Positions 1 to 49,134 of a stretch of 49,134 nucleotides of DNA are shown here, piece by piece. Origin of the DNA: Acetobacteraceae bacterium (GTDB lineage Bacteria > Pseudomonadota > Alphaproteobacteria > Acetobacterales > Acetobacteraceae). Location of the stretch: the NCBI GenBank assembly GCA_030041255.1, contig JASHOF010000163.1, positions 1 through 49,134 of the forward strand. Direction: 5' to 3'. Numbering within the stretch: position 1 is the stretch's first letter; each line of letters starts with the position of its first letter. The notes beneath the pieces were generated by a model, which ran no database searches, was not told where the DNA came from, and was given only the letters and a program-made list of their open reading frames with translations. The position numbers and the translations under genes were made by a program.

Positions 1-1270
<1,270 letters not shown>

Positions 1271-1381
1271 AGAGGGTTCCGTTCGTTCAAGGGGCTGCCT
1301 CGGCTCAGGCGCCAGGCGCGGGCTCTCGCTCCGGATGGAGCCCGAAGTTCCTCGGGGTATGTGTCAAGGAGTGGCGGAAAG

Positions 1382-2320
1382 TCAAGCTGCTGGCGGCTTC
1401 GGAACGGCGCTGACGGCATCGGAGAGCACGTTCGCAAGCCATGCGAGATCGCGCCCGGGTGAAAACCATGCCGCTCTGGCGATCGCGAGATCCGCGGCAT
1501 CGCGCGCGAATTCGATTGCCGGCGGCAGTCGAGCAGGCAAATGGATCGCGCGGCAGAAAGGATAATCCCTGACCCGCCACTCCGGGCGGTGTGTCACGAA
1601 GAACGCCAGTGTCGGCACACTCCAGGCATCGGCAAGATGCACCATTGCGGTATCCGTCGAGACGATCAACTGCGCGCCCGACACCAGGGCCGCCAACTCG
1701 GCGAGCGAGGCGACGGCGGGGCAATAGTGCAGGCGCGGATGCGGAAAGGGAAGCTGGCCCTGGGTGATGATGGGCAGGTTCTGCAATGCGAGGAGGTTTT
1801 CCAGCACTTTTGCGTGAAAGGACGCGGGCACGTTGCGCAGCGCCATGGCCGCGCGCGGGCACACGAGAACATAGTGCGGCGGCAGGGTGCGCGGCCGGCG
1901 CGGACGGAGTGCGCGCGCGAGCCAGAGATTACGCCTGGCGGGAGCGGGAATGGCGGCGGGATCGGCGCCCAGGCGGGCGAGGAAGAAATCGATCATCGCG
2001 ATGCCGCGGAAGGCGGGATCGAAAGCGAACTCGCGGATATCGATCCGTTCTTCGAACGGGCGGGGCAGGGCGGCGCGATAGGGAAACCAGACGGTTTCGG
2101 CGAGCGGGCGGGCGGCGAGATAGAGTTCGTTGACGAGGCGCCGGCCGAACAGGGGCTTGCGGACCAGTACCGGGTTGCGGTTTTCAAAGACGCCGGCCGA
2201 GCGCGCGGCGAGAAGCGCGGAGAGTCCGATCACGCCATCGCCGAGCGTGATGCCGAAACCGTTGAGAATCGCAAGCCGCTTTCCGCGCCGGATCGACAAT
2301 CGGCGCGACCTTGCCATCAT
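1382..2320 (-). CDS. Glycosyltransferase family 9-like protein
   Basis: The protein of about 312 residues resembles ADP-heptose:LPS heptosyltransferases (GT9, GT-B fold). The main clue is the C-terminal nucleotide-sugar segment STDTAMVHLADAWSVPTLAFF-like stretch (about residues 218-238), preceded by a helix like SLAELAALVSGAQLIV. The N-terminus (RLAILNGFGITLGDGVIGL) looks like the glycine-rich acceptor loop of this family. The open frame extends to 2428 but would then overlap the Sua5 gene by over 80 bases; the paired ATGs at 2320/2317 lie just after that gene's stop (2346). Probable role is envelope polysaccharide or LPS synthesis; donor and acceptor cannot be read from sequence. Confidence 0.7.
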   Translation of the reverse strand: MMARSRRLSIRRGKRLAILNGFGITLGDGVIGLSALLAARSAGVFENRNPVLVRKPLFGRRLVNELYLAARPLAETVWFPYRAALPRPFEERIDIREFAFDPAFRGIAMIDFFLARLGADPAAIPAPARRNLWLARALRPRRPRTLPPHYVLVCPRAAMALRNVPASFHAKVLENLLALQNLPIITQGQLPFPHPRLHYCPAVASLAELAALVSGAQLIVSTDTAMVHLADAWSVPTLAFFVTHRPEWRVRDYPFCRAIHLPARLPPAIEFARDAADLAIARAAWFSPGRDLAWLANVLSDAVSAVPKPPAA

Positions 2321-2345
2321 CGAGCGTCGTTGTCGGGGCGCTCGC

Positions 2346-3359
2346 TCACGCCATGCCACTGCCGGCCACGCGCACCTTCTCTGCCAGTTCGGCTCGCCGG
2401 GGTGCGGCGGCGCGTGCCAGGCGATCAACGATCGCGCGGCCGAGCCCGTGTTCCGGGATCGGCATCACTGCGATTCCCGCCAGGCCCAGTCGCCGGCCCT
2501 CGGAGTCGAGAAAGCGTAATCCGTGAAAGAGCCGCGCCGCGGCCTCGGTGAGATCGCGCTCTCGGCTCAGGTTGAATGTAAGGCCCGCTCCGGCCAGCGG
2601 CGCGCCGAACGCGAGCAGAGCCTCCCTGGAGCCGACATCGGTTGCATCGAGGCGGAGGGGCAGGCGAGGCGCGTAATGCGAGGCCAGCATTCCGGGCGCA
2701 CGCGGCGCGCCGCCGGGGACTCTCGCTGCGAGCGGACCGGCGACGGCGGCAAGCGCCTCCGCCGTCACGCCACCGGGGCGGAGAAGGACCGGCCGCTCGC
2801 CGGTCAGGTCGAGCACGCTCGATTCGACGCCGATCGTTGCGGATCCGGCATCGAGCACGGCGGCGATCCTGCCGTCGAGATCCGAGAGCACATGCCCGGC
2901 CGTGGTGGGGCTCACCCGGCCGGACGGATTGGCCGACGGGGCGGCAATCGGCACCCGCGCGGCCGCGAGCAGGGCGCGTGCTGCGGGGGGGGCCGGAACC
3001 CTTACCGCGAGGGTTGGAAGATGGGCGGACACTGCCGGGACGACACGCGTTCTATCGCTCCGCGGCAGGACGAGAGTGAGCGGACCGGGCCAGAATTGCT
3101 GCGCGAGCCGCTCGGCGAGCGGCCCGGCGACGACATCCGAGAAGGCCGCTTCCGCGGAGGCGTAATGACAGATCAGCGGATTGAAGAGCGGACGGGCCTT
3201 GACATCGAACAGCGCGGCCACGGCCGCTTCGTTCGTTGCATCGGCGCCGAGGCCGTAGACGGTCTCGGTCGCGAAAGCGACCAGGTGGCCGGCGCGGAGC
3301 AGTGCGGCGGCGCGGGCAATTCCTTCGCGATCGGGAGCAAGCCGCCCGGTCTCAACCAC
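2346..3359 (-). CDS. L-threonylcarbamoyladenylate synthase (Sua5/YciO/YrdC family)
   Basis: It makes threonylcarbamoyl-AMP from threonine, bicarbonate and ATP, the first step of the universal t6A37 modification of ANN-decoding tRNAs. The YrdC domain fills roughly residues 10-200, with FATETVYGLGADA, the KxR motif in KARPLFNPL, and SANPSG. The remaining part after GGAPRAPGMLASHYAP (about residue 215) is the extra Sua5 domain, so at 337 residues this is the long Sua5 form rather than short TsaC. Its first 8 bases overlap the end of cysQ, so the two are co-transcribed. The ATG at 3359 is the only start that keeps the complete N-terminal strand. Confidence 0.93.
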   Translation of the reverse strand: MVETGRLAPDREGIARAAALLRAGHLVAFATETVYGLGADATNEAAVAALFDVKARPLFNPLICHYASAEAAFSDVVAGPLAERLAQQFWPGPLTLVLPRSDRTRVVPAVSAHLPTLAVRVPAPPAARALLAAARVPIAAPSANPSGRVSPTTAGHVLSDLDGRIAAVLDAGSATIGVESSVLDLTGERPVLLRPGGVTAEALAAVAGPLAARVPGGAPRAPGMLASHYAPRLPLRLDATDVGSREALLAFGAPLAGAGLTFNLSRERDLTEAAARLFHGLRFLDSEGRRLGLAGIAVMPIPEHGLGRAIVDRLARAAAPRRAELAEKVRVAGSGMA

Positions 3360-4134
3360 CCGATCGTTTTCCCGTGCAAATGAAGGGCGGATTTTCCCAG
3401 CCGGGCTTGCCGTAGCGAAGCGGTGCGCCGTCGAAGGTGAGGATAGTGCCGCCCGCCGCCTCGAGCACTGCCTGCGGAGCCGCGGTATCCCATTCCATAG
3501 TGCGACCGAGCCGCGGATAGAGATCGGCCTCGCCTTCCGCCAGCCGGCAGAACTTCATGGCGGATCCGATATTGGTGACGGAGGCGATCGGGCGGTCCTT
3601 CAGATAGGCGGCGAGCTTTGGGTCGTCTGCGTAATGGCGTGAGGCCATGACGTCGAGCCCGGCGGCGGGCGGCGTGCGTGCGCTGATCGGCTGCTCCTGG
3701 CCGGCTGCGTCCTGCCGCCAGGCACTGGCGCCGACGATCCCGGCATAAACCGTCCCGCTTGCCGGCAAGGCGACGGCGCCGAGGAGCGGGCTCGCGTCCC
3801 GCACCAGCCCGACATTGACGGCGAATTCGTCGCGCCCTGCGGCGAATTCCCGCGTGCCATCGAGCGGATCGACCAGCCAGAAGAGAGGACCCGGCCCCGT
3901 TACGTGACCGGCCGCCACCTCCTCCTCGGCGATCACGGGAACGTTCGGCGTTGCCTCGCGAAGACCGGCGACGATCAGCGCTTCGGCGGCATGATCGGCA
4001 GCAGTAACGGGTGAATCGTCGGACTTGCGCGCGATGGCAAACCCTTGTTCGCGGACCGCCATGATCGCCGCACTCGCCCGCCGCGCCAACTGCACGGCGA
4101 GCAGGAGCAGCGCGCGCGCGTCATGTGCATCCAT
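3352..4134 (-). CDS. cysQ: 3'(2'),5'-bisphosphate nucleotidase CysQ (inositol monophosphatase family)
   Basis: This Mg-dependent phosphatase hydrolyses 3'-phosphoadenosine 5'-phosphate (PAP) to AMP, clearing the by-product of sulfate activation. Metal-binding signatures are in order: VIAEEE (about residue 70), DPLDGTREF, and WDTAAPQAVLEAAGG near the C-terminus. With about 260 residues it matches the CysQ length. ATG at 4134 (MDAHDARAL) is preferred over an upstream ATG at 4170, whose extra residues (MPFPSPAIIWDN) do not look like this family. It is divergent from pepA across a 94-bp gap and overlaps the Sua5 gene downstream. A plain inositol monophosphatase is the alternative; CysQ is favoured by EEE and DPLDGT context. 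Confidence 0.88.
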   Translation of the reverse strand: MDAHDARALLLLAVQLARRASAAIMAVREQGFAIARKSDDSPVTAADHAAEALIVAGLREATPNVPVIAEEEVAAGHVTGPGPLFWLVDPLDGTREFAAGRDEFAVNVGLVRDASPLLGAVALPASGTVYAGIVGASAWRQDAAGQEQPISARTPPAAGLDVMASRHYADDPKLAAYLKDRPIASVTNIGSAMKFCRLAEGEADLYPRLGRTMEWDTAAPQAVLEAAGGTILTFDGAPLRYGKPGWENPPFICTGKRSGG

Positions 4135-4228
4135 GTTGTCCCAGATAATGGCGGGGGACGGGAATGGCAAACCCTTCGGCGGCTGCTACAGTCCGCGGGC
4201 CACTCTTGCGATCGGGGAGCCGTCTTTC

Positions 4229-5704
4229 ATGCTGGAAATCAGCTTTGCGAAGCCGCAACTGCCGCATTCCGGCGCCCTTGCTCTCCTGATCGGCGAGGAG
4301 GAGAGCGAGGCGGGAATCTGGCAGGCGGCAGAGGAGGCCACTGGCGGGGCGATCGGGCGGGCGCTGAAGGTGGCGGAGTTTAGCGGCAAGTCGGGGCAGA
4401 ATGCGACGCTGCTGGCCCCGGGCGGTGGGTTTTCCCGCGTCGTCGTGGTGGGATTGGGCAAGAGAGGCGAGCGGACGCGGCTCACCCTCGAGGAAGCGGG
4501 CGCAACGGCGGCGGGCTTGCTGGCGAGAGAAGAGACGGCGGCGGTCGCCGCCGACGCGCTGGCACCGGAACTCGCCGCTGCTTCCGCGCACGGCGCAACT
4601 CTGCGCAGCTACCGGTTCGATCGCTATCGCACCAAGGAAAAGCCGGACGAGAAGCCGCGCCTGAAGAAGCTCACGGTCTTGACCGCAGAGCCGGCCAAGG
4701 CGCGCAGCGCGCATGAGCCGATGCAGGCGCTGGCGGAGGGTGTGTTCCTGACCAGGGATCTGGTGAGCGAGCCCGCGAACGTACTCAATCCGGCGGAAAT
4801 GGCGGAGCGGTGCAAGTCGCTCGATCGACTCGGCATCGAGATCGAGGTGATGGGACCGAAGGAGCTGCGCAAGCTCGGATTCGGGGCGATGCTCGGCGTC
4901 GCCCAGGGCAGTATCAACGAGCCCCGGATGGTCGTCATGCAATGGCGGGGCGCCGCCGGGGGACGGAGGAAGCGGAAGCCGGTGGCGTTCGTCGGCAAGG
5001 GTGTCACCTTCGATACGGGTGGAATCTCCATCAAGTCCGCAGCCGGAATGGAGGACATGAAGTGGGACATGGCCGGCGCCGGCACGGTGGTCGGGCTGAT
5101 GAGCGCACTGGCCCGGCGCGAAGCGCGTGCCGACGTGGTCGGGCTGATCGGGCTGGTCGAGAATATGCCTTCCGGCGGGGCGCAGCGGCCTGGCGACGTG
5201 GTGAAGACCGCGTCGGGCCAGACCGTCGAGGTGATCAACACCGACGCCGAGGGAAGGCTGGTTCTGGCCGACGTACTGTGGTACTGCCAGCAGGAATTCG
5301 ATCCGCAGTGGATGGTCGATCTCGCCACCCTCACCGGGGCGATCATCGTCGGGCTCGGCCACGAGCATGCGGGGCTGTTCAGCAACGACGATGCGCTCGC
5401 CGAAAAGCTCGGCAAGGCGGGGCGGGATACCGGCGAGCTGGTGTGGCGGATGCCGCTCGCGGAGGCTTACGACAAGCGGCTGCGGTCCGATATTGCCGAT
5501 ATGAAGAATGTCACCGACCGCCCCGGAAGCTCGATCACGGCGGCCCAGTTCCTGCAGCGCTTCGTCAACGGGAAACCCTGGGCCCACCTCGATATTGCCG
5601 GAACCGCGTGGCTGGCCAAGGAGGCGCCCCTGGCGGCGAAAGGGGCGAGCGGGTTCGGAGTCAGGCTGCTCGACCGGCTGGTGGCGGATCATTTCGAGGA
5701 GTGA
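4229..5704 (+). CDS. pepA: Leucyl (cytosol) aminopeptidase PepA, M17 family
   Basis: It removes N-terminal residues from peptides using two divalent metals, normally as a cytoplasmic hexamer. The C-terminal catalytic domain is clear: GKGVTFDTGGISIKSA with the metal-binding Lys and Asp, MPSGGAQRPGDVV, and the signature NTDAEGRLVLADVL. The N-terminal macrodomain-like half (residues 1-170) is less conserved. The length of 491 residues is normal. ATG 4229 has GGGGAG about nine bases upstream; the frame is open further up to 4025, but that stretch lies opposite the cysQ N-terminus. In some bacteria PepA also binds DNA (XerA); nothing here indicates that. The last 44 bases overlap the convergent GNAT gene. 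Confidence 0.96.
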   Translation: MLEISFAKPQLPHSGALALLIGEEESEAGIWQAAEEATGGAIGRALKVAEFSGKSGQNATLLAPGGGFSRVVVVGLGKRGERTRLTLEEAGATAAGLLAREETAAVAADALAPELAAASAHGATLRSYRFDRYRTKEKPDEKPRLKKLTVLTAEPAKARSAHEPMQALAEGVFLTRDLVSEPANVLNPAEMAERCKSLDRLGIEIEVMGPKELRKLGFGAMLGVAQGSINEPRMVVMQWRGAAGGRRKRKPVAFVGKGVTFDTGGISIKSAAGMEDMKWDMAGAGTVVGLMSALARREARADVVGLIGLVENMPSGGAQRPGDVVKTASGQTVEVINTDAEGRLVLADVLWYCQQEFDPQWMVDLATLTGAIIVGLGHEHAGLFSNDDALAEKLGKAGRDTGELVWRMPLAEAYDKRLRSDIADMKNVTDRPGSSITAAQFLQRFVNGKPWAHLDIAGTAWLAKEAPLAAKGASGFGVRLLDRLVADHFEE

Positions 5705-6191
5705 CCGGCGAGGCCCGGCCGCCAGATGGCGGCACGGGCTTTCGCATGAAGACGCGCGCGTAGCCCTTCTCCTCGCCGTGCGCGTACTCCTCCCAGCCGA
5801 GCCGGCGGTAGAGCGCGCGGTTTTCGGTCATCCGCGCGTGCGTGTAGAGGCGCATCTCGCGATAGCCGCGCCGTGCCGCCTCTCCGGCGGCGAAATCGAG
5901 CAGCAGGCGGCCGAACCCCTGGCCCTGCCGGGGTGGGGCGACGGCGATATTGTCGAGCAGAAGATGATCGTGCATGTCGATCAGCACGAGGATTCCGGCG
6001 ATGCTGCCGGACGCTTCCAGGACCCAGAGGGCGCCTTCCTTCTGGCGCCGGGAATAGTCATCGAGCATCGGCCCCGGCTTGCGGCCGATGCGCTCCACAT
6101 ATTGCGCGTAGGCCTGATCGACGACTTCCCGGGCGGCGGCGATGTCGGCCGGCCCGGCTCTCCTGATCGCGGGCTTCGGCTGCTCGTTCAC
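5661..6191 (-). CDS. GNAT family N-acetyltransferase
   Basis: A predicted acetyl-CoA-dependent acyltransferase of 176 residues. The GNAT core is visible as [17 protein letters not shown] (strand 4) followed by the acetyl-CoA loop [14 protein letters not shown], and the end motif [13 protein letters not shown]. It starts with GTG at 6191 inside the alaS stop: the sequence GTGA holds both start and TGA, so translation is probably coupled to alaS. Substrate is unknown. The proline-rich last 20 residues lie opposite the end of pepA and may be a recent extension. Confidence 0.85.
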
Positions 6192-8827
6192 GCGGCGAGG
6201 GCGGTGCGCACCGCGGCAAGCGCCGCCTCTGCGCGGGCGGCATCCGGCCCCCCCGACTGTGCGAGGTCCTTCCGCCCGCCGCCGCCCTTGCCGCCCACCG
6301 CGGCGCTCGCCGCGCGGGCGAGGGCGACGGCGTCGAACCGGCCGGCGAGATCGGGAGAGATGCCGACCACGATACTGGCCTTGCCTTCGGCGGTGGAGAC
6401 CAGTGCGACGACGCCGCTGCCGATTTTTCTTTGGATCGCATCGGCGAGATTCTTGAGCTCGCGCGGCGGCACCGCGCCGAGGTTGCGGGCCGCAAGGCGC
6501 ACCCCGTTCACCTCTTCGACGGTGGCGGGCTCGCCACCGGTGGCGAGCCGGCGCTGCAGCTCGGTAATCTGCCGCTCCAGCCGGCGGCGCTCTTCGATCA
6601 ACTGCTCGACGCGGGCCGGGAGTTCCGCCGGCGGCGTTTTCAGCGCCGCCGCCGCCTCGGTGAGCAGGCGGTCGGTCTCGGTGAGGCGTTGCAGCGCGGC
6701 TTCGCCTGCGGCGGCCTCGATCCTTCTCAGGCCGGCACCGATCGCGCTTTCCGCGATGACGCGGAAGAGCCCGATATCCCCGGTGCGGCGCACGTGCGTG
6801 CCGCCGCAAAGCTCGATCGAATAGGCGGGCTTCGCGGCGTCGCCCGCGCCCATCGAGACGACGCGCACCTGATCCCCATACTTCTCGCCGAAGAGCGCCA
6901 TGGCGCCTTCCGCGACCGCCGCCTCGGGGCTCATCAGGCGCGTGGCGACCTCGCCGTTCTCGCGGATGCGCGCGTTCACTTCCGCTTCCACCCAGGCGAG
7001 ATCGGGTGCGGCGATCGGGTGGGGATGGCTGATGTCGAATCGCAGCCGGTCCGGCGCGTTCAGGCTGCCCTTCTGGGTCACGTGCGTGCCGAGCCTCCGC
7101 CGCAGCGCTTCGTGCAGCAGGTGGGTGGCGGAATGATGCGCGCGGATCGAGCTGCGCCGATGGTGATCGACCGCCGCCAGCACTGCCGCGCCGACGCGTG
7201 CGGTGCCGGACTCGACGCGGCCGAGATGCACGATCAGGTCCCCGAGCCGGCGCTGTGTATCGCTGACCGTGATCAGCAAGCCGGCCGGAGCGGTGATGCT
7301 TCCCGAGTCACCGACCTGGCCTCCGGCCTCGCCGTAGAAGGGGGTCTGGTTCAGCACGACGGCGACCCGGCTTCCGGCCGGCGCGGTTTCCACGGGTCGT
7401 CCATCCTGGACCAGGGCGACGATCGTCGCTTCGGCTTCTTCCGTGGTGTAGCCAAGGAACTCGGATGCGCCGGTCGCTTCGCGCACGCCGAACCAGACCT
7501 GTTCGGTGGCGGCCTCTCCTGAGCCTGCCCAGGCGGCGCGTGCGCGCCTCTTCTGCTCGGCCATCGCCGCGTCGAAGCCGGCGACATCCACGCCACGGCC
7601 CTCTTCGCGCAGTGCGTCCTCAGTGAGATCGAGCGGAAAGCCATAGGTATCGTAAAGGCGAAACGCGACTGCGCCCGGCAGGTCCTGGCCGGTGCCGAGC
7701 TTTGCCGTCTCCTCGGCGAGCAGCGCGAGGCCGCGCTCGAGCAGTGCCTGGAAGCGTCCTTCCTCGAGCCGGAGCGTGTCGGTAATCAGAATCTCTGCCC
7801 GGATCAGCTCGGGGTAGGCGGCACCCATCTGGCGGATCAGCACCGGCAGGAGACGCGCCATCAGCGGCTCGCGCGCACCCATCCGATAAGCATGCCGCAT
7901 GGCACGGCGCATGATCCGGCGCAGGACATAGCCGCGCCCTTCGTTGGCCGGGAGCACGCCGTCGGCGATCAGAAAGGCGGAGGAACGCAGATGATCGGCG
8001 ATGACGCGATGGTCGATCCGGTGCGGCCCGTCCGGATCCTGGCCGGTCGCTTCCGCGGAAGCGACGATCAGGGCACGCAGGGTGTCGATATCATAATTGT
8101 CGTGCTTGCCCTGCAAGATGGCGGCGAAACGCTCGAGGCCGAGGCCGGTATCGATGGAAGGGCGGGGGAGGGGAACGCGCACCCCGGGCGGTCCTTCCTC
8201 GAACTGCATGAAGACGAGATTCCAGATCTCGACAAAGCGGTCCCCATCCGCCTCGGCAGTGCCCGGCGGACCGCCCGGGATCCCCGGGCCATGGTCGTAG
8301 AAAATCTCCGAGCAGGGGCCGCAAGGGCCGGTATCGCCCATGCGCCAGAAATTGTCGCTGGTCGGGATGCGGACGATCCGCTCGTCCGGCAGGCCGGCGA
8401 TCTTGTGCCAGAAACGGGCGGCATCGTCATCCTCGGCGAACACGGTGACGGAAAGACGATCCTTCGGCAGCCCGAAGTCGCGCGTGACGAGCTGCCACGC
8501 ATAGGCGATCGCCGACTCCTTGAAGTAGTCCCCGAAGCTGAAATTCCCGAGCATCTCGAAGAAGGTATGGTGGCGGGCGGTATAGCCGACATTGTCGAGG
8601 TCGTTGTGCTTGCCACCGGCGCGGACGCATTTCTGCGCCGTGGTGGCGCGGCTGTACGGACGCTTCTCCTGCCCGGTGAAGACGTTCTTGAACTGCACCA
8701 TCCCGCTGTTGGTGAAGAGGAGCGTCGGGTCGTTGCGCGGCACCAGGGAGGAGCTCGGCACGATGGTGTGGCCATTCCTGGCGAAATAGTCGAGGAACGT
8801 AGCGCGGATATCGTTGCTGCTGGTCAT
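6188..8827 (-). CDS. alaS: Alanine--tRNA ligase
   Basis: It charges tRNA-Ala and edits mischarged Ser/Gly. At 879 residues it is full length. The class II catalytic domain starts at once ([37 protein letters not shown]), with [19 protein letters not shown] as motif 2. The editing domain carries HHSATHLLH (about residue 565) and the CGGTHV zinc-binding motif (about 668). The C-terminal C-Ala domain ends with [13 protein letters not shown]. The ATG at 8827 follows a 308-bp non-coding gap. In many alphaproteobacteria recA precedes alaS; it does not here. Downstream the stop overlaps a GNAT gene by four bases. Confidence 0.98.
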
Positions 8828-9135
8828 TGCGTGTCGGACTGATTGGATCGGGACGAAGCCGATTAGCGCATGCGGCCGCGCCTGTCACCCGAGGCGGCGG
8901 GAAGGCCGGGTTTCGCGGCTTCGCGGCGAGCCGTGGCAAGACGGTGCGAGGAAGGTTCGGGCGCCAGGGCATTGATCGGCGGCCCCGCACCGAACGGGCG
9001 GGTGGCGTGGCATCCGTCCAAATCCGTGCTCTGGCAGCGGGATGACGTCGATATTAATTGCTTGGAGTTGTCTATGCCTGGGCGAGAATTCGCGCTATGA
9101 TAGAAAATAGTTGGAAAGCTTCCGGGAGGTGATTC
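8828..9135. other. Divergent intergenic region alaS / P450
   Basis: No convincing gene was found in these 308 bases. Upstream regions of alaS (leftward) and the P450 (rightward) must both lie here. The right half (9045-9115) is AT-rich against its surroundings and holds the candidate P450 promoter described separately. The left half is GC-rich with only weak short reading frames lacking family resemblance. Confidence 0.5.
9082..9101 (+). promoter_or_regulatory. Candidate promoter/operator of the P450 gene
   Basis: A near-palindrome GCGAGAATTCGCGC (9082-9095) directly abuts TATGAT (9096-9101), a good -10-like hexamer about 35 bases before the P450 start. No good -35 sits at the ideal distance, so the palindrome might bind an activator or repressor. 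This is a guess from sequence layout only. Confidence 0.3.
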
Positions 9136-10554
9136 TTGTCGGTGAATGCAGCGGACAGAGCCTCCCTCGAAGTGCGTTCCAGCCAGGCGAACGAGGCTGA
9201 CACCCGCTTCGTCGCTCCCGCCGTTTCCGCGCCCCGGGCAAGCCCGGGTTCGTTCCGGTTGGCGCGGCTGCTCTCGACCGATGTTCTGGCGAGCTTCCCG
9301 GAGGCGGCCTACGAGCAGGACAGCCTGACGCAGGACCTGTTCGGAAAGAAGCGGATCCTGCTGGCCAAGCCCTCGGCGATCCGCCACGTGATGCTCGACA
9401 ATTACACGAATTATTGCCGCCCGCCGGCCTCGCAGCGGACGCTGAGGCCGTTGCTCGGCGACGGCGTCCTGATCAGCGAGGGGGAGAGCTGGCGCCATCA
9501 GCGCCGCACGCTGGCGCCGCTGTTCGCGCCGCGGGTCATCCCGATGCTCGGCGAGATGGTGCTGGCGTCCGCTCTGGCCTGGGTCGGCGAACTGGAGAAG
9601 CGCGCCGGCCAGTCGCTCGATATGCTGCACGAGGTCGGGCAACTCGCGCTCGAGATTGCCGGCCGCACGATGTTTTCGATCGACACCGGAGAGGACGGGC
9701 GGATCCTGCGCGGCCGGCTCGATCGGTTCACGTTCGGTCTTGCGCAGCCGCGCACGCTCGACTTCCTGCTGCCGCTCTGGCTGCCATCGCCGTACGACAT
9801 TGCGCGCAGGCGCTTTCATACGAATATGACGCGGGTCGTGGCGCGGATCATGGACAGGAGGCTCGCCCAACCGGCCGGCTCGCACGCCCGCGACCTCATG
9901 GAACTGATGGCTGCAGCACGGGATCCGGAGACGGGTGCCGGCTTTTCGCGAGCCCAGCTTCTCGACGAGGTGACGACGATGCTGGTCGGTGGGCATGAAA
10001 CGACCGCCCACGGGCTGTTCTGGACGCTCTATCTCCTGGCGTCCGCACCGCGCGAGCAGGAACGGGTCGCTGCGGAGGCGGGTGCCGTCGAGTTCGCCCC
10101 CGGAACGGTAGAGCAAGCGCTGAAGGACCTGGTTTTCGCCCGCGCGGTGGCGAGCGAGTCGCTGCGTCTTTACCCGCCGGGAGCCGTGATCAACCGCTGG
10201 GCGCTCAACGACGATTGCGCCGATGGGATCGACATTCCGCGCGGAGCGCTGGTTGTCGTCTCGCCGTGGCTCATGCATCACCACAAGAGGTATTGGAACG
10301 AACCCTATACGTTCGACCCCACGCGCTTCCTTCCGGACGCTGCGGCGCCCGAGCGCTTCACCTATATCCCGTTCGGCGCGGGTCCGCGCGGATGCATGGG
10401 AGGAGGGCTTGCGATGGCGGAGCTGATGCTGGTGACGGCGGCGCTGCTGCGGAGGTTCCGTGTCGAGCTGAATGACCGCCACGAGCCCAAGCCGATCAGC
10501 GTCATCGTTACCCGACCGGATCGGCCTATCCAGTTCCGCCTCGATCCGCGCTAG
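9136..10554 (+). CDS. Cytochrome P450
   Basis: A haem-thiolate monooxygenase of 472 residues. The haem loop is FGAGPRGCMGG with Cys420 as proximal ligand; the I-helix oxygen-activation motif is GGHETT (Glu288-Thr289-Thr290); the K-helix ExxR is ESLRL. No reductase domain is fused, so external ferredoxin or flavodoxin partners are needed, and none is encoded nearby. The start is TTG at 9136: GGAGGTGATT at 9125-9134 closely matches the complement of the 16S tail and is correctly spaced for TTG, whereas GTG at 9142 would be 12 bases away. The TAG stop is the first CTAG of the repeat element at 10551. The substrate is not evident; the overall look is of fatty-acid/unspecific bacterial P450s. Confidence 0.94.
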   Translation: MSVNAADRASLEVRSSQANEADTRFVAPAVSAPRASPGSFRLARLLSTDVLASFPEAAYEQDSLTQDLFGKKRILLAKPSAIRHVMLDNYTNYCRPPASQRTLRPLLGDGVLISEGESWRHQRRTLAPLFAPRVIPMLGEMVLASALAWVGELEKRAGQSLDMLHEVGQLALEIAGRTMFSIDTGEDGRILRGRLDRFTFGLAQPRTLDFLLPLWLPSPYDIARRRFHTNMTRVVARIMDRRLAQPAGSHARDLMELMAAARDPETGAGFSRAQLLDEVTTMLVGGHETTAHGLFWTLYLLASAPREQERVAAEAGAVEFAPGTVEQALKDLVFARAVASESLRLYPPGAVINRWALNDDCADGIDIPRGALVVVSPWLMHHHKRYWNEPYTFDPTRFLPDAAAPERFTYIPFGAGPRGCMGGGLAMAELMLVTAALLRRFRVELNDRHEPKPISVIVTRPDRPIQFRLDPR

Positions 10555-10686
10555 TGTGCCGACTCCGACGCTTGATACCGTAGGATGCATCCTAGCGGTC
10601 GGCACACACCTCTTTATTTTCAGTGACCTGCTAACCCCCTTTCGTTTGCTGCCGGCGGCAGCAAACGAAAGGGGGCAGGACACTAG
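10551..10686 (+). mobile_element. CTAG-flanked two-hairpin element, copy A (MITE-like)
   Basis: This 136-bp non-coding element begins and ends with CTAG. Hairpin 1 pairs GTGTGCCGAC (10554-10563) with GTCGGCACAC (10598-10607) and contains the 14-bp palindrome TAGGATGCATCCTA (10581-10594). A conserved AT-rich linker follows (ACACCTCTTTATTTTCAGTG). Hairpin 2 has perfect 19-base arms, 10635-10653 and 10657-10675, with a 3-base loop. Outer ends match as CTAGTGTG and, inverted, CTAGTGTC. Related copies occur at 39083, 39214 and 42449. The terminal CTAGs supply the TAG stops of both flanking genes. TA duplication at a CTAG target, as in IS5/IS427-type insertion sequences, would explain this; that link is inference. 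Confidence 0.85.
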
Positions 10687-13196
10687 CCGGGGCGATCCTG
10701 AAGCGCGCGGACGCGCGCCACGTACTGGCGCAGGCGCCCGAGTTCGTCGGCGAGCTGGGTAACGTACGTTCCTCCGTGCTCCGTGACTTCGGAGTCCCTG
10801 AGAACGCTCCACGGCCGGCAGAGCTCGTTGATGCGGCGGGCGCCGATGTTCGATGCCCCGCTGCAGACGGCGTGCGCCCTGGCGCGAAACAACACGGCGT
10901 CGCGTGCGTTCCATGCCGTCTCGAGTTCTTGGAGAACCTTGGCGGCGTCTTCCAGGAAGCCCTGCACTAGGTCGTCAACAAACTCCTTGCCGCCCAGGCG
11001 CTCGAGTTCATTGAGCATGGCGGTGTCGAGCATGGGTGGCGATACCACCCGGAATTGCGGGTGCGATGCGATGTCGGTAACTTCGGCCTGTACTTCGGGT
11101 TCCGCCACCGCAGGCGAAGACGGCTTCGGTGCGAGGGAAGCGACCGATTGGAGAAGCTGCTGCGGTTCGACCGGCTTGGTCACGCAGGCATCCATTCCGG
11201 CGCTCAGGCAGCGTTCGCGCGTTTGCGGCGTCGCATCGGCAGTGAGGCCTATGATCGGTTGGCGGGGTCCCGAAAGCTCGGCCATTCGATAAAGTTTCGT
11301 TGCCTCCAGACCGTCCATCTTCGGCATGTTGACGTCCATCAGCACGACATCGAATGTCTGCTCGTCGAGGGCATCGAGCGCCGCTTCTCCGTTGTCAACG
11401 ACCACGACGGAATGTCCCGCGCGCTCCAGAATCTTGGCGATCACCTTCTGGTTGGTCCGGTTGTCGTCGGCAACGAGGATCCTGAGCGCGCGCTCAGCGG
11501 GGGATGTCGAGGGAACGGGCTTTTCATCCCGCGCAGGAAGCACGGCCAGTGCCAGCCGGACGGTCGCCATGAGCGCATCCTGGTCCGGCACCTGGGGCAG
11601 GACCATATTGAAGGCCCGGTCGGCTTCGGTGCTCGCGGTGCGCCGGGAAAGCAGCACAATGGTCATCCGGCAGAGCGGATCGCTCCGGCGCAACGCTTCC
11701 GCCACCACCTCCGGAGCCGGGGAGAGACGCTCTTCGTCGAGCAGGACGAGCGCACCGCGTCGCCCGGCCTTGCGTACCGAAGCGAGCAATTCGGTCGTTC
11801 CGGCGCAACATTGCGGGAACAGGGAAACGGCGCGCATCGCCTCAGCCAATGGTCCGCTCGGCGCGGGTCGGCTGGTCAGGAGAACGGTGGTGAGTTCGCC
11901 GAGCCGCTCCCGTGCCAGCACCGGTGCCGGCCGCTGTCCAACCGGCATCGTGAACCAGAAAGAGCTTCCTTTGCCAAGTTCGCTCTCGACGCCGATCTCG
12001 CCGCCGAGATGCTCGACCAGGCGCCGGCAGATCGCGAGACCGAGACCGGTGCCGCCATAGCGGTTGGCGATCGAGGCATCGGCCTGGGTGAAGCGGTCGA
12101 AGATCCGCTCACGCGCGCTGGCGGCGATGCCGATGCCGGTGTCGGAAACCTCGCAGCGCAGGCGCACGCGACCGCTGGCGAGCGGCTCGGCGTCCGCGAA
12201 TATAACAATGCTGCCGGAATCGGTGAACTTCACGGCATTGGCGCAGAGATTGAGCAGGATCTCACGAAGATGCTGCTCATCGCCGAAGAGGGCCGTGGGC
12301 GTGCGGGGGGTGATCCGGATGCCGAGCCAGAGCGCCCTGTCGCGGCACTGCGCGCGCAGCATGGCGCGGGTCTCTGTCAGCACCGAAAGGAGGTCGAATT
12401 CCACCTCCGTGAAGGGCATCCGTCCCGCCTCGACGCGGGCAAAGCCGAGGATGCTCTCGATCTGGGACAACAACGCGCGGCCCGCGTCCTGCATGGTCCG
12501 CGCCATATCCTGCTGCTCTTCGTCGAGCCTGGTGTCGAGCAGCATCGCTCCCATGCCGATCACGGCGTTGAGGGGAGTCCGCAATTCATGGCTGACGCTG
12601 GCCAGGAACTGACCTTTCGCGCGATTGGCCGCTTCCGCCTGCTCCTTCGCGGTCGAGAGCTTGCGAATCAGCACGCCGACATAGAGCGGCAGGATGAGAA
12701 GTCCGATCATCAGGCCGGCCGAGAGCGCCGGCTCACGATACCAGAACGGCGTGGTCGCGACGACGGTTGCGAAGCTGACCAGGCTCACCAGCATCGCTGC
12801 ACGGAGGTAGGCAATGCCGAACCGGAAGCCGTTGCCGAAGATAACCCAGAGAAAGACCGGATAGAGAACCGCCGTCAGGTCGTTCCCGACGTGCATTTCG
12901 TAGGCGATGAAGCCGATGTCCCAGACGAGAGCCGCGTATCGCCTCGGCACGTTCACCGCCGGTGAGGCGAGGATGTGCAGTACGATGGCCACTGCGCCGA
13001 CGGCAAAGACCACCATGCCAAGGACCGCGGCGCCGGCCAGCGGTTGCCCGGACAGGATGAGGTAGCTCGTAATGGCTGTCGCGAACGCGAGCCGGTTGAC
13101 ACTCATCTCGTGTTCGGTATCGGCGCGGCCACGCAGGCGAGAGGCGAGCCAGCCGCGCAATGATCGGGCTGTCTTCTCCGGCGCGCGCTCACTCAT
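10683..13196 (-). CDS. Hybrid sensor histidine kinase/response regulator, RpfC-like
   Basis: A membrane sensor kinase of about 837 residues. Order: five or six membrane segments (about residues 35-180), a short linker helix ([17 protein letters not shown]), the HisKA domain with phospho-accepting His in [10 protein letters not shown] (about residue 203), HATPase with N box [17 protein letters not shown] and GGTGLGLAI, a degenerate receiver, a full receiver with LVADDN and acceptor Asp in [13 protein letters not shown], and a C-terminal Hpt domain with His in [16 protein letters not shown]. This matches RpfC, the sensor of diffusible fatty-acid signals in Xanthomonas, but no rpfF or rpfG is adjacent. 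Start ATG 13196 (MSERAPEK) is chosen; frames open to 13280. The TAG stop comes from the element at 10551-10686. Confidence 0.9.
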
Positions 13197-13727
13197 CGGG
13201 CGCGTGCCTGCCGAAACATTGCGCACCCGAGGATCCGGCATCTGGGCGGCACCAAGCCGCCGACAGGCCCTCCCATGCACACCGACAGCGGCTCACGGCC
13301 AGTCCTCGCAAGCCACCCGTCTTCGAAAGCAAGAACCTGCGCCTGTTACTGCCCCCTGGCCGCCCGCGTTTCATTCCGGTCTCCTAACGCCCCTGGGACC
13401 ACTGCGCACTGCCCAAGGCAAGCAGGGTATAGCTTTATGGGCGGTAAATATCCACTAAAGTGATATTTCAAGCCCGGTTATGCACGGCTGGGGCGACCGG
13501 CTCATCCGCGCCGATGGCCGGGCAGTTCGCGCGTGGATTGGCGGCCGGCCCCTCGGGGCCGGGGCCGGCCTGGCGGCCGCGGCGGGCAGTATGGACACCT
13601 GAAGCGAGATCGACCCGGATGGTTGGCCCGGGCGGGACCACCGAGCCCACCCTGTGGGATCGGCGCCACCATTTGGAACCGGGGCGCCACCTGGAAGAGG
13701 CCGGTCAAGGCGAGGGAAGGAGCCAGC
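13197..13727. other. Intergenic region between kinase and SDR gene
   Basis: No supported gene in about 530 bases. Two things stand out: an AT-rich imperfect palindrome at 13446-13468, annotated separately, and a GC-rich inverted segment near 13540-13580 (GGCCGGCCCC with GGGGCCGGGGCC). The kinase reading frame stays open to 13280, so part of the left end may be coding. Confidence 0.45.
13446..13468. promoter_or_regulatory. AT-rich imperfect palindrome, possible operator
   Basis: AAATATCCACT (13446-13456) faces AGTGATATTT (13459-13468) around AA. One extra C breaks the symmetry. It is the most AT-rich spot in the gap between the divergent kinase and SDR genes, which suits a transcription-factor site or promoter core. 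No family of regulator is implied. Confidence 0.35.
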
Positions 13728-14492
13728 ATGCAACTTTTCGATCTGAACGGGCGGGTGGCCGTGGTCACCGGGGGGAATACCGGCATCGGCTTCGGCATCT
13801 CGCGCGGTCTCGCCGCAGCAGGGGCAGCGGTCGCGATGGCCGGGCTCGACGAGCCTGAGGCCGCCGGGGCGGTTGCCGAGCTGGGCCGGTTCGGGGTTCG
13901 CTCGAGGTTTTTCGCTGTGGACCTCGTGGAGCCCGCGGCTTGCCGAGCCATGATCGAGGCCGTCGAACATGCATTCGGCCGGGTTGACATCCTTGTGAAC
14001 AATGCCGGGATCGTGATTCGCAGGCGCCCCGAGGAATACACCCCCGCCGAGTGGCAATCCGTCTTCGACGTCAATCTGAGCGCCGCGTTCTTTTGTGCGC
14101 AGGCGGTTTATCCCGGAATGAGCCGCCGCGGCAGCGGCAAGATCATCAATGTCGGTTCTCTGCTCGGGACCCTGGCCACTCCGACCACTGCGGCCTACGC
14201 CGCCAGCAAGGCGGCGATCATGCAGCTCACGCGGGCGCTCGCGGTTGCCTGGGCCAGGGAGGGAATCGCGGTGAATGCAGTGTTGCCGGGCTGGATCGAC
14301 ACTGCGATGACCCGATCCATCCGCGAGCAGGTGCCGGAGCTGACCGAGAGGGTGCTGGCACGCACGCCGGCGGGCCGCTGGGGGCGGCCCGAGGACCTGG
14401 CCGGAGTTGCGATTTTCCTCGCTTCCGCCGCTTCGGATTTCGTGACCGGGGCCGGAATCGGCGTGGATGGAGGATACGGAAGCCTCGGGTGA
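13728..14492 (+). CDS. SDR family NAD(P)-dependent oxidoreductase
   Basis: A classical short-chain dehydrogenase of 254 residues. The Rossmann motif is TGGNTGIGFG (residues about 14-23), followed by NNAG and the catalytic YAASK (Tyr/Lys), with C-terminal GxxxxVDGG-type ending (GAGIGVDGGYGS). The acidic end of strand 2 (GLDEPEA) suggests NAD(H) rather than NADP(H). The overall look is that of 2-deoxy-D-gluconate 3-dehydrogenase (KduD-like) or glucose dehydrogenase-like enzymes, but the substrate is uncertain. ATG 13728 has GGGAAGGA seven bases upstream. It appears monocistronic. Confidence 0.9.
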   Translation: MQLFDLNGRVAVVTGGNTGIGFGISRGLAAAGAAVAMAGLDEPEAAGAVAELGRFGVRSRFFAVDLVEPAACRAMIEAVEHAFGRVDILVNNAGIVIRRRPEEYTPAEWQSVFDVNLSAAFFCAQAVYPGMSRRGSGKIINVGSLLGTLATPTTAAYAASKAAIMQLTRALAVAWAREGIAVNAVLPGWIDTAMTRSIREQVPELTERVLARTPAGRWGRPEDLAGVAIFLASAASDFVTGAGIGVDGGYGSLG

Positions 14493-14671
14493 CCGATCGC
14501 ACTGCCGCCCCTGCCGCACGCCATCCTTTTCACATTCAAAGATCAAGCCATCGGCAGACATTTTTTTGAGCACCGCCGCCGACATCAGTGCGCCCGGGAA
14601 GCTTCGGATTCTCATCGCCCCGCAGTGCCAAAATCCGTGTTCGCGCCTTCGCCGCGCCGCAGCAAGAAGGA

Positions 14672-15196
14672 TCAGGCGGATGGGGCAAGCCGGGGGCGCG
14701 CAGTCAATTCCGAGGGCAATTCCGAGGGATGGCTCCTCGCGGCGGAGCCCGGCTCGAAACGCTTGCAGAGGTAAAAGCAGTGATAGCCGGGCGGGCATCC
14801 CTCGAGGGTGCCGAAATGGGTGAAGCCCATGCGTTCATAGAACGGGCGTGCCTGGAAGCTGAACATGTTCACCACCATGCCGTGCAAGTGACGGGCACGG
14901 GCCTCCGCTTCCGCCGATCCGAGAAGCCGTGCACCGAGCCCCTGCCCGCGCAGGTGCTGCGGCACGAAGAGGGCCTGGATCGACAGCCAGCCATAGATCA
15001 TGTCGCCGGCGAGACCGCCGACGACGTTGCCGCCCGGGCGGGCACGAAGGGCAAGCATCAGCGGCCGGAACTCGGCCGTGCCGGCAAAGGTTGCGTTGAA
15101 GGCCGCAAGCGGCTGGACGATCGCGGCGAAGAGGGCGGGATCGGGCTGATCAACGGCCGAGATCTCGAGGGCCTCGCGGGCAAGAACCGACTCCAT
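14672..15196 (-). CDS. GNAT family N-acetyltransferase
   Basis: A 174-residue predicted acetyltransferase. It shows the GNAT strand GWLSIQALFVPQHLRGQGLGARLLG with the acetyl-CoA phosphate loop RGQGLG, then AEARARHLHGMVVNMFSFQARPFYERMGF. This pattern with a following GCPPGYHCFYLCKRF resembles GNATs sometimes annotated as toxin-resistance or ribosomal acetyltransferases, but no substrate can be given. It is transcribed leftward, divergent from the TPR gene across 161 bases. Confidence 0.85.
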   Translation of the reverse strand: MESVLAREALEISAVDQPDPALFAAIVQPLAAFNATFAGTAEFRPLMLALRARPGGNVVGGLAGDMIYGWLSIQALFVPQHLRGQGLGARLLGSAEAEARARHLHGMVVNMFSFQARPFYERMGFTHFGTLEGCPPGYHCFYLCKRFEPGSAARSHPSELPSELTARPRLAPSA

Positions 15197-15357
15197 GCCC
15201 TGCTTCGCTCCCCATACGAATGACAGCCCGTATCGGCGAGCATGCCCGCCGAGGTGCTAAGCAAGCCTTTGCCGAATATTTCGAAATGTAACGGCCAGCA
15301 GAAGCGCGGTGTCTCTTCGTTCGCAGATTGCAAACCTCGCCTGCCTAATCTCTCATC

Positions 15358-17208
15358 ATGGTCGCCCCTTCTCCGCTGCTGAACGAAGCGCTCCGCCGGC
15401 ACCGGGCAGGGGATTTCCGAGGCGCGGATGCGCTGTACCGCTCGGTGGTTGTCCGCTCGCCGGAAGACGCCGATGCCTGGCATCTCCTGGGGCTCTCTCT
15501 CTATCAACGCGGTTGCGGCCCGGAGGCGCTGACGGCGATCGAGCGGGCGGTGGCGCTCGGCCCGACGGTCGCGCTCTATCGGGGCAATCTGGCGCGAGTC
15601 CTGGCGGCTGCCGGCCGTCTCGAAGAGGCCCGTCTCACTTTGCTTGCGGCGATCGCGCGCGAACCCGGGAACCCGGATTTTCATTACGATCTCGGAGTGC
15701 TGCTGGGACGCCTTGGCAGGCCGGCAGAAGCGGTCGCTTCACTTCGCAAGGCGATCGCGCTTTCTCCCACCCACGCCCGCGCCCACAACAACCTTGGAAG
15801 CGCCCTCGAAGGTCTCGGCCATTCCGAACAGGCTGAATTCCATTTTCGCGAGGCGATTCGCCAGGAGCCCGGGCTTGCCGAGGTGCACGCCAATCTCGGC
15901 GTGCTGCTGTGCCGGCTCGGCCGGCCGGAAGAGGCGGAAGCCTCGCTTCGCCAGGCACTCGCGCTGGCACCGGATTTTCCGGAGGCGCTCAACACGCTGG
16001 GAACGGTCCTCACGGCCCGGCGAGATCAGCCAGAGGCAGAGGCCGCCTTTCGCCGCGCGCTCGACCTCGATCCCGGTTATGCGGAGGCAGAGAACAATCT
16101 CGGCGTGCTGCTCACCCGCGAAGGCCGGTTCGAGGAGGCGCTGGCAGCATTGCGCGCGGCTCTGCAGCACAAGTCCCGCTATGCCGAAGCGGAAACGAAT
16201 CTCGGCAATGCGCTGGTCGCGCTCGGTCGGGTCGCCGAAGCCGAAGCCGCCTATCGCCGTGCGCTCGCGCTGGCGCCGGACGAAGCGGAGACGCACTATA
16301 ATCTTGGCCTGGCACTCCTTCTCGCCGGCAGGCTCGAAGAAGGCTTTGCCCGCTACGAGTGGCGATTTGCACGGCGCGGGTGCAGGGCACGCTCCCTCTC
16401 GCAGCCGCCGTGGTCGGGAGATGCGGTCGGCGAACGGGTGCTGCTCGTGCATGCGGAGCAGGGCTGCGGCGACACCATCCAGTTCTGCCGGTTCGTTCCC
16501 TTGCTGAGGGCGCACCCGGTCGTCCTCGAAGTGCCGCGGAAGCTGGCGCGGCTGCTGGCGACGCTGTCGGGTGGCGCGCGCGTCGTCGCCTGCGGCGAGC
16601 CGCTTCCGCCCGCCGACCTGCAATGCCCGCTGATGAGCCTTCCGCACCGGGCAGGGGCGACGCTGGCGACGATTCCCGCGGCGGTTCCCTACCTTTTCGC
16701 CGACCCGATCGCCGCGGCAGGCTGGCGGACGCGGCTTCAGCGTTATCGCGGGCTCAAGGTTGGCCTCGCCTGGGCTGGCAATCCGGACTATCCCGCCGAC
16801 GCCAGGCGCTCGATCGCGGCATCTCTGCTGGCGCCGCTCCTCGAGGTGCCGGGGGCGCACTTCGTCTCGTTGCAACCGGGCCCGGTGCCGGAGGGAATGC
16901 CGATTCTCTCCTTTCCCGGCGAGCTCGGAGATTTTGCCGATACGGCCTCGCTGATCGCGGCACACGACCTTGTCATCGGCGTGGATACCGCCGTGGTCCA
17001 TCTTGCCGGTGCGCTCGGCAAGCCGGTCTGGTTGCTCAACCGGTTCGATACCTGCTGGCGGTGGCTGCTCGGTCGGAACGACAGCCCCTGGTACCCCACG
17101 CTCTCTCAGTTCCGCCAGCGATGCCCCGGCGACTGGTCGGGCGTGCTGACGAAGACGCGGCGAGCGCTGGTCAGGGCGGTCGCGGAACCGGCGAATCTCT
17201 CTGCCTGA
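15358..17208 (+). CDS. Tetratricopeptide-repeat protein with C-terminal glycosyltransferase-like domain
   Basis: A fusion of 616 residues. Residues about 5-330 are nine or so TPR units of 34 residues with the usual pattern (for example AEAHYNLGLALLLAGRLEEGF, ...LNTLGTVLTARRDQPEAEAAFRRAL-like units). The C-terminal part (from about 345, WSGDAVGERVLLVHAEQGCGD) ends in a GT9-like nucleotide-sugar segment, GVDTAVVHLAGALGKPVWLLNR. Such proteins are common next to polysaccharide or flagellin-modification genes in alphaproteobacteria; here it stands alone. It may glycosylate proteins or assemble surface glycans. The start ATG 15358 lacks a strong ribosome site but precedes the first TPR directly. 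Confidence 0.85.
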   Translation: MVAPSPLLNEALRRHRAGDFRGADALYRSVVVRSPEDADAWHLLGLSLYQRGCGPEALTAIERAVALGPTVALYRGNLARVLAAAGRLEEARLTLLAAIAREPGNPDFHYDLGVLLGRLGRPAEAVASLRKAIALSPTHARAHNNLGSALEGLGHSEQAEFHFREAIRQEPGLAEVHANLGVLLCRLGRPEEAEASLRQALALAPDFPEALNTLGTVLTARRDQPEAEAAFRRALDLDPGYAEAENNLGVLLTREGRFEEALAALRAALQHKSRYAEAETNLGNALVALGRVAEAEAAYRRALALAPDEAETHYNLGLALLLAGRLEEGFARYEWRFARRGCRARSLSQPPWSGDAVGERVLLVHAEQGCGDTIQFCRFVPLLRAHPVVLEVPRKLARLLATLSGGARVVACGEPLPPADLQCPLMSLPHRAGATLATIPAAVPYLFADPIAAAGWRTRLQRYRGLKVGLAWAGNPDYPADARRSIAASLLAPLLEVPGAHFVSLQPGPVPEGMPILSFPGELGDFADTASLIAAHDLVIGVDTAVVHLAGALGKPVWLLNRFDTCWRWLLGRNDSPWYPTLSQFRQRCPGDWSGVLTKTRRALVRAVAEPANLSA

Positions 17209-17403
17209 GCGGCTCCCGGCACCGCCGCTCTTGTCGTCGGCCGGCAGGATCGCGGAAAGTCCCGGCGTGAGGCAAACTGGCAAAGGCCCATGGTCGGCTG
17301 GCAGGATACGAGGGTGACGCCGCCGGGCGACGAATCCCCGCCGGTGCGCGCCGAGGGCTCGGCGGGCGGCGCATCTCCACCGATGGCGGCAGCCGATCCT
17401 TCG

Positions 17404-18708
17404 ATGCGTCATCGTATCATCGTGGTCGGGGGCGGTGCGGCGGGCCTCGAGCTCGCCACACGACTCGGCGACAGGCTCGGCAGGCGAGGTCGCGCCGAGG
17501 TCGTCCTGGTCGAGAAATCGAGGGCGCATCTCTGGAAGCCGCTTCTGCACGCGATTGCCGCCGGCAGCATGAACCCGGGCGAGCATGAGCTCGATTACCT
17601 GGCGCAGGCGCACTGGCACGGGTTCCGCTTCCGCTTCGGTGAGATGATCGGCCTGGATGGCGAGCGGAAGGAAGTGCGCCTCAGCGCCATGACGGACGAC
17701 GAAGGCCGACCGATCACACCGCTGCGCTCCATTGCTTACGACACCCTGGTGATCGCGGTCGGCAGCATCACCAACGATTTTGCGACCCCCGGGGTGGCCG
17801 AGCACGCGATCCCGCTCGAGACGCCGGAACAGGCGGGGCGGTTCAACCGTCGCCTGGTCAATGCCTGCATCCGTGCCCAGACCCAGCTGGAGCCGGTGCG
17901 GGCCGGGCAATTGCACGTCGCCATCATCGGGGCCGGCGCGACCGGCACGGAGCTGGCCGCGGAACTGCACAGGACGGTTCGCGAGGTGCTCGCCTACGGC
18001 CTGGACCGGGTCGATCCGGAACGGGATGTCCGCATCGTGCTGATCGAGGCGGCCGATCGCATCCTGCCGGCGCTGCCGCTGAGAATCTCCGCTGCCACGC
18101 GCACGCTGCTCGAGAAGGTCGGAGTCGATGTGCGGACCGGGGCACGCGTCAGCGAGGTGACAGCAGCGGGCGTGCACTTGGCCGGAGGGGAGTTCATTCC
18201 TTCCGAGCTCGTCGTCTGGTCGGCGGGTATCAGGGCACCCCCGGTGCTCTCTGATCTCGGCCTGGAAACGAATCGCCTCAACCAGCTTCTCGTCGGCCCC
18301 ACCCTGCAGACGACGCGGAATCCGGACGTATTCGCAATCGGCGATTGCGCATCCTGTCCCCGCCCCGGATTTCCGGACCCGGTGCCGCCGCGGGCCCAGG
18401 CCGCCCACCAGGAGGCCTCGCACCTGTTCCACCAGGTGCAGCGGAGGCTTGCCGGCAAGCCGCTGCAACCCTTCGTCTATCGGGACTTCGGTTCATTGGT
18501 GTCGCTCGGCAAATACTCCACTGTCGGCCAGCTCATGGGGGCAGTGGTGGGCAGGGGCTTCTTCGTCGAAGGCTATTTCGCGCGGCTGATGTACCGCTCG
18601 CTCTACACCATGCACGAGATGGCCCTGCACGGCTTCGCCAAGACCGTTTTCAGCGCGCTTGCGAGGAGCCTTTCCAGGCACGCCCAACCGGTCGTCAAAC
18701 TGCACTGA
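17404..18708 (+). CDS. ndh: Type II NADH dehydrogenase (NAD(P)/FAD-dependent oxidoreductase)
   Basis: A single-subunit, non-proton-pumping NADH:quinone oxidoreductase, about 434 residues. The FAD motif IIVVGGGAAGLELA starts directly at the chosen ATG (17404), the NADH motif is VAIIGAGATGTELAAEL, and VFAIGDCAS is the second FAD-binding signature. AQAAHQEA (quinone-side helix) and a C-terminal amphipathic region (FVEGYFARLMYRSLYTMHEMALHGFAK) suit membrane attachment. The frame is open to 17290, but that N-terminal extension (proline/glycine-rich) is unlike the family. The gene stands alone, with 195 bases before it and about 130 after. Confidence 0.92.
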   Translation: MRHRIIVVGGGAAGLELATRLGDRLGRRGRAEVVLVEKSRAHLWKPLLHAIAAGSMNPGEHELDYLAQAHWHGFRFRFGEMIGLDGERKEVRLSAMTDDEGRPITPLRSIAYDTLVIAVGSITNDFATPGVAEHAIPLETPEQAGRFNRRLVNACIRAQTQLEPVRAGQLHVAIIGAGATGTELAAELHRTVREVLAYGLDRVDPERDVRIVLIEAADRILPALPLRISAATRTLLEKVGVDVRTGARVSEVTAAGVHLAGGEFIPSELVVWSAGIRAPPVLSDLGLETNRLNQLLVGPTLQTTRNPDVFAIGDCASCPRPGFPDPVPPRAQAAHQEASHLFHQVQRRLAGKPLQPFVYRDFGSLVSLGKYSTVGQLMGAVVGRGFFVEGYFARLMYRSLYTMHEMALHGFAKTVFSALARSLSRHAQPVVKLH

Positions 18709-18837
18709 AAGGGAGCCTGCGCCGGCCCGGCGGCCATCGATACGACGATGGCTGTGTCCCGGATCCGGCCATTTGCCGGGAGCGCAAACTCCGCTATCCG
18801 GGATCGGGCAGCCGCAACCCGAGGCGAGGAGTGGAAG

Positions 18838-20613
18838 GTGTTCACGACGCGACCCGAGATCGCCGCGACCTTCGGCGTGGTTGCCAGCACACACTGGATC
18901 GCAAGCCAGGTGGGCATGGCGGTCCTCGAACGCGGCGGCAATGCGTTCGATGCTGCCGCTGCAACCGCCTTCACTCTGCAAGTGGCCGAGCCGCATCTCA
19001 ACGGGCCGGGCGGCGATGTCCCGATCATTTTCCATTCCGCGAAAAGCGGCACGCAACACGTGATCTGCGGCCAGGGCGTGGCGCCGGCCGGCGCCACGAT
19101 CGAGCGGTTCTCCGCGCTCGGGCTCGATCTCATCCCCGGCACCGGCCTGTTGCCCGCGGTAGTGCCGGGTGCGTTCGATGCCTGGTGCCTGCTGCTGCGC
19201 GACTGGGGCAGCCTGGAGCTTGCCGAGGTGCTCTCGTACGCAATCGGTTATGCGGCCAGCGGCGTTCACCTCGTGCCGCGGGTTTCGGCGGCGATCGAGA
19301 GCGTGCGGCCCCTGTTCGAGGAAGCCTGGCCGAGCAGCGCCGCCGTCTATCTGCCGCATGGCGCGGTGCCGGCGCCCGGCAGCCTGTTCGCCAATCCGGC
19401 GCTCGCTCAGAGCTATGCGCGGATTCTTCGGGAAGCGCGGGGGGCCTCGCGTGAGGCGCGCATCGATGCTGCGCGCGCCGCCTGGTATCGCGGATTCGTT
19501 GCCGAAGCGGTCGATCGGTTCTTTGGCAAGAACGATGTGCTCGACGCCTCCGGCGAGAGGCACCGCGGCTTCCTTGCAGCGGACGATTTCGCGCGCTGGA
19601 AAGCCAGCGTCGAAGAAGCCGTCTCGTTCGCGTACCACGGTCATACGGTGCTGAAATGCGGGCCCTGGAGCCAGGGGCCGGTGCTCCTCCAGCAGCTTGC
19701 GCTGCTCGGGAATTTCGATCTCGGGGCGATGGACCCGCTCGGCGCGGATTTCGTGCACACGATCGTCGAATGCGCGAAGCTCGCGTTTGCCGACCGCGAG
19801 GCCTACTACGGCGACCCCGCGTTCGTTTCCGTTCCGCTCGGAGAGCTGCTTTCGCCGGACTACAATGCGCAAAGGAGTCGTCTCGTCGGGCGAGAGGCTT
19901 CACTCGAGCTCCGCCCCGGAATGGTTGCCGGCCGTCCGGTTCGGGTCGACCAGGACGCCGCCGGCCGCGCCGCGCTGCTCACTCCACTGCCGGGCACCGG
20001 CGAACCGACGCTCGCGCGCCTCGGCGTGATCGGTGCCGACACCTGCCATATCGACGTCATCGACCGCGCCGGCAACATGGTCAGCGCCACCCCTTCGGGC
20101 GGGTGGCTGCAATCCTCTCCGGTGATCCCGGAACTCGGCTTCTGCATGGGAACGCGCGGGCAGATGTTCTGGCTCGCCCCCGGTCTGCCGAACAGTCTTG
20201 CGCCCGGGAAACGTCCGCGGACGACGCTTTCGCCCTCCTTCGCCCTCCGGGAAGGCAAGCCGTGGATGGCCTTCGGCACGCCGGGCGGCGAGCAGCAGGA
20301 CCAATGGTCGCTGATCTTTTTCGTGCGCATGGTGCATCACGGGTTCACCATCCAGCAGGCGATCGACCTGCCGAGCTTCCATACCGAGCACTGGCCGTCG
20401 AGCTTCTGGCCGCGCGTGGCGCGGCCGGGCAGGCTCGTTCTCGAAGGGCGCTATGCCGACGAAGTGCGCGACGATCTCGCCGGGCGTGGGCATCTGGTCG
20501 AGAAGGGAGAGGATTGGTCTGAAGGGCGTCTGTCGGCTGCACGAGTCGAGGGGCGGCAGATGTTCGCCGGGGCAAACCCGCGCGGGATGCAGGGCTATGC
20601 CGTCGGAAGATGA
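18838..20613 (+). CDS. Gamma-glutamyltransferase family protein
   Basis: An Ntn-hydrolase of about 591 residues in the gamma-glutamyltranspeptidase family, which self-cleaves at a conserved Thr to give large and small subunits. The likely nucleophile is Thr402 in ADTCHIDVIDRAGNMVS; GGNAFDAA and LNGPGGD mark the large subunit. There is no signal peptide, so this cytoplasmic subgroup may act on gamma-glutamyl or acyl compounds other than glutathione. GTG at 18838 is chosen because GAGGCGAGGAG lies seven bases upstream and the product then starts FTTRPEIAATFGVVASTHW, typical of this group. Convergent with the lytic transglycosylase gene, 20 bases apart. Confidence 0.9.
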   Translation: MFTTRPEIAATFGVVASTHWIASQVGMAVLERGGNAFDAAAATAFTLQVAEPHLNGPGGDVPIIFHSAKSGTQHVICGQGVAPAGATIERFSALGLDLIPGTGLLPAVVPGAFDAWCLLLRDWGSLELAEVLSYAIGYAASGVHLVPRVSAAIESVRPLFEEAWPSSAAVYLPHGAVPAPGSLFANPALAQSYARILREARGASREARIDAARAAWYRGFVAEAVDRFFGKNDVLDASGERHRGFLAADDFARWKASVEEAVSFAYHGHTVLKCGPWSQGPVLLQQLALLGNFDLGAMDPLGADFVHTIVECAKLAFADREAYYGDPAFVSVPLGELLSPDYNAQRSRLVGREASLELRPGMVAGRPVRVDQDAAGRAALLTPLPGTGEPTLARLGVIGADTCHIDVIDRAGNMVSATPSGGWLQSSPVIPELGFCMGTRGQMFWLAPGLPNSLAPGKRPRTTLSPSFALREGKPWMAFGTPGGEQQDQWSLIFFVRMVHHGFTIQQAIDLPSFHTEHWPSSFWPRVARPGRLVLEGRYADEVRDDLAGRGHLVEKGEDWSEGRLSAARVEGRQMFAGANPRGMQGYAVGR

Positions 20614-20633
20614 GGCGGGCGATCGCGGGCTGG

Positions 20634-21503
20634 CTAGCGCCGGAGAGCGGACGTTGCCGAGGCGATCGCCACCGGTGCTGCGCGGTACCAGGCGAGGCCA
20701 TGACGGACGAAGCCGCCGGAGCGTAGCAGCAGGTTGGCGGGAGCCGGCCGATTGGTGAGCATGAAGGCTCCAGCCTGGCCGGCGAAGGGACCGGAGGCGG
20801 CTGGCATCGGGCGGAATACCCGAACCCCGGCCATCATCGACGGAACCATCAACCCGTCGGCCGGCAGGGACGCCGATATGCCGGCGGCGAGGCGTTGGCT
20901 CGCCGGCCATGCAGCCATGACCTTGCGCTCGTAGTCGGCGGCGAGGACGGGGGTTGTCGAGTGATAGAAGGCCGCTGCCTCCGGCCAGCTTCCGGTCTCG
21001 CTGTGGAGTTCATTCAGGAAGCGAGCTGCGTAGGCAGCGTTGGTCGGGGGGTCGAAGGCCTGGTCGAGGGACGCGAAGGCGTCGGGATGATGCAGCAGGT
21101 TGACCTGCATGCAGCCGACGTCGATCGACTGGATGCCCTCTGCCTGGAACGACCGGACGGCGGTGACCGCCGCCTGTTTGGTCGGGTAGAAGTGGCCGTC
21201 GCCGTCGGCGTCCACGGTCCAGGGCCAGGGCAGAAAAGCGCCCGTGAGCGGGTCCCGCCGGCCGCTTTCGACCTCGCCGATGGCGCCCAGGAGGCCGGTC
21301 GGAATGGCGGAATTCTGCTCTGCCGAGACGATCGCGGCGCGGCATAGCTGGCCGGGCTCGATTCCTCCCAGGATCGGAAGCGCCGCCTCGGCCGGCTTCG
21401 CGACGAGGCCGAGCAGCAGAGGCAGCGCGACGGCCACAAGGCCAAGCGCCGGGTGCTGACGACAACCCGAAAACAGCCGCGAACAGCATGCGAACAGCGC
21501 CAT
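20634..21503 (-). CDS. Lytic transglycosylase (SLT domain), secreted
   Basis: A periplasmic peptidoglycan hydrolase of 289 residues. The N-terminus is a signal peptide (hydrophobic GLVAVALPLLLGLV, likely cleavage after AEA near residue 40). The SLT fold shows the catalytic Glu in AIGEVESGRRDP and the IDVGCMQVN segment, with a later AAFYHSTTP motif. The C-terminal third is proline/alanine-rich and without a recognised domain. Such small SLT proteins often accompany secretion systems or flagella, but no such genes are nearby. Confidence 0.9.
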   Translation of the reverse strand: MALFACCSRLFSGCRQHPALGLVAVALPLLLGLVAKPAEAALPILGGIEPGQLCRAAIVSAEQNSAIPTGLLGAIGEVESGRRDPLTGAFLPWPWTVDADGDGHFYPTKQAAVTAVRSFQAEGIQSIDVGCMQVNLLHHPDAFASLDQAFDPPTNAAYAARFLNELHSETGSWPEAAAFYHSTTPVLAADYERKVMAAWPASQRLAAGISASLPADGLMVPSMMAGVRVFRPMPAASGPFAGQAGAFMLTNRPAPANLLLRSGGFVRHGLAWYRAAPVAIASATSALRR

Positions 21504-21605
21504 TCGGGGAGCATTGCTCAGGCATGGTTACCAGAGCGTTGCCGGCCGGCGCTTCACAACATGATGAGGCGGCTCAGAAAGTTATGCCGCAATGCAAAAA
21601 AAGAC

Positions 21606-21634
21606 TTGCAACGGGCTATGCAAGCGCTTAGATT
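21606..21634 (+). promoter_or_regulatory. Candidate promoter of the small RNA, with inverted repeat
   Basis: TTGCAA (21606-21611) and TAGATT (21629-21634) are spaced 17 bases apart, as in a housekeeping promoter. The spacer contains half of the inverted repeat CTTGCA (21605-21610) / TGCAAG (21619-21624), a possible operator. Transcription would begin near 21641. Confidence 0.4.
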
Positions 21635-21640
21635 GTGCGT

Positions 21641-21728
21641 CGCAGCAGTACGGCTTCGCCGGGCTGCCTGCTTTTCTTGGACGTTTCCTCCCTAAACTTG
21701 GCGGCGCCGCAAGCGCCGCCATTTTTTT
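21641..21728 (+). ncRNA. Candidate small RNA with CCTCCC loop and intrinsic terminator
   Basis: About 88 nucleotides between a plausible promoter and a strong terminator, with no reading frame of note. The 5' part can fold (GCAGC...GCTGC enclosing CGGC-TTC-GCCG). A single-stranded stretch then holds TTTCCTCCCT, complementary to ribosome-binding sites. The 3' end is an 8-bp GC stem (21700-21707 with 21713-21720, loop CGCAA) followed by seven Ts. CCTCCC-loop sRNAs acting on Shine-Dalgarno sequences are known in alphaproteobacteria; membership here is inferred. It may instead be a processed or read-through RNA end, since the T-run overlaps the stop of the opposing gene. Confidence 0.5.
21700..21728 (+). 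terminator. Rho-independent terminator
   Basis: GGCGGCGC (21700-21707) pairs with GCGCCGCC (21713-21720), followed by ATTTTTTT. This is the strongest intrinsic terminator noticed in the window. The T-run follows the stem only on the + strand, so it ends a rightward transcript. The nearest annotated genes run leftward, which is why a small RNA is proposed. Confidence 0.8.
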
Positions 21729-22596
21729 ACCCGGCGGCTGTCGTCGAGGCAGAACGCTCGAGTGCGGTCATCAGGTATTCGATGTCCCGCTGAAGCCGGG
21801 CAAACTCCGGCAGACGTTCCATCCGCTGCTCGAGCATGTAAAGGTCCCGCGCGATCTCGATCTGCAGCGCGTGCGTGTTTTCCCGTGGCCGGCCGTAGTG
21901 GCGGGTGATGTAGCCTCCGGAATAGGGATCATTGCGGCGGACCCGATAGCCGAGGCCGGAGAGCACTTGCTCGACCAGGCGTACGATGGCGGGGTCGCAG
22001 GTCGTGCCGTGGGCATCGCCGAGGACGAAGTCCGCCCGGCGGGCGGACAGCGCCTGGGGGGCAGGCATGGAGTGGCAGTCGATCAGGAGACAGGAGCCGA
22101 AACGCGCCCGGGTGTCGTCGATCAGGCCGGCCAGAGCGGTGTGAAAGGGCTCCCAGCAGTCTCTGATGCGCGCCCTGGCCTCGGCGAATGAGAGCTTGTC
22201 CCGATAGATCGTCTCGCCCGAGGCGACCACGCGCGGGATCGTGCCGAGGCCTGCTCCGACGCGCGCGCTCGCGCTGTTGACCCATGGCGGCAGCGGCTCG
22301 GCGAACATTTCCGGGTCGAGCTCCCAGCGCTCCCGATTGGGGTCGCAGTAGGCCCGCGGGAAGGTCGCGGCGAGGAGGGGGGCGCCGTGCGCAGGGGCAG
22401 GGGCGAAGAGTTCGTCGACGAAGCCGTCCTCGCTTTGCCTGAGTGCCAGCGGATCGAGTCGTGCCGCAGCCAGGAACGCGGCCGGGTAGGCCCGGCCGGA
22501 GTGTGGGGAGGCGAAGACGACAGGGATTTCCTGCCGTGCCGGGCGGTTCAGCACGAAGGGGGCGCGTGCATCGGCAATCGGCAGCGGCAGGTCCAT
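21727..22596 (-). CDS. N-formylglutamate amidohydrolase family protein
   Basis: A predicted Zn-dependent hydrolase of 289 residues in the HutG-type FGase family, which releases formate from N-formylglutamate in histidine breakdown. Typical features are FASPHSGRAYP near the N-terminus, DPNRERWELDPEMF, LLIDCHSMP (metal-binding Asp-Cys-His) and NDPYSGGYITRHYG. No hut genes adjoin, so a role on another N-formyl or N-acyl substrate is possible. ATG 22596 is chosen; the frame stays open to 22758 only because it runs antisense through the tRNA-Val gene, giving a well-known spurious extension. Confidence 0.9.
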   Translation of the reverse strand: MDLPLPIADARAPFVLNRPARQEIPVVFASPHSGRAYPAAFLAAARLDPLALRQSEDGFVDELFAPAPAHGAPLLAATFPRAYCDPNRERWELDPEMFAEPLPPWVNSASARVGAGLGTIPRVVASGETIYRDKLSFAEARARIRDCWEPFHTALAGLIDDTRARFGSCLLIDCHSMPAPQALSARRADFVLGDAHGTTCDPAIVRLVEQVLSGLGYRVRRNDPYSGGYITRHYGRPRENTHALQIEIARDLYMLEQRMERLPEFARLQRDIEYLMTALERSASTTAAG

Positions 22597-22685
22597 CGCA
22601 CATCCGAGTGAAGCCGGTCGGCGGACAATTGTCACCAGGGGAGAAGGCTTGCCGGCGCTTCCGCAGCCGCGATAGAAGGCCGAGG

Positions 22686-22760
22686 GGGCGTGTAGCTCAG
22701 CGGGAGAGCACCACCTTGACACGGTGGGGGTCCGAGGTTCGATCCCTCGCGCGCCCACCA
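22686..22760 (+). tRNA. tRNA-Val (GAC)
   Basis: A 75-nt tRNA with encoded CCA. The acceptor stem pairs GGGCGTG with CGCGCCC; the D arm contains TAGCTCAGCGGGAGAGCA; the anticodon arm is CCACC-TTGACAC-GGTGG with anticodon GAC; the T arm is CCGAGGTTCGATCCCTCG-like (GGTTCGATCC loop). It reads GUC and GUU valine codons. Confidence 0.97.
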
Positions 22761-22778
22761 GAAGCGCCGGTGCGGCGC

Positions 22779-23036
22779 CTAGGCAGGCATCGGCGGCAGC
22801 TTCAGATGCTCCTCGAGCCGTCGGACCCGGGCGTCCAGCTCGGTGATCAGGATTCCATGGCCCAGCACGCTCGCGTGATAATGGCCCACAGCCTGGCGCA
22901 GGTCGGTCAGGCCGGCGGCGAGCCCTTCGAGCTTCCGGCCCTGCTCATGCTGCGTGCGCAGAATGTCGCCCTCTGTGCGCAGCACGTCGCCAAGCATGGC
23001 GACCACCTGCCCGAGGTCCGCTCCATTGCCGCTCAT
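22779..23036 (-). CDS. Small hypothetical protein, predicted coiled coil
   Basis: An 85-residue protein starting ATGAGCGGC at 23036. Spaced hydrophobic residues (VVAMLGDVLRTEGDILRTQ, KLEGLAAGLTDLRQAV, LITELDARVRRLEEHL) suggest two or three amphipathic helices forming a coiled coil. No domain was recognised. The ribosome site is weak (GGA about eight bases upstream). It lies between tRNA-Val and the min operon on the same strand as the latter, 97 bases after minE, so it might be transcribed with it. Confidence 0.5.
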   Translation of the reverse strand: MSGNGADLGQVVAMLGDVLRTEGDILRTQHEQGRKLEGLAAGLTDLRQAVGHYHASVLGHGILITELDARVRRLEEHLKLPPMPA

Positions 23037-23133
23037 GTGCCAATCCTAGGCCGAGTGGTGGGGGAAAGGCCAGCGGTGCGCGCGGCCTTGCACGAGTCGG
23101 CCGGTAGGGCCAGTGGCCGACGGCCGCAAAACC

Positions 23134-23445
23134 TTACGTCGACGGCGCTGGCAGGAGCGGCGGGCCGGCGGGCCGGCGGCGTTTGCGGATCTGCTGATCG
23201 AGCCGGCCCGGCACCTCAATGTCGATCTCCAGCAATGACACCGCCTGGCCGCGCTCCAGCTTCACCTGCACCTTGTCATCATCGATCGTCAGATGTGCCG
23301 AGATCACTCTCAAGATCTCGTCGCGCAGCACGGCAAGCAGTTCGGAGTCGCCGCCATTGCCGCGTTCGTGCGAGAGCAGCACCTGTAGCCGCTCTCGCGC
23401 CACCGGTGCCGAGCGGCGGCGGCGGAAGAAGGAGAAGAGGTTCAT
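23134..23445 (-). CDS. minE: Cell division topological specificity factor MinE
   Basis: MinE stimulates MinD ATPase and drives Min oscillation so that MinC activity is lowest at mid-cell. The 103-residue protein has the N-terminal membrane-binding and anti-MinCD helix ([28 protein letters not shown]) and the topological-specificity domain ([18 protein letters not shown]...[21 protein letters not shown]). The tail [17 protein letters not shown] is longer than usual. The start overlaps the minD stop in an ATGA. Confidence 0.97.
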
Positions 23446-24260
23446 GCGATGGCCTTTCGCCCGAGCAGCCGGCTGATCAGGCTGCGCTTCTGGCTGGGGA
23501 ACGTCATCACCACCGTTTCACCGCGCAGCCGGCGCGCTGCGTCCAGATAGGCGCGGGTCGGCGCGCTCGCCGGGTTGTTGAGGGTTACCGGCACGCCGAG
23601 GTTGGAGGCCCGCAGCACGTCTTCGCTCTCGGGGATGATGCCGAGCAGCGGGATCGACAGGATCTCCAGCACGTCCTCGACCTTCAGCATTTCGCCGCGC
23701 GCCGCGCGGACGGCGTCGTAGCGGGCCAGCAACAGGTGCTTGTCGATCCGCTCGCCCCGCTCCGCGCGTTCGGTCTTGGAGTCGAGCAGGCCGATGATGC
23801 GGTCGGAATCCCGCACCGAGGAAACTTCCGGATTGGTGACCACGACCGCGATATCGGCGTGGCGCATCGCCAGCGTCGCGCCCCGTTCGATGCCGGCCGG
23901 ACTGTCGCAGATCACCCAGTCGAATTTTTCCCTAAGTTCGGCGATGACCTTGGCGACGCCTTCCGGTTTCAGCGCATCCTTGTCGCGGGTCTGCGACGCG
24001 GGCAGCAGCGACAGGGTCTCGATCCGCTTGTCGCGGATCAATGCCTGGTGCAGCCTGGCATCGCCCTGCACCACGTTGATGAGGTCGAAGACCACGCGGC
24101 GCTCGGCGCCCATCACCAGGTCGAGGTTGCGCAGGCCGACATCGAAATCGACCACCACCACGTGCTCTCCGGCCTGTGCCAGGGCGGCGCCGAGTGCGGC
24201 GGTGGAGGTGGTTTTGCCGACACCGCCTTTACCGGAGGTCACGACCACGACTCGGGCCAT
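23442..24260 (-). CDS. minD: Septum site-determining ATPase MinD
   Basis: A membrane-associated ParA-type ATPase that recruits MinC and is recycled by MinE. The deviant Walker A is [27 protein letters not shown] and the switch II region [10 protein letters not shown] are present. The C-terminus [15 protein letters not shown] is the amphipathic membrane-targeting helix. Length is 272 residues from ATG 24260, which has GAGGAG eight to nine bases upstream; an upstream in-frame start at 24281 has no support. The stop overlaps minE by four bases. Confidence 0.97.
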
Positions 24261-24287
24261 GTGCGTTTGCTCCTCTTTCACGCCCGC

Positions 24288-24989
24288 TCAATCCAACGCG
24301 GCGATCATTAGCGACTTGCCGTCGAGCCATGCCTGCACGGCTCTGCCGCGCAGCCCTGGCTCGATCTCATCGGCAGTGTGATAGAGCCCGTCGATTGAAA
24401 GAAACTCCGCTTCGAGCCTGCGGCAGAAAATGCGGGCGCTGCCGTTGCCTTTGAGGCCGGCCAGAGCGCGGCCGCGCAACGCGCCGTAGACATGGATGGA
24501 ACCGGTGGCGACGATCTCCGCACCGGAGGAGACCGAGCCGACGACGGTCAGGTCGCCATGCTCGAATACCACCGACTGGCCGGAGCGGACCGGCCGGTCG
24601 ATCAGCAGCGCGCTCGGCTCCTTGGCCGGGTGGGCAGCGGGGGAGGGGGCGCGAATGGCCACCGGCTTGCTGCTGGCACGCGTATTGGCGAGCGGTCGCA
24701 GTCCGGTTTTGATGCCACGCCACGAAGGGTGTGCGCCCTCGGTGCCGATGATGCGGACGCCGCGCTGCTCGAGCTGCTCGAGGAAGCCGGCAACATCGGG
24801 TGTCTCTGCTGGCAGCGCGATGAGTTCGACGATCACCGCCTGCTGGTCGAAGAAGGTCGGTGCGGCCTTGATCTGGGCATCCAGCGCGGCAAGCCAGTTC
24901 GCGAGCGGCGGTTCCGGCGTGAGCACGATGGCCATCAGCGACCGGCCGCGGACTCGGATCTGTGGGCGCGACTCGGAAGCTTCGCTCAT
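24288..24989 (-). CDS. minC: Septum site-determining protein MinC
   Basis: An inhibitor of FtsZ polymerisation delivered to poles by MinD. The 233-residue protein has the N-terminal FtsZ-inhibiting domain (LANWLAALDAQIKAAPTFFDQQAVIVEL) and the C-terminal beta-helix MinD-binding domain (VRSGQSVVFEHGDLTVVGSVSSGAEIVATGSIHVYGALRGRA, then RIFCRRLEAEFLSIDGLY). Residues 105-130 are a proline/alanine linker. First gene of minC-minD-minE, 27 bases before minD. Confidence 0.96.
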   Translation of the reverse strand: MSEASESRPQIRVRGRSLMAIVLTPEPPLANWLAALDAQIKAAPTFFDQQAVIVELIALPAETPDVAGFLEQLEQRGVRIIGTEGAHPSWRGIKTGLRPLANTRASSKPVAIRAPSPAAHPAKEPSALLIDRPVRSGQSVVFEHGDLTVVGSVSSGAEIVATGSIHVYGALRGRALAGLKGNGSARIFCRRLEAEFLSIDGLYHTADEIEPGLRGRAVQAWLDGKSLMIAALD

Positions 24990-25432
24990 CTTGCTCGGCT
25001 ATCTGGGTGGGGGGGCGGGCGTCAACATCTAAAAAAGCGATCATGCGATCGGTGCGCTGTAAGGCAGAGAATGCGTCGCTCCGGCACACCGCCTCCGGTG
25101 AGGTTGCAGCTTGTCCGATCGTGTTGCGGAAGCCGGTGATGAAGCTTATGGGTTTGCTCGTCGGGCGGGCAACGGCGAGGCCGTGACACGAGATCGGATT
25201 CGTAATGTCGCGCGCCGGCCGCCTTGGTCCGGGCACGCCGTTTTCCGATGCTCTATGGGTTCAGCCCGTAACGGGCGGCCAGGCCGTGGCTGCTCCCCGG
25301 CGAGGCTCGGATCTCTGATGGAGCACGCGGCGAAGCAGCGCGACTGCCTGACCGCCATCCGGGCCGTTCCGGCTGATCGTTCCGTTCCTGGCCAAGGCAG
25401 GCGGGAAAAGCCGCGGCGGGCCTCTCTTTCAC
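24990..25432. other. Intergenic region upstream of minC
   Basis: About 440 bases without a credible gene. The minC promoter should lie in 24990-25060; on the minus strand a T-rich stretch (TTTTTTAGATGTTGACG) is the only promoter-like feature noticed. The remainder up to the mmsA fragment shows no recognisable family in either direction. Confidence 0.4.
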
Positions 25433-25558
25433 CTCATCGTCGGAATGACGAAGCGCGCCCCGTCCTCAATGCCGGAGGGCCAGCGGCACCGGGATCGGCA
25501 CGTTGACGCCGACCATGCCGACATTGACTTTGGCCGCGAAATCGCGCGCGGCGTCGCC
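25433..25558 (-). pseudogene. Decayed fragment of the mmsA 3' end
   Basis: These 126 bases match the 3' end of the intact mmsA 2.3 kb away. Bases 25433-25485 correspond to 27781-27833, and 25486-25558 to 27944-28016, with 7 mismatches in total (about 94% identity). The missing 110 bases lie between two copies of GGCCAGCG in mmsA, so the deletion looks like slippage at that short repeat; it also shifts the frame. It encodes only the last residues of MmsA and is non-functional. Confidence 0.85.
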
Positions 25559-25575
25559 ATGGCGTCTAATCCTCA

Positions 25576-27480
25576 TTACTCGTCGAGCGGTGGCGGTCCG
25601 CCGGCTGTGACGTGATAAACGATCGTCTGGTGCGCGTCATCCAGGGTTTCCTGCCACGCGTATACGTCCTGACACCAGTTGAGAACCTGCCCCGTGTCAC
25701 CGGTACAGTCGATCAGGGCTCTCTCGGCGTCGTCGCCATTGCGATCAGTGCCCCACGGTGGAGGGCTCTTGATCCTGAGCTGATAGGTCCGGTCCTTGCT
25801 GTCCAGGAAGGTGATCTTGCAGTTGGTGATGCTGCTGCTGGTCCCGTCTATCCCCAGAGGCACTGCAAAGCTGGCGAAATTGGGATTCGTCGTGGTGTCC
25901 GGCGGTGAGCAGCGGCCGTACTTCTCAAAGCTGATCCCATAGCCGGGTGACGAATACCCGTAGGCTATGTTGACATTGGGAGTGGCATGATCCGGGTTCG
26001 GCAATTGACTGATTCCGCCGATCTCAATGACGAGGCCCGTGCCGTCGGTCTGCATGTTGCCCACCGCATCGTCGACCGAATATGCATACGTATAGGGCGC
26101 ATCGATATACTTCTGTCCGTGGATCAGTCCCACGTAGGGGTCGAACAGGCCATAAATGCCGGTGACCGGAAAGTTGTTCCAATACTGAAGGGCGTCGAAT
26201 TCTCTTTTGACACTTGCATAGTTTACCGGAAGCGCCGGGTTATCGTAGCCGGGCGTGTCCTGAAGAAGGTTCGCGTCGGCAGCGCAGCTATAGTTGAAGG
26301 GACCCCAGCCGTACAAATGCGCCAGCAGCATCGTTTCACTCGGCGGCCCCTCCGACGGCCCCTCGGGCGTCCCGCTGCACCCCCACTGCTTGTCGGTGCT
26401 GAAATTCTTCCGGTAATTCTCGAAATTTTCGTAAAGCAAGTTCGTAACATCGACAATGCTGGGGCAGATGGCATCCGTGCTCTTGCCCAGTACGCAGGAT
26501 TCCCAGAGACTCTCCATCTTCATCACCGGCGCTGACTGCGCCGGCGCGGGGTCGAACAGGTTTGTGGCGTTGAAATTCAGGAAGATTTCCAGCGCCGATG
26601 CGATCTTCGTGGTACCGGCATATACCGGCCAGCCGACACCATAGTCCGGCGCGTTGAGGAATCGGTCCATCGCCGCCGTAAAATCGTCGATCGAATTGGC
26701 GGCGCCGATCCAGCCGATCAGCTTGTTGCCGTACGGCTCCATGACGGCCGGCATATAGGCGTTATTGACGTATGAAACGTCATAATCGACGTTCGCGGCG
26801 TCAAACAGAAAGTGCGGCTGATTCGGCTGGGCATTCTGCGGGTTAACCGGGTTGGCACCCAACGTGTATTCGAGCAGTTGCTGGGGGGCGCTGTTCGGGA
26901 TCGAGGCCGTGTCGAAAAAGAAGTGCAACGTGCAGCCGCTGCAGGAGGGGGGTCCGCTGTAGATGGGCAGCTTGGTTTTCTCGGCGTTGTAATCGTCTGT
27001 CAGCGCCTGCGGCGGCTGTCCGGCGGAGGTCGCGTTCCGGAACACCTCGAGATGTCCGCCTTGCCACCAGTCAGCGAACTGGCCGGGCGGGGTCGTATCG
27101 GTCGGGTTGATGCTGGCCACCAGCGGCGAATAAAGCGGAAGCGCGATGGTGACCGAACCGCCGGGTGGAATGCCGTTCTCCCCCGCCTCGCAGCAATCGA
27201 TATAGAACCGGGATATTCCGGCCCGCGGGTAGGGATAACTACCGGAGGCGACCTGCTTGTTGGTGAGCTGGAAAAAGGCTTGCATCCAGCTGTCGAAAGC
27301 ACTCGCGGCGCCGGCCGAAAGGATCGGATAGATGTTGTAGCCGGAGGACGGTGCATTGAAAATCTGGATGGTCATGGTCGGGATCGGGTCGGCCGCGTCG
27401 GCGCTGCCAGCGGAGACGAGAAACGAAAGCGCCAGCAATCCTGCGAGCACGCTCGGCGCCGCTTTCGAGCACGATGGCAT
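25576..27480 (-). CDS. Secreted protein of unknown function
   Basis: A 634-residue protein with a signal peptide (APSVLAGLLALSFLVSAGSADA, cleavage near residue 29). The mature part is rich in aromatic residues, Pro, Gly and Cys (FYIDCCEAGENG, PPSCSGC, WGCSGTPEGPSEGPP), pointing to disulfide bonds outside the cytoplasm. The N-terminal third (TIQIFNAPSSGYNIYPIL; EYTLGANP; VDYDVSYVNNAYMP) is faintly like thaumatin or GH64 beta-sandwich proteins; this is a weak resemblance by eye. Base composition is visibly less GC-rich than its neighbours. ATG 27480 has GGGAGG seven bases upstream. It lies between intact mmsA and a partial mmsA copy, suggesting acquisition. Confidence 0.75.
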   Translation of the reverse strand: MPSCSKAAPSVLAGLLALSFLVSAGSADAADPIPTMTIQIFNAPSSGYNIYPILSAGAASAFDSWMQAFFQLTNKQVASGSYPYPRAGISRFYIDCCEAGENGIPPGGSVTIALPLYSPLVASINPTDTTPPGQFADWWQGGHLEVFRNATSAGQPPQALTDDYNAEKTKLPIYSGPPSCSGCTLHFFFDTASIPNSAPQQLLEYTLGANPVNPQNAQPNQPHFLFDAANVDYDVSYVNNAYMPAVMEPYGNKLIGWIGAANSIDDFTAAMDRFLNAPDYGVGWPVYAGTTKIASALEIFLNFNATNLFDPAPAQSAPVMKMESLWESCVLGKSTDAICPSIVDVTNLLYENFENYRKNFSTDKQWGCSGTPEGPSEGPPSETMLLAHLYGWGPFNYSCAADANLLQDTPGYDNPALPVNYASVKREFDALQYWNNFPVTGIYGLFDPYVGLIHGQKYIDAPYTYAYSVDDAVGNMQTDGTGLVIEIGGISQLPNPDHATPNVNIAYGYSSPGYGISFEKYGRCSPPDTTTNPNFASFAVPLGIDGTSSSITNCKITFLDSKDRTYQLRIKSPPPWGTDRNGDDAERALIDCTGDTGQVLNWCQDVYAWQETLDDAHQTIVYHVTAGGPPPLDE

Positions 27481-27776
27481 GGACGTCCTCCCTTCGGGAC
27501 CGGCCTTGGTCCGGTCTCAAAATGACGCAGCAGGTACGATAAGCCTATCGGCCGGGTAGAGCAAGAGCGCGGGCCGGCTTCGATTTCGGAAAGCGCCAGC
27601 CGGGCTGCTGCGACCCTTCCGGCAGGGTTCCGGCCCTTGCCGGTTCAGTACGCCCCTGCCGGCGCCGCGCGCGCATCAGCCGGATCATTGCGGCTGTGGC
27701 GGATCGCTTCGCGATTCCGAAGTTCGCCGCTTCGGGCCAGCTTCTCGCAATCGGCCGGCGCGGGGCGCTTCCCTGG
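27481..27776. other. Intergenic region between mmsA and the secreted-protein gene
   Basis: Nearly 300 bases with no gene seen. Next to the secreted-protein start is an inverted repeat GACCGGACC-AAG-GCCGGTC-like segment (27503-27520). At 27699-27716 the core GGATCGCTTCGCGATTCC also occurs inside the hairpin repeats at the right end of the window (49058-49075). Confidence 0.4.
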
Positions 27777-29276
27777 TCAGCTCATCGTCGGAATGACGAA
27801 GCTCGCCCCGTCCTTGATGCCGGAGGGCCAGCGCGAGGTGACGGTTTTCGTCTTGGTATAGAAGCGGATGGAGTCCGGCCCGTGCTGGTTGAGATCGCCG
27901 AACCCCGAACGCTTCCAGCCGCCGAAGGTGTGATAGGCCAGCGGCACCGGGATCGGCACGTTGACACCGACCATGCCGACATTGACTTTCGCCGCGAAAT
28001 CACGCGCTGCGTCGCCGTCACGGGTGAAGATCGCAACGCCGTTGCCGTATTCGTGCTCGCTCGGCAATCTCAGCGCCTCCGCATAGTCGCGGGCGCGCAC
28101 CACGGACAGCACGGGGCCGAAGATTTCTTCCTTGTAAATGCGCATCTCCGGTGTCACGCGATCGAACAGGCAACCGCCGATGAAGAAGCCCTTTTCGTAG
28201 CCCTGCAGCCTGAAGTCGCGCCCGTCCACCAGGAGTTCGGCGCCTTCGCGGATGCCGATATCGACGTAGGAGCGGACGCGATCGAGCGACTCGCGCGTCA
28301 CCAGCGGGCCGTAATCGGCGGCGGGATCGGTCGAGTGGCCGACCTGCAGCGCCTCGACACGCGGCACCAGCTTGCGGACCAGGCGATCGGCCGCCTCCTC
28401 CCCCACCGGCACGGCAGCCGAGATCGCCATGCAGCGCTCTCCGGCCGAACCGTAACCGGAGCCGATCAAGGCATCGACCGCCTGGTCCATGTCGGCGTCG
28501 GGCATGACGATCATGTGGTTCTTGGCGCCGCCGAAGCACTGCACGCGCTTGCCGCTTGCCGCTGCCGTTGCGTATATGTAATGAGCGATGGCGCTCGAGC
28601 CGACGAAGCCGACGGCCATGATCCCGGGATCGGTGAGGATGGCATCCACTGCTTCCTTGTCGCCGTTGACGACATTGAAGATACCCGGGGGCAGTCCGGC
28701 CTCCAGGAACAGTTCGCCCAGGCGGATCGGCACCGAGGGATCGCGCTCCGAGGGTTTCAGGATGAAGGCGTTGCCGCAGGCGATCGCCGGGGCGGCTTTC
28801 CAAAGTGGGATCATGGCGGGAAAATTGAACGGCGTGATGCCGGCGACGACGCCGAGGGGCTGGCGCATCGAGTAGATGTCGATCCCGGGCCCGGCCCCTT
28901 CGGTATATTCCCCCTTCAGGAGGTGCGGAATGCCGACGGCAAACTCCACGACGTCGAGTCCGCGCTGGATATCGCCGCGGGCGTCGGCGAGAACCTTGCC
29001 GTGCTCGGAGGACAGGAGGCGGGCGAGCGGCTCCATCTCGCGTTTCACGACCTGGAGGAATTCCATCATCACGCGGGCGCGCCGCTGCGGATTCGTGGCC
29101 GCCCAGGCCGGCTGGGCGGCGGCCGCATTCTCGACTGCGGCCCTCACCTCCGCACGCGAAGCGAGAGCCACCTCTGCCTGCACCTCTCCCGTGTTCGGGT
29201 CGTAGACATCGGCAAAGCGACCGGAGCGGCCCTGGACCTCTTTGCCGCCGATGAAGTGGTGGATTTGACGAGCCAC
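27777..29276 (-). CDS. mmsA: CoA-acylating methylmalonate-semialdehyde dehydrogenase
   Basis: An aldehyde-dehydrogenase superfamily enzyme that converts methylmalonate semialdehyde (valine breakdown) or malonate semialdehyde to propionyl- or acetyl-CoA. The 499-residue length is normal. Visible signatures: GVVAGITPFNFPAMIP, the NAD-binding FVGSSAIAHYIY, the catalytic Cys in SAGERCMAISAAV, and the typical C-terminal FGGWKRSGFGDLNQHGPDSIRFYTKTKT. GTG 29276 is chosen because GGGAGGAAG lies six to seven bases upstream and the product begins ARQIHHFIGGKEV. Other valine-degradation genes (mmsB) are not adjacent. Its 3' end is partly duplicated at 25433-25558. Confidence 0.96.
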   Translation of the reverse strand: MARQIHHFIGGKEVQGRSGRFADVYDPNTGEVQAEVALASRAEVRAAVENAAAAQPAWAATNPQRRARVMMEFLQVVKREMEPLARLLSSEHGKVLADARGDIQRGLDVVEFAVGIPHLLKGEYTEGAGPGIDIYSMRQPLGVVAGITPFNFPAMIPLWKAAPAIACGNAFILKPSERDPSVPIRLGELFLEAGLPPGIFNVVNGDKEAVDAILTDPGIMAVGFVGSSAIAHYIYATAAASGKRVQCFGGAKNHMIVMPDADMDQAVDALIGSGYGSAGERCMAISAAVPVGEEAADRLVRKLVPRVEALQVGHSTDPAADYGPLVTRESLDRVRSYVDIGIREGAELLVDGRDFRLQGYEKGFFIGGCLFDRVTPEMRIYKEEIFGPVLSVVRARDYAEALRLPSEHEYGNGVAIFTRDGDAARDFAAKVNVGMVGVNVPIPVPLAYHTFGGWKRSGFGDLNQHGPDSIRFYTKTKTVTSRWPSGIKDGASFVIPTMS

Positions 29277-29379
29277 GGCTTCCTCCCGAACAATCAAGTC
29301 TCTACCGGAGTAAAGCATGCCTGCCGGCGTACGGCCATGCCATGCCGGGCCGGCCCCGCTTTTCCTGTCGTGCCGCGCC

Positions 29380-33224
<3,845 letters not shown>

Positions 33225-33236
33225 GCGCGCTTCTCC

Positions 33237-34961
33237 TCAGATCGGGGCGGCGCGCCGGCGCGCGAATTCGTAGAGGGGCCGCCACAACAGCCGGTTCAGG
33301 ATCACGACGAAGCCGGACATGACCGCGATACCCAGCACAATGTGTGCGGTGTTGCCGTCATTCGTCGCCTCGGCGATATAGGCGCCGAGGCCGCGCGCGA
33401 CCAGCGTGGTCTGGCCCCAGGAAGCGACCTCGGCGACGATCGTCGTATTCCAAGCGTTGCCCATCGCGGTGATCGCGCCGGTGACGAGGTAGGGGAGAAT
33501 TCCCGGCAGGATCACGCGTCGCCACCAGAGCACCCCGCGGACGCGGAAATTGGCCGCCGCCTCACGCAGGTCGCCCGGGAAAGCGGCGGCGCCGGCGATG
33601 ACGTTGAAGAGCACGTACCACTGGGTGCCGATCAGCATCAGCGGCGTCAGCCAGATATTCGGATCAAGCCGGTAGCGCACGATCAGGATGACGATCAGCG
33701 GGAACAGCAGGTTGGCGGGAAAGGCGGCAAGAAACTGCGCCGCCGGTTGTGCCAGCCGCGCAACGCGCGGGCGGAGGCCCATCCAGACGCCGATCGGCAG
33801 CCAGACCAGAATCGAGATCGCCACCGCGGCGAGCACACGCAGCAGGCTGAAGCAGCCATCGATCAGCGTCTCGCCGAAGGCCGCGAGCGTCAGGCCGGCG
33901 GAAATGAAAAGAAAGATGCGCCAAAGCGCGACGGCGACGATCAGGGCGACAATGACCAGCCAGAGCCGGTCAGCAGTCCGGGACGGGGTGCGTGAAATCG
34001 GGGCGCGGCTTTGCCGAGGTGCGAGGCGGAGCCCGCCAAGTCCCGCGAGCACCGCCCCGATCGTCCGCGATCCGAGCCGGAGCAGCCGGGTGCGGCGCAG
34101 CAGCGCCAGTACCCAGGGCTCCGGCACCGGGACGACAGCCGTCGTCTCGACCCGGAACTTGTCCGCCCAGGCAACCAGCGGGCGGAACAGAACCTGATCG
34201 TAGATCAGGATCACCACCAGCATCGCCGCGATCGCCCAGCCGACAGCGGCCAGATTGCGATGGGCGAGTGCCAAAGCGACGAACGAGCCAATGCCGGGCA
34301 GGGTCCAGGTATGGCTGCCGACCGTGATTGCCTCTGACGCGACCACGAAGAACCATGCCCCCGACATCGAGAGCATGGTGTTCCAGACCAGGCCCGGCAT
34401 GGCGAACGGCACCTCGAGCCGCCAGAAGCGTTGCCAGGCAGAGAGGCGAAAGCTGCGTGCGGCCTCGTCGAGATCGGGTGGAACGGTCGTCAGCGACTGG
34501 TAGAAGCTGAACGTCATGTTCCAGGCCTGGCTGGTGAAGATGGCGAAGATCGCTGCGAATTCGAGGCCGAGCACGCGGCCGGGGAAGAGATTGACGAAGA
34601 AGACGACTGTGAAGGACAGAAATCCGAGAATCGGAACCGATTGCAGGATGTCCAGCAACGGCACGAGGATCACCTCGGCACGCCGGCTCTTCGCCGCCAG
34701 CGTGCCGTACCCGAGCGTGAACAGGATGGAGCAGACCAGAGCGGCGAACATGCGCAGCGTGGTGCGCACCGCATAATAGGGCAGGGCCGCGGGATCGAGA
34801 TGCACCGCCGCCAGCCCGGCGGTGGTGAGCGGGGCGAAGGTGCCCCTGACCGCCGGGGCGACGCCCATCAGCGCTCCGAGCACGGCGGCCGCGGCGATGA
34901 AGTCCCAGGCGTTCGGCAGCCGCGGCCGGATGGCCATGGCGGGATAGGTGATGTTCGGCAT
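33237..34961 (-). CDS. ABC transporter permease with two fused transmembrane domains
   Basis: Inner-membrane permease of 574 residues. Two BPD_transp_1 domains are fused: each half has a coupling EAA-like loop, DEAARSFRLSAWQRFWRLEVPFAMPG in the first and REAAANFRVRGVLWWRRVILPG in the second. About 12 membrane segments are predicted by eye, with a basic cytoplasmic linker near residues 285-330 (LLRRTRLLRLGSR). The fusion replaces the usual homodimer, so one polypeptide can form the channel. Together with the ATPase downstream this is a nitrate/sulfonate/taurine-type importer lacking its binding protein. Confidence 0.9.
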   Translation of the reverse strand: MPNITYPAMAIRPRLPNAWDFIAAAAVLGALMGVAPAVRGTFAPLTTAGLAAVHLDPAALPYYAVRTTLRMFAALVCSILFTLGYGTLAAKSRRAEVILVPLLDILQSVPILGFLSFTVVFFVNLFPGRVLGLEFAAIFAIFTSQAWNMTFSFYQSLTTVPPDLDEAARSFRLSAWQRFWRLEVPFAMPGLVWNTMLSMSGAWFFVVASEAITVGSHTWTLPGIGSFVALALAHRNLAAVGWAIAAMLVVILIYDQVLFRPLVAWADKFRVETTAVVPVPEPWVLALLRRTRLLRLGSRTIGAVLAGLGGLRLAPRQSRAPISRTPSRTADRLWLVIVALIVAVALWRIFLFISAGLTLAAFGETLIDGCFSLLRVLAAVAISILVWLPIGVWMGLRPRVARLAQPAAQFLAAFPANLLFPLIVILIVRYRLDPNIWLTPLMLIGTQWYVLFNVIAGAAAFPGDLREAAANFRVRGVLWWRRVILPGILPYLVTGAITAMGNAWNTTIVAEVASWGQTTLVARGLGAYIAEATNDGNTAHIVLGIAVMSGFVVILNRLLWRPLYEFARRRAAPI

Positions 34962-35068
34962 GGGGCGACCCCGAAGGGGGTGGGTGCGGGCCGCCTCTAG
35001 CTGCTTAAGGGCTGCTTGTCAGCACCCGAAACGCCGCGCGCGCGTGGTGGTTTCGTGACGGTCCGAGC

Positions 35069-35518
35069 TCAGAGACCGGTGCTGCCGAAGCCGCCTGCCG
35101 CGCGCCCGGTATCCGGCAGATCTGCAACCTCCTGCCAGAGAATCCGGACCACCGGGGCCAGCACTGCCTGGGCAATCCGCATGCCGCGGGTGAGAGTGAA
35201 AGGGGCATCACCCGCATTCAGCAGGATCACCATGATCTCGCCGCGGTAATCCTCATCGATCGTTCCCGGGCTGTTCGCGAGCATCACTCCGTGCCTGAGC
35301 GCAAGCCCCGAACGCGGCCGGATTTGCAGCTCGAAGCCGGACGGCAGAGCGACCTCGAGGCCGGTCGGCACCAGCGCCCGCCCGCCAGGCGGAATACCGA
35401 AGGGTTCGGCGATCGCGGCGGCAAGATCGAAGCCGGCCGCGCCAACCGTGGCGTATGCAGGCAGCGGCAGGTCGGCGGCGTGCGCGAGACGGCGCACCGG
35501 GACGGTGAGGCTGCTCAC
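35069..35518 (-). CDS. dut: Deoxyuridine 5'-triphosphate nucleotidohydrolase (dUTPase)
   Basis: It hydrolyses dUTP to dUMP and pyrophosphate, keeping uracil out of DNA and feeding dTMP synthesis. The trimeric-type motifs are all visible: [41 protein letters not shown] and the C-terminal GGFGSTGL. The 149-residue product starts at GTG 35518, which overlaps the coaBC TGA as GTGA; a longer frame to 35587 would run into coaBC. Confidence 0.97.
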
Positions 35519-36720
35519 GAGCCGAGCGAGGCGGCAATGCGCGCTGCCAGCCGGCGCGCCACCTCGGCCTTCGGCAGTCGCGGCCATTCCTCGAGGCCGG
35601 CCTCGCTCACCAGCAGCACGGCATTCTCGCCGCCGCCCATGATGCCGCTTCCTGGCGTGACATCGTTGGCGATGATCCAGTCACACCCCTTGCGCTTCAG
35701 CTTGGCCGCGGCATTGGCGCGAAGATCGTCTGTTTCGGCAGCAAAACCGATGACGCGCTTCGGCCGGAGCGGCCCGGCGGTGGCGAGGGTGGCGAGGATA
35801 TCGGGATTGGGCACCAGGGTGAGCTGCGGCGCGCCGGCGCCCGCTTCCTTCTTGAGCTTGTGGGCGGCTGCCTCGGCCACGCGCCAGTCGGCGACCGCGG
35901 CCGCGCAGACGGCGATATCGACCGGAAGGAGGGCCTGGCAGGCGGCGAGCATTTCGGCTGCCGTCTCGACGCGGCGCACCGTGACGCCGGGCGGGTCGGC
36001 GAGCGCGACCGGGCCCGAAACCAGTGTCACGCCGGCGCCGAGAGCGGCGAGTGCGGCGGCGATGGCGTGGCCCTGGCGGCCCGAGCTGCGGTTGGCGATG
36101 TAGCGGACAGGGTCGATCGGCTCATGGGTGGGGCCGCTCGTCACCAGCGCCCGCCGCCCGGCAAGCGGGCCGACAGAGAGGAGGGCCGCGATCGCGGCCA
36201 GGATGGAAGGCGGCTCGGCGAGCCGGCCGGGGCCGAATTCATTGCAGGCCATCGGGCCTTCCTCCGGGCCGACCACGGCCACGCCGCGGCCGGCGAGTGT
36301 CGCCATGTTGGCGACCGTGGCCGGATGGTGCCACATCCTGACATTCATCGCCGGGGCGATGAGCACCGGCTTGTCGGTGGCCAGCAGCACCGTGGAGGCG
36401 AGATCGTCTGCCAGTCCGGCGGCCATCTTCGCGATCAGATCGGCCGACGCCGGTGCGACCACCAGCAGGTCCGCAGCGCGCGAAAGCTGGATGTGGCCCA
36501 TGCGGCTTTCGGCGTCGAGAGAGAAAAGCTCGGTCGTGACGAAGTTTTCCGTCAATGCCTGCAGCGAAAGCGCGGAGATGAATTTCTCTCCGCCCGCCGT
36601 CAGCACGGCGCTGACATCGGCCCCGTCCGCCCTGAGGAGGCGCACCAGCTCGAGCGCCTTGTAGGCCGCGATTCCCCCGGAGACGATCAAGAGGATACGC
36701 CGGCCGGCGAGAGCGCCCAT
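35515..36720 (-). CDS. coaBC: Bifunctional phosphopantothenoylcysteine decarboxylase/phosphopantothenate--cysteine ligase
   Basis: Catalyses two steps of coenzyme A synthesis. The N-terminal CoaC flavoprotein half has [18 protein letters not shown], the PAMNxxMW motif in APAMNVRMW, and [17 protein letters not shown]. The C-terminal CoaB half (from about residue 190) has [25 protein letters not shown] and the [13 protein letters not shown] segments. The length of 401 residues is normal. Three bases separate it from ubiE upstream; its stop overlaps the dut start. Confidence 0.97.
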
Positions 36721-36723
36721 CTT

Positions 36724-37470
36724 TCAGAGCCGCCAGCCGGAATGGATGGCGGCGATGCCGCCGGAGAGCCGCTCGAAACCGATGCGTGCGAAACCGGCTT
36801 CGGCAAGCATGAGGGCAAGGGTCTCGGCGTCGGGGAACATGCGGATGCTTTCGGCGAGGTAGCGATAGCTCGCCGCGTCGCCGGCAACGATCCGCCCGAG
36901 AAGCGGAAGGGCGCGAAACGACCAGGCATCATAGAAGGGCGTCAGGGCGGCGACCTCGAGCCGTGAGAACTCGAGGCAGAAGAAGCGCCCGCCGGGCTTC
37001 AGCACCCGCCGCGCCTCGGCGAGCACGGCGTCCTTGTCGGTGCAGTTGCGCAACCCGAAGGCGATGCTGACGGTCGTGAACGTGCGGGCGGGGAGGGGAA
37101 GTGATTCTGCATCGGCAACGAGGAAGCCGAGCCCGGCAAGGGCCGCGCGCGCGAGAGCGCGGCGGCGCGCCACGTCGAGCATGGCCGGGTTGATGTCGGC
37201 GATGAGGACGGGCCCGCCCCCCCTGGCGCGCCAGGCAAAGGCGATATCGCCGCTACCTCCGGCAAGATCGAGGAGCCGCGCGGCCGGGCGCGGATCGAGC
37301 AGGCTGGCCAGCCGGCGCTTCCAGAGACGATGGACACCGAGCGACATCAGGTCGTTCATCAGGTCGTAGCGCGGCGCCACGGCAGCGAAGACCTTGCCCA
37401 CCAGTTCGGCCTTGGCGGCCCGGGGGACCGAGCGGAAGCCGAAATCGGTGGTCGCTGGATTGTCGCTCAT
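36724..37470 (-). CDS. ubiE: Ubiquinone/menaquinone biosynthesis C-methyltransferase UbiE
   Basis: SAM-dependent C-methylation of the quinone ring. About 248 residues. N-terminal [20 protein letters not shown] and [21 protein letters not shown] are characteristic; the SAM motif is [39 protein letters not shown] is the family signature. ATG 37470 ([12 protein letters not shown]) is chosen over 37497. Divergent from mutM by 29 bases. In related genomes ubiB usually follows ubiE; here coaBC follows directly. Confidence 0.96.
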
Positions 37471-37499
37471 GCCCGGGCAGCATAGCCTCTCACGCACCG

Positions 37500-38330
37500 A
37501 TGCCGGAACTCCCAGAAGTCGAGACCGTGATGCGGGGCCTCGCGGCGCGGCTCGCGGGGCGACGGATCCGCGACGTGCAGGCGCGGCGGCCGGATCTGCG
37601 CTGGCCGCTGCCCGCGCGCCTTGCGGAGCGGCTGCGCGGCCAGCGCATCGAGGGATTCACGAGGCGCGGCAAATACATCCTGGTTCGCCTTTCGGGCGGA
37701 GAGAGCCTGCTGTTGCATCTTGGCATGTCGGGGCGGCTGCTCCTGACCCAGGGGGACCAGGCTCCGACCGCCCACGAGCACCTGGTGCTGGAGGCCGAGG
37801 GGGGATGGCGCCTCGGGTTCGTCGATCCCAGGCGGTTTGGCAGTGTCGATCTCGTTCCGACGGGCGAGGAAGAGAGGCATCCACGGCTGGCCGGCCTGGG
37901 GCCGGAGCCGCTCGGTCCCGACTTCACCGCCGAGAAGCTTGCCGCGCACCTGGCCAGGCGCCGCACTCCGATCAAGACGGCGTTGGTCGACCAGGGCATC
38001 GTGGCAGGGCTCGGCAACATCTACGCATCGGAGGCTTTGTTCCGCGCCCGGATCAGTCCGCGCCGCAGCGCCGCCCATCTTGGCCGCGCGCGCATCGAAC
38101 GGCTGTTGGTTGCGATCCGCGAGACGCTGACCGATGCGGTCGCCGCCGGCGGGTCGAGTTTTTCAGACTACGTGCAGCCGGATGGTACACTCGGCTACTT
38201 CCAGCACGCATGGCAGGTCTATGGCCGGGAACGCTGCCCCGTATGCCCGGGCCCGCCTCTCTGCCGCGGGGTCGTGAGGATCGAGCAGGCCGGGCGGAGC
38301 AGTTTCTATTGTCCGCGTCTGCAACTCTAG
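37500..38330 (+). CDS. mutM: Formamidopyrimidine-DNA glycosylase MutM (zinc finger altered)
   Basis: A bifunctional glycosylase/AP lyase removing 8-oxoguanine and ring-opened purines. It begins PELPEVET with catalytic Pro and Glu, has the conserved Lys region (GRRIRDV, KYILVRL), [15 protein letters not shown], and the C-terminal helix-two-turn-helix and zinc region. The zinc finger has Cys246, Cys249 and Cys271, but the fourth ligand, expected at residue 274, is Leu (CPRLQL). Removing one base near 38316-38319 would restore CPRCNSRAY before a TAA at 38338. This may be a genuine frameshift or a sequencing error. The protein is otherwise full length. Confidence 0.94.
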
Positions 38331-38427
38331 GGCGTATTAACTCGACATAAATCAACCTATGTTGTAGAGAGCAGCACGGACGGGCTGGCCGGGCCAGCGT
38401 GGCGACCGGGCAATGGGGAGGGGGACG

Positions 38428-39021
38428 ATGCCGCACGATCCAGCGGATGCGGCTGAAAACGGCGGAGACGTGGCCGCCACCGCGAACTACAACCGGCTGG
38501 TCAACCTCAATTTCAGCGCTGACGAGCAACGGCTGAGCAACTTCCTGCGCGCTCTCTACCGGGCATCGCATGCGCAAGGCGATATGACGGCGATGCCGTT
38601 CCTGGTGGGTGGCGCGCTGGTTTATAATGGAGCCAATATCCGCATTTCTGGTGATGGCGGCGTTTTTTATTGGCTCTGGAACAACGCCCCCGGCCTGAGG
38701 ACGGCGCCCCGCACCGGCCTGTTGAGCGGTTCGTCGCATCAGTCCGACCTTCCGCAATATGAAATCTATTTACAGGGCGCGGGTGTCTTTCTGGTCGGGA
38801 TGTCCAATAATTTTCCCAATGTAGCCGGCCCGCATACCTGGTTTCAGAGCGAGAAGCACGCCGCGATGGGGAACTGGGGTCAGTGGGTTCTGCATGGCAC
38901 GACCTATTTTGAGCATGCGGTGTCCGGGTGGCAGCAGGTCGGCGCATTCGGCACCTCGCCGTACAGCGAGAAATCCAACAACGCCCTGGTTGTGCTGGCC
39001 GGCAACTATCCCGCCTACTGA
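38428..39021 (+). CDS. Hypothetical protein, unknown family
   Basis: A 197-residue protein starting at ATG 38428, four bases after GGGGAGGGGG. No signal peptide or membrane segment was seen, and no family is recognised. The sequence is rich in Trp, Tyr, Asn and Gly (VFYWLWNNAPGL, GVFLVGMSNNFPNVAGPHTWF, MGNWGQWVLHGTTYFEHAVSGW), which suggests a compact beta-rich domain or carbohydrate/nucleotide-binding surface; this is inference. GC content is lower than in flanking core genes. It sits between mutM and a tandem pair of mobile-looking elements. Possibly acquired. Confidence 0.65.
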   Translation: MPHDPADAAENGGDVAATANYNRLVNLNFSADEQRLSNFLRALYRASHAQGDMTAMPFLVGGALVYNGANIRISGDGGVFYWLWNNAPGLRTAPRTGLLSGSSHQSDLPQYEIYLQGAGVFLVGMSNNFPNVAGPHTWFQSEKHAAMGNWGQWVLHGTTYFEHAVSGWQQVGAFGTSPYSEKSNNALVVLAGNYPAY

Positions 39022-39082
39022 AACGTCCGGCCTTCGCGAGGGTCGGCGGTTGGTGACGCCTTGCCCGTGACCACGCTGCTCG

Positions 39083-39215
39083 CTAGTGTGCCGACTCCAC
39101 CGCTTGATACCGTAGGATGCACCCTAGTGGTCGGCACACACCTCTTTATTTTCAGTGGCCTGCCAATCCCCTTTCGTTTGCTGCCGGCGGCAGCAAACGT
39201 CGGGGGCAGGACACT
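39083..39215 (+). mobile_element. CTAG two-hairpin element, copy B1
   Basis: Full-length relative of the element at 10551-10686, in the same orientation. It keeps hairpin 1, the conserved linker and hairpin 2, though one arm of hairpin 2 has changed (AAACGTCGGGGG instead of AAACGAAAGGGGG), as in copy C. Its left end is CTAG. At the right end the expected CACTAG reads CACTCG and joins directly to copy B2. Confidence 0.8.
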
Positions 39216-39292
39216 CGTGTGCCGACTCCAACGCTTGATACCGTAGGATGCACCCTAGTGGTCGGCACACACCTCTTTATTTTCAGTGGCCC
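39214..39292 (+). mobile_element. CTAG two-hairpin element, copy B2 (3'-truncated)
   Basis: Only the first hairpin and linker of the element remain (through TTTTCAGTGGC); hairpin 2 is missing. Its left end CTCG is read as CTAG with one substitution, shared with copy B1. It lies just upstream of the enoyl-CoA hydratase and could carry or disturb that gene's 5' region. Confidence 0.75.
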
Positions 39293-39324
39293 GGAAGCCG
39301 CTTGACGAACGCGAGGGCGGATTG

Positions 39325-40113
39325 ATGAGCGGCGAAGCAGGGCAGCGCACGATCAAGACCGAGCGGCACGGACGGGTCGGCCTGATCCGGCTCGACCGGC
39401 CGGAGGCACTGAACGCGCTGTCCGACGCATTGATGACGGAGCTTGGCGCCGCCCTCAAGGAGTTCGATGCCGATCGGACGATCGGTGCGATCGTCATCAC
39501 CGGTTCGGAGCGCGCATTTGCCGCCGGGGCCGATATTCGCGAGATGCGCGGGCGGCGGTTCCCGGAGACTTTCCTCGAGGACTTCATCGGCGTGCGCTGG
39601 GAGGCGCTGCTCGGCGTGAGAAAGCCCGTGATCGCGGCGGTGGCGGGCTTCGCGCTTGGCGGCGGCTGCGAACTGGCCATGATGTGCGACATCGTTTTGG
39701 CCGCGGATACGGCAAAATTCGGGCAGCCCGAGATTACGCTTGGAGTGATTCCAGGTGCCGGAGGGACGCAACGGCTGACCCGCGCTGTCGGCAAGGCCAA
39801 GGCCATGGAACTGGTGCTGACGGGGCGCATGCTCTCGGCGGAGGAGGCGGAGCGCGCGAATCTCGTGGCGCGCGTGGTTCCGGCGGCGGAGCTTCTCGCC
39901 GAGGCGATCAAGCTCGCGGAGAGAATCGCTCAGCTTTCGCCAGTCGCGGTTGCGATGGCCAAGCAGGCGGTAAACGTCGCCTTCGAAACGACGTTGCGCG
40001 AGGGAGTGCGCCATGAGCGGCAGCTCTTTCTCTCGCTGTTCGGCACCGCGGACCAGCAAGAGGGTATGGCGGCGTTCCTCGAGAAGCGCAAACCTGAATT
40101 CGGTGCGCGCTGA
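39325..40113 (+). CDS. Enoyl-CoA hydratase
   Basis: A crotonase-family enzyme that hydrates trans-2-enoyl-CoA in beta-oxidation. About 262 residues. Oxyanion-hole and catalytic regions are visible: [33 protein letters not shown] (first catalytic Glu) and [20 protein letters not shown] (second Glu). ATG 39325 has GAGGGCGG nearby; the frame runs upstream into the repeat. Position before rpsT and dnaA is typical of Rhodospirillales-like genomes. Confidence 0.94.
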
Positions 40114-40154
40114 GGGGTTCGGAGCAGCGGCTGGCTGCCAGCGTTGCCGGTTGC

Positions 40155-40182
40155 TTGACTTGCCGGTGCGTGCTCTTTAGAA
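40155..40182 (+). promoter_or_regulatory. Candidate rpsT promoter
   Basis: TTGACT (40155-40160) and TTAGAA (40177-40182) with a 16-base spacer lie about 95 bases before the rpsT start. This is a good housekeeping-type match and is well placed for a ribosomal protein gene. Confidence 0.45.
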
Positions 40183-40230
40183 GGGCTGGTCCGCGCCGAT
40201 CCGATGTTCGCGGTTCCACGTTTGCAGCAG

Positions 40231-40239
40231 TTATCCAGA
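40231..40239 (+). promoter_or_regulatory. DnaA-box-like site upstream of rpsT
   Basis: TTATCCAGA differs in one base from the consensus TTATCCACA. A single box between enoyl-CoA hydratase and rpsT, close to dnaA. It may be chance or part of dnaA/rpsT regulation or an origin. Confidence 0.3.
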
Positions 40240-40276
40240 GTTCCGCTCTCGATCGGGCGGCACGGAGTCAATGAAT

Positions 40277-40546
40277 ATGGCCAACACCGCATCCGCAAAG
40301 AAGCGCATCCGCCAGGCCGCACGGGCGACCGAGCGCAATCGCGCGCGCAAAGCGCGCATGCGCACGTTCGTGAAGAAAGTGGAAGAAGCAATCGACGGTG
40401 GTGATCGAGCCGCCGCCCAGGCAGCCATTCGGGCAGCGCAGCCGGAGATGCAGCGGGCGGCCGGAAAGGGAGTGGTGCACCCCAACCGGGTGGCACGTAA
40501 GCTCTCGCGCCTTTCCGCCCGCATCCGGGGGCTCGGCGCAGAGTGA
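40277..40546 (+). CDS. rpsT: 30S ribosomal protein S20
   Basis: A small basic primary 16S-binding protein of the 30S subunit. The 89-residue product begins [27 protein letters not shown] and ends with [19 protein letters not shown], both typical. ATG 40277 (MANTAS) is preferred to 40271, six bases upstream. GGAG is about ten bases before. It precedes dnaA by some 430 bases. Confidence 0.97.
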
Positions 40547-40974
40547 AGTGAATCGTCGCGCGCGCACGATGCTTCGGTGCGTCGCGGAACGGACATCCTG
40601 CATTTCCGATATCAACTTCTCTTTGAAGCTGTGTTCTTTCGTGATGTTGTACTGTGACGTGGCTGTGACAGATTTGATCTCGGGGTATACTTCAATGGAC
40701 TAGTGCGTTTATTTCGTTTTTTACTTTGTCCGTGCAAATTTGATTTGCCTCGCTCGACATCGCCCGTTAATTCGTGTGCTTGGCCGCAACGCAACGCGGG
40801 CCCTTCCACAGCGGTTTCGTCGATTACAACGGCGGGCAATACGGGGAGGCGGCGGAACTATAGGCTGCCGCTGGCGGGTGAGTGTTGGTGACGACAAGCG
40901 GTTGCCTAGCGGAAGCGGAAGCTTCCCCAGAACTGGTTCCCCCCCTCGAACGGGTTTCCCCAAGGGAAAACAGC
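40547..40974. other. AT-rich region between rpsT and dnaA
   Basis: No gene was found. Bases 40590-40790 are clearly richer in AT than anything around them, with T-runs (TTATTTCGTTTTTTACTTTG) and an inverted repeat GCAAAT-TTG-ATTTGC (40734-40748). No exact DnaA box (TTATCCACA) was found in either strand; CCTTCCACA at about 40801 is a weak match. It probably carries the dnaA promoter and might form part of an origin, which cannot be shown here. Confidence 0.45.
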
Positions 40975-42390
40975 GTGACCAAGGTCGCAGGCGAGTGGGG
41001 CCGGGTCAGGCAGCGCCTGCAGGCCGAAGTGGGCGAGGCCGAATACCGCGCCTGGCTGCGGCAGATGGCACTCGGCACCGTTGATGGCGACGAGGTCACG
41101 CTGCATCTGCCAACGCGCTTCCTGCGCGATTGGGTACGCAGTCATTACGGCGAACGGTTGAACGCACTCTGGCGCAGCGAGAATCCGGCCATCCGCCGCG
41201 TCGATATCCGGGTTGGCCGCAGTTTTGCGGCAGCGGACTCGGAGAGCCCGCTCGCGGAGCCCGCTGCCAATTCGCCAGGCGCCGCCGCCTGCACGGCGAA
41301 TCCGCAGGCCAGGCCGAACTCCGCGCGGCTCATGGAGTCAATGGACGGGCGGGACGCTTTCGGCGTCATGCTCGAGCCGCGTTTCACGTTCGAGCGCTTC
41401 GTGGTCGGCAAGCCGAACGAGTTTGCCTACGCCTGCGCGCGGCGGGTGGCGGAACGGCCGGCTTCGTTCGGGTTCAACCCGCTCTTTCTTTACGGTGGTG
41501 TGGGACTCGGCAAGACGCACCTGATGCACGCGATTGCCTGGGAGCTCGCCGAGCGACCAAACGAACGGTGGGCGTCCGTTGCATACATGTCGGCCGAACG
41601 TTTCATGTACCGCTTCATAGCCGCCATCCGCAGCCAGTCGACCATCGAGTTCAAGGAGCAGCTTCGCAGCGTCGGCGTGCTGATGGTCGATGACCTGCAG
41701 TTCCTGATCGGCAAGGACAATACCCAGGAAGAGTTCTTCCACACCTTCAATGCGTTGGTTGATGCCGGCAAGCAGATCGTGGTGTCGGCGGACAAATCGC
41801 CTTCGGATCTCTCGGGGCTGGAAGCCCGGCTGAGGACCCGGCTCGGCTGCGGCATGGTGGCGGACCTGCACGCCACCACTTACGAACTCCGCCTCTCGAT
41901 CCTGGGAGCAAAGGCCGCGGCGGCGGCGGTGGCCGTTCCACCGAAAGTGCTCGAGTTCCTGGCCCAGCGCATCACGTCCAACGTGCGCGAGCTCGAAGGA
42001 GCCCTGAACCGCCTGATTGCGCACGCGAACCTGTTCGGACGCGAAATCACGCTGGAGACCACGCAGGAAGTCCTGCACGACATCCTGCGTGCCCACGACC
42101 GACGGATCACAATCGAGGAGATACAGCGCAAAGTTGCCGAGCACTGGAACCTCCGGTTGACCGACATGATCTCCTCGCGGCGCGCCCGTGCCGTGGCGCG
42201 CCCGCGCCAGGTCGCAATGTATCTTGCCAAGCAATTGACCAGCCGCAGCCTGCCCGAGATCGGAAGGCGATTCGGCAACCGTGACCATACAACGGTGATG
42301 CATGCCGTCGCGCGCGTGGGTGAACTGATGGAACGCGACGCCGCGTTCGGTGAAGAGGTCGAGAACCTGCGTCGCATGCTGGAAAGTTGA
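40975..42390 (+). CDS. dnaA: Chromosomal replication initiator protein DnaA
   Basis: The AAA+ initiator that binds DnaA boxes and melts the origin. Domain I starts at once (GEWGRVRQRLQAEVGEAEYRAWLRQM), then a proline-rich linker, the AAA+ domain with GGVGLGKTHLMHAI (about residues 173-186) and Walker B VLMVDDLQFLIGK, and domain IV with the DnaA signature RDHTTVMHAVARV. GTG 40975, with AAGGGA about seven bases upstream, gives 471 residues. The frame is open from GTG 40882, but the added 31 residues (VLVTTSGCLAEAEASPELVPP...) do not look like DnaA. A repeat element follows 58 bases downstream. Confidence 0.97.
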   Translation: MTKVAGEWGRVRQRLQAEVGEAEYRAWLRQMALGTVDGDEVTLHLPTRFLRDWVRSHYGERLNALWRSENPAIRRVDIRVGRSFAAADSESPLAEPAANSPGAAACTANPQARPNSARLMESMDGRDAFGVMLEPRFTFERFVVGKPNEFAYACARRVAERPASFGFNPLFLYGGVGLGKTHLMHAIAWELAERPNERWASVAYMSAERFMYRFIAAIRSQSTIEFKEQLRSVGVLMVDDLQFLIGKDNTQEEFFHTFNALVDAGKQIVVSADKSPSDLSGLEARLRTRLGCGMVADLHATTYELRLSILGAKAAAAAVAVPPKVLEFLAQRITSNVRELEGALNRLIAHANLFGREITLETTQEVLHDILRAHDRRITIEEIQRKVAEHWNLRLTDMISSRRARAVARPRQVAMYLAKQLTSRSLPEIGRRFGNRDHTTVMHAVARVGELMERDAAFGEEVENLRRMLES

Positions 42391-42448
42391 TCCGGCGGAC
42401 CGGCGCGGGCGCGACGGCACCGCGGCCCTGCAACCGGAACGATTCCCT

Positions 42449-42583
42449 CTAGTGTCCTGCCCCCGACGTTTGCTGCCGCCGGCAGCAAACGAAAGGGGAT
42501 CAGTTCGCCACTGAAAATAAAGAGGTGTGTGCCGACCGCTAGAGTGCATCCTACGGTATCAAGCGGTGGAGTCGGCACACTAG
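42449..42583 (-). mobile_element. CTAG two-hairpin element, copy C
   Basis: A 135-bp inverted-orientation copy. Both ends are CTAG. It retains hairpin 1, the same 20-base linker and hairpin 2 with the same changed arm as B1. It lies between dnaA and the convergent MFS gene, whose TAG stop is the CTAG at 42580-42583. Confidence 0.85.
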
Positions 42584-44181
42584 GGGCGCGGGCGGGGACG
42601 CTGGCGCCCCGGGTTCGGTGGCACGGGCGCAACCGCGAGGTAGCGGGAGTGCCGGCCCGGATTCTCGGCGACCTGAAAGCTGCGGGCACGGGCGAGCACG
42701 GCACGATCGGCCTCGGTCAGCCGCTCCGCCTCGCGAAGATGCTCGGCCCAGCTCGGCATGCCCCACATTTCGAGCCAGCCATCACGGTGGCCGAGTTCCT
42801 TGTGGAGCTGCCAGTACCGGGCACCGGCGCGGCCGCGTACCTGCTGCAACTCGGCCATGATGGCGAGGAAAAGTTCGCGCGCTTCGGGCGGCACCCGATA
42901 GTGCTCCGTCTCCAGAATCTGGCTGCGGGCGCGGGCAAGGAAGTACGCTTCGGGCGGCGGCGCATCGGCCGCTGTCGCCACGGCCTCGAGCGCGAAACGG
43001 CCGGCACCCAGGGCGAGGCCGATGCCGAGCACGGCCGCCGTGGCCATCGTCCAGGGCAGGCCGACCTCCATGCCGAGCCAGCCCCAGCCAAACGCACCGA
43101 CAACCAGCGCACCGTTCGAGAAAAGCTGATAGATGGCGAGTGCACGTGCCCGGACCCAGGGTGGAGCGGCAAGCTGGGTGGCGGTCTGGGTCAGGGAGCC
43201 GGCAATCACCCAGCCGGCCCCGAACAGCAGCATGGCCAGCGCCGCCAAGGGCCAGTCGCGGGAAAGGGCGAGGAGCAACATCCCGAGGCAGGAGATGAGG
43301 CTCGCGGACATCGTGAGGTCGCCGCGCGGAAAAAGGCGATGCAGCGTCGGCAGCAAGATGCCGGTGCCGACCGCTCCCACGCCCATCAAGCCGAGCAGCC
43401 CGCCGAACACCACGGCCCCGAGATGGAGCTGTTCTTTGACGACCAGCGGCAGCAGCGCCCAGGGCGCGGCCGTCGGCAGGTAATAGACGGAGATCCGCAG
43501 GATGGCCGCCTGCACCCTCGGCGTGCTGCGGACGAACCGGACCCCGGCGGCCATCGCACCGACCAGATGCTCGCGCGGCAAGGTCGAGGAGTCCGGGGGG
43601 CGACGCCACATTGCAAGAGCTTGCACCGGGGCGAGGAACGACGCGGCGTTCAGCGCGAAGGCCAGTGCGGCTCCGAAGGCTGCGACGATCGCCCCGGCGA
43701 GAGCCGGGCCGAGGGCGCGGGCGATATTGAAGCTGACGCTGTTCAGGGCGACCGCCTGGCCGAGATCGTTGCGCGGCACCGTGTCGGGAATGATCGCCTG
43801 CCAGGCGGGGCCGTTCATGGCGCTGCCGACGCCGACGGCGAAGGTGAGCGCAAGCAGGATCCAGGCATCGATGGCGCCGATCGCGGTCAGCGCTGCGAGC
43901 AGCGCGGCGGCGGCCAGCATGCCGATCTGGGTCAGGATCAGGAACCGGCGCCGATCGACGATATCGGCGAGCGCGCCGGCCGGCAGGGCCAGGAGGCAGA
44001 TCGGCAGAATGGTTGCGGCCTGGACGAGGCTGACGGTGAGGGCGTTCGGCCGGAGGATCGTCATCAGCCAGCCGGCGCCGGTGTTCTGCATCCAGGTGCC
44101 GAGCGAGGTGATGAGGTTGGCCGCGAAAAGAGAAAGGAAGACCGGATGTTCAAGCGGCTTGAGCGCGGCGGGCAGGCGCAT
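42580..44181 (-). CDS. MFS transporter, EntS-like (transmembrane secretion effector family)
   Basis: A membrane exporter of 533 residues. The first 400 are the MFS fold with 12 predicted helices; helix 1-2 carries NLITSLGTWMQNTGAGWLM and the loop LPAGALADIVDRRR (motif A-like). The last 130 or so residues are a soluble cytoplasmic domain (RVPPEARELFLAIMAELQQVRGRAGARYWQLH...). This N-MFS/C-soluble layout fits the MFS_3 group, which includes enterobactin exporter-like proteins; substrate unknown. ATG 44181 (MRLPAALKPLEHPVF) is chosen. The arginine/proline-rich end (PNPGRQRPRPRP) stops at a TAG formed by the element at 42449. Confidence 0.9.
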   Translation of the reverse strand: MRLPAALKPLEHPVFLSLFAANLITSLGTWMQNTGAGWLMTILRPNALTVSLVQAATILPICLLALPAGALADIVDRRRFLILTQIGMLAAAALLAALTAIGAIDAWILLALTFAVGVGSAMNGPAWQAIIPDTVPRNDLGQAVALNSVSFNIARALGPALAGAIVAAFGAALAFALNAASFLAPVQALAMWRRPPDSSTLPREHLVGAMAAGVRFVRSTPRVQAAILRISVYYLPTAAPWALLPLVVKEQLHLGAVVFGGLLGLMGVGAVGTGILLPTLHRLFPRGDLTMSASLISCLGMLLLALSRDWPLAALAMLLFGAGWVIAGSLTQTATQLAAPPWVRARALAIYQLFSNGALVVGAFGWGWLGMEVGLPWTMATAAVLGIGLALGAGRFALEAVATAADAPPPEAYFLARARSQILETEHYRVPPEARELFLAIMAELQQVRGRAGARYWQLHKELGHRDGWLEMWGMPSWAEHLREAERLTEADRAVLARARSFQVAENPGRHSRYLAVAPVPPNPGRQRPRPRP

Positions 44182-44337
44182 CCGGCGATATTTCCCCGCT
44201 TCGCCGGGCCGCCGCAACTGTCAGGAAAAGTGGAGGGCGGCTCTTTGCTTTGCCGGGCGATCCGCGCTCGGAACGGCGCGCGCTCCGGGAATCACTCCTG
44301 CCTTCTGCGACCGGGGCACGCGGCGATGCCTGGCCCG

Positions 44338-45495
44338 TCACTCCTCGGCCCGATGCACGTCGTGCACGGCAACGCCAATGTCGGGGCCCGGGATCTCGAG
44401 CCAGGATTTGTGGCGCAGCGTGCGCTCGGTGTCGCGGTAGCCGGCATCCCAGTGCTCGTGCATCGAGAGCGCGCTGAACTCGTAATCCTTGACCTCCCCT
44501 TCATAGGCGGCGCGCTGGTAGATCATATGGATGAGCGATATTTCGGACAGGTGGGCGAGCGTCTCCTTGAGCGCTCGCTCCTCCGCGGTGAGCCGTTCCT
44601 CCGGCACCTTGGCAAGCAACGCCCGCAACTGCACGTTCTTGGCGTGCAGGGTGCGGAAAAGGTCGGTCGTCAGCCGCGTGCGGCTGGAATACTGGATATC
44701 CTTCTGCCGTGCCGCGACGCCGACGAGGTCGCGCGGAATGCTGCCGTGCGCGCTGAACAGATCGACCTGAAAGACGAGCAGGTTCTGCGAGCCGGCCGAT
44801 TCGAAGACGTGCTGCAGCGGCGTGTTGGAGACCAGCCCGCCGTCCCAGTAGTAGTCGGTCCCGACCTCGACCATCGGCAGGCCGGGCGGCAGGGCGCCAC
44901 TGGCCATCACGTGCTCCGGCAGGATCTCGCCCTCGGTGCTGTCGAAATAGATGAAGTTGCCGTTGCCGACATTCACCGCGCCGACGGCAATCCGTGTCGC
45001 GCCGCTGTTGAGCCGATCGAAATCGACGAGGCGGAGCAATGTCTCACGCAGCGGCGTGGTATCGTAAACGCTGGTCGCGCCCTTTCCGCCCCGCGGCCGG
45101 AGCCAGGCGGGCGGGTAGTTGGGCTTGAAGAACCCGTCCTGGCCGAGCGTCATCGTCAGCCACGCCGACCAGACATTGTGCATCCTTCTCATCGCGTCGC
45201 CGTCAGGCGCCAGCGGCCAGACCGGACGGGCGGTGATCGTCTCCCAGAATTCGCGTAGCCGCTCCACCCGCCGCTCCGGCGGATTGCCTGCGATCAGCGC
45301 CGAATTGATGCCGCCGATGGAGACGCCGTTCACCCAGTCGGGCTCGAGGCCCGCCTCATGCAGCGCCTGATAGACGCCGGCCTGGTAGGCGCCGAGTGCA
45401 CCGCCGCCTTGCAGGACCAGCACGACGTTCTGGCAGCGCGGGGGACGCCAGGTGGCATGCGGGGGGAGGGGCGGCGGCAGCGGTCCGGCATCCAT
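44338..45495 (-). CDS. Patatin-like phospholipase
   Basis: A serine acyl hydrolase of 385 residues. The oxyanion hole is GGGALG, the nucleophile Ser59 lies in NGVSIGG, and the catalytic Asp in YYWDGGLVSNTP. The C-terminal region (after about 250) has SRTRLTTDLF and a helical tail typical of the DUF3734 subgroup. No signal peptide, so probably cytoplasmic or membrane-associated. It is divergent from bdhA (145 bp), and patatin proteins of this subgroup have been linked with polyhydroxybutyrate metabolism; a functional link is speculative. Confidence 0.92.
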   Translation of the reverse strand: MDAGPLPPPLPPHATWRPPRCQNVVLVLQGGGALGAYQAGVYQALHEAGLEPDWVNGVSIGGINSALIAGNPPERRVERLREFWETITARPVWPLAPDGDAMRRMHNVWSAWLTMTLGQDGFFKPNYPPAWLRPRGGKGATSVYDTTPLRETLLRLVDFDRLNSGATRIAVGAVNVGNGNFIYFDSTEGEILPEHVMASGALPPGLPMVEVGTDYYWDGGLVSNTPLQHVFESAGSQNLLVFQVDLFSAHGSIPRDLVGVAARQKDIQYSSRTRLTTDLFRTLHAKNVQLRALLAKVPEERLTAEERALKETLAHLSEISLIHMIYQRAAYEGEVKDYEFSALSMHEHWDAGYRDTERTLRHKSWLEIPGPDIGVAVHDVHRAEE

Positions 45496-45640
45496 TGCGT
45501 ATCGTCCTGTAAAATCCCGGCTTTCCTATAGCACACGCGACCGGCAGAGCCGACTCGATCAGCGCTGGAACAGCCGGCGGGCTTTGCATCGACTGCCGGC
45601 TGGGCCAGAGTAACAGCAGCGGTAGCCAAGGGAGAAAGCC

Positions 45641-46450
45641 ATGAGCCAAGCCCAGAGCAAATCCGGGTCCCTGGGGGGCAAAGTCGCGCTGGTGACCGGA
45701 TCGACGAGCGGGATCGGTCTCGGGATCGCTCGTGCCCTGGCCGGCGAGGGCGCGGCCATCATGATGAACGGCTTCGGGCCGGCCGATGCGATCGGCAAGC
45801 TGCGCCAGGACCTGGCTGCGGAATTCGGGGTCAAGGTGGCCTACAACGGCGCCGATATCAGCAAGCCCGCGGAGATCACGGCGATGGTCGCCGCAACCGA
45901 GAAGGAACTCGGCAGCCTCGATATCCTGGTCAACAACGCCGGCATCCAGTACGTCGCCGAGCTGGTCGATTTTCCGCCCGAGCGGTGGGACGCGATCATC
46001 GCGATCAACCTCTCGGGCGCCTTCCATGCCATGCGGGCCGCCTTGCCGGGCATGAAGAAGCGTGGCTGGGGGCGGGTGATCAACATCGCTTCCGCGCACG
46101 GGCTCGTCGCCAGCCCCGAGAAGGCCGCCTATGTCTCCGCCAAGCACGGGCTGGTCGGGCTGACCAAGGTGGCCGCGATCGAGACCGCCAATGACGGCAT
46201 CACGGTCAACGCGATCTGTCCGGGCTGGGTGCTGACGCCTTTGGCGGAGAAGCAGGTTGCGGAGAAGGCGAAAGAGAAGGGCGTCCCCGAGGCGGACGAA
46301 ATGGTGGCGTTCGTTTCCGAACAGCAGCCGATGCACCAGTTCTCGACGCCGCAGGAGATCGGGGCGCTGACGGTGTTTCTCTGCTCGGACGCGGCGAAGA
46401 CGATCACCGGGGCGCCGCTTTCGATCGATGGTGGCTGGGTGGCGCACTGA
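45641..46450 (+). CDS. bdhA: 3-hydroxybutyrate dehydrogenase
   Basis: An SDR enzyme interconverting 3-hydroxybutyrate and acetoacetate with NAD, used in PHB turnover. The 269-residue protein has TGSTSGIGLGIARALAGEG, NNAGIQYV, catalytic Ser in NIASAHGLVAS and YVSAK. NAICPGWVLTPLAEKQ, QPMHQFSTPQEIGAL and the C-terminal SIDGGWVAH are diagnostic of this family. GGGAGAAAGCC lies five to nine bases upstream of ATG 45641. The stop is 37 bases from the nrdJ stop (convergent). Confidence 0.95.
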   Translation: MSQAQSKSGSLGGKVALVTGSTSGIGLGIARALAGEGAAIMMNGFGPADAIGKLRQDLAAEFGVKVAYNGADISKPAEITAMVAATEKELGSLDILVNNAGIQYVAELVDFPPERWDAIIAINLSGAFHAMRAALPGMKKRGWGRVINIASAHGLVASPEKAAYVSAKHGLVGLTKVAAIETANDGITVNAICPGWVLTPLAEKQVAEKAKEKGVPEADEMVAFVSEQQPMHQFSTPQEIGALTVFLCSDAAKTITGAPLSIDGGWVAH

Positions 46451-46487
46451 GCGGGCGGCCGCCGGCCGGCGCTGCCCCGCTTCTTCT

Positions 46488-48746
46488 TCAACTGCATTGC
46501 GACCAGCCGCAATGCACGCAGGTGAGGCAGCCGGCCTCCCGAACCAGGCCGGGCTGGCTGCATCTCGGGCAGAGCGGCCCGAGTTCCGGGCGAGCGGCGG
46601 CAGGGTTGGGGGCCGGCGGCTGGCGGGCTGAGAGAAACCCGATCTCGAGCATGTGCCGCTCGATCACTTCGCCGATCGCGGCGACGAGGGAGGGGACGTA
46701 GCGCCCGCCCTGCCAATGGCCGCCGCGCGGATCGAACACCTGCTGGAGTTCCTCGGCGACGAATGCGACCTCGCCGCCGCGGCGGAAGACGGCGCTGATC
46801 ATGCGCGTCAAGGCGACCACCCACGCATAGTGTTCGAGGTTTTTCGAATTCACGAACACTTCGAAGGGGCGCCGCTGGCCATCCTGCCCGAGGTCGTTGA
46901 TGGTGACGTAGAAGGCGTGCTCGCTCTCGGGCCAGCGGAGTTTGTAGGTGGCACCCGTGAGCTTCTCGGAGCGCACCATCAGTTCGCCCGGCAGGGCGGC
47001 GGCAGCGGATTTTGCGCCTGAAAGCTCGAGTACGGCGCCGGTGATCGCATTCGGCCGATAGGTCGTGCAGCCCTTGCAGCCGCTTTGCCAGGCGTCCCGA
47101 TAGACCTCCTGGAACGCCTCGAAGCTGATATTTTCCGGCACATTGACGGTTTTGGAGATGGCGCTGTCGACATGGCGCTGCACCGCCGCCTGCATCCGGA
47201 CATGCTCGGCGGGGGTGAGATCCTGGGCGGTTACGAAATGCGCCGGAACGGGCGCATCGGCGCCGAAGCGGGTACGGAAGAGGCGGAACGCGTAGTCGGA
47301 GACTTCCTCCTCGCGGCGGCTGCCGTCGGGCTCGAGCACCTTGCGCGTGTAGCTCAGCGCGAAGATGGGCTCGACGCCGCTCGAGACGTTGTCGGCGAAA
47401 AGCGAGATCGTGCCGGTCGGCGCGACCGAGGTGAGCAGCCCGTTGCGGATGCCGTCGCGGCGGATCATCTCGCGCAGATCGGCCTCGAGCCCGCGCACGG
47501 TCTCGGCTCCGAGATAGCGGTCGCGGTCGAACAAGGGGAATGAGCCCTTGTCCCGGGCCAGGCCAGCCGAGGCCCTGTAGGCAGCGGATTCGATAGCGCG
47601 GGCCCAGAGGGCGGCCCGCCCGGCGGCCTCGGCGGAGCCGTAGCGAAGGCCGCACATGACGAGGGCATCGCCCAGCCCGGTCATGCCGAGGCCGATGCGG
47701 CGCTTGGCGATCGCCTCCCGGCGTTGCGCATCGAGCGGGAAGCGGGAGACATCGATCGCGTTGTCCAGCATCCGGACCGCGATGGCGGCCAGCCGGGCAA
47801 TCTCATCGGGATCGATGCGCGCCTCTGCGGTGAAGGGGTTTTGCACCAGGCGCGCCAGGTTGAGCGAGCCGAGCAGGCAGGCGCCGTACGGCGGCAGCGG
47901 CTGTTCGCCGCACGGGTTGGTGGCGTGGATCACCTCGCAATAAGCGAGGTTGTTGCGGGCATTGATGCGGTCGATGAAGAGGACGCCGGGCTCCGCGTAG
48001 TCGTAGGTGGCGCGGGTGATGCGGTCCCAGAGCGCCCGCGCCGGGAGGGTGCGATAGAGCGTGCCGTCGAAAACGAGCGGCCATTCCGCGTTCGTCTCGA
48101 TGGCGGCCATGAAGGCATCGGTGACCAGAACGGAAAGGTTGAAGTTGCGCAATCGCCCGGGCTCGCGCTTGGCGGCGATGAAGGCCTCGATGTCGGGATG
48201 GTCGCAGCGCATGGTCGCCATCATGGCGCCGCGGCGGGCGCCCGCGGACATGATGGTGCGGCACATCGCGTCCCACACGTCCATGAACGAGAGCGGCCCC
48301 GAGGCATCGGCGCCGACGCCTTTGACCGCGGCACCCTTCGGGCGGAGGGAGGAGAAGTCGTAGCCGATCCCGCCGCCCTGCTGCATTGTCAGCGCCGCTT
48401 CGCGGAGGTGGGCGAAGATGCCGCCGAGGTCATCTTGGATGGTTCCCATGACGAAGCAGTTGAAGAGGGTGACGCGGCGCTCCGTGCCGCCACCGGCCAG
48501 GATGCGGCCGGCGGGCAGGAACCGGAAATCTTCGAGAGCGTGGTAGAACCGGTTTTCCCAGGGCGCGGGCTCGGTTTCGGCGGCGGCGAGCGCGCGGGCA
48601 ACCCGGCGCCAGGTGTCCTCGATCGTGCGGTCTATGGGTGTCGCGTCGTCGGCCTTGAGGCGGTATTTCGCTTCCCAGATCTGGCGGGAGATCGGGGCGA
48701 TCCGGGCGCCGATCGAATCAGCCAGGGGAATGGTCTCGGTATCCAA
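46488..48746 (-). CDS. nrdJ: Adenosylcobalamin-dependent ribonucleoside-diphosphate reductase (class II)
   Basis: It makes deoxyribonucleotides with a B12-derived radical, independent of oxygen. Conserved parts: LFNCFVMGTIQDDLGGIF (redox Cys), the radical site NPCGEQPLPPYGACLLGSLNL with Cys and Glu, SVAPTGTISLFADNVSSGVEP, and a C-terminal zinc-ribbon-like segment CPRCSQPGLVREAGCLTCVHCGW with the reducing cysteines. TTG at 48746 is proposed: AGGAG lies eight bases before it. GTG at 48794 gives 16 more residues but has weak ribosome-site support. No cobalamin riboswitch was recognised upstream. Confidence 0.94.
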   Translation of the reverse strand: MDTETIPLADSIGARIAPISRQIWEAKYRLKADDATPIDRTIEDTWRRVARALAAAETEPAPWENRFYHALEDFRFLPAGRILAGGGTERRVTLFNCFVMGTIQDDLGGIFAHLREAALTMQQGGGIGYDFSSLRPKGAAVKGVGADASGPLSFMDVWDAMCRTIMSAGARRGAMMATMRCDHPDIEAFIAAKREPGRLRNFNLSVLVTDAFMAAIETNAEWPLVFDGTLYRTLPARALWDRITRATYDYAEPGVLFIDRINARNNLAYCEVIHATNPCGEQPLPPYGACLLGSLNLARLVQNPFTAEARIDPDEIARLAAIAVRMLDNAIDVSRFPLDAQRREAIAKRRIGLGMTGLGDALVMCGLRYGSAEAAGRAALWARAIESAAYRASAGLARDKGSFPLFDRDRYLGAETVRGLEADLREMIRRDGIRNGLLTSVAPTGTISLFADNVSSGVEPIFALSYTRKVLEPDGSRREEEVSDYAFRLFRTRFGADAPVPAHFVTAQDLTPAEHVRMQAAVQRHVDSAISKTVNVPENISFEAFQEVYRDAWQSGCKGCTTYRPNAITGAVLELSGAKSAAAALPGELMVRSEKLTGATYKLRWPESEHAFYVTINDLGQDGQRRPFEVFVNSKNLEHYAWVVALTRMISAVFRRGGEVAFVAEELQQVFDPRGGHWQGGRYVPSLVAAIGEVIERHMLEIGFLSARQPPAPNPAAARPELGPLCPRCSQPGLVREAGCLTCVHCGWSQCS

Positions 48747-48854
48747 CTGGGCTGCTCCTGAGCATTCTCCACCCGCCGCGGCGGCGGGCGCCACCCCGGA
48801 CTCGCATCGGCACGAGTGTGTCCAGCGTGGCTGAGCCTGCTCTCTCTGGCCTAG

Positions 48855-48915
48855 CCGAGCGGGTTCACGTGCTTGACGGGAATCGCTTTGCGATTCCCGT
48901 CAAGCACGATCCGCC
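48855..48915. repeat. Hairpin repeat unit 1
   Basis: Perfect 17-base arms 48869-48885 and 48891-48907 around CTTTG, flanked by CCGAGCGGGTTCAC on the left and GATCCGCC on the right. The same flanks (CCGAGCGGATTCAC, GATCCGC) surround the hairpin of unit 2, so the two are paralogous copies with diverged stems. Confidence 0.75.
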
Positions 48916-48994
48916 CTCAAGAGAGAGTCGGAGCGGCGGCCTTGGCGCGCAAGCCCGGCCGCGCGGCGCGTGACGTGACGCTGCGGGCCGGCTA

Positions 48995-49023
48995 GAGCGT
49001 GTTCAGGTTGACTGAACACGCTC
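48995..49023. repeat. Inverted repeat GAGCGTGTTCA / TGAACACGCTC
   Basis: Perfect 11-base arms with a 7-base loop GGTTGAC, preceded by CTA. It seems to be the outer part of hairpin repeat unit 2, 16 bases further right. Confidence 0.7.
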
Positions 49024-49034
49024 TCCTTTGTCTG

Positions 49035-49092
49035 ACCGAGCGGATTCACGCGCTCCTGGATCGCTTCGCGATTCCAGTCGAGCGCGATCCGC
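49035..49092. repeat. Hairpin repeat unit 2
   Basis: Imperfect arms 49040-49063 and 49069-49092 around CTTCG. Flanking sequence and loop match unit 1. The core GGATCGCTTCGCGATTCC also occurs at 27699-27716. Confidence 0.7.
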
Positions 49093-49134
49093 TTGTCTTA
49101 TGCCGGTGAGGCCTTTCGAGGCACAACGAGATCG

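Follow-up and report, generated by a model that had tools for sequence, protein, structure and literature searches.

A shortened second copy of the mmsA 3′ end beside a lineage-restricted gene in Acetobacteraceae, possibly the scar of an old recombination event

Results and Discussion

The 3′ end of mmsA, the gene for CoA-acylating methylmalonate-semialdehyde dehydrogenase, occurs twice in the genome of an Acetobacteraceae bacterium (G000; draft, 4.35 Mb, 187 contigs). A remnant of 130 bp, located 2.35 kb downstream and oriented alike, repeats the last 240 bp of the intact gene; between the two lies a gene for a 634-aa protein which is probably secreted, as its N-terminus reads like a Sec signal peptide. 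The gene occupies the same position in a sister species, the Acetobacteraceae MAG G004. We weakly favor an old integration or recombination event at the 3′ end of mmsA, earlier than the separation of the two species and followed by loss of the remnant in G004. All three elements of this reading, namely the integration, how old it is, and the later loss, are inferred, and the likelihoods given below for this and other readings of the origin are judgements, not computed odds. Proof of an old integration would explain the entry into the locus of a gene that only 2 of 397 sampled genomes of the family were found to have. As it stands, the remnant is a modest evolutionary scar that changes no view of a known system; it provides a small example of a gene tail that may record old recombination, and of spacers quickly rebuilt between two sister species.

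The window (the whole stretch of DNA that was analysed, 49,134 nt) reads, on the minus strand, gyrB–mmsA–634-codon gene–minC–minD (Table 1), minD being named by sequence reading. The intact mmsA matched TIGR01722 over model positions 1–477 of 477 (E 4.8e-193; 642.2 bits vs a cut-off of 448.5) and Pfam Aldedh with E 5.3e-140. The mmsA clade to which it belongs has a scattered distribution within the family (28 of 397 genomes at E 1e-252, both sister species included; the others are 75–80% identical). A second gyrB-like locus, ∼67% similar, is present in the G000 genome.

Table 1. Features of the mmsA locus (window coordinates).
Feature	Position	Strand	Basis or remark
minC	24288..24989	-	Pfam MinC_C, E 1e-29
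Spacer without G004 counterpart except a 15-bp near-match	25284..25428	.	
Remnant: partial, internally deleted mmsA 3′ end, pseudogene	25429..25558	-	93.8% over 130 columns
GGCCAGCG octamer, site of the 110-bp deletion	25478..25485	.	
Gene for a 634-aa, probably secreted protein without family name	25576..27480	-	Open frame
Spacer stretch between secreted-protein gene and mmsA, unlike in G000 vs G004; hairpin repeat in G004	27622..27709	.	
mmsA, CoA-acylating methylmalonate-semialdehyde dehydrogenase, intact	27777..29276	-	Start GTG at 29276 inferred; stop 27777-27779
mmsA 3′ end, counterpart of the remnant	27777..28016	-	Repeat search, alignment
mmsA stretch absent from the remnant, 110 bp, GGCCAGCG bounds at 27826 and 27936	27834..27943	-	
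gyrB-like topoisomerase subunit, upstream neighbor of mmsA	29380..31887	-	Named by sequence reading; matched in G001, G003, and G004

The remnant and its boundaries

The duplicate consists of two blocks of direct repeat, 25429-25485/27777-27833 (57 nt, 93%) and 25478-25558/27936-28016 (81 nt, 95%). Treated as one alignment with a 110-bp gap, remnant and mmsA differ at 8 of 130 columns; the original prediction had given 94% over 126 bases. The deletion that it had placed at a repeat in the short copy was likewise confirmed: the octamer GGCCAGCG occurs twice in mmsA (27826-27833 and 27936-27943), 110 bp apart, and once in the remnant, which therefore lost the 110 bp from one octamer to the next. 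Deletion between short direct repeats, of the replication slippage type, is an ordinary mechanism, and the loss of 110 bp including one of the two octamers does not differ from it. As 110 is not a multiple of three, the reading frame of the remnant is broken (confirmed by translation); its stop codon is kept. Partial gene duplicates and pseudogene remnants occur in bacterial spacers, and the mmsA copy resembles them in being short, frame-broken, and diverging, but differs in adjoining a lineage-restricted gene.

The second mmsA tail is not due to chance. In a search of the 4.35-Mb genome against itself, the two blocks had E values of 1.1e-30 and 2.8e-18, and the next match one of 0.015; no further copy of the tail was seen among the 40 of 90 candidates scored. 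Within the window, direct repeats of at least 45 nt (seed 12) comprised only one other family, a dispersed hairpin repeat.

Identity of the remnant to mmsA stops at the mmsA stop codon. BLAST extended the match 17 bp past this codon, but the 145 bp past the remnant (25284-25428), when compared with the DNA downstream of full mmsA, scored no better than 117 of 200 shuffles. The other end breaks off inside mmsA, and 17 bp separate it from the stop of the 634-aa gene, so that the truncated side is the one facing this gene. Displacement of the 3′ end of a gene would give both features. A tandem duplication of the mmsA tail together with the gene found no support, as neither the mmsA/gene spacer nor the gene could be recognized, at a level above shuffles, in the spacer past the remnant. 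At E 0.01, this spacer (25284-25428) matched nowhere else in G000 and at no place in G001–G004 (40 candidates scored per genome). A search of 24900-28100 against Rfam gave no match, and no tRNA gene lies at the junction, the only one in the window being tRNA-Val at 22686-22760. Spacer and remnant together (25062-25575) matched 156 plasmid records; among the 20 matches listed, all fell into the remnant part; for 15 the annotation was methylmalonate-semialdehyde dehydrogenase, and for the other 5 no gene was listed.

The secreted-protein gene

As originally noted, a gene of lower G+C almost fills the space between the copies (59.5% vs 65.7–67.2% for mmsA, minC, minD, and gyrB). Its product had no Pfam match above cut-off and no NCBIfam, PHROG, or PDB sequence match, and a structure predicted from the two available sequences had a mean pLDDT of only 30.9. 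Among the 397 genomes of the family, the two that have the gene are G000 itself and G004; a scan of a genome collection, reaching close relatives only, returned one locus, that of G004, and plasmids, phages, and viral contigs gave no match. A search of 398 genomes of the phylum gave one distant relative (502 aa, 35% identical), in G939, a member of another family of the class, where it adjoins a frame that reads like galU. Between G000 and G004 the protein is 92% identical, and dN/dS of its gene is 0.48 vs 0.04–0.13 in the four neighbors computed, which indicates a fast-evolving, not clearly neutral gene.

No recombinase was seen between the mmsA copies, an interval nearly filled by the 634-aa frame; the scan (Pfam, NCBIfam, and PHROG) was confined to this frame. 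Nor was an attachment core recognised at the mmsA copies.

Comparison with the sister species and other relatives

G004 has the same gene order as G000, gyrB–mmsA–secreted-protein gene–minC. Over 19.9 kb (window 18104-37773) the aligned pieces are 92.3–96.9% identical, the remnant's own matches being left out. The remnant is absent from G004, where a 69-bp, mostly unrelated spacer replaces 277 bp of G000 (25284-25560). Remnant and inserted DNA thus do not occur together in both species; as G004 has the gene without the remnant, the two are separable. The original prediction had regarded a relative of just this kind, with the gene at the same spot and no partial copy, as refuting integration. 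Nevertheless, the idea survives G004, because the divergence of the remnant would suit an age close to that of the split or greater, and loss in G004 is no costlier in events than gain in G000. G004 alone does not decide between the two, since each amounts to one spacer replacement.

Two further observations on the spacers were set aside. If G004 had undergone a precise deletion between CGCGGCG repeats, a possibility considered by eye, the product would fit the G004 spacer worse than the ∼92% seen alongside. A 15-bp near-match between the two spacers, ATGGAGCACGCsGCG, is too weak to fix polarity (2 of 200 shuffles were as good, and it was one of 12 comparisons).

In three other members of the genus (G001–G003), mmsA belongs to a different clade (62–63% identity); with the patchiness of the G000/G004 clade, this makes transfer or differential loss of the whole mmsA gene possible. 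The secreted-protein gene is absent from these genomes, and no gyrB, min gene, or secreted-protein gene was seen on their mmsA contigs. In G001 and G003, the frames next to gyrB on its downstream side are unrelated, and the frame upstream of minC in G003 reads like otsA. G002, which is 77% complete, gave no gyrB match. minC was not found in G001 (98% complete), and G002–G004 each had a match. A further 55 mmsA loci (the best ones of the searches, with flanks of up to 1.5 kb) had no gyrB, minC, minD, or secreted-protein gene. The empty site that had been predicted, mmsA followed directly by the region upstream of minC, was thus encountered neither in G001–G004, G001 and G003 being arranged otherwise, nor among the 55 further loci. 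With no empty site to read, comparison of the two species does not show whether G000 gained the remnant or G004 lost it.

Age and placement of the remnant

Remnant, G000 mmsA, and G004 mmsA vary at 11 columns: the remnant alone differs at six, G004 alone at three, G000 alone at one, and at one all three differ. Over the 130 columns the remnant is nearer to G000 mmsA (8 differences) than to G004 mmsA (10 differences). Five of the remnant's own seven changes fall on codon position 3 and two on position 1 (P 0.045 for at least five, binomial). Three of the seven alter the amino acid (K to E, S to R, and S to R), one of them at a third position and all within the last 13 codons, which suggests decay of the remnant rather than coding constraint. 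Values of dS between the species are 0.112 for mmsA, 0.100 for gyrB, 0.074 for minC, and 0.037 for minD, and the spacer at 25062-25283 has diverged by 7.7%. Judged against these, the ∼5% change on the branch of the remnant is compatible with an origin near or before the split of G000 and G004, with a wide error.

Among the 55 further mmsA genes, the base of the remnant is commoner than that of G000 mmsA at four of the seven columns, two of which are 27780 (24 vs 12) and 27990 (36 vs 15). At the other two, 28002 and 28008, it is found in 39 and 27 of the 55 relatives, and the base common to G000 and G004 mmsA in 8 and 1. It is rarer than the G000 base at 27803, 27815 (amino-acid-altering changes whose base occurs in none of the 55) and 27816 (a further change, 5 of 55). 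The topology tests, which took in 30 of the 55 relatives, choose no placement. In the 127-column tree, branching of the remnant before the split was better by 1.45 log-likelihood units, a nonsignificant difference (AU 0.24 for each alternative); in the full-length partitioned tree, the remnant as sister to G000 mmsA was better by 0.18 units (AU 0.20 for the others).

Origin of the remnant

According to the reading that we tentatively prefer, the remnant would be the tail with which mmsA originally ended, since displaced. Before the sister species separated, DNA that brought the secreted-protein gene together with a slightly divergent version of the mmsA tail would have recombined with the 3′ end of mmsA, through a site-specific recombinase or ordinary homologous recombination. 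The intact mmsA would thereby have received a new tail, and the old one would have come to lie beyond the secreted-protein gene with its orientation unchanged. This old tail would then have decayed, losing 110 bp between the two octamers, and in G004 the whole stretch would have been replaced by a short spacer. A comparable scar is left by prophage e14 in E. coli icd, where, according to two sources, DNA entering the 3′ end of the gene gives it a new tail and leaves the old one past the insert (PMC11148124; PMC6379469). The duplicate is described there as 165 bp with 12 nucleotide differences (PMC11148124) or as 163 bp (PMC6379469), compared with 240 bp, of which 130 are left, and 8 differences here. 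Both cases present a direct, 5′-truncated duplicate of the 3′ end of a housekeeping gene (icd' / icdC remnant in E. coli) beyond inserted DNA. Unlike e14, which is described as carrying an integrase gene (PMC11148124), the DNA considered here comprises one gene of no named family, the remnant is internally deleted, and the sister species lacks it.

Support for this reading, whose integration or recombination step the original prediction had proposed, comes from the common orientation of the copies, the truncated side facing the gene, and the other side ending at the stop codon. It also comes from the patchiness and lower G+C of a gene without plasmid, phage, or viral match, from the third-position lean and the relatives' bases at 28002 and 28008, from the early branch in the 127-column tree, and from the likeness to e14. 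The original prediction is partly supported; the scar shares the geometry of that of e14 and has diverged to a similar degree. Against it stand the gene without remnant in G004, the lack of a visible integrase, attachment core, or empty site in the DNA and relatives searched, the nonsignificant tests together with the opposite lean of the partitioned tree, the three amino-acid changes, and the rare bases at 27803, 27815, and 27816.

In the main rival reading, which we rate nearly as highly, the mmsA tail would have been copied locally in the G000 lineage. It would have entered the spacer between the gene and minC by an illegitimate event after or near the split, to be shortened at the octamer later, with the gene already present and unrelated. 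The absence of the remnant from G004 and the smaller distance to G000 mmsA are what such copying predicts, and the sister placement in the partitioned tree and the altered amino acids agree with it. The spacers around mmsA and the gene moreover turn over fast: in G004 each of three contains a hairpin repeat that is absent there in G000 (G004:C19:13603, 15354, and 17824; L032). However, the end at the mmsA stop codon would then be a coincidence, 8 differences in 130 columns are, in view of the dS values and the 7.7% spacer divergence between the species, near the maximum expected of a duplicate made after the split, and the remnant's changes lean to the third position.

The same lean suggests time spent under coding constraint and, together with the end at the stop codon, would suit a remnant that is the tail of a second, complete mmsA, tandem or transferred, which once lay between the secreted-protein gene and minC and was otherwise lost. 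The patchy distribution of the mmsA clade makes a transfer plausible. We nevertheless consider this unlikely: the first 84% of the gene was not found at the site, the upstream edge of the remnant lies very close to the stop codon of the secreted-protein gene, and a pair of such genes in tandem was not noticed in the relatives compared. It seems very improbable that an undescribed small mobile unit, made up of the secreted-protein gene plus a substitute mmsA tail and using a recombinase supplied from elsewhere, has its attachment site at the 3′ end of mmsA. An assembly artefact is hardly credible: the window is one contig of a draft genome, but eight substitutions and a clean octamer deletion are not expected from misassembly.

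Dispersed repeats

The hairpin repeat of the G004 spacers looks like a REP- or MITE-like element expanded in one species. A search for a Y1 transposase that might explain it found none in the five genomes. Its 28-base core (≤3 mismatches) occurs 204 times in G004, 18 times in G000, once in G002, and not in G001 or G003; a reversed control gave no hit. Where complete, the repeat comprises ∼104 bp with two hairpins, often starts with CTAG, and ends with GGGCTA or GGGCTAG. In several copies, if not all, the ends of the stem vary in a matched way (GACCGG/CCGGTC and GACCCG/CGGGTC). Loci in G000 are L084, L087, L089, L091, and L093. A second repeat family of ∼130 bp is present in four copies in the window (10539-10674, 39071-39337, and 42451-42583). 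Three of the four start with CTAG, two hairpins can be recognized by eye, and the first is followed by CTTTATT, as in many of the G004 repeat copies.
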